Positions 1 to 64,000 of a stretch of 64,000 bases of DNA are shown piece by piece. The notes under the pieces are model-generated. The model was not told the DNA's origin, made no database searches, and was given only the letters and a program-made list of their open reading frames with translations. The stretch comes from Asterochloris sp. CNOR1 (taxonomy: Eukaryota; Chlorophyta; Trebouxiophyceae; Trebouxiales; Trebouxiaceae): positions 496,001 through 560,000 of the forward strand of contig OZ017762.1 of assembly GCA_963969365.1 (NCBI GenBank). Direction: 5' to 3'. Both the position numbers and the translations under genes were made by a program. The first letter of the stretch is position 1. Each line of letters opens with the position of its first letter.

Positions 1-3000
1 GCAATTACAGAGCTGCTGCGCTAGTGTGAGACACAATGCTCTCAGGACATCAGCACCCTTGCGGCATTTTGAACTGCCAGCAGTGCAGTGAGCATGACGC
101 CTGGAGGGGCTGCCATGGCCTTGCTGCAGCTGCGCCGGCGCCTGCAGGTGTGCTGGGGACCTGCCTGCACCAGATGAGACTGCACGACAGAGGGCAACCT
201 GCATGCGCTGCAGCCCCTCATCTGCTTTCCCCTGCTGCTCAAGGGCAGACAACAAGCACGAGTACACACTGCTGTTGTCACTATGGCCATCTCGGACCAT
301 CATGACTATTTGCACCTGCAGACTCTGGTGAGGAGGCAGGGCCACGCTCAGGCAAGGGTTTTGCAAGCAGGGGCAGCAGACAAGCCCTGTCCAGCTCAGT
401 ATGGGGCCAAGAAGCACGGCGCACCCAGCCAGCAGGACGCGGGTAGCACCCAAGTATGGGGGTCTCAGCAGGTGCTGCTGCTCTGTGTATTGCAGGGGTG
501 TGCTTCGTTAGCATGGTGTGGACTGCTAGCAGCGGCAGTGCTGAGCGCTGCTGCACAAGCAGCATGACACATGGTCCTGCATGATGATAAGCTGCTCTGC
601 AGTGCTCGCCACAGCTGTAACTGCTTCCCTGGCAGTAGCCAGTCAAGGGCTGCATGCCGCAGTGCAAGGAACTTCCCCCACACATCTGTAGGACTAAGAA
701 TCACAGGTCTTGCTTGTGGGCATGATCCTCTGCAACACTGGGCTCAGTTATGGACCTGCTGTGCACTGCCAGCAGCAGGTCCTGGCAGTGCAAGACTGCA
801 TGCAGAAATGCAAGGGACTGCTGGAAAGCATGGCGCAAGAAAGCATTTTTTGCTGAGGGGATGCTGCCTCAAGTGCTCAGTGCAGCTGCATCTGCAGCAG
901 ATGCGAAAGCAGCTGCCAGCATCTGGCCTGTATGCATGCTATAAGCTTATTATATTAGACTTAAGTACGCAGTGTGGTGCAGCAGGTCGTGTACAAAAGC
1001 GTCACGCCCTGTAGTGGTATGCAGGTGCAAAAGGGCAGCAGCAGTGCTCGCCTGCATGGAGCAGGCCGTGGTCCAGAGCGTCACCAAATGCAGCCCCAGA
1101 CAAAATGCAGGTCGTCCACACCATATTGGTAGGGGCAGAAGCAGCAGTAAGCAAGCACGAGCTGAGTATGGGCCTGCAGTCAGCGCAGATGGCACTGTGC
1201 CATTGTCTTTTCGTTGCAGTTCAGGACATTTCTATGCAGTGATGCACTATCTGAAGCTATGTGCATTGCTTATGCTACTGGTACAGCATCACAGCAGCCT
1301 GCTTGCCTGTGACATGACTGCTCGGACACTGAAATGCAGACAAGTCTTGATGGGTGCATTGTGAGCCAGAAGCTTGCCATGTCAGCCTCAGCACACTGTC
1401 TACCCTTATCAGCATGTCGCTGACATGTGGGGAACTGTAAAGATGAGGGTGCGGCTTGAAGAGATGAGCTGGGATGCCTGCTACTCATTCTGTGAACGAC
1501 AGACGCCCTGCAATGAAGGCCATCATGCCATGCAATGCAAATGTCTCCCAGACAATGTCTCACAACTACACTGCAGGTCGACCATGGCGTCTAGTCATGG
1601 TGGCCAGATGCTGAGCTCAATCACGATGCAAGCTGCCTGATCAACTGCAGTGCTACTCCTTCCTATTATTATTTCAGGCGTCGCACATGGCAGCTGTGAG
1701 CCCTTGTCTGAGCATGAATGCTTAGCTGCTCAAGCACCACAATAGCTGTCCATGCTGCCCAAACATGTTGGCCAGAAAAAAACACTCACTGCCCCTCTTG
1801 CAAAGAGGCGCCTATACGGAAGGGACAATATTGCCAGACTGGTGTGTGCAGCAACAAGCTGCATGTTTGACTCAGCCTTCACATATCACAAGCAGCTTGG
1901 GCCGGCCGGCACCATTTTGCCGTCAGCCTCTGCTGCAGCAGATGCTTAATGCCCTTCACCACTGCAGCCCGCCTGAGAAGCCCATGGCGCAGTCGATGGG
2001 CCAGACGCTCTGCAGCTGCGGCCCATTTTCACCCAGACTGCTGCTGGTGACTGAACAGGCGCAGTGCATTGGATGCTTGAAGCTGAAGCAGGTGCAGTTT
2101 GTTGAGGAGCAGGGCTAATTCTACATTGGCATTTAGTGTCAGCTGGGGTACGATACGCTGTTATGCGACTGCGACAACATCGAGCAGGAGTGCAGCGAAG
2201 AGGTGCTAAAAGAGGAAGAGGCAAGTCTACCGGAAAGGACCGTCCTTCGGATGTTGCCCAGTCAATCTTGACAACGTGCTTGTCCAGGCGGGCACATGTC
2301 AACACCCGTTTGATGATAAGCAGACCTGACCATGTCAAGACTGGCTATGTTGCTGCAGCGAAGCTGCTGTTGTGAGCTGATTAGTCGTTGACCTCTTTGC
2401 ATCTCGTTTGTGGTGTGCTATTGTAGCTCAGGGGCTACAAAGTTGCTATGGACTTGGGCCCTGAGGCCATGTGCAAGGGTGTCAGGACTTCTAAGGTGGG
2501 AAAGCGTGTGGACTGCCAGCAATGTGGACAAAAAGTACCTGATTTAAACTGAGATCCCGCGAGGTTATGGTGTGAAGGATCTAGTTAAGTCTCATGAAAG
2601 GTTCTGGCAGATGCAGTGGAAGGTCCTGGCAGGTCCGATAGGTTCTAGTAGGCAGCTGCGTGCTGCAGCTATGCTTGTTTCTCACTTCTCGAACCGATGT
2701 CGGGCTTCACTGAAGAGAGCAGTAGTACCATCTGTGAAAACGTCAGGAGCAGCTGTCAGTTGCAGTCCTTTAGGGCGTGGCCTGGAGCTAGCACTTGCCT
2801 GCTTATTTGGCACATCTCTGCTTGCACATCGGAGACTGCTGCTGATTGCGGCTTGACTCATCACATGCAACTGCAGAAATGCTGCGCTGACTTTTGCAAT
2901 ATCGTAAGCTGGAGGTAAAGCCAGCTGCCACGCTTACAACAGTGAAGTCCCTGCACGCTGGCACAAACATGCGATGCAGAGCGATCATGCATGGCCTCTT

Positions 3001-4338
3001 CCTCAGGGAAGTTCCCGTCAACATCGGACGCTGGACATCCCCTATTTTTCTTTGCCTTCGGTGAGAAATCCTCGTTGGTCGCCTAAGTAGACGGCTGTCA
3101 GTCCCTCTGAGCCTTTCAGAGCGACTAGAGCAGCAGAAATAAGAAGCGCCCTCATCCAATGCTGCGCATGATGAGCTATCTCGAAATTTGCAATCATTGT
3201 CGTGGAAGCCTTTTATAAGGGTGTAGCTGGTCCCCAGAAGATTTGTGCGAGGCGCAAGGTGCAAGTGGGCAGCTGCGTTCTGCAACAACGGTGGCATGAC
3301 AGCTGCACAGTATCAGGCCGACGGCTTGTGCAACGCTGTATCAAGCACTCCGCCGTTGTCATCTGATTCGGTACGCTCTTCGTCCAGGCAGGGCCGCTCA
3401 TTGTCTTACAGGCGACAGCCATGTGTTTTACAAGCACGAAAACCCTACTGCGTCAGACAGCAAACCTCATTCCTACTCATCCTGCTTTTCAACAAGGCCC
3501 TGGGCTTAAAGCTCCATTGTCAGCACAGCAATTGGCATGAGGTAAGCGTATGCAAGGGCTGCGGTTCGCAAGGGTGCGATCAGTTTCTGACGTCGCTTTG
3601 ACCTTACAGCCCCCCCCACACCAAGGTCGGCAGGGACTAAGCTGCAGCAGGCCATCTCTAGCTGCCTCCATGGCGCAGCTGAGTTTCAGGTGGGCCTAGG
3701 GTACTTTCACTAAGGATTCATCTGTGAGGGTCCCTGTTGTTTGCCATCTCAAGTGCAAAACAGAACAAAGTTCAGCGTGCCCTGTGCATCACTTCTTCAT
3801 TATGTCCAGTCACCATGTCAGGCAGTTGACCAAGGCCTTGCGGGCATCTCCTTCCTGGGCATACTGTGCACGGCATCTAGACCCTTGTTGGATTGGGGCC
3901 CTGCAAGCCACCGGCATATGGCTGCAATTGAAATCGCGAGCATCAGGGAACCACACTCACAACATCTCATTGAGGGTACCTTAGGCCCACCTGAAAGTCT
4001 GCTGCATAAGAATGGCACACAGCTGCTCTGGCCTAGTCTTCATGATAATTCCTTTGCAGAAACAAGAACCGCCCTTGCAACGAGTGCAGACACGGCATCC
4101 CAGACTGCAATAGGTATGATAACTTATTGCTGGACGCATGCCTCAACCTTCTCTGCCAGTCAGAATTGGCCTCACTTGCCAGGACTTCTTCTGTTGCCCA
4201 CATTACTGGCTATTGCTTGCTTGCATTCTGCTTGCTTGCTTGCTCAAGACTCAAGGCCATCGCCATTCATTCATCAAGAGGAGCGTTCATTCAATCCTTG
4301 CAGTTGAGTTCAGCATATTTCTTCAGACTGCCAAGATG
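1..4338. other. Left-end region without a recognisable gene
   Basis: I find no exon chain, protein motif or RNA gene that I can support here on either strand. Several open frames of 90-190 codons exist, the longest on the plus strand at about 3,741-4,307. None carries a recognisable domain, and such frames are common by chance at this base composition. The part next to 4,338 should include the 3' UTR of the minus-strand phosphodiesterase. TGTAA motifs read on the minus strand occur near 3,604, 3,427 and 3,405. The rest may be UTR or intron of a neighbour that lies mainly outside the window. Confidence 0.5.
3604..3608 (-). terminator. Candidate TGTAA poly(A) signal for the phosphodiesterase gene
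   Basis: TTACA on the plus strand reads TGTAA on the minus strand, the usual poly(A) signal of chlorophyte nuclear genes. It is the first such motif I found downstream of the phosphodiesterase stop codon, giving a 3' UTR of roughly 730 nt. Two more copies follow within 200 bp, so the choice among them is uncertain. Confidence 0.3.
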
Positions 4339-7300
4339 TTAAGGCTGGCGTTGAGTGGGGACCTGCTGCGCAGCAGCGTGAGCAGAGAGCAATTGCCACT
4401 GGTGGTGATTTTGCATGACTCCAGTAAGAAGAGGCTGACAGTCCTCAAAGACATCAATGAAGCTCTTGAACAACGGAATGGCCACGATGTTGTAGAAGCC
4501 GACCTGCAGCCAGCATCACCAGATTCAGCGGGAGCAGCAGTGACACAGCCCAGGAAGTCCTCTGGGTGCTGTACCTGTGACCGAGTGATACCGCCCTTGT
4601 CATTCCGCTGCCTGTCCATGAGCGGGGATACTGGCATTGAGTTGGCCTTCTCTCTGTCCCCCTGCAGGAGGCTCATGGTGGGTGACAAAAGGGTGTAGAC
4701 TTACAAGGCAGCTGCTGGCCTGCCTCCCCCACCTGCTGAAAGAACTCCTCCTCCAGTGCCAACGCCCAGCGTTTATGAAGCTTGGGCTCTGTGGCAAGGT
4801 GCCCTATATCTGCAGTCTTCAACGCCACCTGCAGGAATTTGCATGCACAGTCAGAGGCTTCTAGGGCACTCTTGCATCTGCACTGCCCAGCAGGACCCGT
4901 GGGGACCAGGTCAAGCCAACTGCACCTGCAACGCCAAGCTCTTGTCCTCCATTGAGAGGTTGTCCCACAATATGCTGTTTGGGTTTGATGGACTGTTGTT
5001 GCCTGTTGCGCTTATCCGGCGCCCCTGGTCGCTCCCTGTTGAGCGTTGGAAGACATTCTGGAAATGAGACAAGATGCTGAAGTGGCGCTTCATGTCGGTG
5101 GCTAGCACCTGATCGATTACTGCTGCCCTAAAGAGGGCCTGGTCCTCCAAGGAGACAGCTTTCTGCACAGGAACCCACACTTTGAAACAGAGCACAGGCT
5201 GAGGGGCCAAGCAATGAGTATACCTGCAGCATACTTGCCTCCAAGAAATTGTACTCTCGCCGCAGCATGAGGCGAAAAGCTGCAGCTAAATGGTGATTCT
5301 CCTGTGGGCTCTGATCATTGTATGTGATTGCAAGTGGATCCCGGGTTTTGATGAGAAAGTCATTATTTGTGCCCCTGCAAGAGTGAGGTGAAATGTTGCA
5401 TCATCTGCTTACAGCAGGTGTCTTGGCAAAGGCTGTTAAGCCAACGCCCACCTGTGTTCAAAGTCATGTATTGCTGCAGCAATGTAGCAGGAAAGAAGTT
5501 GAATGGGAGATGCACGCAGACGCTCCTGCAGGCCCCCAACCTGCAGGATCATATGTGTGCAGTGCAGCACAGCTGCTGCATGAGTCCTGCGGCAGGCAGC
5601 AGCAGTGGGAGTCAGCTGAAGGATTGGAGGTGCTGGAGTCAGCTCAAGGATTGGAGGTGCTGGGCTTGCTGACGCGCCGTGGGGAATGTAAGCCTTTGCA
5701 GCTTGCTCACCTGTTGTGGTAGGGATTGTTCAGATAACCTGTCTCAACTCTGCGTAGGAAGCTGCCAAGCTTGCGCTCGTTCAAGGAGAGCGCTGCAATC
5801 AGGCCAGACTGCTTGAGCAGGAAGAACCCCAGCAGGGACAGGGGTTGGTTGTCAGTGATGTCCGCCAGAGCAAAGATGTCAGCCTGCCAGCTGCCTGAAG
5901 CCATCTGCATGGGGAGGAGGCTTAATTCAATTCCAGGTGCAGACCAGCCACTGGCATGGCCACATGCAGGGCATTGCAAAGGATGCTCCCCACCTGAAGG
6001 GCTGCCTCCACCTCCGTTGTCATGCTGCCAGGGATGCTTTCATCCTCACTAATGTCGTCCACGTTCGTCCTGCCACTCAGGCGGCGCTGGTCCTGCTGCC
6101 CCATGGAGTCTGCGCTGTAGCGCCCGACCCCCAGCTCCCCGCTGAAGGCTGTATCCAGGTAACGTGAGCCAGCCGTCTGCAGGCAGGGTGTGAAGATCTC
6201 CAGAACAGCTGGGCAGCCTCATGCTGGCCGGTGCACCGCCTGGCCGCTGATGACGGTCTGCTTGCCTTGCCTGCTAGTGCTGTGTGGCGGCTGTATCCAG
6301 TTCTAGACGGGTCCATGCAAGAGCAGGGCTGCAGGTCCGCTCTGCAAGGCACTGCCCTGCCTGAACCAGGTCAGCTCCCAGGCTGACCTGCAGGATGATG
6401 TCCCGCGTCATGGGCAGGGAGGTGAGACCCCCCGGCGGCCCCCCTGAGCATGCAAACGGGCTGCTGCGCGACTTGGGGTTGGTGTAGATGGGGCGTGGCA
6501 TCTCCGGTCCACTGGGCCCCACCGACCCGCCCCGCCCCTGGCTCTGCACCAGTTGCTGCTGCAGATGATCCAGGCTCAGGCTGCCCGCAGAGGAGGGAGG
6601 GGAGCCAGGCGCTGACCCACAGGGCAGCATCTCATCAGCTGAGGCCAGCGCCCCTGGGATGGGGGCAGTCTGGCTGCTGGTGGGCGTGGCCGGGCCCTCG
6701 GCTGCATCCTCAGCAGCTGCAGCAGCTGACAGCTGCAGGTGCTGCGGCAAGGTTGTGTGCCCAGGGCTGCCCCTCTGGGCGGTGGTGGACGTTGGCCCAG
6801 ACTGCAGGGGCCAGTCCTTGTCAGCCCACGCGGACAGCACTTGACTACCAGAAAGCACTGCAAGTGCCCAAGTTTCTGGCTGAGACTGCTTGTTCTGCTG
6901 AGATGCAGCACTGCTGCTGCAGGCAGTCAACTTGCAAGCTGTGTCATGTTGATCTCCTGTCCCATGTACAGGAGCTGCAGGATTGCAAATTCTGGGCGCA
7001 CCCTCAGCATCTCCAGCAGCGCAAAGCTGACTTCGGGCTCCAGCGACTCATCCCCCATCAGCTGACGCTCCAGCTGCACCGGCGCCCTCAAGTCCCCTGC
7101 CTGCTAGTACAATCAAAGCAGGCAAGATTCTCTCAGGGGCTGAGGGCAGATGGCTGGGACAAGGGCAGCTCTGAAAAGCTTTTTTTGAAGCGTCACAAGC
7201 CAGAGCAAGTCATCAAAGAGGCGCGAGGCAGGCGATGCCTTGCAAGCACCATCCTGGAAAACAGCCGTATGCCCCAGTCTAGAAAGATAGAAACCCGCCT

Positions 7301-10300
7301 GGGTGATCATGTTGTAGAGCTCGAGGGTGTCGTGGATGCTGGGCATCTGGCCCATGATGATGTCGTTCAGAAGGTCCAGCGTCTTGTCAATGGGGGTGTC
7401 CGTGTCGATGCGTGCAGGGGGCTGAAAGTGGTCATGAATGATGGCCTCCAGGTGCTCCGCCAGGATGTTCTTCTCCACAATCAGCTCCAGCTGTGCAGGG
7501 CACAAGTGGGAGGGGTCAGCAGCAGATGGCTGCAGTAAGTCTGCAGGTCTGGCAGGAGGTGAGCCCACTGTTCCATCCTGCAGAGAGGACCCGCATCAGA
7601 TCAGATGGCAAGCAGACGGGGTAGTCATCTGCACGGGCTGCGGTTTTGGGGGATGCTCGGCTGCTGGTCCTTCACCGCGGCGATGGCAACCTGTTTCTCA
7701 TACTGCATGATCCTGTACGTCTGGCGCATCAGTCTGCAGCACCAGGCAGTGGCAGACTCTAGGGCTGATGCTGGCTCTGGTCTCATCTGAGAGCAGATCT
7801 GCCATCCCTAGTCTGTACATCTGCTGCAGCCCCCTGTGCTCAGCTGCAAATTTTCGGCAGTGGCGCTGCAGATTGCAGTGGGTTTGCATCAACATGCTAA
7901 AACGCTGATGGAAATGCGCTGCACTGCTGCTGGCCGATGTGAGGCCTCATCAGCGTGATGGCATGCAAGCTGTACCTTTTGCTCTTCAATCTCCTGCTTC
8001 TCACTCTCCAGCTGCAGGTTCTGCCTCTCCAGCACCTGCAGGCGCGACATCAGCGCAGCTTGCTGGGGGGCGGACCCCTGCCCTGCTGCACGCTGACCTG
8101 GCAGTCTCAGGCTACACCACTGTAGCTGCTGTGCAGGTGCCGAGCAGAGCAAACCGCCCTGGCTCGTCAGACTGCATTTTGCTGCGCAAAGGGTGCGTCC
8201 TGGGGACAGTACAGCCTCTACAAGGCATGCTGACACTCTGGCAGCGGCACAGCTCCTGCAGTGCATGCCACCCTGTGGTGGGCTGCCTGACCTGGTTCTT
8301 CTGCTGCAGCTGCTCCTTGGTGTCCTGCAGCTGCAGCATGAGCTCCTTCTCGCTGGTCACGTTGTAGATGCTGACCAGCACCATCGGCTCCCCACTCACT
8401 GGGTCCTACAGGGGGCAGCCATGCAGCAGTAGCCTACAAAGTCACAGGGGCATGGCTGACAACCTCTGCCCGCCCAGAGAGAGCAGCCATGCTGACTGTG
8501 CCAGTAGCAGCCTGTTGAGGCTACATTTGGCCAAGCTTGCAGGCTGGTCACGGAGGCCCCCAGCTCCTCACCGGCATGGGCCACATCTCAAACAGCGAGA
8601 AGCGCTGCTGGTTGGGCGTCTTCAGGCTCATGCTCTTCTGTGTGAACATGTGGCAGTCCACTTTCTGATTGAAGATGGCATCCATGGCCTCATCGTACAG
8701 GTCCTGCACCTCCTTGATGCCGCCTGCGTGCACCAGCTTGGGCTCGGGCAGCACAGGTAGCCTTCAGCTCCCACTGCTGGGCCTCAGCAGCCCAGTTAAA
8801 AACCTAACAGCCCACAGGAACGCCACACACAGCTGGCACCAGTGCAGCCCTCAGAGGGGGGTGTGCATGTCTCAGCAGCCCAGGGAGGAAGTTCAAGCAG
8901 GTTCCAGCTGCCTGCATGCGGGGCACAGCGCCCCAGCAGCCCTGCTGCCACTGTCTGCAGCAGCCCACATATTGGCACACTTGCTGAGTAAGAGGGCCCA
9001 CCTTCATAGATGCCTTGCATGAAGAGATCCCAAAGTGTTATCCTGTCGTCCTTGTCTGCAGCAGGGGAGGGCAGAGTGAGCCATCTCTGGGGGTTTGGCT
9101 GCCCGGCTGCATGGTGCTGAAATGACTGGAGCGCTCACTCAGGGCACTGCACTTGGTCAGGGCCTTCTGGTTGGCGATCACCAGCTTGCCCCTGGAGGTG
9201 AACAGGAAGGTGGGGATAGGCGCGAGGTGCTGCATGGCTGCAATGCGCGCATTGTCGCTGCCAATGCTCTCCTCCAGCTGCACCATGAGGCAGTCCAGCA
9301 CCTGCCCATCCGCCCGCACCCTGATGGTCTGCAGGGTCACCATGCAGGGGCCTGTGAGTCGGTGCATGCAGGCCTGCAGGGTTGCAGGCATGCAGGGCTG
9401 AGGGCGCAGGGCAAGGCTGGCAGACAGAGGCCTGTCAGCCTGCAGCATTGCATGCAGGCGCCCTGCAGGGGGCTGCAGGCGCGTCTGGCTCAGGACATGG
9501 GTGCCTGGCAGACCGTGCAGGTGCGGTCCCAGGGGCTGCAGACGCAGACACACCCAGCTGCTCAGGGCTGCTTGCATATGGAGTTACCCTGCTGGGGCTG
9601 CAGCCCCTCCTGGGGCATGGGCATAGACCACAACTGTCTTGAAGAGGTGAACAAGGGCCAGAGGCAATCCTGACAGAGGCTGTGGGGGCCAGCCCATGAG
9701 GTAGCCGCTGACCAAGTCGCTCAAGCAACCGCTGTGCTCGCCTTGTACATCAAGCACACAAAGCTCTCGTGCGACGCCACGCCCTTGTTGGTCAGCGAGA
9801 ACAGGCGCTGGCCATCCACCCAGCCCCGTTTGAAGCTGGCGCTGCTCTGCATTGCGTCCCGGGCAAGCTTGCGGCGGTTCACCCGCTCAGCCTCAGGCAT
9901 CAGGTTCAGGCGGGCCTGGGTCTCCGCCTCGCTGCACGGCTCCCCAAAGCGCAGCTTCTGAGCCTTGTTGGCATACACCACCTCCAGAACGTCCCTGCAG
10001 CAGACAGCTGGCCGCGCTGACGCCAGGAGTCGCAGGTGCACATGGGCTGTGCTGGCCTCAGCATGGCAGCAGGCCATCACCTGCCCGCCAGACTGGGCTG
10101 TGGTCAGCCTGCCCCTCTGGGGGCGCAGCAATTCAATCAACGGCCGGCCCTGGTTGGCACCAGCTGGAGCTCACTTCTGGCGCCCTTCATCGTAGCCAGT
10201 CAGCAGGACCAGTATGGGAACGTGCACATAGTCCAGCAGCTGCAGGGACTGCAGCGTCCACTCCTCAACAGCCTCATCTTCCCGGGGCCCAGCAGTCGGG

Positions 10301-10365
10301 ACTGCTGTCAGTGTGTCGTCGCAATAAAAGTATGGCCCTGCAGTCAGTGGGCAGTCAGTGGGCAT
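4339..10365 (-). CDS. PAS-domain class I 3',5'-cyclic-nucleotide phosphodiesterase
   Basis: This gene hydrolyses cAMP and/or cGMP; substrate preference cannot be read here. The catalytic half spans about 4,339-5,905. It has YHNRTHAAAV across a splice junction, the metal-binding [37 protein letters not shown] with the second metal Asp, EEEFFQQGDREK and PVSPLMDR, and it ends in a TAA at 4,339-4,341. This is the PDEase_I order from start to end. Upstream exons at about 9,750-10,337 and 8,300-9,340 look like PAS domains (for example [19 protein letters not shown], and [18 protein letters not shown]). A coiled-coil linker (about 7,980-8,060), a conserved acidic helical segment (7,300-7,495) and a Ser/Pro/Gly-rich linker exon (6,370-6,840) follow. 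The last three exons, 4,733-4,828, 4,575-4,661 and 4,339-4,503, join in phase 0. The start is the ATG at 10,363-10,365, in frame with the first PAS exon; an earlier exon is possible. One intron (5,163-5,238) has a GC donor. The usual HAADV reads HAAAV. Confidence 0.88.
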
Positions 10366-11362
10366 GACAAAAGCAGCGGATGGCCAATAATCAGCAGGCA
10401 GCCAACACTTGGCCGGTGCAAGGCAACCAATGATTTTACCACCTACCACTCATTGCATTAGCTGGCCACGGCGGGACAGCCCTTGGCAATCGCTGCTGCT
10501 GCCGAAGAAGCTGTGATTCAGCTGGATATCACGATGATGAGGGCACCAGCCCATTAAGACGTATGGCGCACAGCCCCAATGTGTTACCCATAACCAGAGC
10601 GACACAGCGAAGGGCCCCAGATTGCGGGCAGAATATTATTAACTTAGTCAGCATCGGAAGTTCACTCATCAAAGCTACAACCAGCGAGCTGCCGTTGCTA
10701 TCATTGCCGACGATTTGCAAGTCCCTACAATCATTGTGGACCAGCCTGAGCGCCACATGTGCCAATCTCAAGCTCTCAAGAGCTGCTGAGATGAGTCGTG
10801 GACAGCCGGCACTGCTTCTGGCGCTGACTGAGGCAGTGGAGCCTGTCTAGCAAAGGTCGTCGGCATGCTGATGGCAGCTCCAGTCAATGTTGTTTTCTGG
10901 CAGTTCCTGGGCTGGACTGCCGCAGTCACAACAGCAGCCCAGGTGGGCAGTTGCAGCTGCAAGAATGCCACAGAGTAACTCAGGCTCTGGCACAGTGCCG
11001 CAGATTGTGCTAAAAGTGTTCTGGCGTCTTCTGCACAGTTTGGTTATTCTCCATGGGTTTTCGTTTGGCGTACTCATTCATGGCATCAACTTGCAGCACT
11101 GGCCAGCTGTGCTGGCTTCACCTCTTGGGCTCTCCATGGAGGTAGCATCACCAAGACATTGCTTTGAATTTGCAAATTGTGGTGCCAGTCAATAGCCAAT
11201 GCCCATAATTACTTGGGTTGCAGCCAATGCTTCGTTGCGGCCTTCAGGGCTACTGCCAGCCCAGCCCTGTTTGCGACCTGTTGCATTCCCAAAGCAGGCA
11301 GCTGCCCCCAATGCATCTCTTGGCAACCATAGTACATGCGCAGTATGCTGACTACAGTGCAT
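10366..11362. other. Intergenic: dynein 3' UTR and phosphodiesterase upstream region
   Basis: About 1 kb lies between the dynein stop codon and the proposed phosphodiesterase start, both on the minus strand. I see no conserved coding segment and no TGTAA motif for the dynein transcript here, so its 3' end is unresolved. A 12-bp direct repeat (gcagtcagtggg) abuts the phosphodiesterase start codon. Confidence 0.5.
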
Positions 11363-14300
11363 TCAGTTATTTAGACTTGTGAGCAGGGCAACGCCTCGCT
11401 TGGTCCAGTGTGAGCCTGGGTGCACAGAGGGCAGGCGAATGTCCATCACAAAGTTGGTGCTGTGCCCTGTGGTGGAAAGCGTGCCACGCCTCTCGCTGGT
11501 CTTATACAGTGGTGCTGCGTAGTGCTGGAATTCGGCAAACCTGGAGACCTCCTTTGGAATCATCCAGATGATCGGCATGGGGGAGAAAAGCACCTGTAGG
11601 GACAGCAGCTCTGAGCCGCTCCAGCCGATGTGGGCTGAGTGAGGCAAGATGCTGCCTAGCAAGCAGGCAAGCTCACCTTTGGGTCAGACTCTGCCAGAGT
11701 GTGGCCTGCTGCATCCCATTTGCAGCCTTCCAGAAATAAACCCTGGCAGTACACTCCGTCTGTGGGCGGCTGTTGACAGTCCCCTGGCCGATCCATCACC
11801 TGGAAATCTAAGTCTGCACAGCACAGGAGGAGGCAGTTAGCAGAGGGAGGCAGTTGGGGCGCCTGCCTGCCTGCTTGATATTTCAGGCAGCCATACCTAT
11901 CTGATCGATGGGGATGCGGCACTTGCGTGCATAGTTCTGCTTAGTGCTGGTCATGAAAGCCTGTAGGGTGGCATGTGTGTGTCGAGAAAGCCTCCTTATG
12001 GGGCAGCTGACCTCCCCAGCAGAGCAAATCTGAGCAACTTGCCTGTGTAAAGAAAAAGGCTGAGATCCAGTACACTGCTGGGGGGCCACCATTCACCCAG
12101 TCAGCAAAGAACTGACAGCGCTCTATCACTTCCTTCACGTATGGTCCCAGGGCCTGCACAGACATAGACACAGGCATGCCTGTGATGGCTGCTGGCGCAC
12201 ATGAGCTTGACATCTGCGTCAGGCAGCACCAAGACCCAGTCATGCACCTACCTTCAGACTGGGGAATGATTTCTTCATCCAGAGGGCGGGCACCTTGCCA
12301 TCAAACAGGGCGGTGCCCACTGCCTCCAGCTCTGCCCCCATCAGGGCCAACCCCCTGACCGCCTTGCCCAGCTCAGTCAGGCTGGTGCGCATCACGCCCA
12401 GCAGGGCATTCACTCGCTGTACCTCCTGTGCCAGCACCTGCACCGCACCGGGGGTGGGCACTGGGACCCAGCTGCTGGGTCGTATGGAGTGAGGGTCATC
12501 AGCATGCCTGGTGGGTGCCAGCACAGCAAAGGCACATGCGTGTGCAGCTGTGTGTGTGCTGGGTGGCCACACACATCAGCCTGAACAGCTGCTGCCTGTC
12601 CACCATGGGCAGGTGCCAGGCCGGCAGGCAGCCAGCTGCCGATAGCTCACCGTGTTCATGGAGTCCTGGTAGCTGGCAGGGTACTTGACGCTGACAGCCT
12701 CCACATCAAAGTCAGGGGGCAGCCGCGTCAGAATATCTGCAGCAACCTCAGCGAGAATGCTCTCGCTGCTCTTGCCGCTGCCTGCAGGCACATTGGAGAC
12801 GCGATGCAGGCAGGCTGGGCGACCAGCACAAGCAGGCAGCTCACGGCAGCCAGCAGCCCCTCTGGCACCGCGCAGGCGCATGGCAACTGGGCATGCAGGC
12901 AGCCTGCAGCACCCCACCTGACGCATCTCTGCTCTGAGTGAGGAGGACAGACTCCAGGAGCTGGTTGGTCTCCTTGAGGTCTTTGGTGATGTCGGCATTT
13001 TCATGCAAGCCAAAAACCTGCAGGTGAGGGGCAGACCCGATCAGCTTGCTCAGGACTGCCAAGGAGGCACACCTTGAGATGGGCATGGCTGGGCGCCACA
13101 CTGCCACACATGTCAGGCAACACCCTTGACACCACCAAAGCAACTCGGGTAAAGTGGGGCTGACACCAGGAAGGGGCGCCAGGCGACTGACATGCTGCCC
13201 TGGAGATCAAGCTCGCGCCGGCGCCTGCACTTCTGCATGCTGAATCGCAGCCTGTCATTGCCTGCACTGCGTACCTCGGGGCTGGCCAGCAGGGGCAGGG
13301 CGCTAATGTGGTCCAGAAACTCTTTGGGAGTGTCCAGGTCGGGGGACAGGTACACTCCGCTGGGGCTGAGCTTGTGGCCCCGCTCCAGCACGTGGGGGTT
13401 GTAGAAGGTCTGAAGGATGGTTGTCAAGGTGTGTCGGTCATGGGCGTCAGTCACCTGCAGGGGGGCGCAGGAGCTCTGCTGTGCCTGAGTGTGCTCGCCA
13501 CCTCTGCCGCATCTGAAGCTCCAATATGGAACAGCATGCCTTGCTAGCTGGCACACTCACAGCCTGCAAGGGTCAGCTTGTGGTCCATCAAAGCCACTGA
13601 GTCGGCCACACAGCACAGAAGCAGCTGGCACCATGTTTGTAGTTTAGGTAGGTATTCTACAAGCGATGTTTGATAACTGCTGCTGCTAGCTTTGTATCAT
13701 GTCAAGTGGTCACGGTGTGCGCGTCACCCACCTTGCCACCGTAGTTGCACTCCCCACAGGTGTACTGCAGTGCCTCAAAGGGAATCTGGGGGTACTCATC
13801 CAAAAACATCTTGAGCTGGCGGGCGCTGATGCGGAAGTCGTTCTCATTGAACTCGTAGGGGATGTTCCACCCCAGGGGCCCAAACTTGCGCCGCTCCTGC
13901 AGGCCCAGCACAGCACAGTGATTGCGCCGGGCCAGCCTCACCCTGAGAGGCTGGCTTGCCCAGCTCAGGCACCGTTGCTAGCCACTTGGGGTCGCCTGTT
14001 TCAATGACGGCTTGCAGCACAGCCCCTCTGCAATGGCAGGTGGGCGCACACAGCAAGGGTGCTCGGTGCCCAGCTCCAGCACTGCTGACATCTGATCAAC
14101 GTCAGACGGCTCACTTGAGGCTGGGCAGACAGCAAGGGTCTACGGGAGAAGCTGCACCAGCGCCCACACACCTGGACAATGGAGTGGAAGAAGGATAGCC
14201 CGAACAGCAGCTTGTGGAAGCTGGCCTTCTGCACGCAGCCCTCGAAGAAGGCGGGAGAGGACACCGGGTCAGACAGGTAGGTGCGCAGGAGGCCAGCCTT

Positions 14301-17300
14301 GAGCCCCTTGGGAGGCTCGTTGGTCATCTTGATGCTGTTCTCCAGGATGGAGCTGGGGAACAGGGGGGTGGGGTAGCTGGTCAGCCACAGCCTGAAGTTG
14401 CGGTGCACCTGCAGCACAGCAGTCCGCTTGAACGTGCTGCATCATTGCTGGGCTTCCAAGGCAACTGATGCTGGTTGCAAAGCCTGAAGTTGCGGTGCGC
14501 CTGCAGCACAGCAGAACAAGGAGTAAGCTATGCTGTCATGGCTGACGCCAACAAGGCTGGTCACACAGCAGTGCCTCTGGAGGTTCTGCATTGCTGCTGA
14601 GCCTGTGACTGACAGCTGCCAGCAGCAGAGGAGGCTGGTGGGTGCTGCATGGCTGTAGTGTGTCTGCAGGCATTAGCTGACGGGTGCAGCTTTCTGTAGA
14701 TTCTGCAGGGGCGGTACCTTGTCGCTCTGGAGGTGCTGCTCGCAGATGAGTTCCAGCTGGGGCAGGAAGCTCTTGGCCAGGTGACAGTTCTGCAGCACCA
14801 CCCAGAACCCGCCCTGCATGCCCTGGTCGATGCAGCGCTGCGCCACAGGGCCCTGGCCCTGCCCCAGGGACACCACCTCCACCCGCGTGGAGCGCTCCTC
14901 AGCAAAGTTCAGAAGGGCCGCTGTGGGGTCGCTGCAGGGCAGGCCGCACAGGGCGTCAGGCACCCAGGCATCAAGTACAGCAGCCACTCATGTTGAGCTC
15001 CCTGCTCAGTAGTGCAGCGCACACAGCATGGTGTGCGCATCAACAGTGAGGCAGCTGCTGTCCCAAAACATGCCTAGATCATGCGTACATGGCTTGCGAC
15101 AGGTCGGCAGCCAACACACCATCGGCAGCTCACCTGCCAGCAGACAGCACAAAGATGAGGGGTACGCTGCAGGCTGAGTCGTTGTAGCTGGGCTCGATGG
15201 CAAACGGCTTAGGCTCCACAAATCGCTTGCCCAGTGTGTCTGCCACATACACAGTCAGGGCTGGCACTACTTTGTCTGGCCGCAGCATGCGCAGCACCAG
15301 GATGCGCTGGAAGGGGTTGAGGACCGACTTCCAGGGCTCTGGCAGGGGCTGCTGCTCAGGGTTGGGGGAGTCTGAGAATCGCTTCCAGTCCTCTGGCCGG
15401 TCGATCACAGCATCTGGCAGGTCCTGCGCAGGCAAGGCAGGCCTTGTCAGCTTGCAGTGTACCAGCTGAGCAGCAGGGCAGTGACGGTGCGTGAGGTGTG
15501 GCAGGGACTTTGGTGGGCCCCCCACCACCAAGACAACCCCTGCGACAAGGCGACTACCGGCCAGTCCAGACATGCAGACTGCATGGCCCTCATGCCGCAG
15601 CATTGGCTGCAGCAGCAGCTGGCCGCTCAAAATACCTTGCCTGCAGAACAGCAGCCCCTCACAGCTGATGACCGCTGAGCAGCACTGGCCGGATGCTCGG
15701 CACTCTCTCAGACCCCAACTCACATGCAGCTCTGGTGACCTCACCTGCCAAACCTCCTGCAGCAGCTGGGAGGCCCTGCAGATCTCGCCCCAGGACTTGT
15801 CTGACAGCCAGGTGCTGCACGGGTTGGGGCGGTCGTCACCCCCCACCGCCACGCCGCCGGTAAGCAGGAACCGCAGCTCAGCCGCGTTCATGGCGCCAGC
15901 ATCTACTTGGAGGCCTGATGCCAGCCCAAAAGCAAACAGGAGCTTGTCCTTCTCAAACAGGGACCTGCAGCAGTAGCTTGGGTCACCATCAGAGTCTTGC
16001 AAAACAGCTTTGGGCCCACATCTATGGGCTGCATTGAGGCTGCGCCACACAAGGCGGGCTGCCACTGTCTGCAGCATGCGGCTCTCTGGCATCAGCTGTG
16101 CTCAAGTGCAGGTCCCATGTGACATACAGCATTGCAGCAATGCTGACTGATATTGTCATCATCTGTGGCATTGAAGCTGCACAACCCCTCACCGGCAGAC
16201 ATTCTGGTACAGGAAGAACGTGAAGTGGTCATTGAGCAGCTGAAGCCTGACGTCCAGCTCATCGCTGTGGGCTGACTCTGCAATTGCGCGCACAAACAGC
16301 GCCACAAACCAGGCCAGGCTGTACTGGTACATGGAGTCAATGTTGCCCAGGCTGGTCACACAGAAGTACAGCACACAGGCATGGTGTGCCACAGGCTTGT
16401 AGCCTGCAGGCAGGTGAAGCAAGTAGTGGTGTGAAGTTTGCTGACAGGTGTAAGAATTTGCAGGGGGTTATGGCCCTTACCTGATCTGGCAGCATCGATT
16501 TTGATTTCTGTCTCATCTGCAATCTTCTGCTTTTCAGAGATGTCGTCTGACAGAAGCTTGGAGCTCTGCAGGATGTTGACTGCCTCTTCATCCTGCACAT
16601 CAAGGCTGACTCAATGAGTAGGGCTGCAAAACTCTACTGCTGCCAGGACAACCAGATGCAAGAAGTGTTGTCTGCCTGACTCTGGTCTGCTGCTTGCCTT
16701 CAGTGTACTGACAGCCATGTGCAGCAGCAGGCCACATGTAAGCTTGTCAAGGAGCGTGTGCCAGGCCCTTGAGAGACTGCCCTGATAGCAGTTGGGCCAT
16801 GTCTAGAGGCAAGTAGAGATCATGCTGGTAGCGCATCGGCCATGCAACTGGCCGCACCTCCGGGTTACATCCTGGCTGATGGGCAGCACCCACAAATGTG
16901 GTTGCTACAGTTCCAGGCATACCCAAACCGACATTGACCTGCCTACATTGAGGTGCTGGCACCTGCCCTGTGTCCAGGGTGTCAGCCAGGCAGCGCCTTG
17001 CACCTCAGGTGGCATGGGGCCCAGCAGACCTGGCATCCCAGAGTGTTCCTGCCATTTGCAGCAGCCATGCACCTACCAGACATTGCCTGGCTGGCGGGCA
17101 GCACCTCCGCAGCGCTGGGGCCCTATTGCAGCAGCAGAAGCGTCACAAGGATGTCTTCAACCATTGTGCAGCGGCCGTACCCACCTTCAAAATGTCAGAT
17201 TGGCGGGCAGACGAGATCTACTGGGACTGTGTAGCGCAACTTCAGCCAGGCACAGCCCCCGTTCACACAGCATCCATCCAGCTCTGAATTGGGCTGTACT

Positions 17301-20300
17301 AGAGAGGTCACACAGGTGCCACTGACCCCAGCGCACATCAAAGAAATGTTGCCTTGGCGGGCGGACAGCACCTCAGGCAGCACTGGCACCATCTCGCAGC
17401 AGCTCAGCCCACCTCCAAGATGTTGCCCTGGCTGGTGGACAGGACCCGCAGAATCTTGTCCTCCACCTCCTTGAGGTGCCGCTTGTTCTCAGCGCCTGCC
17501 AGGATGAGGCGGCCCTTTTCTTCTTCCAGCTCGGGGCGCTCCTTGGCCACAACTATGCCCAGCAGCTGGTCCTCCAGGCCCTCACGTGTTGTCATGAAGG
17601 CCAGCAAGGACACCTGCACGGGCATGACCGCTTCTGTGAGGCACAGGGGTCAGTGTTGATTGGCATTTTGGCAAGTGTGGCCACCAAGATGCGCAGCAGG
17701 TCCTCCAGGCCCTCATGTGTGGTCATGAAGGGGCCGCAGGGACACTTGCAGGGGCAAAGACACAGACATGCCGTGTTAGGTTGCAGATTGCGCTGCCTTC
17801 CCTGACTGGGTCTGACTTCTCATCATGCCAGGCCCAGCATACAGGTGAAGATGCCCATATAATATTCCCTGTACGGTATGTGACTTGTTGTTGGTCGTAT
17901 TGGTATTGACCAGGGTGGCTTGCTCAAGTGGGCAACAAGGCGCTGTGCTTGGCAGCAGGAGTTGGTGCTGACCTTTTCTTGAGCATGTGTGTGTGACGAG
18001 GGCGTTCCTGTCAACATGTGTGACGTGCACGGGGTCACAGAAGCTCATTTTGGCACTGCTGAAGGCCCCTGGCGCCCACCTGTGTGCAGAGCTCTGGTGC
18101 GTAGTGGGGGTTCCGCAGCTTGGTAGTGATGTAGAATTTGAACTTCTCACTGTACTCGATGGTGGAGTCACCCAGCCTGATGCACATTGTGCCGCCCTGT
18201 AGTGCCACAAGGACCAGTTGGTAGGCTGTGAGCAAGCAATGCAGAAGCCGGCTGCCCATGCATCAAAGCAGCACAGGCAGCTACAGGGCTCCTTGCCTGT
18301 AGTGAAGCTTATGGCAGTACCAGCTGGAGTCAAGCAGCTGCCACTGCATCTGTGCTGGCATGCATGAGCAACATGGCAAGGAGTTGTACCTGCTTGAAGG
18401 TGTTCTTTTGCAGCAAAGGCTCCAGGGATGCATCTAATGTCTCGCCCACATTCTCCAGAAGCACCGGCTTCCCAAATTGAACGGCATTCTCGAGGGTGCG
18501 GAGGTAGTTACCATCTGTAAGCTTGATGACAATGAGGCCCTCTGCCTTCTCCATGGCCCTGATGAATTTGTTGGCAGTGCCCTGCAGGCCCCGGGAAGGA
18601 GAGTAATCCCATGCCTTTTACATGGAAAACGCCGCATCATGTCCAAGGAGGCAGATCTGAAGCAGAGGCATTGGCGGCAGGCAGGCAGGCTCAGCATGGC
18701 ACATGCCGTGCATGCTACTGCATCAATGCCTACAATAGATGACAGACTGGGCACTCACCTGTGGGTCAATGCAGAGAGGCCAGCGCCGCCCCTGCTCCAT
18801 AGCAATGGCATTTTCTGTGGAGAAATCGTCTTTGGGGAGGCCCCATGCGTTCCACTGCCGGATGGTGACAGGGTTCCCCAGAGCTGCTGGCAGACTGAAC
18901 TTGCTGCTGCAGGGGACGTGAGCAGCTTCACAAGCCTTCACCCAGCTTTCAAGACACTCTGCTCTGTAGACTGATGTGAAGGGACCTGCAGCGCAATCTA
19001 CAGGTGCTGAGCTAAAGCACTGAGGCAGGTTGCTTCCTAGAGTTGCGTATGGGTACACAGGCAGAGGCAGTTGCACTCAACACCACAGCACCTGGCTCAC
19101 CTAGGTAGGCAATCTGGGCCGCAGCCAGCAGCACATCTCCTGTCAGGCGTTGCAGCTGCTGCCCCAGCAGGGCAGCAGCTGCAGTCCAGCGACTCTTCTC
19201 TCCGCCCAGCCCAGAGATCAGCTTCTGCGCCCTGTCCAGCTTGATGCTGCACATGCGCACTTCGGATTCAAGCCTATTCTTCTTAGCCCGCTTCTCGCTG
19301 AGGTCAGCATCCAGCGCTGCCAGTTTGCTGAGCACAGCCTGTACAGCGCAGAGCGAGGGAACGTGAAGCAGGAGGCCTGAGGAAGTACAGCCATGCTGAA
19401 TACATCACGCAATGTAACAATGGCTTTATACAATTTTGCAGCATACCCATGCTGCTGATCACAATCAATGCTCGAATTCAGGTCGCACAGGGGCAGTCAG
19501 CAAAGGGAGTCTTACCACTCAATGTCCCCATCTGCCTGGCCAGCAAGAGCATCAGCAGCAGCAAGACAGTGCATACCTAGGCTGAGCATGCATACCCGTG
19601 GAGTGCTGCTCAAAATGAAATGCAGCAGCACGACCACAAGTGCATGCCTTACCAAAACAGGAGGGCAGTGCCAGCATGGATGCACAATCACAATGCTGGC
19701 TCTCTCACCCTGCTGGGCCTGCATGACCAACAGGTTGCACCACCAAGGCTGTACATGCCAGAGCATGGAAGCCCACCTGGAGCTCCATCTGCTTCCCCCG
19801 CAGAGCCTGCATGACCACGTCCAGCTGCGACTCGCTCTCCGTCAGCTTCTGGCGCTTGGGCTCCACCACCTTGGCCACTCTGTCGTATGCCTCCATTGCG
19901 CGCACCCAGCAGCACAGGCCGTAGGCTGCCTTGCTGACCTGACATGTCGCCAGCACTTAAGTTGGTTGCAATCGCGACGGGACAGCATGACGGCTCGCAG
20001 AGGCAGTAGTAATCAGCCAGAACGGCAGTTGACCAGCATCACTTCATCTTATCAACATACAACTGTGTTGGCAATGCAGCAGCTATTGAGGCTCACAGCC
20101 ATCAACAGGCTGCAGGTCACTGCCTGCTGCACAAGACGCACCGTGAGGACCTTGTTAGGCTCAAACTCAGGGTTGGCAATGAAGGGGCGGATCTTCTGGA
20201 CAGTGGCTGCGGGGATGTGGTCTTTGTCAAAGGTGCGCAGGCTGGTCAGGAAGTCGCTGTCCATGAGCATCTTCTTGGCAGACTGCAGGGGTTGGTGCAG

Positions 20301-23300
20301 GTAGTGAATGTACTGCTATGTTGACGTGGCATCAGGATGCTGCAGATCAGCACACCAACAAGCCAGCGCGATGCGCAGCTTTGGTCTGGCTGGCAAGTTG
20401 CAGAGCCAGACAGGAGCATTGATGCTGCAGGTAGGCAGCGGTCGCAGAGCGTGTGAGTCACAGATATTTTTGAGCGCAGCTCAGCTGCTCGACTGCCAGC
20501 CAGGCCGGGCTGTGCAGTTCAGACACTTTGTAAGCCCACCTGCCATGCACAGTGCACACCCAGCGGGTGGTGCGTCACAGCCTCAGCGTATAGAACAAGA
20601 CGTCACCCCTACCTCCAGCCATAGCCAGTGAATGTGAAACACTACAGTGCCCATGCGCATGCTGCCAAGCCCCACCTCCCAGTAGTCCTCCACCATTTTG
20701 CCGCTGGGGTCCTTCACCCTGGCAGGCTTGATGCCCTTCAGGATGCAGACCGCCTCCAGGACCAGCTTCACGCCGGAGGGGGGGCTCTTCATGCCCTTGA
20801 CTTCTGTGACATCGTTCTTGGTGAGGGTGTCCAGGGCTTTCAGGGCAGACTCCAGCATGGGCATTGCCTCAGAGAGGTCAGCCTCACACTCGTCCTGCAC
20901 AGGGCAGCACCGCCGTTCACCCTCTGAGGCAATCCTGGACTGGTGATCTTAGAGCAGCTTCACATCGGCACAAGGTCTGACTGAGCGGCCTTGTGTACTC
21001 ATCCTGCGGAGTCACAGGGCAACAACATCGTGCAACAACATGTGCAGGACCCAGCAAGTGGGCATTTTCAGGGCAGCGCGTATATTTGGCATGGCCAACC
21101 AGAGGCCCTCCAACATCTTTCTGCACAGAACCAGGAGCGCCGGTCACCCGGGAGACCAAGCACACTCACAAAACATCAAAGATGCCCCACACACTTGTCT
21201 TGCACAGACGCAGCAACACGGCATCCTGCATCAGGCAGGCGCGGGTGACAGTCATCCTGCACAGATGCAGCACCAGCGGGCATCACGCATCAGCCAGGGC
21301 CTGCCTGCGCACCTTGATAGCCTTGACCTTGGCTGCCTCAGCGCTGGCAATGGCCTCCTCCCGCGAGACAACCACCTTGACCTTGTCAGCCTCCTCACTC
21401 TCTTGAGCGATCACCTGCAGACGGCTCACTGGTCTTGAGGTGCTCTCCCAGATATCAGGAACTGGTGCCAAGCATGGGGAGAAGGGAAGGGAATGCAGGG
21501 ACTGCCCACTGCTGCCAGAACCCTTCCCAGAGCAGCAGCAAAAATGCCCTTACCGTCATGGCAGTCTCTGTCTCCACTGTGGAGGCCTCCAGCTGTGGCT
21601 GCAGCGCGATCAACTCCTGCTGCATGGTGGCCACGCTGCTCTCTGTGAAGGCCAGCTTCTCCAGCCCCACCTCATAGCGCTGCTTGGCACCCAGCACCTG
21701 CCAGCCACAGGAAGCCTGCTTGTCAGGCATGCCCCCAGCACATTGCGACAATGTTGAGTGACCCAGCACAACTTTTGCAGCAGCTCACAGGCTTAGTTGC
21801 GGAGAACTGCAAATCGTCTCCCCCAGAGGGAGGAGCCTGCTTGTCACTCCAGCACTTGGCTGCAGTGGGTCTGGATCGTTGTGGTTTGTCTTTTGGATGC
21901 GGTGCCAATGAGCCTGCATCAACCGTCCTGCAGCAGCATCAAGCAGGTAAGTCGTGCATGCAGCAGCAGCCCAGGCCCACCTCGTCCTGCTTCCTGCCCA
22001 GCATCTTTTTGTAGAAGTTGCTGAGCTCCAGGTAGGAGGTGGGTGTAACATAGACGTGACGCCGCTCCTTGGCCAGGAACTTGTCCCCCAGCACCTGGAC
22101 ACTCTCATGGAACAGCACGCACAGCTTGGGAATCTGCTCCAGGATCTGCACAGGGGACAGCACAGTCCACGGCAGCTCTGGCCGGCAAAATTGAGCCCGC
22201 CTTGAAAGCGCTGATGCAGCGGCAGCTCGGCACTGCACCCTGGCCTGGCCTCTCAGCCTGGGAGCAGATGCAGCGGCACACAGTCGGGACAAGGGCTGCC
22301 TTGCGGTCTGCCTTGACACAGCAGAGCAGTAGCAGCCTTGAGCTGGCCAGACTTCTCAGTGAGTAGGCGGACTGGGCATGTCACAGGTCCACCTTAGCCT
22401 CCACACCAGACAGGTCAGCCAAGAATGTGCTGGCCACGCTGTGCAGCGCATTCCTGGGCCAGGCGCTGAACCAGTCAATGGTGGTGCAGTTGACCAGTGC
22501 AGGGAACTTGGTCAGGCGCTCCCGGAAGGCGCTGCCCACCGGGCTGAAGCTCAGCACAATGTGCAGGTTCTTCTTGACCTGCATGCAGTCACCACCTGCT
22601 GCATCGGGCACCGCTGCAGATGGTGTATCCCACATGAAGGGTGTCCTCTGCACATTGCTGTGCACATCGCACCTCACCGGCAAGGCGGTGACGGACTGCA
22701 TGCGTCATGCTGCACCTCAAACAGCCATGCTGCTCAGTGGCTCGCTGCATGGTGCTGCATGGCCTGCATCATATTGCTGGGCCAGCGGTCACTCACACCC
22801 ACGCTGCTCAACTGCTACCTGCCGGCTGCACCAACAACACCCTCACCTGCTGTAGGAAGAAGGCATACATGCTGTCCCGGTTGCCATCCATCCCAGCTTG
22901 CTTGGCCATGGGCCGCATGTTCTCAAAGGCAGAGGCGAGGTCTGCTGGCTGCAGCAGGTTGGGGACCTGCACACAGCTGCGGAGTTCAGTCTAGCATCAG
23001 CTGCTGATGGTCAGCCAGTAGCTGAGCAAGGATGGACGCACACATAGCACTGGTAATGACACTCTCAACTTGATGCTTGCTAGGCCTGACTTAATTTTTG
23101 AGGCTGGACAAGCATCGCTCAGCATACCTCGTAGGTGTTCAGCAAATTGCTGATGTCCTCCACAAATGACTCCAGCTTGATCTGGGTGTCAGTGAAGAGG
23201 AAGACAACCTTTTGGTTGCTCTCACCAGCCATGAGCAGCACCTTCTTCAGGTCCTCACTCCATTCAGCCTGCACAGGGTAGCGTCTCCAGATCAGACAGC

Positions 23301-26300
23301 GCCCCGCTTGGCACATCGGCCACATGTTTCTGCGCCTTGTTGTGGGGTGAATCGCTTCCAAATGTGCATCTGAAACAAAGCTGCAGACCTCAATCGGCAC
23401 AATGCTATGTGTTGGGTGCTAATCCTGCGACAGATCCTCCAGAAATGGATCTGCAACGTTGGGTGATGATGCTGCAGACAACATGACCTGCGAACTCTCA
23501 TACTGTGGCTGTTCACCTTGCCATAGGTTTTGGAGATCTGGATCTGGAACACGGTGAAGTCTTGCATGTGGGCTGCCAGACGCGTCAAGCTCTGCCGGCC
23601 GCTGCCGCCCAGGCCCACCAACAGTGCATGGCCACCTGCAGTACAACACAGATGCCTGGTGTGAAGAGGCATGCTGCCATACCACGCTGAATTGACATGT
23701 GGGACAGCGTCAGGATCGCATGCAAGCTCAATTCAGGCTGCAGATATGCCACAGCAGAGGGGCTCACTTAGCAAAGGGACTGCAAACAAAGGGTGCAGCA
23801 GGGCTGGCAGACCCTGGATGCACTGCAGCGCCCACCTGGGGATGTGATGATGCGGCAGATGCGCGACACGTGCTCCAGGGCGAACAGGAACAGCACGAGC
23901 TGCATGGGGTTCTTGCTGGCAGCGTTGTAGTCGCTCAGGTACTCATTGACCACGGTCAGCATGCGGTCCCCGTATGGCAGCTGGGTGTAGACCCGGGAGT
24001 CTGCACCTGTAGGGCAGCCACCTCATCTGAGGCCAGCAGGCACATGCTACCTGCTGGCCCTGTGCAAAGGCATCGTCACCACATTTTGATCTGTGCGAAG
24101 GCATGTGCAGCCACCTGCTGACTCTGCGTAAAGGATGCTGGCTGCATTGGCACTTTCCCGTTGGCGATGAGTAGGCAAAGGGCCTACCTGGCACCGTGAA
24201 GTCGCCGAACATGAGGCCACTCAGGCTCTCATTGAGAGTTGCAGCGTCGGTGGTGGCGCCTGTCAGCCCCAGCACACGTGACAGCTTCTCCTTGAAGGAG
24301 CGCTCTGTCACACCTGCAGGCACGCCACTGCAGGCTTGGCATGCATTGCCATGTCTTCCCCACTCCGCCCTTGTCATGCAGCCACACAGCCGCTCACATT
24401 GACTGACAGGAGACTGGCTGAGGCTGCAGACACGCCGCACCTGCAAGGACGCCAGCCAGCCACTGCCTGTCTTCATCGTTGGTCAGCCTGTCATAGAAGA
24501 CCCGCAGAGTCTCGTGCACCCAAAGATGCACTGTGAGGCCATTCTCCTCAATGCTGGGCCCCCCTCGCGTCAAGCCCTGCAGCGTACGGAGCCAGTGAGC
24601 AGCAGCAGACCTGCTCAGTGATCAGGCTGCCAGGCTCATTCAAGCTGTCACGCTGCAAGGGGCAGCCTGACTCTCAGGGGACAGCAGCCTCACCTGAATG
24701 ACCTTGGAGACATCCCGCAGGTTGAAGGTGTAGTGTATCTTGGTGGGGGTGGGCAGCAGGTGCTTTTGGATGGTTTCATACACCTCCAGAGTTGCAGACA
24801 CCAGCGGCCTGGCATACTTGGTCACAGCTTGGGAGAAGCCTGCAGGCAACCAAATGTCACGGTGTTGGCTGCCAAAAGGCAGCCCTCCAGCCCTTCAGCA
24901 AGTGGCTGCAGACCTACAGCTCGGCACAGTCAGGCACACGCAGCTCTGCTGCCACCCCAAGCAGCGCCACAAGGTGGAAGTGGACATCATTTGCATGCAT
25001 CTTATTCTGTAGCTCTTACGGTTGGCACACCCAGGCCGGCAACGGCAGCTCTGCAGCCCCTCACGGCAGGCATACCTCAGGCAGGCAACGGCGGCTCTGC
25101 AGCCCCTCACGGCAGGCATACCTCAGGCAGGCACATGCACTTGCTGCAGCTCTTCAGCAGGCACAGCACAGGCAGTGAGTCCCCACCTGTGCGCTTCATC
25201 CACCAGTCCACCAGAGCATTGAAGATGGTGCTCATGGTCTCGCCGTCAAATGCATTGACTGAGACCACGCTGAAGTGGCGCAGGTAGCGATTGGTGACTG
25301 AGTTGCGGCCTCCACCTGGCGGGCTCATGGCAGCCACTAATTGAACGTCCTGGAGCTTGCGGAAGCTCAAGTCTTTGCGATCGTACCTGCACAAGATTGC
25401 TGGCAGTGCTGGCAGCGACAACACGACCAGCGTGCTTCAGTGCACTGCAGATGAGTGCTCATGACAACTGCTGCAAGTACGTGGGACTGCCAGATGCACA
25501 AGGTAGGCGGCAGCGCACGGCGGTTGCCCAGGCTGTGCACTGCTCACCAGCCCTGGTGGTCCATGAACTGCCTCAGCAGCTCGATTGGTGGCTGTGCCCC
25601 ATACTCCTCCACCTCAGGCATGTTTAGGTCGTCCACAAAGATGACCTGGTTCTTGCCCACAGGAGGCCCAAACACGCCCTTGCGCCGCCTGTCCAGCTTC
25701 CCATCAATGATGTCCTGCAGACATGCAGATGTGTAGGGGAGCTGTGCGCAGGCATGGCTGCCCAAGGAATGATGACGACAGGCAGCTGGCTGCATGTAGC
25801 CCTACGCCTCAGATGCACTCCAGACGCTCCAGCCCAGCTCACACACCTCAGTCCACACCCACGATGCAGACCTCCAGCAGCCCCAGGCTGGCAGTTGCAG
25901 ATGTGCCAGAGTGTATGCTGGCGTGGTGCTTGAAGTGCCTGCTGTGTATGCAGACGTCAATCTGCTTGGCACTGCAGCCACGAACCTGTGTCATGTTGGC
26001 TGAGGTCTGTGCGCTGAAGGTGATGAACTGCGGCACAAAGCTGTCTGACAGGCCTGCCTGCAGGTGCTGCTTGACGTAGACGGTCTTGCCGGTGCCCGTC
26101 GGCCCCACCAGCAGGCAGTGCATGTGATTGGAGACCAGCTGGTTCAGCAGGAAGCTGTATCTGATGGTGTCCACAGTGGGCACAATGATTCTGGTGTACT
26201 CCGCATCGACGGGAATGGGGGATGTGTCCACCAAGTCTGCCCAGGGCACCCATTTGCACTTGGACTTGTCAAAGCTGAAGCTGTACACTGTGCGCCCCTC

Positions 26301-29300
26301 GGGGAAGACCTGAGTGATCTTGACTGCAGGGGCCTGCATGAGGCAGCAAGACAGGCTGCAATGAAGAGCTGGGCCCCAAAGGGCGCTGAGAGCAGCAAAG
26401 CAGGCAAGGTGCAGGCCACGCCTCAGGCGCACAGGATGCCTGTCAGCAAGATGGCATGGTTGACCGCTCATCTGCTGCTTCCGTGCGTGCTGGCAGGGCA
26501 TACTGTAGGGCTCACCATCACGTACGGCTTCAGGTCTGACGGCGTGTCATTCACCAGCATCTTCCGCAGGATTCTGTCAAATGCCTTGCGCCCGTCATCA
26601 TCTGTGTTGCCCCCCACAGACCAGACAAGCGCAAACAGAAAGACAGACTGCAGCCAGACCTGCAGGGCAGCAATGAGGCCAAAGCTCAGGGCCAGTGCTG
26701 TCAAGAGGATGCGAGGCCCAGCCTCAATGCTGCTACAAGCTGCAGCGTCATCAGCCTGCCAGACAGCCTGGGCTCACCGTCTGCATGTTGTCGCTGAGCT
26801 CTGTGACGGCCGCAGCATTCGTCTTGAACTCGGCAAGCATCGTCTCCAGGAGCCGCATGCAGCTCTGCACCAGGTTCAGGTTCTGCATGGGGACTGGTGC
26901 TTTGATCATCTTGGTGGCCACCCGCACCATGGGGGGCAGCATCCAATCAAACAGGGACATCAGCAGGGACCTGCAGGGGCCCACAGACAGCTTGACTGGG
27001 TGCCCCAAATACGATGCATGGGAGCCACACAGAGCATGTCTGCTGAGCAGGGGCTCACTGCCAGCAGGGAAGCCTCACAATCACAGGGATAGTAAGCACA
27101 GCATGATCAGAAGCAATCTGCATACGGCAGATATGGGCAAGCAGAAGCAGCAGGGGGCAAGCTGGGTGCACAGGACCATGGCTGGTCACTGAGGCAGCAT
27201 GGGCTGCAGGGTGGCACCTGTGGCTGTCCGTCAGCGCGGGTGGCAGTGTGGCCATCCAGGAGGCTGCCAAGGGGCGCCACCCCAGGAGCGTGGGCTGCAT
27301 GTACACCATTCCACAGCGGCTGACTGTGGCAGGGGAGGCCACTGCCAGGTCAGCCACCTGCAGGCCGGCAGCCAACTCGGCGCTTGCGTCGATTACTGGG
27401 GCATGGGCAGAGGCAATCAGACCAGTGTTTGACAGAGGCAATCAGGACAGTGCCTGAATGAGCTGCTGCACCACTCATCGGAGGGCGGCCCACAGCCTGA
27501 CATGCAGAGGCAACGTGAAAGGTGTACTGCCTGAGCGCTCGCCAAAGTGAAGACCCAGACAGCCTGTGCACAGACAGCCTGCTGAGTGTATGCAAAAGCT
27601 GGCCCTGTGACTGGTGGGGGTGGCCCAAGCAGCCTGTGCAGAGGCACATTCAAGAGTGATGCAGCAGCTGCTGGGTCGGGCCCTACCTCGAAAATCATGT
27701 TCATGAGGCCTGACATGGCAATGATCTCGCCGCTGGTCAAGCAGAGCTTCTTGTTGTCGTCCAGCACCTGAGCAGGGATGAGTCACTGTCAGACAAAGCT
27801 CACAGACTTGAATGCGCTCGCACAGACCCCTGTCATACATCAGCAGGCCCGCATGTGCAGGTGCAGCTTGACACCAGCAGGGCTGCATCAGCAGGCGCAC
27901 CGTGTTCATGTTCTCAATCCAGATGGCATCCACTGGGCCATCAAAGACGAGCCACTTCCTGTCTGGGCTGCTGTCACGGGCGGCATTTCGGAACAGGACA
28001 GCCAGGAGGCCATCAGTCCATTCCTTGCTGGTTGGATCCTCAGCTCCATACAGTTGCCCCATGGAGACGGCCTTGGGGTTGAGCGCAAACGTTTTGACGC
28101 GCTGCTCATTGTTCAGTCCCTGCAGAACGCCACACTGCTGAGCCGGGGTTCAGGGCTCAACACAGTGCCTCCCACAGCAGAGGGGCCGTGATTGCTGTGC
28201 AGGTGCAGCAGGCGCAGTTCCAGTCAGGTGGCCTGATTCCAGCCCAGATCCTGCCAGACAACAGCCCTCCTCTGATTACTCTATGCCTCCAGTGAGGGTG
28301 TCGGCCGGCACCTGGTGGAGCCCTTGTTGCTGTGCGCATACAGTGCTATAACATAGCACCGATCCTTTTGTTCAAGTCAGAGGGCACATGCAGCAGGCGC
28401 AAGGACTCGTGTGCGCCCACCTTCTCCTTCAGGTCCGTAAGGGCGTCCGCCAGCACGCGGTAGGCTGCAGTCTTCATGCCAAAGGACTGCCCCACCAGCA
28501 TGAGCCCATGCCTGACCACAATCATCTCGTACAGCTGGATGACCTTGACAATGAAGGCGTCCAGGGGCTGCAGGTTGTACTTCACACAAGCCACCTGCAG
28601 GCAGCGCCAGTGTGCGTGACTTGTCTGGGCAGAAGCTTGCCACTGCTGCAGAGCTGGCAAGGGCTGTGATGGTTTGGCAGGCAGCACTACCGTCTGCTAA
28701 TGGCTAATGGCAAGTGTTACATGGTATACATGTAGGGCTACTGCATTGGCAACATGAGCTGCAGTGCCTTCAGCTGTTGGCTGAAACCTGCCAGTTGTAA
28801 AGACCAGATAGCGGGGATGTGACCCTGATCTGGAATTGCCAGAAGCTGTGAGGCTGCATGATGAACAAGTTAAGTCCAGGCTGTATGCAGCACAGGACCA
28901 CCTGCATGCAAGACCAGGTCATGCAGCAATGATAAGGCCTTCGTCCCAACCCTGGCTGGCCTGAATCAACAGTTGCTGCTCATTTGCAGACATGATGCAA
29001 GCCCAGCTGCTGCAACTCCCAAGACCAAGGCTGTGCACAGTACAGGGCAACCTGCGTGCATGCCCACTCACTGCAGTAATGACGAGGGCTTTGCCCTAAC
29101 CCCCTGCTGGCCTCACATCAGGGCTGCTGCTCAGTGCACACAGCAAGCAGCAGCAGCTGCTGCGAGTCTGCAAGCACTGGTGCCTCAAGACTGCTGGTGC
29201 AGGTCTGCCCACCTTGATGGCTGTGGTCAAGTTGTCATAGTCAACCTTGGGCAGCTTGACCCCGGGGAACAGGTCTGAAAGGATGCCGCTGAACAGGGGT

Positions 29301-32300
29301 ACATCCTGGTCAAGGAACTTGGGCAGATTCACATCGTTGATGGCACGCAGCATGAGGACATCCTCCATCTCGTCTGTGAACACGCGCTTGAGGTTCCCAG
29401 CAGCGCGCAGCACGCTCATGACGGCGCGCATGCCATAGTCATAGTGGTCGGCGCTGGACAGCTGCTCGCTGCACAGCCTGCATGTGCATGAAGGGTGATT
29501 GCAATGGTAACATCGTCAGACTCCAATGGGCGCTTGCAGCCAGACTCACTCTCTTCAGAAAGCTTGCTGCACATCCTACCACTGACCAGATGAGGCGGCC
29601 GTCTCACAGGTGCTTTGGAAGTGCTTCCAGCCAGATGTGGCCTGCGCCGGACAGCTATTACCACAGGGCCTCCTATGCCTGCCGAGGAGCTGCAATTGGT
29701 CTCCAGGGCTGCTTCTTATGTTTGCATCCAGGTGCAGTGGTCCTCACCTCAGGTGGCTGGCTGTCCTCAGGGCGGTCTGGACAGCTTTGCAGCACACCCA
29801 AGCAGCCACCACCAAGACCAGTGAACGCAGTGCTGTCACCTGTATGTCTGCACCAGCTTGCGCGCCATGAGGCGGGCCTCCAGGTAGCCATATGAGTACA
29901 ACATGATCTCGGCAATCATGGCGTAGTCTGGCACCATCATGGCCACATCGCGGAACAGAGCCTGCAGTGATTGCCGAAGCAGCGCGCTGATGAGCACGGT
30001 CGAAAGGCATTGCATTGGAAAGAAGGGCAGGACTGCTGCCCTCTGCACTGCTGCTTGGCCTGTGCAGCTCTCTGCACCATGCAGGCTGACCTTCAGATTG
30101 TCTGGCAGCTCAGAGCGTCCTGCATAGCCTGGATTCATAGTGATGAAGGCGTTGCAAGTGGGGACCAGGCGAATCTCTACCCCCTCAAAGGTGAACAGCT
30201 TGAGCTTGGCTGCCTTGGCCCTCTGAATGGTCAGCACTTGCTGGGCGACCACAGACAGAACCTGCAGAGGCAGACTTCTAATCCACAGCTCAGAAAGAAG
30301 CAGAGCACAGGCTTTGCAAAACAGGAACAGACAGAACAGGCAGAACAGGCAGTGCTGCATTTGCAGCCAGCTCAGCTGACAACAGCAAAACCCCACCTCA
30401 AGCTCAATACGATTGAACTCATCAAAGCACGCCCAGGCGCCGCTGCATGCCAGCCCCTGCAGGTAACGACCCGGCACTTTCAGCAGCGACAGTATCAAAG
30501 CAGGTCAATGATTGTATGTCCACCTGACGAAGAGCAGCTGTGAGAGGGGTCACTTAGGTATGGAGCCAACAAGCAGCAACAACACACCTTGAAAAATTTG
30601 CCCATGGCCTTGTAGTCCAGTCCATCACTGCAGTTGAAGACGACACACTGGATGGCCAGAGCCTTGGACAGATCCTGCAGCGACCGGGGCACCAATGAGC
30701 ATGTCGCGCCTTAGCTGCAAATTGGCAGCAAGGTGGCAGACGCAGACCAATGCTCCTCATGCCCCACACACCTTGGTGGTCTCAGTCTTTCCTGTGCCAG
30801 CAGGACCAGCAGGGGCGCCACCCAGGTTCATGTGAATTGCGCCAATCAGGGTGCGGTAACACCTGCAGGCCACAGTCAAGCTCAGCAGGCTGTGCTCAGC
30901 AGTATTGTGACGACAAAAGGCAGCCAATTGAGCTCAGAGGGCTACCTGTCAGTGAGTGGGGTGATGACCAGGCGTCCAGAGTTGCCCAGGTATTCATAGC
31001 CATACAGAGCACTTGCATTGATCATGCGCACCAGCAGCGTCTCCTGCAGTGCAGATGAAGAAGCATGATGAAGGAGGAGCAGTCCAGCATGCAACAAGAC
31101 GGGCCCTGCAACATGCCAAGTCAGTAGCACCACTGCAATCACGCAGATGATCAGGGTTGCCATGCCCTCCGGCTGCCTGAGCCGCTGTCAGCAGCAACAG
31201 CTGCAGCTGCAGCCGCAGCAGAACGGAGTCGAGATGTGGCCACGCTCTCCTCTAATGCTGGAGGTGTTGCAGCCAGTAGCACACAGCTCAGCAGGCCACA
31301 TAAGCAGCACCCTCTGCTGACTCCAGCATAGGGGTGGTCGTGAGGGCACAGCAATCAGGTATGCAGCATCTGCTCAGGAGGGACACGCCCAGAGAAACAA
31401 GGTGCTGGAGACATGGTTCTGTGCTGGTTTGGATGCAGGATCAACTCTGCCTCCTGCCTGCCTGTGCCCTCTTCAGCAGATGCTGCAGCACAAGCCAAGC
31501 CGCGGGGCAAGTTGCTCGCATTGTCATTGGACTGACCTGCGGGGGTGCTCCAGAGGGTGGCGCCTCATTGTACTCCCAGTAGTAGCGCAGCTGGCTCTCC
31601 CACTGGAAGTCCTTCTCACTCTCCACCTTGTCGATGCTCATCTGCAGCGTTCAAGGTGCAAGCCTCAGAGGTGGGTCACGTGGATGCAGGCACTTCTCCA
31701 GGCTCGTGGTGTGGGGCATGGCTCAGAGGCGGGGCCCTCAAAGCTGGGCACATGGGTCTGTTGTTGGTGCCCTGGGCCCCCATCACACTGAAGAGTCTTC
31801 GATGCCTACTCTGGGTAGTCCGGCCAACAGCTGGAGTAGCCACCAGGCCCCTGCAGCTGCTTTGCATGTTGCTGGCACGGAGGCACCGGCAGCACGCGTA
31901 CGTCTGGGCCCTGCGATGGAAGCTCACCTGGACAGTGACGTCGCGTGCATGCACATCAATCACGACCAGAGCTCCACAGGTGGCACGCTCCAAGCTGGTC
32001 AGCTGCCCGCGCACCAGGCTGACGATTTTGTTCAGCTCAGCAGTGCACTTCTGGCCGTACTGGGTCAGGCCCTTGGAGCCCCCCGCATTGATGGCCCCAA
32101 CCACTTCCCTGGTCCAGAACACCTGCAGGGCAAGCCTAGAGGGTGTTTGGCAATGCACTCTGGCCCAGCCCTGGACTTCTGGAGGAAGGGCACAGCATCA
32201 AGAGGGAGAGCAGCCTGGCTGTCCGTGACAAGCAAAGACGTCAAAGGACCAGGTTGCCTGGCGCAACGCTAGCACCCACCTGGCTGCAGTTCAGCACCAG

Positions 32301-35300
32301 CTGGCCAGGCCACTCCAGGATCCACTTGCTGCGCTCAGTGACAGTGTAGGCGGTCAGCGCCTCTTCCGCCAGCTTGTGCACGGTGCGCCGAATCACGCCC
32401 TCCACCTCATTCAGCCACAGCTCCACGGCTCCCGTGATGTCAGGCTTCACCGGCTCCACCCAGTCCACCTTCTCACCTGCAGGGGCGTGGCATGCGTCTT
32501 GAGGTGCAGGCCCCATCCTTCACAGGAAGCTGAAGCAGTGGGGGATGCCAGAGAAGCTGCAGCCGTTCATGCCGGGCAGGGCTCAGTCCAAGATGTGGCC
32601 GCTTGAGGCCCGCAAACAGAGACCTACACAGTCCAATTTCAAGGCTGCCATCTGGACACAGTTGCTCCACCACGGGCATGCATGCTCCACCCACCTTCGA
32701 CAGAGATCATGCCCGTGATGTCCCCATTGGGCGCAAAGATGAACTCCTTGACAGCCTCAAAGCACTTTTTGACAAAGGGCTGGATGTTGAGGGGGTCCTT
32801 GGCCTCGCTCAGGATCTCCAGCAGCTCGTCGTTGGACAGGAAGAAGAAGCGGGGGAAGGCCATCTTCTTCATGTCCAGCAGGTCGTTCAGGCCACGCTCC
32901 ACCACCTCAAGCTGGGCATTGCAGTGCTGCAGCTGCTCCAGCAGGGATGGCAGCTCGGCCACCTGCAGGGGACAGCAGAGAAGGGGGCTCAGCCACAAAG
33001 CAGCTTCAGCGGCATGACGCGACAAGTGCAAGTGTACAACTGCTCCAGCAGAGACGGCAGCTCTGCACCCTGACAGGTGGAGTGGGGCAAGTCAGCCGCC
33101 TGCGGGGCCTCAGAACGGACGCCCCTTATAGGTTTGACAGGCACAGGCCTGGTGTGGACAGGCACAGGTGCTCCGCAGACAAAGATTGAGGGGCACTGAG
33201 GGCAAAAGCCATGCCAAAGGAGGGCGCATCCAAGGCGGGGGCTGCAACTGCAATGGGCGTGAGGCCTGGCTTGCCTGCAAGATCAGTGGCTGCTCCTTGA
33301 CTGTGGCCATGATGCTCCGCCAGATGGCATCCATGTCCCTGAAGGCCGCCCCTTCCGTAGGGATCTGCCGAATGATCTCATCGGACCCAAAGATGGGCTC
33401 CAGGTAGAGCCACTTGCCCTGCATGGCACACACTGGGCTGTCAAGGCACAGCTGTCACAGGAGGGTGCAAGAGTTGCCCTGCGCCCCAAGCCAGCAGTGC
33501 TGATCTGGCTGCATGCACAGCCGGTGAGGCCCCAGACCGGAAGCATGCCAGGCACAGCGGCATTAGTCAAGCACATCTTGCACAGCAGTGTGAGCGCAGC
33601 TGCTGGGCCGCAGCCTGTGCAGAGGGCCTCCGTCGTGACAATGGCTGCTGGCATGCAGAGCGCCCCAGCTAGGTGGGCGAGCGACGTCTCCCAGCTAAAA
33701 GAGCCAGCAGAGCTAGCAGCACACCACCTTGCTCTGAAACCAATCACATGACAGCAGGACAGCAGTGCGCCTCAGTCAGGCTCACCTGGCACATGAGCCA
33801 CTGCTCCAGAGTGTCTTGCAGCTGCTTGAGCAGGCTGCTCCAGGGCTGTATGTCGCCCTCAAAGGCCTTCCCGAAGGGGCTGGCTGCCATGGCTTGCAGC
33901 TTGACGAGGTGGTCGTCCAGCAGCACCTGAGGGCAGCAGCGGCGAGAAGCTTAGACGTCTGAATACAAAGAGCTGGCGATGGGTGACCCCAGCACATTCC
34001 GCCTCTTGGTGTCCCGATGCGATGAGACAGAGCGGCACTCCCTATGGATGGACAGATGCCGTAGCAGATTAAAGTGCTTGAATCAAAGCTGCTGGGTCCT
34101 GCTTGACTACGTGAGATGGCTCAGCCAGTCTACATGGAAGGAAACGACCGGAGCAAGCTAGCTAGTGCATCCCTGAGCCGATTTATCGCTCGTCGTTTCA
34201 CACCCTGGGCTAATGCCTGGTACCCGTTGCGTAGCACTTTCCATCTTCTGCACCATCTTGTTTGCTGACACTGGCAGCCGGCAAGCTTAGCTGCTGCGGC
34301 ACCTGGCTGGTCCATCCAGTAGGAAGCTACTCATGCACATAGAGCAGCAGCTTAGATGCACTCCCCACCTGGGCTTTGTACACTGGCCCTCCAGGCAGAA
34401 GTTACATGATGGGTGCCTTCTTACTGCTCAAGTAGGCCTAACAGGCCTCATTCACCCACCTGAGCTTCGTCCACTGGGCCTCCGCGCAGGATGTATGTGC
34501 CAGTCGCCTTCCAGTCTGCTAGCTCGAAAGCCAGCCCCTGCCAGTCGGCGTGCATCTTCTCCAGGGCCTTCTCAATGGACCACTCCCTGCTTGCATGCTC
34601 ACTGATCTCAGCGATTTCCTGCAGGCCAGGCATGAGAGTGCTGAGGCGCCTGACCCATTGTCTCCAAGCTGGCATGCCCACTCATCTCAGCAATCCTGCA
34701 GGCCAGGCTTGAAGCCTGTTGAGGCGGTCGACAATCCCTGGACCATTGTCTTGGGGCTGCCACGCTTGCTGACTACAGCAATGTCCTGCAGGCCAGGCCC
34801 ACGATTGCTGGGTCACTGAGTGTCAAAGAGATGCACCACGAGGGACAGGGCACCACTCTGGCTGGCATGCTTGCTGATGTCAGCAATCTCTTGCAGGCTA
34901 AGCCCAAAGGCTGTTGGGTCACTGGTGGCTGCCCAAGTCTCCTTCACTGGGAATGGGTGCCGTGCATTGGTGCAGAGCCACCATGAGAGAATCTAGCGGT
35001 GCTGGAGCTGCCAGCACACAGATAGCTCTTGAGGCAGTGGCGATGTGGCCCGCCATGGGCGCCGGGTCCACACACTGAGCCTCACTATCAGTGAGGGAGT
35101 GCAGCAGCTGTGCTGGCTACTGGGAGGCAGTAGCATTGATACGTTGTGCTCCAAGATGCCGCAGTCCAGCAGCCTCCTCACAGACAGAAGCCCTGAGATG
35201 CGACAGGGTGCCCCAGCAGTCTGTCACCCTGCCGTGCATTTAGATGTGACAATGGACCCCTGCGTGCTCCCACAAAGCACTTTGCTGCCGTGACCAGTCA

Positions 35301-38300
35301 CTTCATGAACTCCTCAACACCATGATCAAGGAGGCAGCTCAATCTGACAAGTCACGGGAGCATTCCAGTGCTGCAGGGTAGCACCATAGCACATCCATGC
35401 AGTACAACATCACGAAGCCTGCTAGCATGGGGCAGGGGGTTGCAGCCATCACCTTGACGTACTCATGGATGCCGTAGTCCAGAAGGCGCCGCAGTGAGGT
35501 GACCTCATCTGGTCGGATCTCAAAGCCCACCACCTCGGCGATCTTCTCCCAGTGGCGCTCGTGCAGCCCCTGGTTGCAGATCGCGCTGATGAGGGGCAGC
35601 ATGTCCTTGAAGCTGGTCACCTTGGACTTGCACTCCTCAGCAATCTTGCTGGCCACCTCACTGGAGGGGTCAGACGCAAAGGTCTGCAGGCAGCCGTGGG
35701 GCACTCGCTTCTGAGAAAACTCGTTGATAATCTTGCCCAATGGCCAAAATGCTGGAGGGGTGTGCACCAGGGTCTGCCGGCATCTGGGTGGGGGTTGAAT
35801 CGCTGTTCAGGCTATGTTTGTTGTTTGCATGCTTCGTCACCAACCCACTCGACCTGGCAGAGCTTTTAAGTCTTGCACATAGCAAAGCCATCAGGCACAT
35901 GATTTTGGCCTGGCAGATGATGTAGCTGCAGAATGTCGCTCGAGTACACAGTGCTGAATATCCAGCTGCAATAGGCCGCTTGAACAGATGCTGCCCACTT
36001 TGTAGCGCTTGCTTGCAGGAAGACGCCCCCATGCTTGACCTACCAGGCGCCTGACAGGTCTCAGAGCTTTGCCTCGTGGTGGGGCTCACATACTGTGTGA
36101 CCTATCTCAGCTCGCGCAAATTGCACACAGCAATCAGACTCAGGATGTTGGGTGCCTGGCGCAGAATGCAGCAGCGCCACTGTGAAGCAGCACCACATAC
36201 CGTGGACTGACCTTGCTGAGCTTATAGATCTTGCGAGCGGCATCAGACACCTCGCTCTCCACGTCCTCAGGGTTCAGTTTGCTGAAGGGTCCCGTCATCC
36301 AGGTGGCATACTTCTCATAGAACCGTGCAGCCAGGGTCCACAGGCCAGCATGCGGCTCCAGCTTCATGTTCATCTTGGCCACCTGCAGACGCAGCCATTT
36401 TGGTGCACTGTCAAGGTAAATGGATGCTCAGCTCCAGCACGCTTGCAGCTCCAGCCTTCATCCCGGCTACCTGCAGGCTCAGTACGTTCTGAGCCATGAG
36501 CAAAATTGTTGCTGCTGTCTGGCATGCAGCACCACCTTCAGCCTGGGCACATCCAAATGCAGCAGCACTCAAGTAAGTTGAGGCTCTACTCTACACATTG
36601 GAGCAGGATTGGGCTTTGGGTACAGTCAGCTGCCCATCAGCAGCAGTGTGTGCCAGGCCTGACGATATTGAGCTGAGAGGGCTGCTGATTCATGTTGTTC
36701 AATCCATTGTTCATCTAACATGAGCATCCTGCCTTGACTGCCTAGCAGGTGCAGACTGTGCCTGCAGCTGGTCAGCAGCCATGGCGGTGGAGCGCTCTGT
36801 ACAGCACATGAGCAGTCAAGAGAGGCCCTGGATCTCACCTGGCCATACTTGGTCGTTGGCCAGCCAAACAGCTTCTCCTGGGTGTTGATCTCCTCAGCCT
36901 CAATGGCGGCCTGCAGGACAGCTGGCTGCTGTTGGTACAGGCCGTGTGGCTGGCAGCAACAATACACAAAACACTAGAGATGAACAATCGGTGATGGAGC
37001 CCCACAGGAGTCTTTGCTACAAGGACTCACTGTCAGATGCTTGTACATGCAACTTGGACCGCCGCAGTAGACAGCAAAGCCTACACTCAACAACACCCAA
37101 CAGGCCCTTGCCTGCTTCAGACCTTCTGCCAGAGCAGTGGGCTGCACAGACTGCCGGCCTGCAACAGCCTTCACTCACAACAAAGCACCCCAGCAGGCCA
37201 CTACCTGCTTCAGGTATTGCAACAGGACAGTGCGTGCATGGCTATCCGGTTCCAAAAGACCTCACAAAGGCCCCTGCAGGGCCTTGCCTGCTTCGGCTGC
37301 TGTGCTGAAGCTGTACTTTGCATATCACAAACCTCCAGCTGGCCACTCACCTGATTTAGCTGGCGGGACAGTGGCCTGCATGGCAATTGCATGATGCTCG
37401 CAGAGAGCCCACCCCCTTGCTGACCCCAGAGCGGTGGCCAACACAGCGCCCTTACCCAAGCGCCACCAAAAGGCACCCCAGCCGATCACTAACCTGCTTC
37501 AGCCGCTCTGACAAATGTAGTCCTGCACAAAGAACACCCAGAGTGCATCCAGAAAGCGTCCTGGCTGGTGACTTACCTGCTTCAGCTGCTCTAAGAGCAC
37601 AGTGGCCTGCGCAGCAATCTCGTCACGCTTGCTCAGCTCCCCGCGCTGGTCATACTTGTCTACCTCGCTCTGGCAGCGATCCAGCAGGTCAGCAAACTGA
37701 CTGCGCCGCTTCTTCAGAGCTGCTTCGAATTCGCGATGCTCTGCAGATATAGTGCACTTCAGAGCTGCTCCATCCCACCCCTTTCCACGGATTTGATTTA
37801 ACTCGCAGTGCTCTGCTGTGTGCCAGGGGATTATGGGCAACGTCAAGCCGCAGGGAGCTGGACCAATAGGAACGCCTGACGGCATGCTGGACGGCAACAG
37901 ATCTCATTGCAAAGGCATGGCTACAGCCATGGACATCTGCCACAGCCAGAGCATATGCTAGTGCTAGCTGCCTTGGCAGCCTTCCAGGCGCATCCCTTAC
38001 CTGAGTTTGCCTTCCCAGAGGCCTCACGCAGGTTGCCAGCAAACTTCCTGGGCCACTCGTAGGCACGCATGGCCACCTCAAAGTCCTCAGTGCTGCCAGT
38101 AAACCTGAACTGTTGCAGGAACGCCTCCCGCTCCTGCAGGCACATACAAAAGTCGAGAGGTGCCACAGCTCCTACCTGAATCCGTCTCAGGAGCAGACAC
38201 CATTGTGCCCCAGCAAAACTTCTGCAGCGCTGCCATGGCTGCACCAACTAGCTGGCAGAAGTGGCCGCCCCTGGTAGCATGTGCAGCCCTCAAGGCTGCC

Positions 38301-41300
38301 AACCAGCTGTCCCATGCACCCACAGCCCACTTTGTTGTGGGCGATCTCGTCCCGCAGGCGGTCTGCCTCTGTCTGGCTCTTGCTGATGTACTTCTTCATT
38401 GCCAGCAACTCCTCGCTTGTGTGGGACACCTGCAGCCAGGCCAGGTCCAGGTGGGCACACTGCTGCAATGCTTCTGACTGGATCACGGCATGCCTGCCTG
38501 CGTCCTTCCCACACAGCACAGGTCCTGGCAGGTGGCTTCAGCCATGCCGCACAGGTCATGGCGCCAGGCAGGTCTGGCTCACAGGTATCAGCTGAGCTTC
38601 ATGCGCATCCATACCCAGCCAGCGTGATGCAGTACAGGTGCAGCCTCAGGCAATGAAGCAGCCTGCAGATGGTTGCCAGATGAAGCTCTGCCTAGGTAGC
38701 TCATTCTTTGCGGCACCGGCATGAAGTGTGGTGCAGCCAAGACTGCAGGCAGGACCTCAGCTGACCTTGCTGAGATCATTTGTCATCTGTGTGTAAGTTT
38801 CGCAGATGCGATCATTGCTCTCGCGAGCAGCTGCTCTGATCAGGTCCAGCAGCTGGGCAGCCGTGCTGTCGGCTGCTGCCATCAGCTGCTGCTTCAAGGA
38901 CGAGCAGCTGACGCAGTACAGGCCAGTGCGCACATGGTCCGTGCTGACCTCACTGCAGCAGGCATCATGCGAGATGTGGGCTACCACCATCAGCTGCTGC
39001 TTCAGGAACATGCAGATCACACAGCACCAGCCGTTGCGACTGTGTTCTCCTCACTGCAGCAGGCAGACAGTGCTATGGCGACCGCTCACATGCCTGCGCA
39101 GAGCCCTCGCAGCTGTCACGCAAAGCCTGCAGATTGTGACAGTCCTGCAGAATTGGAGGAAGAGGCAGTGCAGCCTTGATCATGCAGCATTGAGCAGCCC
39201 TGCAGGAGCATAAAACATGCATGCCAATCTGGGTCGGCTCAGATCACGCTGCCTGTGCAGCCCTGCAGCAGTGCAAAAGCACATGATCTGCATGCAGGCT
39301 GCCACCTCACAGACTGAGCTGACTTACTTGATGCTGTCAGCTGCAGCCCTGCAGCGCTCCAGCTGGTCCCTGACCTCACTGAGCGACACTGCCTGTGCCT
39401 GCTCCGTAAAATTTTGGACGGTGGCCTCTGCTGAGTTGCCCAGCAGGGGCAGGAACTGCTTGTACAGGGACGCCAGCTGCTCAGGAGCTGACTTGTTTGC
39501 ATCTAGCACCTGCGCAGGGGCGTCAGGCCGGCACACTTGGTTCCACGCGTGCTTGTGCTGGGCATTGACTGCAGCCCCATGGCAGCCCTTCCCAGTACAG
39601 CCTGAGCACACATGCTGTCGTACCAGGCAGCCATGCAGCAGGTGTAAGGACCATCCATGCTGTTCATGCAAGCTGCTCAGCATTTGGGCTCATGTACTTC
39701 CACACCCTCTGTCAAGCTGCTGGCCTTGCAACAGGTACCTTTAGGATTGCTGCACGTGCTGCCTGCACTGCCTGGTCCTCCAGGCTCATGCTCTGAATGC
39801 TGGGCTGCACAGCGCCAGTTGTGCCCACAGCTGCAGCCGGAGCACCTGCAGGCAAGATAAATCAAACAGCTGTAGGGCTTCAGGACAGTCCCTCGGGCCT
39901 GCAGCTGATGGTGCATGCTGCTATATTTTGCCTGCCGTTCTCCATGTTCAATCACACCGTCTTCTACACAGCAGGCAAGTAATTGCACAGCGAGTTGATG
40001 ATCTGTGGAGGTGGACTCCCATGTGTTGTTTGCCTTGCCTGGGCATGCCACAGATCTGTTTCTGTATATATCAGCCTGCTGACGACGGCACACCAAGCTA
40101 CCTGGTGGAGGCGCCTCTGTGTTCCCCTGCCTGGGAATGCCGCACACCGCCTTCACAGCCTCCTCCACCGCATTGTCCAGGATCTGCTGCACCTCCTCAA
40201 AGCTGGGTCTGAAGGTGATGCTGCCATTGTCGGCGGCAGGCACCAGTTCCAGCAGGAAAGTGGCCGGCGAGGACCACTTGAGGCGGTCCTGCACTCAACG
40301 TGGCAGGAGTGAGCACCTGATGCCTCTGCGTGAGGGCGCGCACTTGCAGCCAAGGCTGCTGAATCGTGCAGCAGGTGTAAGCGCACAGGCCGAGCTCTTG
40401 AGTTACGGCGAGCATCTTGGAATGCGTAAGCTGCTTAAGCAGAGCGCAAAGTCACAGCTGATGCGCATCTTGGCTACAGGCTGCAGGGCCCTGGCCAGGT
40501 TGCCGACAGGTCATGCGAATCTCACTATGCAACGAACCCTCACTGTGCACAACTGCCCAGGGTTGCAGGTGGCAGCAAGACATTGCGGCCCAGCTCCAGA
40601 TGGCAGAAACATATGCACCTGGTGGGGATCGCATGGCCGCAGCTCTGCATTCTGCTGCAGGCACTGCACCAGGGCGTCCAGGGAGTCCTGTGCCAGCTGG
40701 CGCAGCTGCCTTCCCTGCAACACAAGCAGCATTTATCTTGAAGAAGCAGTGGAAATACAGTCAGCACAAGCCACCAGGGGTTTAGCTGTTGATGCACACC
40801 CTGCAGCAGCTGTAGAAATCGACTCTGCAGTGCATGCTGCAATTGCAGCAGCCCGGCCTGCACTCTGGGCAGCAATGCAGGGGAGCCTGCTGGCAGCAAT
40901 ACCTCAAAGGACGAATGCTGGGGTCGTGCGACAGGGCTTGCACCCAGCAGCCCAGCTGACGACTCTGCTTCGTGCACGGCACACCCCTTTCCCCGCAGAC
41001 CTGGCAGCTCACTGCAAGCATTCAGGGACCTGGCAGAGCAGCACCTGGGGTGGTGCAATGCTTGCAGCTGCTGCATGGCTTGCATGCGCCGCCCTCAGCA
41101 GCAGCAGACCGCGGGCGGGTCCCCCGTGTGCGCAGCAGTCCCACCTGCAGAGTGGCGACACAGCGGTAGTATGCCTCCCGGTCGCCGTTGATGTAGATGG
41201 GGGGCACGCGCCGGAAGGACTCGGTGCACTTGGGCAGCCAGTTGGTCCACAGTGACCCCTTGACCCTGTCAATGCAGTCTGCCTGCCAGGCCTTGAACGC

Positions 41301-43948
41301 CTCTGGCCCCATGGGCAGGGCAGCCAGGAACTCGGGGCTTTGCACGTCCAGCAGTAGCCTGCACAGCAACATGAAGGGTCTCAGCCCGATCTGAGGCCGT
41401 GCAGGCAGACACAAGGGCAAGCCTCTGCTGCTCAAGCTGCCCGTGAAGGCCTGTGTGCTTATGCCATTCATTTGAGGGGTGGTACCTTTGCTGCGCGGTG
41501 GAGCCACACGCTGCCCACGTCGTGCATGCCTCCAGCTAGTCCCCACAACCCATATGCTGGCACGTCAGGACAGTCAGGTTGCAGAGCGCAGTGCATGCTG
41601 TACAGGGCGGTACACTCTTTATGAGAATGTTGGTGCCTCCAACCCGCCGCTGGCTGTCGTGTGCTGGTCATGTGCACATCTGGTTGCAAAGCTGTTGGCC
41701 GCCCACAGCACGCTGTGCTGCTGAGCGCGTCACTGTCCATGGCCTGCTTGCATGATGCAGTGCTTGTTGCACGCGCAGCTGGCTTCCTGGGAAGCCTGTG
41801 ACTGCCTCCTGCCGGCCGCTAGCCGTCTTGTGCTAGCCGTGTGCGCACCTGCTGGCGAAGCCGTGGGCCACCCACAGCATGCTGAGTTCGAGAGCATTGA
41901 CATTCAGGGTCTGCAGCGTCCAAGCTATCTCCTCCCGCGCAGCCGCCACATTCTTGCGCCAATGTGCGGGCAGCTCCTGCAGGGCTCCCATGGCGCGGGC
42001 GGCCTGCTCCACTGATGGCTGGTTGAGCACTGGCGCAATGGCCTCCAGCTTCAGCCTGCAGAGTACAGGCACGATCTAAGAGGATGCAATGGCCAGGCTA
42101 GCTGTCATTTCGCCTCAGCCGAGCCAAGTGGTCTTGGCACTGTAATGCGGCCCAAACAATTCAAGCGGCAGCAGTGAGGAGGCCCCGCCTGCACAGCAGC
42201 AGTGAGGAGCCTCAGCCTGCACAGCAGCAGGCAGTGGCCAGCTATCACACTCAAACTGATGCTCACGACTAGCCTGATGACCGCCAGCTTCAGCCTGCAT
42301 GACAGCAGATCAGCAATGGTTCCCTCAACAGACTAGGATTCCCAGGCCAGTGGCAGAGCATGAGGCTGCCAAGCAGGTTCCTGGCAACAGGAGAGATCAC
42401 TGCTGCATGAGTATTGCCACAGCGTGAGACCGCCAATGTGCACATCATGTTTGGCGGCACCAGGCACTGTGCTGTGACATGTCCGCAGGAGGTCAAGCAT
42501 ACATGCAAGGCCATGCAGGTCAATGCAAGAGCCACCCCTTCCGGGTTGCAGTAGCAGGGCGAGCCTCGCACCTCTGCTGCTCGCTGGGGCTTTTGAGGGC
42601 ATAGTCCAGGATGGCCTTCTTCACAGCGCAGCGGTACTCCATGTGCACCTCCTCTAGGCAGCCATCAACCAGGCCATGGTACAGGCCGCCGGGCATGGGG
42701 CAGCTGCAGAGAAAGACCAGAAGTTCCAGCCAGCACCAGCCAGTGACGTCCTGCAGCACTGCCGGCATGGGCTGTCCAGAAAGGTGGAGGTACAGGCATC
42801 TTGCCGAGCAGGATGAGGCGTCTGCGAGCTCTCCTGACAGGGAGACCCATGCTGTGCAGCACCTTCAATGATCAGCAGCCTGCTTGCAGGCAAGACCCAC
42901 CTGCAGATGAGGGCGCTGTTAAGAGGCAGACTTGGCCAGCAGCACACTCAATCAAGCTGCATGTGCCATAACAGGCCTGAGCACTGCACATGAGGTGCTC
43001 AGCAACCCCTGGCATTCGAAGCGTGCCCGTCTGCTCTCTGAGGCCCTGCACTGGATGCATGAGGTTGCAGAGAGACCTGCAGTCAGGCCAGACATGCCGC
43101 CACTGCAATCAACGCGTGCCAATCTGTCTGCCCACCTGTTCTCTGGGGGCAGCATGGCCAGCGCATTGTGCACCCAGTCCTCGCAAAATGGGGCGATCTC
43201 ACTGTCACTAATGCCGGCACCGGCATAGTGCTGGTAGCGCCTCAATGCCTCAGCTACCTCCTCTGAAGTGAACGACTTGGCACTCTGTGGGCTGTCATTC
43301 TGCTGCTGCCCAGCCTGCAGCCAGTGACATCACTTGGGGGTGCAACTTCTTTTGAGCCTCAAAGGCAGCGCACACATCTAGCTGATCTGACACACTGGGG
43401 AGGCCACACCTGCTGGCTGGTTGTGACGCCGTCACGTGCGCTGGGCCCCTTCAGCAGCCTAGTCCTGGGGCCCGGCATGTGGCCTGACGTGCCACGTGCC
43501 ACAGCAGGCGTCTTGAGAGCCCTGCTGCCGGCATGCACTGGCATCACAGTTGCCCCTTTCTTCTGTGGGGGGCGTACTGGCTCCTGCATGTCCGCATTAT
43601 GCTTAGATCAGGCAAACAGGAGATGCTCGCCCCTGGGCCAAGAGTGGCAGTCTTGCAGGCTGTACCTGCTGCACGCTCTCAAAGAGGCGCCCAGCTGCCT
43701 CTGCAGCGTGGGGTGCATAGTGAGCTGCAATCCGGCTGGATGGGGAGTGGTAGTATGGGTCCGCTCTGTCTCCAAAGGTAGCGGCCTTGGTGAACAGCGA
43801 CCGCTCATTGAGAACAGGGGGCAACTGCGGGCAGCACAATCATCTCAAAAACCTGACAAAATTTGGTGCACAAAGCAGCATAGTGTTGTGGCAGTGCAGC
43901 CTGCACCTGGCCTGCATTCAAGACCGCAGTGACCTGGTCTGCATTTGC
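11363..43948 (-). CDS. DHC: Axonemal dynein heavy chain, inner-arm monomeric type
   Basis: This gene encodes the ATP-driven motor of the ciliary axoneme. Transcribed right to left, the exons give a complete heavy chain: N-terminal tail (about 36-43.9 kb), linker (31.5-35.8 kb), AAA1-AAA4 (22.4-31 kb), stalk with microtubule-binding domain (19.1-21.7 kb), AAA5-AAA6 and the C-terminal domain. AAA1 carries the P-loop [12 protein letters not shown] and Walker B CFDEFNRI, so ATP hydrolysis should be intact. The last exon holds [20 protein letters not shown] and ends [11 protein letters not shown]-stop at 11,363. From memory of the family this ending and the [10 protein letters not shown] segment resemble the DNAH3/7/12 group, which are single-headed inner-arm dyneins; the subtype is inference. 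More than 60 exons span over 32 kb, with introns mostly of 100-300 bp. The exact N-terminus is uncertain: the first clear exon is 43,666-43,824, and 43,853-43,948 is in frame with it only if a 28-nt segment is removed. I see no stop codon inside any conserved exon. Confidence 0.96.
14378..14515 (-). repeat. Duplicated dynein splice acceptor and exon start
   Basis: The real exon begins after the acceptor at about 14,408, coding [11 protein letters not shown]. About 94 bp upstream in the transcript, near 14,472-14,515, a near-identical block repeats the acceptor and the first nine or so codons (AHRNFRL) before diverging. Both acceptors share the context gctgtgctgcag. Confidence 0.75.
17080..17740 (-). 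repeat. Decayed copies of a dynein exon end inside its intron
   Basis: The coding exon at about 17,404-17,625 ends with a segment around [12 protein letters not shown]. Three degenerate versions of that end (plus-strand core ttgcctggctggcgggcagc) lie at about 17,080-17,130, 17,190-17,220 and 17,345-17,385. On the other side, 17,696-17,735 repeats about 38 bp of the start of the same exon (17,567-17,604). Confidence 0.6.
19100..21710 (-). other. Dynein stalk and microtubule-binding domain
   Basis: Coiled coil 1 lies in exons near 21.55-21.7 and 21.32-21.42 kb. The microtubule-binding domain is in exons near 20.68-20.9 kb ([34 protein letters not shown]) and 20.14-20.29 kb. Coiled coil 2 follows at 19.77-19.94 and 19.1-19.34 kb. 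The order matches the antiparallel stalk that inserts between AAA4 and AAA5. Confidence 0.92.
22380..24330 (-). other. Dynein AAA4 module
   Basis: The loop at about 23,588-23,632 reads [17 protein letters not shown], the normal axonemal form in which GKT is replaced by GRQS. The next exons carry [20 protein letters not shown] (Walker B region, 23.13-23.27 kb), [20 protein letters not shown] and [20 protein letters not shown], then [19 protein letters not shown] just before the stalk. Confidence 0.93.
24440..26680 (-). other. Dynein AAA3 module
   Basis: The P-loop at about 26,066-26,117 reads [15 protein letters not shown]. Walker B at about 25,600-25,660 reads [16 protein letters not shown]. 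The exon at 25.19-25.39 kb carries [20 protein letters not shown], the sensor region. AAA3 is the regulatory ATPase site of dynein, and its key residues are intact. Confidence 0.93.
25037..25135. repeat. Intronic tandem repeat, 46-bp period
   Basis: Two nearly identical units beginning ggcaacggc(a/g)gctctgc lie head to tail between dynein AAA3 exons. The period is about 46 bp, and a third unit starts and then diverges. Confidence 0.85.
27200..28610 (-). other. Dynein AAA2 module
   Basis: The nucleotide-binding loop near 28,462-28,505 reads [18 protein letters not shown], so the Lys and Thr of the P-loop are kept but the Gly before Lys is Met. Walker B lies near 27,900-27,960 ([19 protein letters not shown]), followed by [18 protein letters not shown] and [17 protein letters not shown]2 binds but does not normally hydrolyse ATP in dyneins. 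Confidence 0.9.
28905..29150. repeat. Intronic direct duplication of about 150 bp
   Basis: The block near 28,922-28,990 recurs diverged at 29,072-29,140. Shared cores are aatgataaggccttcgtccc versus aatgacgagggctttgccct, each followed by a similar ctggcct...cagttgctgctca stretch. It lies in the intron between the dynein AAA1 and AAA2 exons and shows no coding signal. Confidence 0.65.
29190..31060 (-). other. Dynein AAA1 module (main ATPase site)
   Basis: The P-loop exon lies at about 30,767-30,858 and reads [17 protein letters not shown]. It is followed by the exon with [20 protein letters not shown] near 30.6-30.7 kb, then Walker B ([17 protein letters not shown]) near 30,400-30,470, and the exon with [20 protein letters not shown] near 30.1-30.26 kb. 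Every catalytic residue I know for AAA1 is present, so this is the principal hydrolysis site. Confidence 0.95.
34600..34900 (-). repeat. Four tandem copies of a dynein intron-exon acceptor
   Basis: The exon coding [15 protein letters not shown] begins near 34,640. Its acceptor and first codons (plus-strand core cagcgatttcctgcaggcca) recur in decayed form at about 34,680-34,705, 34,775-34,800 and 34,875-34,905, at intervals of roughly 80-100 bp. All copies retain the catgct...tcagcaat...ctgcagg order. Confidence 0.7.
35130..35200 (-). repeat. Decayed copy of a dynein exon end
   Basis: Read on the minus strand, this block gives [13 protein letters not shown]. It mirrors [13 protein letters not shown] at the end of the real exon (about 35,455-35,500), which lies about 320 bp upstream in the transcript. 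Confidence 0.65.
37090..37600 (-). repeat. Tandem copies of a dynein exon end and splice donor
   Basis: The exon ending LLEQLKQ has its donor at about 37,575-37,580 (plus-strand cttacctgcttcagctgctc). Similar donor-plus-exon-end blocks (cctgcttcag followed by g/c-rich text and cagtg) recur near 37,100, 37,205, 37,285, 37,350 and 37,490, degenerating with distance. Confidence 0.6.
38870..39075. repeat. Intronic tandem duplication of about 110 bp
   Basis: Two adjacent units begin catcagctgctgcttca(a/g)ga and end cctcactgcagcaggca. They lie next to the exon coding [20 protein letters not shown], and the first unit overlaps its splice acceptor region. Confidence 0.7.
41580..41900 (-). repeat. 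Duplicated dynein exon end plus donor
   Basis: Plus-strand blocks near 41,645-41,725 and 41,810-41,895 share about 80 bp (ccgccgctggctgtcgtgtg versus ccggccgctagccgtcttgt, then ggcc(g/a)cccacagca(c/t)gct). The second is the real exon end coding [12 protein letters not shown] with its donor. The first is a decayed copy inside the intron. Confidence 0.7.
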
Positions 43949-44254
43949 CTGCAGGAACACAAGGACAGTATGATGTAGATGTAAAGCCAATCATGACACG
44001 CTGGCCATGATGCACTACCTCTGGCCTCCCAGGCATGCTGCCACTCTATTGCAGTCAGTGTTTCATTGGCGGCCCGCTTGTCGGCATCAGAGGCACTATA
44101 AGAGCCTTCTTGTATCGTCCTACCTGACACTCTACAATTCACGGCACACCCTAGCTCTCCTTGTCTCTTATCGAGCTGGCTCTCATGATAATGTTTGAGA
44201 TGTGGGTCACACAGCGACAGGGCAACAAGACCTGGCTGTCAAGCCCCTGAACAA

Positions 44255-44362
44255 ATTCACAAGCGGGTCATTCATTTGTGTGCATAGCCATTGTTGTGTC
44301 CCCTGGACATGCTTTCACAAAGCGGGTCATGTGTTGTGTGCATAGCCATTGTTGTGTCGCCT
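44255..44362. repeat. 59-bp tandem repeat upstream of dynein and the ankyrin relic
   Basis: Two units share aagcgggtcat and then gtgcatagccattgttgtgt, with a 59-bp period. They lie in the divergent spacer between the dynein 5' end and the ankyrin-type relic. Confidence 0.85.
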
Positions 44363-44563
44363 GAAAGTGGGTCCTGCCTGCAGATACCTTCAAGCCGCTG
44401 CAAGGAATTGCCAGAACTGATACAGCTGCCTTCCAACCAGCTTGCATAGATATCACACGTTCGTCACCGAGCTAACCCGAGAATGTCTCATGAAGGCATT
44501 TGGAAAGTGAGTTTCCCTATTTAGCAGCAAAAGGGCTAAAGTAAAAGGTGTTGAAAGGTTCAA

Positions 44564-45098
44564 TGCCTGCAGGCACCTTCAGGCCGCTGCACAGGGAGAC
44601 CTGCCAGCCCTGCAAGCAGCGTGGCAGCGAGCAGGTCGTTCCTGGGATGCCCATGGGTGGGGAGGAAATGCAGGTGTGATAAGTGTCTATCTGAGCCTTT
44701 CATGGGGACAAGGAAGTGAGCTGTGTGATGCAGCAGCTGCCGGAGGCCACCTGGCAGTCGTGCAGTGGGCATGACTCAATGGCTGCAGCTGGGACGAGAG
44801 AACAACACTGCATGCAGCTATGAACAACCACCTTGATATCCTGCAATGGGCACGGCAGCAGCAACCCCCCTGTCCATGGTGGAGCCTCGACGAGCTTTTA
44901 AAGGAGGAGAAAGCTGATCTTACCAATGCCAAGCACAGCACCCTGCTGTGGCTTGCACAACAGGGTGCGCCCCTGCCACATGAAGGCTATGCCATCGCCT
45001 GCAGCTCTGCTGACAGGCTCATGCATGCCTGTATGGCCCTGCAAGCCTTGCTACCTGCTGGTGTTCTGAACCACATTCTGACGCTGTCTCTTGAGTGA
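44564..45098 (+). pseudogene. Ankyrin-type repeat gene relic with an in-frame TGA
   Basis: One frame stays open on both sides of a single stop. It reads GDLPALQAAWQRAGRSWD, then GGHLAVVQWA, TGA at 44,772-44,774, LNGCSWDERTTLHAAMNNHL, DILQWARQQQPPCPWW, and ends with a stop at 45,096-45,098. The GHLAVVQWAR-x-NGC-W and HLDILQWAR pattern is the degenerate ankyrin-like repeat common in large algal and protist families. The position of the TGA fits an Arg, so a CGA to TGA change is the simplest cause. The gene may instead be read from a later ATG (44,820) as a short protein of about 92 residues. The exon start near 44,564 is partly repeated at 44,379. I saw no upstream exons. No partner or function can be inferred from the context. 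Confidence 0.65.
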
Positions 45099-46373
45099 AA
45101 GCGTTGCCTTGTCAAAGTGTACGCATGTCAGATGGCAATGCAGTGCACTGGGGACTTGCAAGCAAAGCAAAAGGTTTGTTAAGCTAAATGGGCTCAAGCA
45201 GGCTTGCTGCTTGATTCAAGTCTCTACGGAACAGACTGCCATCTGTACAGCTGATGTGTGCTCCCAAGGAATTGGCAATGTGCACACAAGTAGCATTGGA
45301 GGTGATCACTCTCATGAGGTTGTAGGAGATTGGATACCTAGGGCACATCAAGGGGCCGGCCTGAGCAAAATTGTCAGGTGGCTGCTGCTTGTCTTGACTT
45401 ATGCAAAGCATCTCAGCAGCAGGACAGGCTCTTGCACAGCTTTCTATGGTGCATCCTTGGCAAAGAGCCAGCACACTCAGCATTTGTGCAGCCAGACAGC
45501 CAGGAGGAAGAGGTCCTTGAGGGACATGTGGACACCAGAGGGTGAAGCAGGGTAGAATGCTATCATGAAAGCCCCTGGCTGGGTGGCTTGCCTCTGACCA
45601 AAGAACATTGTATACAGATACCTTGACACCTCTAGCTGAGAACTGGTAAACGTGCAGCAGCATTTCAGGCTCCAAGATGCAGTGGCTTCAACACAAAGCT
45701 ACGCCAGCTGGACTGGGGGTGAGCAACATAGCGGCAGCTGCTGTTTGCTTGCAGGGCAGATAACAGGAATAGTGAGGCCACGCCCTTTGTAACATATGCT
45801 TGTGCTAAGAGGGCCACAGGCAGTAACACTGTCACCTGCCCTTTCATCTGCAATCAGCTCGGTCCTTCAAGCAGTGTAGGTAGTCATTGTGTTGCTCATA
45901 CAATATCTCGGTCTTGCCAATTGGCAACAGCAGAGCACTGCTCGGTGGACTGATGCCAAGTGTCTGGCATGTCAGAGCCCCTCCATCAGTCACTGGTATT
46001 GTTTGCAGCATGCAGGTCGCAAGACAGTGGCAGAGAGGGGTCTTGTCATGTTGAATGGTGTCAACGTGCACGCCCCATGAAGTGGGTGAGCAAGTCCTTC
46101 CTCTGGAGCAGAATGATGGATGAGCTGTCTTTGGTCTTCAGAACTTGAAGGCTAGAAGAAGCAAATGCTTCATCACTCAATTCGAGTTGACAAGAAGCAG
46201 ACTGTGTCAGGTGAGGGTGGGCATGGCCAAGCTTGATGGAATCACGGGCATGCGTCATCTGTTGCTCACAAAATGCCTTGCGGACTGCCGGGAACATAGG
46301 GGGGGGCTGAAACATTAAACACGTCACACTAGTCAGAAAGGTGAGAGGGCCGCAGAGAGTTGCCTGTCGGCTG
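45099..46373. other. Spacer, probably the 3' UTR of the GT69 gene
   Basis: Two converging genes end here. Minus-strand frames near 46.0-46.3 kb and 45.2-45.7 kb are open for 60-160 codons but show no family resemblance, and stops separate them. I regard most of this as the 3' UTR of the GT69 gene. No TGTAA motif was found on the minus strand, so the transcript end is unknown. Confidence 0.45.
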
Positions 46374-49300
46374 CTAAACCTCTGCCACGTCGTCATCAGA
46401 GGTCTCCACCGGCTGCTGGTGCCGCTGGACAACAGTCTGTGCGACCTGCTCAGCAGCACCAGCCTCCTGGTTGGTTGCCGACTGCTGGGCAGCCTGCTGG
46501 GCTGCATTCACCTGCTCGTGTGCAGCTTTCTGGGCTGCCTTGCCCTCAACCCCTGCAATCTCCATGCCAATGGGGTCGGGCAGGTCTGGGGTCATCTGGG
46601 ACTGCTTCAGGTAGATGTCTGTGTGGTTGATGCCCGTGTAGATGTCGCGGCTATGGCACTTGGCAAACTCGATCTCGGGGCAGCACATCATCAGTGCCTT
46701 GGGAGGGGAGAAGCTCCACTCCAGAGGGTTGTTGACAGCTGTCTGCCAGGGCTCCAGCGGGATCCAGTCGACATGAGAGCCGTACCTGCAAGCATGACAT
46801 GTCCTCTGCTGCCTGCCAAACATCCAAGGCGCCGAGAGCAGCGCGTGGGGAGCGGAGGGTTGACACACTGGGAGGCCCCAGCATCCTGCAGCAACTAGCC
46901 ACAAAGCCATCCACCAAGCAATCTCAATTAGGCCGGCAAGCAGAGCAGCCATGTGCATTCAGGTCACAAGCCTCCCCCAAGCCTTCTCCTAGCCAGGGCG
47001 TTCACAGATGGTGGCTCTCGCTGGCTTGGACTAGCTGACTCACACTACAGACCCCCCCCTCCCTCCCTTCTCCTTGTTCCTGCACAGCAAGCAAGATCCA
47101 GCGAGGCCCATGCCCCCCCATCCCCCCTGGCCCCCGAGCAGCCAGCCATCCAGTTGACCCCTCTAGCCTATATACTCACAAGTTGTGATTCCAGCTGGCA
47201 GGGACGTAGCTGACCCGCACAGCTGGGTCCATGACCATCTTGCTGTGCCCCAGCCTGAGATAGTCCTCACAGAAGTAGCTGATCTCCGAGGCCTGGCACT
47301 CGGCTGGGTTCACCTGGTCCCTGCAGGCCCACAGCAGCGCATTCAGCACACACGCCAGGACGCAGACGGTCACCACAGGTGCACAGCCACTTTCAGCAGC
47401 GGGCTCAGCTAGGTATAGCTGGTCCTGCAGGCAGCAGTTACGGCCTTTGCATCCCTTGCTGGCCAGCACCGCTGTGTTGCTGATCCCTGTGGCCTGGCGC
47501 TCTGCCGGGCTGATCTGGTCTTGGCAGGCTCTCACCCACCTACAGCGATGCACTCAGCAGGACGCAGCAAGAGAGTACAAGGCACCCAGCCGCTTTTCCC
47601 TGCGTTGCATGCAGCAGCTTGAACCAGGCCCCTGCAGAAGCACAACCGCTGTCAGCAGCACATGCAGCAGGCGACAGCAGGTCCTTGAAGGAACATTGCC
47701 ACAGTGAGCAGTGCAATTTCAAGGACAATAAGGTAAGCCCACAATTGTATTGAACAGCTGTCCCTGGCCAAGCCCAGCTGTTCCCAGCAGCGCACTTCAA
47801 TCCCCTTGCATCCAGGAGACTGCAGCAGCTCCTGGCAGCAGCCTCCACAACACGCACCTGAACCTGATGCCGCCATACTGCACAGGTCTTGCGTCGAAGA
47901 CGGCCAGCCCATTCCAGCAGCACTTGATAGGAATGGGCAGGCCGCGGGACAGCCTGAGCACGGAGTAGGCGTGATTCACATAGGGCGCCAGATTGGCCAT
48001 AGCTATGCCTTCAGCATCTCTGGCCACCCTGCAGTACAGCAGGCCCTGTGTAATGGAGACTTACATGCTGGGCAGGACTTTGCTAGCCTGCACACAAGAT
48101 TCACTGAAAAGCTCTGATGCATCAGACAAGCACAAGTGATGCGCAGCAGGCCAGCCAGGTATGAGTGGCTGCTGGCAAGGGGAGCAAGGGCAGTCATTTG
48201 TGTTTGACGGGGTCAGGGTCAGAGTGAGGGCTGGTGAAACCCAATAACATGGATGCGGAGCGGGCGACGTTGAGTGACAGCCGCCAGCCGGGGCAGCCAA
48301 CAAGAGCAGCAGTGTCCAGCAGGACAAGCAAGGCAGAGACAGATGCGAGTGTGGTGTGAACACAAGCCTCACCAGACATCATAGAAGGCGTAGTTCAGCT
48401 TGCTGAACTCGCGGCCGTCCTGCAAGGGCACTCAGTGTCAGAACACTTGCAGGCAGCTGTGCCAAGCGGCAGCTCCAGCATCAGCAAGCACACCAGCAGG
48501 TCTGTAAGCTCTAAGCTGAGCCTGATCTGAGCACAGCTGTCAGTCTGCTGGTCAAACACTAGGGCATTGCCAGCCACGCTGCGCAAAAAACCAAAAATTG
48601 CAGCCCAGAACATCAGGCAGGCTGCCTGGAAGTGCAGTGCTTGACAGTGAAACAGCTGATTGATTGAGCAGAATTGGCTCGCACTATCTGATGCGGAACC
48701 GCTTCCATGACTGCATCGTCTCACTCAGACTCTGCACAGCCACCACACCAGCACACAGCAACTATGGGCGCACTGACCGTCATGTAGGGTCCCTCATTGC
48801 CATAGGGTTTGACCCAGTGGGTGCCTGGCATGCCCTCTGAGTGCGTCTCTGCGAAGTCCATGCCGCAGGCCATGTTGGCATCGTGCAGCAGCAGGCGCTT
48901 CACATGCTGGGCGCAGAAGAAGACATCGTTGGCAAAAATGATCTTCTTGAAGGGGACCTTGTGCACAGGCCCCCCCGGCAGCAGAGGCTCCAGCACTGCA
49001 TTTCGGACTTTCACCAGGAAGCCTGCAACACAGAGCATGAATGGTGCCTATTAGAAAAGATGGATTCTGGGAGGTTCCGGCTCTGTTCAGGCAGCTGTGC
49101 GTCCAGCGTGAGTTCAAGAGGCTACTGCTCTGCGGAAGGACACTACGCTGAAGTAACGGTAAGTATGGCAATCCCCGTCAGGGGCAGTGTAGAGCTCTGC
49201 AGGCACCTACCGATGCGAATCTCCTCTGTCCGCCTTTGGATGGACCCTGCACCAGAGGAGCCGGTGTGAGGCATGCTGCTTGGGCCCTGGCAGGGCTGCA

Positions 49301-50423
49301 GGCGTGCGCCAGATCGCACCTGAGACGACAATCTTGTAAGGCACTTCCAGTTTGGTCAACAGGATTGACAACACCTCAAGCCAGTCACCTGCAGCAGGAG
49401 TCCAGGGCAGTAAGCAGTCCACACAGGCAGGGGCTCTCCCTGAAATGAAGGCCATGCCTACCAGTGTCATCTGTGCTGCCGCTCTCGTAGATTGAGATGA
49501 AGAGGTTGTCAGATCTCTTGCTGTCCACAATGAGGCTCAGAAGCTGCATGATCTGGTGTGGGACCTGGGCTTCATTGTCCTTCAGGTTGGCTGCAGGCAG
49601 GGCAGCCATGGCTGGCAAGCGGACCTAGCAGAAGCAAGGTCCGCGCACGTCTGCTGCAAGCAAGCTGGATGCCATGGAGGAGACCATTGCCTCCCCTCTG
49701 TGTCACTCCAGACAGAGCTGGCTCCAACAGCAGGACATGCTGCTCCCGTGCCCCACACCCACAGCAGAGCGCCCGCCCCTCCTCTGGGGGTGACTGCGCC
49801 AGCCAGGCTCACCAGCAAAGAAGTAGGGGCCGTCAGAGAGATCTGCTGGCAGGCTGGTATCTCTCAAAAACCTGCAGGTGTTGGGACACCACCTCTGCTG
49901 AGTCACTGCGCGCACGCAGCAGCACTCACCCCTGACAGCAGTCACAGCGCTCACTTGCACATGTTCTCGTCTGCCACAGAGTCCTTGTACAGGTCGTAGA
50001 GGCAGTCCAGCACATCTGCTGTGTAGAAGGCTGAGCCGAAGCGCTGCTCAGCAGCCTTGCGAGCCTCGTCGTCCTTCAAGTGAATCTGATGTCGTTGCCT
50101 GATGCCTGCAGGTATGTCAAAGTCAGGCAGGCAGCTGCACTGTGCATATAGCGCCCTGGTGCAGGACATTCCACTCACTGTGGCCGGATAGCATCACAGG
50201 GAGGGCAGCCTTCAGCCGGTCCACTGTTGAGTTTATGCCTGCAGTTGCACCAGGGGTCAGCCTGATGCCTCTGTGTGCCTCTGTGTGAATGCAGGGCGAC
50301 CTTGAACGGCTTGCCTGGCAGCAGTGTAACCAGATCTTGCACACTCTGGCATTTTGGCGTGTTGTCTTGACCAGCCGCGCAGACGCACAGGCCGGCCAGC
50401 AGCAGGCATGCACGCCTGTACAT
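46374..50423 (-). CDS. GT69 family glycosyltransferase (CAP59/CMT1-like), secretory
   Basis: This is a likely Golgi or ER-lumen glycosyltransferase that adds a hexose to a glycan or cell-wall polymer; fungal relatives are alpha-1,3-mannosyltransferases. The ATG at 50,421-50,423 opens a signal peptide or anchor (MYRRACLLLAGLCVCAAG). Later exons give the GT69 order: NLFISIYESGSTDDTG (49.46-49.59 kb), LEVPYKIVVSG, then KKIIFANDVFFC and DANMACGMDF (48.78-49.02 kb), GREFSKLNYAFYDVW (48.37-48.42 kb), VARDAEG and IPIKCCWNGLAVFDA (47.86-48.03 kb), and ASEISYFCEDYLRLGHSKMV (47.18-47.33 kb). The last exon adds a long Ala/Gln-rich tail ending at the stop at 46,374-46,376. The junction between exons 1 and 2 is uncertain because the phases do not fit the first obvious donor. 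Only 156 bp separate this start codon from the KAS1 stop. Acceptor and sugar donor are unknown. Confidence 0.85.
47281..47563 (-). repeat. Duplicated GT69 exon start with acceptor
   Basis: The real exon start at 47,281-47,364 (plus-strand gaggcctggcactcggctgg) recurs at 47,481-47,563 (gtggcctggcgctctgccgg). Both copies carry the following ctggtc(c)...gcaggc acceptor and the flanking cacagcagcgcattcagca-like text. Confidence 0.7.
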
Positions 50424-50446
50424 GGCGCTGCTGGCGAGCTGCTCAG

Positions 50447-50465
50447 TTACAAAATGGGTTTTACA
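50447..50465 (-). terminator. Two TGTAA poly(A) signals for KAS1
   Basis: TTACA occurs on the plus strand at 50,447-50,451 and 50,461-50,465. These give TGTAA about 115-130 nt after the KAS1 stop codon and only about 25-40 bp before the GT69 start codon. Confidence 0.45.
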
Positions 50466-50579
50466 GCAGTTTGGTATGGTTTCAGAGCTTCAGAGGGGGA
50501 TGAGGCTGTTCATCAGCAACTACGACTGTCTCTCCTCTCACACTCCACGGGAAGTAAACTGCTCAGAGTTGGCAGGCGA

Positions 50580-53500
50580 TCACTGCTGGAAGGGAGCAAA
50601 TGCAACAACAGAGTTGTGGCCACCAAAGCCAAAGGAGTTGGAGATTGCTGCAGTGACCTTGTGCTCCTGCTTTGTGTTGGGGACGGTGTTCATGGCTGAC
50701 ACCTCGTCCACGAGGTTCTCCTGCAAGACCCAGGCCAGAGTTGTGGGTGGCCAGCTGTGTTGTGGAAGCAAGAAATTTCAGCCATGCAACTGGCCCCACC
50801 TGGTTGAGCGTCGGGTGCAACCAGCCAGTCTCAATGGCCTTGAGGCAGGCAATGGCCTCCATGCCACCAGCCGCGCCTAAGCAGTGGCCAATCATGGACT
50901 TGGTGCCGTTCATCTTCATGTGGCTGGTGTCAGAGAAGACCTGCTTGATGGCCTTCACCTCTGCAATGTCGCCCACAAGGGTGGAGGTGGCGTGGGCGTT
51001 GATGTAGTTCACCTGCACCGCATGTCAGCGGCTGAGAGAGGGGCGTCGGGCATGTCAGCAGGCCCAGGAGCCTGACATCAGTGGCTGGGTGAGGCAGGCA
51101 AGGCACAGGCTGCAGGGCGAGAGCAAGCAGGGGACAGGCACAATCCGCTCACAGGCGCTACAGGTCAGGAGCAACAGACACACAGACCTGGTCCCTTTCT
51201 ATCCTGGAGTCTTTCAGCGCCAAGTCGATGCAGGTTGAGACTCCCAGCCCATCGGCACGGGGGTCTGTCATGTGGTAGGCATCGCAAGTGATGGCTCCGC
51301 CCAGGTACTCTGCAGAGCAGAAGACTTTAAAGGTTGGCACAGCATGGGTGCCAGGTCTTTGCAGCTGGTGCTGGGGTTGGCTGTACCAATGACAAGATGG
51401 CTGAACGGCAGCTGTGACAAGGAAGCTGGCCTGCAAAGCAGTTCAGAGGTCTTTCAAAGCCCGATGCAGCCACATGCTGATGCTGGGCGCTGGCTGCAAT
51501 ACAGACCTGCCTGCCAAAGCAGATCAAATGCTTCTTGGAGCCATAAGCAGCCAGGAGCCACAAGCTGCCATATGGTAGCAATGTGAGGGCCTCCAACGCT
51601 GAGTGCAGCCTGCACGAGACGTCATTCACCCCACTTCCAGTATGCCAGCCCTGCACTGCGGAGCAGACTGCACATATAGTGGGGCATGCGCCGTGTGAGA
51701 CAGGCCGCCCCCTCCAGACTGGCATCATGCTTGTGAGCGCGCTGAAGCTGTCACAAGGCCCATGGGATGGGCTGCAGCTGGCTTGAGACAGGCCGCATCC
51801 CCCAGAAGATCGTCCCCATGCTTCCACATGATGGGAGCAGGGCATGACTGCCTGTGACAACAGCTCAACCAAGACAAGCCTCACCTCCCAGAATGGCGGC
51901 TCCACGCTTCTGGGCATGCTCCAGCGTCTCCATGACCAGGACCCCAGCGCCCTCACCCATGACAAAGCCGTCGCGGCCAGTGTCCCACGGGCGGGAAGCC
52001 TGTGAGGGGTTCTCATTGCGCTGCGATAGCGCTCTGCAGACAGACAAGATCGTGAGCACTTGCGGCTTCAGGTGTGCTGACGTGTGACAGCAAAGACTCA
52101 GTGCTGCTGTCAGATAAGGTCGGGTGCTCAATGTCAGCAAAACCTACAGGGGTTGGCATGCAGGTCCAGGCTGGGGGAGGTGGCACCAGACCAAGATGCA
52201 GCTGTGCAGGGGCACTTTACAAATGGCTGAGGTGCAGGCCCTACCTGCAGGCCACGAAGCCGCCCAGGCCCACGGGAATGATGGGAGCCTCAGAGCCGCC
52301 GACCAGCATGATGTCGGCCTGCCCTGACCGCAGGTGGTGCTGCGCGGCTACAAAGCAGTAGTTGGCAGTTGCGCAGGCTGTGGAGATGGAGTAGTTGGGG
52401 CCCATGAAGCCCAAGTCCATGCCCACCAAGGCGCCACCCCTGCAACCAGCAGGGCTGGATGTGAGAGGGCTGGAAATGGGGTGTTGACGGCCATTGTGCC
52501 AGGCGGCAGGTTTACGCTGCCAGATGTTCAAGTGCAACAGATGCAGAGGAACTCCCGCGCCCCTCACATGTTGGTGATGCTGTAGGGGATGAAGAAGGGG
52601 GAGATCTTCTTGGGCCCCTTCTCCACCAGGTTCTTAACTCCGTCCTGGAATACAGTCAGGCCCTGCACAAGGACAGAGTGAGCTGAGGCAGGTGGACGCA
52701 GCGGATTGATCGCCTCACCAATATGATATGGTTTCAAGCAACACAGATGCCTCCTGCACAAGAACAGTGTGAGCCGATGGCCACCATGACATGCACAGGA
52801 ATGCACAGGACCAACATACCAAGCAGAGTCACAATAAGCCCCTGAACAGCAGTTCGTAGTCATGTCCAGCGCTCGTGAGTTCAGTATCGCCATGCTCCTC
52901 GCCCCCATGCCAGGAGGACGCGCCGCTTGGATGGGTTTTCTTTGAACAAGGCATCAACCAAATCCTGCCACTGCGAGCTCAGCTTGGATGCATGCACATC
53001 ATGCCGCTCACCCCCATGCCGGACCCAATGAGCACGCCGCTCTTGGTGAGGTCCAGCTTGCCAAAGGCGTCTGCGTTTTCCTTCTTGTCCAGGCCGGCTT
53101 GCTGCAGCGCCTTCTTGGCGGCTACCAAGGAGTAGGAGAGGCAGTCGTCATAGCGCCGTGCATTCTTCTTGTCCACTAGTCTGCAGCCATGGGCACCTGT
53201 CAGCATCTGCAAGCAGCAGCATATGGAGGTGGCCTGATGCTCATGCGACCTTGTGCAGCAGCTCAATCGCCACCTCAGCCTGCAGACTCAGCTTGAGGTG
53301 CGCATCAGAGCAACAGTCTACTCAACACACAAGCATCAGCCTGCAGATGCAGCAGTGGATCAGACATTAGCACCAAAAGCGCCAAGAGACGCAGCAGCGT
53401 ACTGTCCTCGACACTCCTTTCTGTGAGCGGGCGCTTCTCAGCAGCACCAGCACCTCCTGCAGGCAGGGGCGCTGCTCACCCTGCCACGTAGGTTTGCTGG

Positions 53501-54225
53501 CAGGCCTGATGCTGGGGAGCAAGACATAAGTTGCTGCGCACACAGGCATGAGACTGCATGCAGAGCTGCCAAAGAGAAGCGGCCCACAAGTCACTGCACA
53601 TGAGCTTTACCCTATAAGTATGCCTGTTGACCAGGAGCAGCACACATCAGCGCATCCGACATTCCACATGCTCTAAGGCTGAGCATGCCTGGCCCTTTCA
53701 AGCCTGCCAGTTTTGAGCTGCCTGAAGCTGAGCTGAGTCATGCACCCAGGGTTCCACAGCACCCCTGAGCTCAGGGACTCACCCCTCAATGTCAAAATTA
53801 CGGATCTGGGCAGCAAAGCGAGTGGGGAAGGCAGAGGGGTCAAATCTGTCGATCTCAGCCACTCCGCTCTGCCCTTCTAGGAGCCTGCAGGCAGAGTCAG
53901 GCAGCCAGTGAGCCAGGCTGCTACAAAGATCACCTCCACAGCCAGTGAGCAAGGCTGACATGGAGACAGGCTTCACAATTGTAAGCAATGCCAACAGGGG
54001 CTGCGTCCACAGCCTTTAAGCAGTGCTGGCAGATAGATCGCCTTCACATGTCAGAAATTGATGGCTGTTGCTCACTGAGCAAAGCAGATCAGGTTGGTGA
54101 TCACTGCACTTACTTGTCGTAGAAGGTGTCGACATTGTTGCCAAAGCATGAGGCCACGCCCATGCCTGTGACCACAATGCGCTCATTGTCTGGCCGCTTG
54201 GCTGCATGCACCACAGTGCTGCTGC
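50580..54225 (-). CDS. KAS1: Plastid 3-ketoacyl-ACP synthase I
   Basis: This condensing enzyme of plastid type II fatty acid synthesis extends acyl-ACP with malonyl-ACP up to C16. Nine exons join in frame: 54,114-54,225; 53,783-53,884; 53,012-53,180; 52,568-52,662; 52,245-52,439; 51,885-52,033; 51,188-51,309; 50,800-51,012; 50,580-50,720. They give about 432 residues of mature-type protein. It opens [20 protein letters not shown] and contains the active-site Cys in [13 protein letters not shown], the catalytic His in [20 protein letters not shown] with Lys and the second His, and [14 protein letters not shown] near the end. [20 protein letters not shown] and the [10 protein letters not shown] region fit KAS I rather than KAS II. 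The first listed exon enters with two leftover bases, so an upstream exon with the transit peptide must exist, probably between 54.25 and 54.7 kb; I could not fix it. The gene is divergent from the unknown gene at 54,761. Confidence 0.95.
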
Positions 54226-54414
54226 CTGCAGCAACGAGGGATTGAGGGTCGCACACCAGGTGGGCATTGCATGCTGCCCGCCCAGCAGGCTTGGCCACGC
54301 AGTCCTGATCATCACAGTGCCGTGCAGTGGACCTTCAGGGAGCACCTCCTGGCAAGCCTGAGCGCCGCAGGCATCATGACCCAAGGCAGCCTCTGGACCA
54401 TTGGCTTCCACTGG

Positions 54415-54845
54415 CTGACAGCGCACAGAGGTGATGACTGGTGCCAGCTTCTATGGCACGCGAGCATGTTGCTGCTGTGCAAGTCAGGTTTGCAGAGCAT
54501 GACAGGATCGAGGGAGAGGCAGCCTTGACATGCATGTTGCAAGATCACAAACAGCACGTTTACCTCTATGTCTCCTGCTCTGCCTCTGTGAACGTGCCAG
54601 CAGACGAGCATCAGGCCTGCACTGTGTCTGTACAGGGCATCCCTGGTGCATGATAGCGTCCTGCATTGCAGGCACGGTTGATGCGAGCCCACGAGATTTG
54701 AGTGACCTGCTGCCGCAGTTCAGGTTCCTATTGTTGCTGCTTGCAGGGCAGAGATCACCTATGACTGTTAAGAAGGCGAAGGGTAAGTCAACTCTTCGTG
54801 CAAACTCAAATGCACAGCGTCGATTGAGCTTCCAGCTAAGTCAGC
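54415..54845. repeat. Leader duplication, copy 1
   Basis: About 430 bp here match 62,097-62,521 in the same orientation with many substitutions and small indels. This copy lies between KAS1 and the unknown plus-strand gene and runs through that gene's start codon (54,761). It contains an open frame of about 70 codons (54,441-54,653) whose protein sequence is conserved in the other copy. It also has a cttgcag acceptor just before the ATG, so a 5' UTR intron is possible. Confidence 0.9.
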
Positions 54846-57800
54846 CTAGACGCGGCATCTCGCAACTTCTGGGCGAACTTATCGCTGACAACATGGCCCC
54901 TGAGAGGAAGGCCAAGCCTCCCTCCGAGGCAGCTCTTGCTGCCTCCAGCACCCCTCTGGCACCAGGTAGTGCCCGCCTGAGTGTACAGGTGAGCACCCTG
55001 CCTGTGATGATGAATCACACCCTGTGTTCATGCCTTGGGCAAATAGAGCCCCTCGGCATGCAGGCTCTTTCCAGCCCCAGTGTTGGTCCCAGTCCCACAA
55101 GGCTGCGTAGCGGCAAGCTTGTGGGCAAGGTGATGGACATTGTTGACATGTGCATTGACTGCCTGAGTCAGCAAAGTGACAGATGGCAGGTGCCTGACTG
55201 GATGTGCTGCTGACCATACAGGTGCAGGTGCGCGGGACACTCAAGTCGCGTGCCAGCGCCGCCGCGCGCCTCAGCGACACTCAGGTAGCTGCCACCCTGC
55301 CTCAGTTGACGTTGTACTGCAGCAACAAGACCGCAGCACAGATTGCCACGGCTGAGTCTTAGCATGCGCTGCCATGGGAGTCCTGCCTGAAGATGTCTTT
55401 GCTGCCCCATGACAGCTGAACAAAGACTCCTACCAGCTTTCTACCAACACTGCTGACGTGCCATTGACATGCCAAGCGCTAGCCAGAACAATCTAAAGCC
55501 ACTAGCCACCACTACCTACCCAGAGCCAGCCACGACAATCTAACATCCACTGCCCACCCCAACCCACCACTACCCACCTGCCAGGCGCTAGCCGCAACAA
55601 CCCAAAGCGACTACCCCCATACCCCACCTGCCAGGCGCTAGCCAGAACAAACTGAAGCCACTACTACCCACATCAAACCACCTGTCAAGCGCTAGCCAGA
55701 ACACCCAAAGCCACTACTCGAAGCCATGACCCACCACTACCCACCTGCCAAGCGCTTGCCAGGACAACCCAGAGCCACTACCCACCACCAGCCAGAAGCC
55801 ACGTCTGCATCACCCCATGCCCCTGTTCCCCCACCCTCCCTCTCCCACCCCTCCAGCAGGATACCCGCCACTGTGCCTGCTGCAGCACGCAATGTCCCCT
55901 GCCAATGACCTGTGTAGCATCCAGGGAAGCTCTGCCAGCGCCAGGCACCCCACCCTCCACAAGCAGCTCCCCCCCCCCCCCCCCCCCCCCGCTCCCTGGA
56001 GGCAGAAGCCAGCACAGCCACCACTGTGCCTGCTGCAGCACCTGTGACAACCCCTGCACCCCCTGCTGCAGGCCAGAGAGGCTGCCCGCCCCGCAGCGCC
56101 GGCCACCATGGCCTTGTGCAGGACAGGCCTGCGCAGCAGCACTCATGCTGCTGGCTCCACCAAAAAGGACCCCGTGGCTGCGCCAACAATGGCAGTCGTG
56201 AGGGTGAGATACAGGGCGTGCTTGTGGGGGCTCTGCGCTGCAGGCAGCCTGAACTGTGTTTTCTCAGGAGGCTCCATGCAAAACCTGCCACCCGGGGTGG
56301 GAGATGGCTCCAGCTGGCTAAGCTTTGTCACCGCTTTGCAGGCAGCAAAGGCCTGTGTTACACAAAGCATAGTGTGGCGCAACAGCACGACTGTTGCATC
56401 TTGGCCACCCGCATTCTCCATAGCATCAGCATTCAGAGCAACACGTGCCCACAGCAGTGGCTGTGTGTGTCCTGCAATTGTCAGTCATTGCAGTGCAGAG
56501 TGGAAGTGCTGCAGCCTCCATGGCTTCTCCAAAGCGTCCACACCACCACCGTGAAGAGTCTTAAATAAGCCAACCACAGCAAAAACTCCACCTGCGGCAG
56601 CACCTCGTGCCCCTGCTGCCGGTCACCTCTGCTACGTATGCGCAGGCCCTGAGAACACCAACCATTGTGCACACAGCAGTGCTGCTGCCTTTGCAGCTCC
56701 TTCTCATCAGCTCCTATGTGAAGTTGCAGGGGGGATCTGACGAGTCAGTCACAACGCTCCTTGCAGTTGGCTCCTTCAAACCTTGCTGCCCCTGGCAAGA
56801 CCCTCACTGCCTGCCTGCAGGCGACCAAGACGGCTACCACCGCAGCAGTGGGCATGGGTGGCCTGCAGCGCAGCACCCGTGCTGCTGCCGCCAAGAGCCA
56901 GGGCAAGCAGACAGCACTAAAGGCTGTGTCCAAGCAGGAGAGTGCGGCCGCCAAGAGCCCCATCCCGCTGGCTGACCCTGCTGCCCGGGCCTCAGCTGTT
57001 GGGATGACCTTCAAGGTGGGTTGTGGCATGTGAAACAGGCCATGGAGCTGGAAGTGAGCTAGGGCAAGCCTGCTTGGCATGCTTGCTGGCAGCAAGTGGT
57101 TGTGTCTGTGGTATTTCTGCAAGTATCATGTGCTCGTGCCACAGCCAGTCTGCGTCTGCGCTCGCAGCAGGCCTTGTCACCAGGTGCCTCTTCCTGCAGC
57201 AGACATGAGAACAAGATCCTGTGGCCGATCAATGAACCTGTCTGGGAGTATTGCAGATGGCTGCTTCCAAGCACCGCAGCAGCCGAAAGCCTCATGGCCT
57301 GCCCTTCATGACAGCACACACCGCTGCTTGCACCTGCAGGGCGAGAACAACAACATAGTGGCCCCTGTGAGCAAGGTAGCCCCCCTGTCCCCACCCGACG
57401 CCTCCCACAGGCAGTCTTCCACCAGCAGCCACAGTGCTGAGAGCACTGCCTGGCACCTGCCCGTCCCGCTGGAGACAGTTGGCAGGTCGCCGCCCTCAAC
57501 CACCAGCCTGCGGGTGGGCACCTGAGTGCGGCATCGTCATCTTCACCCTTGTGCTTGCAGTTGATCGGAGAAGTCTTGCGTGACTCTATTGTGTTACCAT
57601 GGGACGCTGCACCCTGCTGCACAGTGAAGTCGCATGCTGGCAATGATGGTGTGGATGGGGCACCTTTTGACACCTGAGATGCCACGCCCGGCAGCAGGGA
57701 GGGGCCCAAATGNNNNNNNNNNNNNNNNNNNNNNNNNNNNNNNNNNNNNNNNNNNNNNNNNNNNNNNNNNNNNNNNNNNNNNNNNNNNNNNNNNNNNNNN

Positions 57801-60735
57801 NNNNNNNNNNNNNNNNNNNNNNNNNNNNNNNNNNNNNNNNNNNNNNNNNNNNNNNNNNNNNNNNNNNNNNNNNNNNNNNNNNNNNNNNNNNNNNNNNNNN
57901 NNNNNNNNNNNNAGTGGGGACACGCCTCAGCCTCAGGTGAGCATCTGCCCAGCATGCAGCGTGGTCAGCAGCCTCAGGACAGTGGGTGGGCCTGCACCTG
58001 TCCAACACACCCTCACGGGTCAGCCACTCAGGGGTGCTGCCCTGGTTCAAGCTCTGTGCTGATTCGCAGTGATGCCAACCCCAGATCTGGCCCTGTGCTC
58101 TGCAGCTGAACCTGGAGGCAAGGTCTAATGGTCTGAGCAAGGACTACATCTCCCTGCACAGCAAGCCCGCCAACGAGGTGGGTCTGCTGATGGCATGCTG
58201 CCGCCCTGCCTTGGCCGCTGTCCACTGCTGCTGGCCCCTCTGCAGGTTGTCCTGCTCCAGTGCTGAGTGCTGGCGTTGGTGTCTGTTGCTGCCCCGGGCA
58301 TCTCAGCAGCTGCAATGCTGCCTCTCACCGCTGGCAGTGCCCTGCAGGTGACCGCCAAGTGCCCCCCGGGCGCCCACTACCAGGGGGCCCCCCGGCTCTA
58401 CCGCTCTGCACAAGAGGTAGGATTGGCATGCAATGACGATCGCTTGTCACGAGGCACTCGCTGCCCTGTTGAGTTGCTGGGCACTTGGGCTGCTGAGCTG
58501 GCCTGCAGTGCAGTCAGTGATCTCTGTGGGATGCTGCATGTGCATGTAGCTCGTCTGAAGAGCTCGTGAGGTGCATGTGAGGTCAGGCATGAGCATCAAC
58601 ATGGCCATGCCCAATTGCAAGCTGTCTGAGAGACTGACAGCCAGTTGGTGCTGTGCCATGGCAGGCTGCCCAGGAGACGGCCCTGCTGGAGGCCTTCTTT
58701 GAAGAGCTAGGCGCTGTGCCCACAGCCTTCTCCAGGACCACCATGGGCGGTGCCTGCTTTTAGGGGCGTTGAGAGGGGCCAGAATGTGCAGGTGAGCGCA
58801 CGGTTGGGATGATCTGGCAACGTTGTGCTGCATGGCCTTTGCTTTTCATGTGAGGCAGGCCGACTGTCGCTGCCCCGCCCCTTCTGCAGCCAAGCTGTCG
58901 ATGCTGCTCAAGGCGTCATCCATGCACTGCTGCCACCGGATGGCATGTGGGCCGTCCTGCCTGACGCCCCTGAAGCTCACAAAGCCCCCTGCCTGCAGGA
59001 CCCGGTCATGCGCCAGGCTGCCCGGGTGCATGCTGCGCCCAAGGGGCCCTCACCCGTGGCTCCTCCTGCCAGGAGGCCTCAGGGGCGCCGTCAGCTGGCA
59101 GCCCGCGCCACCGGCTTCGACAGCCCACAGGAGGGCACGGCTCGCAGCCCCCCGCCTCTGACTGCAGTGCCACTGCCGTCCCCCCCTCCCTGTGGGAGCG
59201 ACGGTGGGGACACGCCCACAGCGCAGGTGAGCATGCAGCCTGGTCGGCAGCCTCAGGGCAGTGGGTGTGCATGCAGCACCCAATACACCTTCAAGTCAGT
59301 CACGCCGCTTCTGTCGACCTGGAGCACAATCTGGGGCGTGTGGTGACTGCACAGGGTCTTCCCATGCTTGTGTATTGCACTGAGCACCCGTCTGCCTCGA
59401 GCTCTGTGGAAGGTCTCCCTGGACGTCCAGCTGGTCTGCTGCATTCTCTCAAGTGCACCATTGTGCATACCACATGCTGAGCCATTCGCCCACCCATCTT
59501 ACAGGCACACCGGCCTCAGCAACCCTCACCCGCTGTGGTGTCTGCTGGGAGGCAGCGGAAGCCCCTGGTGGCTTTTGGTAGGAGGGTGGAGGGCCACGCA
59601 GGGGCGCCCAGGAACAGAGCCGGCAGCCCAGAGGCTGGCAGGGGAGGGCTCAGCCCTCAGGTGGGTCATCTGTTCAGGTTTCACCATCATTCAGCTGCTG
59701 CGTGCTGTGCTGGCCAGGGAGCTTCCAAGGTGCCATGGGCAGACAGGTCTGAGATGTGCAGCCTGCAAGCCAGCATCACAGGCTGCCCTGCATGCTGAGA
59801 TTGAGTTGATGCCAGCAAGCATGTGCAGCTGCTCCTGAACTGCCACAGCCAGTGGTGTGCCTGCAACGCACGCTCCTGTTGCATGCAAGATTGCTGCCCA
59901 TCTTTAGTGGTCCCATCCTTGGCCCCTGTGCTGTACCTGTAGGGGCCTATTCAGCTGGAGCTTGGCACATCCGGGGTACTCACACCTTCACGCTTTGCCA
60001 ACCAATGCACCCCCCCCACAGCGACCCCTAAGACTGGGTTTAGCACCCCAGTTGCCAGCATGGTGAGCGTCCTGGGACGCCGTGCTCCCTGCGCATTTGC
60101 AGTTCTGCGCTTGGCCCATGACTCCTTCCCAGTACTCAACAGGGACAAGCCTCTGACTGGCTCACTTCTGCGTGCGCAGGCCTCCAGCCGCCGTGCACCC
60201 ACACACACCTGGTCACCGGCCAGCTTTGGCAGCATATCGGCCTCAGATGCTGGCATGATCAGGGACGCCCTTGCCAGGCAGCGCGCAGAGATGGTGAGCA
60301 ACCCAGCATGGGCATCGTCTGACAGTCTGCACAAAGGCTGTCGTCACCTGTGGGGCTGCCTGTCATTACGCTGGCAACCCAGCTCATGCTCTGGCTGCAC
60401 CTGCAGCTGGCCATGCTGCGCCCATGCGTTGCTGTACTTGATGTGAGCTTAAGCATGTCCAGGCTGTCTGCAGCGCACTCCCGACATGCGTGCCTCCCCT
60501 GCAGGGCAAGGAGGGTGCCGCCGTGCTGGCAAGCATCGAGGGCAGGGTAGCTCAGCTGGCGGCCACCTATCAGCAGCTGTTTGCAGAGCAGGCTGCCCAG
60601 AGTGCAGCCAAGATTGCAGAGCTGCAGCAGGAACTGGCTCAGGCAAAGGCTGCGCAGATGGCTGCTGAGGTTACAGCCATGCAGCAGGCTACCATGCTGG
60701 CAGTCTGCCAACACCTGCATGGCTGTCACCACTAG
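54761..60735 (+). CDS. Unrecognised Pro/Ser/Ala-rich protein with C-terminal coiled coil
   Basis: I do not recognise the family. Exons that join cleanly are 54,761-54,988; 55,222-55,284; 56,072-56,197; 56,821-57,015; 57,340-57,513; one ending at 57,936 (cut by the N gap); 58,106-58,177; 58,348-58,416; 58,665-58,791; 58,999-59,226; 59,505-59,660; 59,943-60,062; 60,180-60,293; and 60,505-60,735 with a TAG stop. Every complete one is phase 0 at both ends, except that 58,665-58,791 needs one T removed from TTTT at 58,758-58,761 (otherwise TAG at 58,761-58,763). The start is basic (MTVKKAKGKSTLRANSNAQR). The middle is disordered and repetitive, with GLRSSTHAAGSTKKD resembling GLQRSTRAAAAKSQGK. The end is a coiled coil (VAQLAATYQQLFAEQAAQSA, KIAELQQELAQAKAAQ). 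A scaffold or cytoskeleton-associated role is possible but only inferred. Exons in 55.3-56.07 kb and around the gap may be missing from this list. Confidence 0.65.
55465..55800. repeat. Minisatellite with units of about 50 bp
   Basis: At least five degenerate units contain (c/t)gccaagcgctagccagaac or a close variant, followed by aaagccactac. They lie in an intron of the unknown plus-strand gene and are C-rich on this strand. Confidence 0.8.
55969..55990. repeat. Homopolymer of 22 C
   Basis: An uninterrupted run of 22 C follows cagct and precedes gctccctgg. If transcribed it would sit in an intron or a proline-rich exon of the unknown gene. Run length is prone to sequencing error. Confidence 0.9.
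57713..57912. other. Assembly gap of exactly 200 N
   Basis: The round length suggests a placeholder, so the true distance is unknown. The gap removes the start of an exon of the unknown gene and falls next to an intragenic duplication. Confidence 0.98.
57913..58030 (+). repeat. Duplicated exon end plus donor, copy beside the gap
   Basis: The block from tggggacacgcc through the donor gtgagc, the following cagcctcag(g)acagtgggtg and the caacacaccctcacgggtca stretch recurs at about 59,207-59,310. Both encode GGDTP/SGDTP followed by a phase-0 donor. Confidence 0.75.
59207..59310 (+). repeat. Duplicated exon end plus donor, second copy
   Basis: This matches 57,913-58,030. It is the end of the 58,999-59,226 exon (GSDGGDTPTAQ) and the start of the next intron. 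Confidence 0.75.
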
Positions 60736-62096
60736 GCCTGCAGAGTGGGCACAGAGCAGAGGCATGCTAGACTGAAATCGCGTCCGCCTCAAGCAGCGGT
60801 CTGACCTGCACAACAGGCGGTCTTTTCCCTTTCAGATTCTTAGCGTGTGTCTGGTTTGGTTTTCTCAAGCTCAACGTCCAGAGTTCTGACGTTGATGCCT
60901 TGGATTCCTGCATGTTTGTAATGCTGACACGATTTCATGGTGTTTCCTGCTGCCAAGGGTCAGCTACGGAAGCCTGACCACACTCTGCCTAAGGCCAGCC
61001 TCATTACGCCTGCTGCCGTCAAGCCACACTTGGCTCCTCACAACTGGTGGAATAGCAAGGCTGAGCCCTAGCTGACGACGAGCGGCTGCATGGCTGCTGC
61101 CGAGGGGTGAGAGGCCTGCTGGAGGGAGGGGCTTGCAGCAACTCTGCAAGCCCCTGTTCCTAGCACCTCAGGTTGTCCCGCCACCTGGCTGAATGGCTGC
61201 TTCAGATTGCTGGCTGGCTGCTCTTGAAGTTTGAAGATTGCCCAGAGCCCCCACAGGTGGCTGTGCTGTTCCTGGTCCTGTCTTGAAAGCCGAGCCCCCG
61301 GCACTGTAGTGCTAATGTCCCCTGAAGCTCAAGGTTTTCCTACGTGCAGCCAAGCCCTGGCCAAGTACTGCAGGCGCCAAGACTGAAGTCTTGGATGAGC
61401 CTGCCATCAGAGCCTGGCAGAGACCATCAACAGTTTGTGCATCTGTTTGGTGAACGAGGTGCAGCGGTACTGCCTGTCCTCACAACCTGACCCAAAACTA
61501 TGCTTTTGAGAGGAGGGCAGGCTGCAGCAGCTGTGGATGGCCCTTCAACAAGGGCATGAGCAGTGCATAAGGAGCCACGGCGCCCTGCAGGGGCTCTGGA
61601 GGCCAGACCTGCCTGGAACTCTGATGCTGCTGCCACCTGGGGCACCTACTGTGTTGCCCTGAAAGTTTCAGAGGCAGCGAGCAGTGAGGCAGGTTGCCAG
61701 CTGCTGGCTCCATCTCATCTGCAGGACTTCTGGTGCGAAGTCTGTCAATGCATAGCAAGAAGGGCGTCATACATGGCACCTCATACCTCCAGGCTGGTGT
61801 CACGCCTGCTGCCACGAAACCTGGGTTCATCAAGCTATTGCAGCAAGCCTTGCAGAAGTTGATTTAGGCACACAACTAAGACATACCATGCATCTAGAAG
61901 TTTACTGTCTGTACCCGCCGGTCAGGCGCAGCCATCAGCTTCTGTGAATGCCAGTTAGTGTGCAGGACCTAAATGGCTCGAATCTTGTCACTGCTCTGAG
62001 CTTGAAGTGGTGCAATCAGACTCAGCAGCAGGCCTGAACTGAGTGCCAGCTCAGTCCAGATCTCTTCGCAAGCCTGGCATCCGCAGCTGAGTCGCG
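60736..62096. other. Spacer with a possible alternative last exon
   Basis: This lies downstream of the unknown gene. A phase-0 open segment at 60,958-61,071, preceded by an AG and ending in TAG, reads QLRKPDHTLPKASLITPAAV and then HLAPHNWWNSKAEP. It could be an alternative terminal exon. The rest holds scattered open frames without recognisable motifs. Confidence 0.4.
60917..60921 (+). terminator. TGTAA poly(A) signal of the unknown gene
   Basis: TGTAA lies 182 bp after the TAG stop, on the coding strand and in the usual place for a short algal 3' UTR. Confidence 0.55.
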
Positions 62097-62521
62097 TGTG
62101 AGCACACAGAGGTATTGACTGGTGCCAGCTACCTTTTGGCACACAAGCATGTTGCTGCTGCGCAGGTCAGGCTTGCAGAACATGAGAGGATCGAAGGAGA
62201 GGCAGCCTTGACAGGAATGGTGCACGCTCACAACAGCAGCATGTCTCTCTACCTCTATGTATCCTGCTCTGGCTCTGTGAACGTGCCAGCAGACGAGCTC
62301 AGGGCCTGCACTGTGTCTGTACAGGCCACCCCTGTTGCATGATGCACTGCAGGCACTGCTGATGCGATCCCACAAGCTTTGGGTGATCTGCGGCCGCAGT
62401 TCAGGTTCCCATGGTTGAGCTCTGCTTGCAGGGCAGAGGTCACCTATGAAAAAGAAAGGCAAGGGGAATGCATGCGCTCAACTTTGAAGCGCCTCTGTCG
62501 TATTCCAAGCCGGTCCACACT
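62097..62521. repeat. Leader duplication, copy 2
   Basis: This is the second copy of the block at 54,415-54,845. The open frame at 62,115-62,342 keeps EGEAALTGM, YLYVSCSGSVNVPADE and ACTVSVQ. The start-codon region is kept as cacctATG at 62,446, but after 13 codons this copy hits TGA at 62,485-62,487. Its version of the first exon is therefore broken or is not used as coding sequence. Confidence 0.9.
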
Positions 62522-62574
62522 GAATCTCGTGTAGCCTGCTGGGGAAGTGTATCAGGCCTGTAGTCTTGTTGCAG

Positions 62575-64000
62575 TTCTGGCAGCCCTCTGAAGGCATCGA
62601 GCGGCAGCAAACGGGTACCCCATATGGTGGCCAGCCAGCCCTCTCTCAGAGCGAGGCGTGAGATTGATCTCTTGGTGAGGTTGGTCAGCACAAGGCCTGA
62701 TGCTGAGGTCTGCAGCCCTGCAAGCCTCGCTCACATGATTCCTGACGGACTTGCAGACTCTGGTGTACCCACAAGGTTATCCCCCAGAGCAGTTTCCGCC
62801 GGTGCAACCTGGCACCAGCTTGGGCGAAGTATGTGAGCTGATCACAACACAGGGAGCCCGCGTGTTTGTGAGGTGTGCACTGCTCCTTGGGCACCCAGTG
62901 CAGGCCTTTGTTTGGCAGGAAGCTCATCCCATACACAATGGTACGCTGTGGCTTTGAGTGACCCATCAGCTGGACCTGGATGACTGCAGGGGCTACTGGG
63001 GTAGGAGTCTGGTGTTGTGTTTTGAGTGCTTCTACTTCAGAGATCACTGGGTAGTCCGCCAGCTTCAGGTCAGTCCCTCACAATCACCTTGGACTCCCAG
63101 GGCCACCCAGCAGGGACAATTAAAGATGGTGTCAGCGCCAGCACCTCTGGCATCCACACCTCTCGCCATGTTCTGGTCTGCTGCAGTGTCATGCTGAGAC
63201 CCTGCACTATTGCATTGACCCATCAATGCAGCACCTGCACTGTGTTGGTCACTGCATGTGCTTCAGCTGACATGACATGCTCCCAGCTGGCCCTGCTGTG
63301 CTGCAAGTTTGCAAGGCGGGCTGGTGCATCCTCCAGGCTCCACTGGGCCCTGTAAATGCAAAGATTACCAGGATCATGTGCAGCCTGTGCTGCTGTAGCT
63401 CATGGCTGCCAGCCTGCTTTGCACCCTGCTGCTGCCAGCGTGCTGACAGAGAAGCGTATTCGCGCTTTGCAGACTAGATGTCATCCTGGTCTGCTGCAGG
63501 CGCGCAAGCTGACAAAGACCAGGCTCACTGCCGAGCTTGGCAACCCCTTGCTGCTGCTGCCCCGCCAGATCCACCTGTACACCAACATCAAGGAGCTCAT
63601 AGAGAGCATTGAGGGCAGCTTTGAGGCAGCACCTGCGGCCCTGCAGTGGTCTGTATGCAGCTTGGGGCCCAACCACATCCAACTGCCACGGCAGGTTCCC
63701 CATCTGCTGGCTGCAAGAGCCACAGCAGCCTCCCTGGGAATCCAATGCCCGGAGCAGCTGAATCCCGCCAGCCAGCCTGAGGGCCCCGGCTTTGAGCTGG
63801 TACTGGTGCACGAGGATGGAGGGGGCAGCGGCCACGATCAGTGGGTGCTTGAGGGGCGGAAACTGATGGTCAAGTCCCTGATCGGGCTGCAGCAGCTGTG
63901 CAAGACGCCCATGTTCCGCTGCTGGGTGTGCAGCAAGCCGGCACTCCAGATCTGCGGCAAGTGCCACCGCGTGGCCTTCTGCAGCCAGGAATGCGGGCAG
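62575..64000 (+). CDS. MYND zinc-finger protein, 3' end outside the window
   Basis: The exon from 63,500 to the window edge is open for 167 codons. It starts ARKLTKTRLTAELGN, continues QIHLYTNIKELIESIEGSFE, and ends in the first part of a MYND finger (CWVCSKPALQICGKCHRVAF, then CSQEC). MYND fingers bind proline-containing partner peptides; in algae they occur in large uncharacterised families and in SMYD-type methyltransferases, and I see no SET domain here. Two upstream exons fit phase 0: 62,575-62,655 (starting FWQPSEGIERQQTG, with a GC donor) and 62,757-62,828 (TLVYPQGYPPEQFPPVQPGT). Pieces near 63,041-63,068 and 63,114 are less secure. The start codon is not resolved: the ATG at 62,446 in the duplicated leader runs into a stop after 13 codons. 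The gene is truncated by the window end, not necessarily in nature. Confidence 0.75.

Follow-up and report, generated by a model that had tools for sequence, protein, structure and literature searches.

Decayed tandem copies of splice junctions in introns of a dynein heavy chain gene and of other sampled loci in Asterochloris sp. CNOR1

The window, a stretch of 64,000 nucleotides (C17:496001-560000) from the 56.4 Mb, 21-contig genome of Asterochloris sp. CNOR1, carries on its minus strand a series of exons that join into one continuous dynein heavy chain. A segment of 381 residues around the junction discussed first below matched 8glv_Kg over the full length of the 381 (1.9e-167), the protein has a Pfam DHC_N2 match (2.9e-82), and exons near 43.7 kb match 8glv_Kg positions 77-130; 8glv is a Chlamydomonas axoneme. 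Further minus-strand genes in the window were assigned to a ketoacyl synthase, a CAP59-type transferase and a cyclic-nucleotide phosphodiesterase. GC content was approximately 0.57-0.59 in the five sampled stretches, taken from C1, C3, C6, C10 and the window; the published Asterochloris genome comprises 56 Mb, with a GC content of 56-62% over 98% of it and 9 introns per gene (PMC6652019), and the values found here agree with it. A run of N, translated as X, is present at about 57.6-57.9 kb of the window. Predicted minus-strand acceptors between 3991 and 54225 of the window are dominated by CTGCAG/G (the slash marking the junction), well past the usual YAG, and this strong signal was passed on to the copies.

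All exons and splice sites reported here are predictions of an exon-chaining gene finder written for and trained on this genome, for which the seeds were exons picked by eye and the starting values of the splice matrices included generic hand-typed strings, later replaced through retraining. The sample consisted of 314 kb of one genome, being the window and five blocks of 50 kb (C1, C2, C3, C6, C10). Exons were retained when they had a coding score of at least 6 and a neighbour within 1500 nt, which kept 291 of 317 and excluded the rest from junction counts; the 291 supported exons gave 562 testable junctions. The exon set for the window comprised 104 predicted exons, 8 of them included by hand despite a low coding score. 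Each junction was represented by a query of at most 70 nt of exon and 30 nt of intron, and the control was the same query compared with the intron at the opposite side of the exon (termed the far side).

The live dynein exon at 34460-34618 (minus strand), which is supported by the gene model, an alignment to 8glv_Kg and an open frame, begins at the acceptor CTGCAG/GAA and is preceded in the gene model by an intron of 834 nt (34619-35452, minus strand). Within this intron, on the same strand, lie three decayed copies of the acceptor: copy 2 at 34662-34726 (shifted by 78 nt from the live junction, with AG retained at 34695 and an acceptor score of 6.9), copy 3 at 34739-34810 (shift 167, AG retained at 34785, score 8.3) and copy 4 at 34852-34903 (shift 272, with CTGCAG changed to CTGCAAG). 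The live acceptor scores 8.0, below copy 3 and above copy 2. In gene order the intron thus reads copy 4, copy 3, copy 2 and, last, the live junction, and each unit comprises the acceptor flanked by about 13-30 nt from the end of the intron and 36-43 nt from the beginning of the exon; copies 2 and 3 retain CTGCAG/G. A generic repeat search found direct repeats at 34589, 34668, 34756 and 34861 (spacing 79, 88 and 105) and a weak fifth match at 35284, and Tandem Repeats Finder returned no row at 34600-34900, presumably because the copies are too diverged. The earlier note had described four decayed tandem acceptor copies at 34600-34900: the four tandem units are there, but three are decayed and the one nearest the exon is live, and the array extends slightly beyond those limits. 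Copy 4 would read D where the live exon reads E, and 8glv_Kg also has D, so that this copy may preserve an older residue at that one site.

The frame entered from 34618 is open, whereas entry at copy 2 would end in a stop at codon 3 and entry at copy 3 in one at codon 33, and the protein aligns to 8glv_Kg with no gap across the junction, from which we infer that the protein uses the exon-proximal acceptor at 34618; the same site would be the one used in the cell. This agrees with the suggestion of the earlier note that a single copy of the array, in its words the outermost, is still coding. The pairwise likeness of the units (0.78 for the live unit and copy 2, 0.75 for copies 3 and 4 and 0.62-0.70 for the cross pairs) does not support strict serial growth with the farthest copy being the oldest; judged from these values, a history of one early duplication followed by separate later ones in each half would fit better.

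Since CTGCAG is the dominant acceptor sequence and is also common in introns, an array of this kind could be the product of chance or of generic CTGCAG-rich sequence, which the earlier note had itself named as a cause that would overturn its reading. The focal intron contains three matches scoring at least 20, the best 38.3, whereas the maximum over 1000 dinucleotide shuffles of the same intron was 23.3 and only 1 of the 1000 reached 20, so that the expectation of copies above shuffled controls was borne out. With the splice consensus and every CTGCAG masked in the query, two focal copies still scored at least 17 (21.0 and 19.5), and the third was lost from detection. Generic CTGCAG content thus fails to account for the array. 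In a genome search that skipped very common words, the region of the array was found at one place in the 56.4 Mb, with no second match.

Junction copies in the window extend well beyond this intron. At p<=0.01, 14 of 94 window acceptors matched their upstream intron and 12 of 94 donors their downstream intron, compared with 0 of 86 and 1 of 86, respectively, on the far side, which confirms the statement of the earlier note that two genes carry related copies in at least six further introns. Under stricter criteria, 26 copies were catalogued at 18 junctions; all but one are on the minus strand (25 copies at 17 junctions), and the exception belongs to a plus-strand gene model that is doubtful. 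Judged by their coordinates, 14 of the 17 minus-strand junctions fall in the dynein gene and the others in the ketoacyl synthase, CAP59-type and phosphodiesterase gene stretches.

The following copies are all on the minus strand. The focal exon (34460-34618) has, besides its acceptor array, a decayed donor copy in the next intron at 34359-34420 (shift 91). Decayed acceptor copies belong to the exons at 9127-9373 (copy at 9425-9494, shift 91), 14172-14408 (14470-14514, shift 92, with a substitution identity of 0.93), 32695-32962 (33027-33081, shift 109), 35453-35683 (35729-35804, shift 95), 36212-36382 (36422-36482, shift 88), 38766-38952 (38991-39065, shift 101), 47180-47320 (47476-47546, shift 199) and 52568-52662 (52740-52781, shift 92), and the exon starting at 20894 has two, within 21060-21274 (21060-21149 and 21199-21274). 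On the donor side, single decayed copies were found for exon 19777-19890 (19669-19729, shift 88) and exon 41849-42055 (41650-41726, shift 169), the latter exon also having an acceptor copy at 42268-42299. The exon at 37577-37740 has four decayed donor copies within 37107-37529 (37466-37529, 37326-37410, 37182-37246 and 37107-37149), and exon 17413-17613 has both a decayed acceptor copy (17678-17756, shift 132) and three decayed donor copies within 16834-17372 (17329-17372, 17052-17112 and 16834-16914).

Over the whole 314 kb, copies in the adjacent intron were detected at 53 of the 562 predicted junctions (30 acceptors and 23 donors), making 74 copies, against 2 on the far side. Masking of the splice consensus and CTGCAG left near-side matches, at a score of 17, at 39 of the 562 junctions and far-side matches at 2. 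The first four 50 kb blocks taken from other contigs yielded near-side matches at z>4 for 14 of 139 acceptors and 15 of 139 donors; on the far side, each class had 1 of 139, and reverse-complement queries against the near-side introns of these blocks matched at 0 of 139 acceptors and 0 of 139 donors. Together with the shuffles, these far-side, reverse-complement and masking controls rule out chance and CTGCAG low complexity, to which we accord a negligible probability. A minisatellite or low-complexity tract likewise does not describe the material, given the blank from Tandem Repeats Finder and the masked counts, nor does an introner or other dispersed element, given the single genomic place of the focal array region.

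The matches straddle the junction, with at least 3 nt on both sides, in 70 of 74 cases, which is the geometry expected of the remnant of a duplicated unit that lay across the junction. The exon part of a copy has a median of 43 nt and the intron part one of 18.5 nt (within the query maxima of 70 and 30), and the shift from the live junction has a median of 164 nt, an interquartile range of 101-274 and a 95th percentile of 522. Beyond the focal array many copies are single or more distant, and direct adjacency is not universal. Introns with copies have a median length of 531 nt, compared with 310 nt for those without, and copies were present in 0 of 18 introns below 150 nt, 1 of 72 of 150-300 nt, 8 of 54 of 300-450 nt and 29 of 80 of 450-900 nt; longer introns offer more room for matches, yet the far-side controls in these introns were near zero. 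Of the 87,466 nt of intron, the stretches from each junction out to its farthest copy make up 8.4%, which is a minimum estimate of growth. The copies are a record of intron growth and of an older state of the neighbouring exons.

The copies drift as non-coding DNA. Mismatches between copy and live exon amounted to 20.3, 20.5 and 28.8% at codon positions 1, 2 and 3, with positions 1 and 2 alike (p=0.96) and position 3 higher (p=5e-6), and the exon part of the copies contained a gap in 53 of 74 and a net frameshift in 37 of 74. These figures bear on the suggestion, made in the earlier note, that the copies generate exon variants, that is, that they are former or present alternative exon starts coding for variants of the protein. 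A permissive run of the gene finder did call pieces of copies 3 and 4 as exons, but the equal mismatch at positions 1 and 2, the frameshifts in half of the copies and the stops in the focal copies run against such coding, and we consider this explanation very improbable.

In the 12 arrays with at least two copies there are 44 sites at which two or more copies agree with each other against the live exon, and these fall 10, 6 and 28 times on codon positions 1, 2 and 3 (28 of 44 at position 3, p=4e-5), compared with a flat 65/62/60 for sites at which a single copy differs. The bias of the shared differences towards position 3 marks the copies as fossils of an older exon state; most of the shared differences are synonymous changes made by the live exon.

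The copies might alternatively be maintained because they act as decoy or poison splice sites and so reduce or modulate productive splicing, and their splice signals give this proposal some ground. When compared with the predicted real sites (a score distribution that includes the training sites of the gene finder), 31 of the 42 acceptor copies and 14 of the 29 donor copies reached or exceeded the 5th percentile; in the focal intron, copy 3 outscores the real acceptor, and copies 2 and 3 lead to stops. The 42 acceptor copies retained AG in 31 cases and the 29 donor copies GT in 20, compared with 57% for other dinucleotides in the matches, but consensus sequence inside a match aids the alignment and biases this retention upward. 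Queries made of exon only found AG near the projected junction in 12 of 14 cases and GT in 8 of 13, with wide windows and few cases, and TGCAGG occurred in introns 245 times in the sense and 245 times in the antisense direction, with no clear selection either way. On balance we judge maintenance as decoys to be quite improbable as an account of the copies, and decoy splicing at those copies that score strongly to be possible from their predicted scores. In the 42 acceptor copies, position -1 (the last G) was matched at 0.76 and positions -4 to -2 and 0 at 0.93-0.98, a comparison made post hoc; the low value might reflect loss of decoy sites or chance. We do not claim selection against decoys, since AG overall was retained above other dinucleotides and the strand counts of TGCAGG were equal.

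The earlier note had interpreted the array as intron lengthening by tandem duplication of exon-intron junctions. Lengthening by tandem duplication suits the geometry of the copies, which straddle the junction, but the junction as the duplicated entity did not find support when duplication was sought elsewhere. In a scan of 6190 tiles, in which each 100-nt tile was compared with the next 600 nt, 223 tiles had matches, against 8 for random distant targets, and merging gave 160 local repeat pairs in the 314 kb, of which 53 were intron-intron, 44 intron-junction, 44 in unassigned DNA and 12 exon-intron. With so many pairs away from junctions, tandem duplication appears to be general in this genome, and the view that junctions are its target was not upheld. 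All of the sampled non-coding DNA (the window and C1, C2, C3, C6 and C10) abounds in local tandem repeats of about 100 nt, very few of which are young. Within the joined C6 block a larger duplicated stretch was also noted, its two parts lying at about 35152-35471 and 35757-36093 with a shift of about 605 and an identity of 0.82-0.86; it includes a predicted exon and intron and represents a tandem segment duplication inside or between genes.

Junctions could nevertheless be preferred, either because duplication begins at or near them or because selection favours copies that span them, with introns growing by the copying of their edges. When 60-nt windows were compared (these overlap, so that events are counted more than once), copies were found for 19 of 275 acceptor windows centred at 0 and 21 of 278 centred at +15, for 14 of 275 and 16 of 279 donor windows, and for 26 of 1026 and 29 of 1026 deep-intron windows. 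Junction windows thus stand at 1.8-3.0 times the deep-intron baseline, above the 1.0-1.4 of a simulation with uniform placement and a constant rate. Against this stand the non-junction pairs, which are equally common, and the age of the copies: a substitution identity of at least 0.85 was seen in 11 of 74 junction copies and 10 of 81 non-coding pairs, compared with 52% and 49% in the constant-rate simulation, and a uniform model with ages of 0.15-0.4 substitutions per site, a range set after the data had been seen, gave a ratio of 2.0-2.3. Old ages therefore reproduce the observed ratio without targeting, and the scarcity of young copies points to old ages independently. The settings of these simulations were invented (a unit length around 100 and an indel rate of 0.12 per substitution), and the exon rate was 0, 0.3 or 0.6 in the first run of the junction ratio and 0.3 only in the runs on young copies and on set ages. 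Duplication at a constant rate is ruled out by the scarce young copies, unless these were lost or were collapsed in the assembly. An old wave would cover both the junction excess and the scarcity of young copies without targeting, and we regard a preference for junctions as improbable. The ages of the repeats look as if a burst had since ended, or as if young repeats had been lost or collapsed in assembly; in the former case, duplication would have been more active in the past than it is now.

The explanation that we favour, with a probability of about 0.82, is that local tandem duplications of about 100 nt sometimes fell across splice junctions and that the exon-proximal site was retained, targeting being unneeded. 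On this account, such duplications would have arisen at many places of the genome, mostly long ago, and would be the origin of each copy. Where the unit lay across a splice junction, the intron would have gained a duplicate of its edge with a few dozen nt of adjoining exon attached; the exon-proximal splice site would have stayed in use, leaving the protein unchanged, and the live exon would have been held by selection as the displaced copy decayed as intron. Repeated rounds at one junction would produce an array such as that at 34.6-34.9 kb. The scarcity of young copies would need in addition a past wave, or the loss of young copies through selection or assembly collapse.

Several known systems share part of this pattern. 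Work on gene-internal duplication has reportedly found internal duplication to be frequent, with whole-intron duplication and new introns among its products; the likeness is that within-gene segments with exon and intron parts are duplicated, and the difference is that the visible outcome here is longer introns with decayed exon edges. In the potato RdRp gene, a tandem duplicate of an intron end and exon start has been described (Ma, Lan and Niu 2016, PMC4974935). The first step, a junction-spanning tandem duplicate, is shared; the potato case is one recent event that made a new intron, whereas here there are many old silent copies in existing introns, on acceptor and donor sides alike and at roughly a tenth of the junctions (PMC4974935). 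A new intron of the potato type, with the inner exon copy in the mRNA, would not be expected at the focal array, given the gap-free protein and the stops in copies 2 and 3. The model of Rogers (1989), in which tandem duplication of an AGGT segment leads to intron gain, resembles our case, as described in two later papers, in that splicing removes a local tandem duplicate and leaves the protein as it was; its unit is exonic and its outcome a new intron, whereas the unit seen here lies across a junction already present and lengthens the intron that was there (PMC4974935, PMC2891723). Gain from an exonic-only unit does not fit the 70 of 74 matches that carry both intron and exon sequence.

As to how the units could arise, small tandem duplications are described in one study as products of the repair of breaks with 3' overhangs; such repair could produce units like those seen here, where the pathway is a conjecture, and the events of that study are new ones in mouse and human cells, whereas only old products are seen here (PMC8355091). 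Introners offer a parallel in their episodic change of intron content, often in green algae, but are dispersed families that make new introns, whereas the copies here are local and locus-specific (PMC9860276). Searches of the open-licence PMC library turned up isolated instances of duplication across a junction or of AGGT segments, and none on such a scale. The junction copies are real and statistically strong; the mechanism is ordinary and the extent unusual, with all figures drawn from one genome.

It is the genome-wide reading that gives these observations their weight, and a single dynein intron alone would be a minor curiosity. Introns differ widely in length from lineage to lineage, and the mutations behind this can seldom be read, since introns decay fast; an exon held by selection provides a fixed reference, so that old duplications remain visible beside it and growth can be counted in one genome. 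More tentatively, and with the odds somewhat against it, an earlier wave of tandem duplications of about 100 nt across the whole genome could have been a main source of intron length in this algal lineage, with edge fossils left at about one junction in ten, past codon changes readable from one genome, and strong decoy sites that the spliceosome either ignores or that lower productive splicing. The copies also offer natural tests of how a splice site is picked when near-identical ones lie a hundred nt from each other, and where decayed copies concur they serve as an internal outgroup that reveals synonymous changes of the live exon. If relatives show the same, the timing of the wave could be dated.
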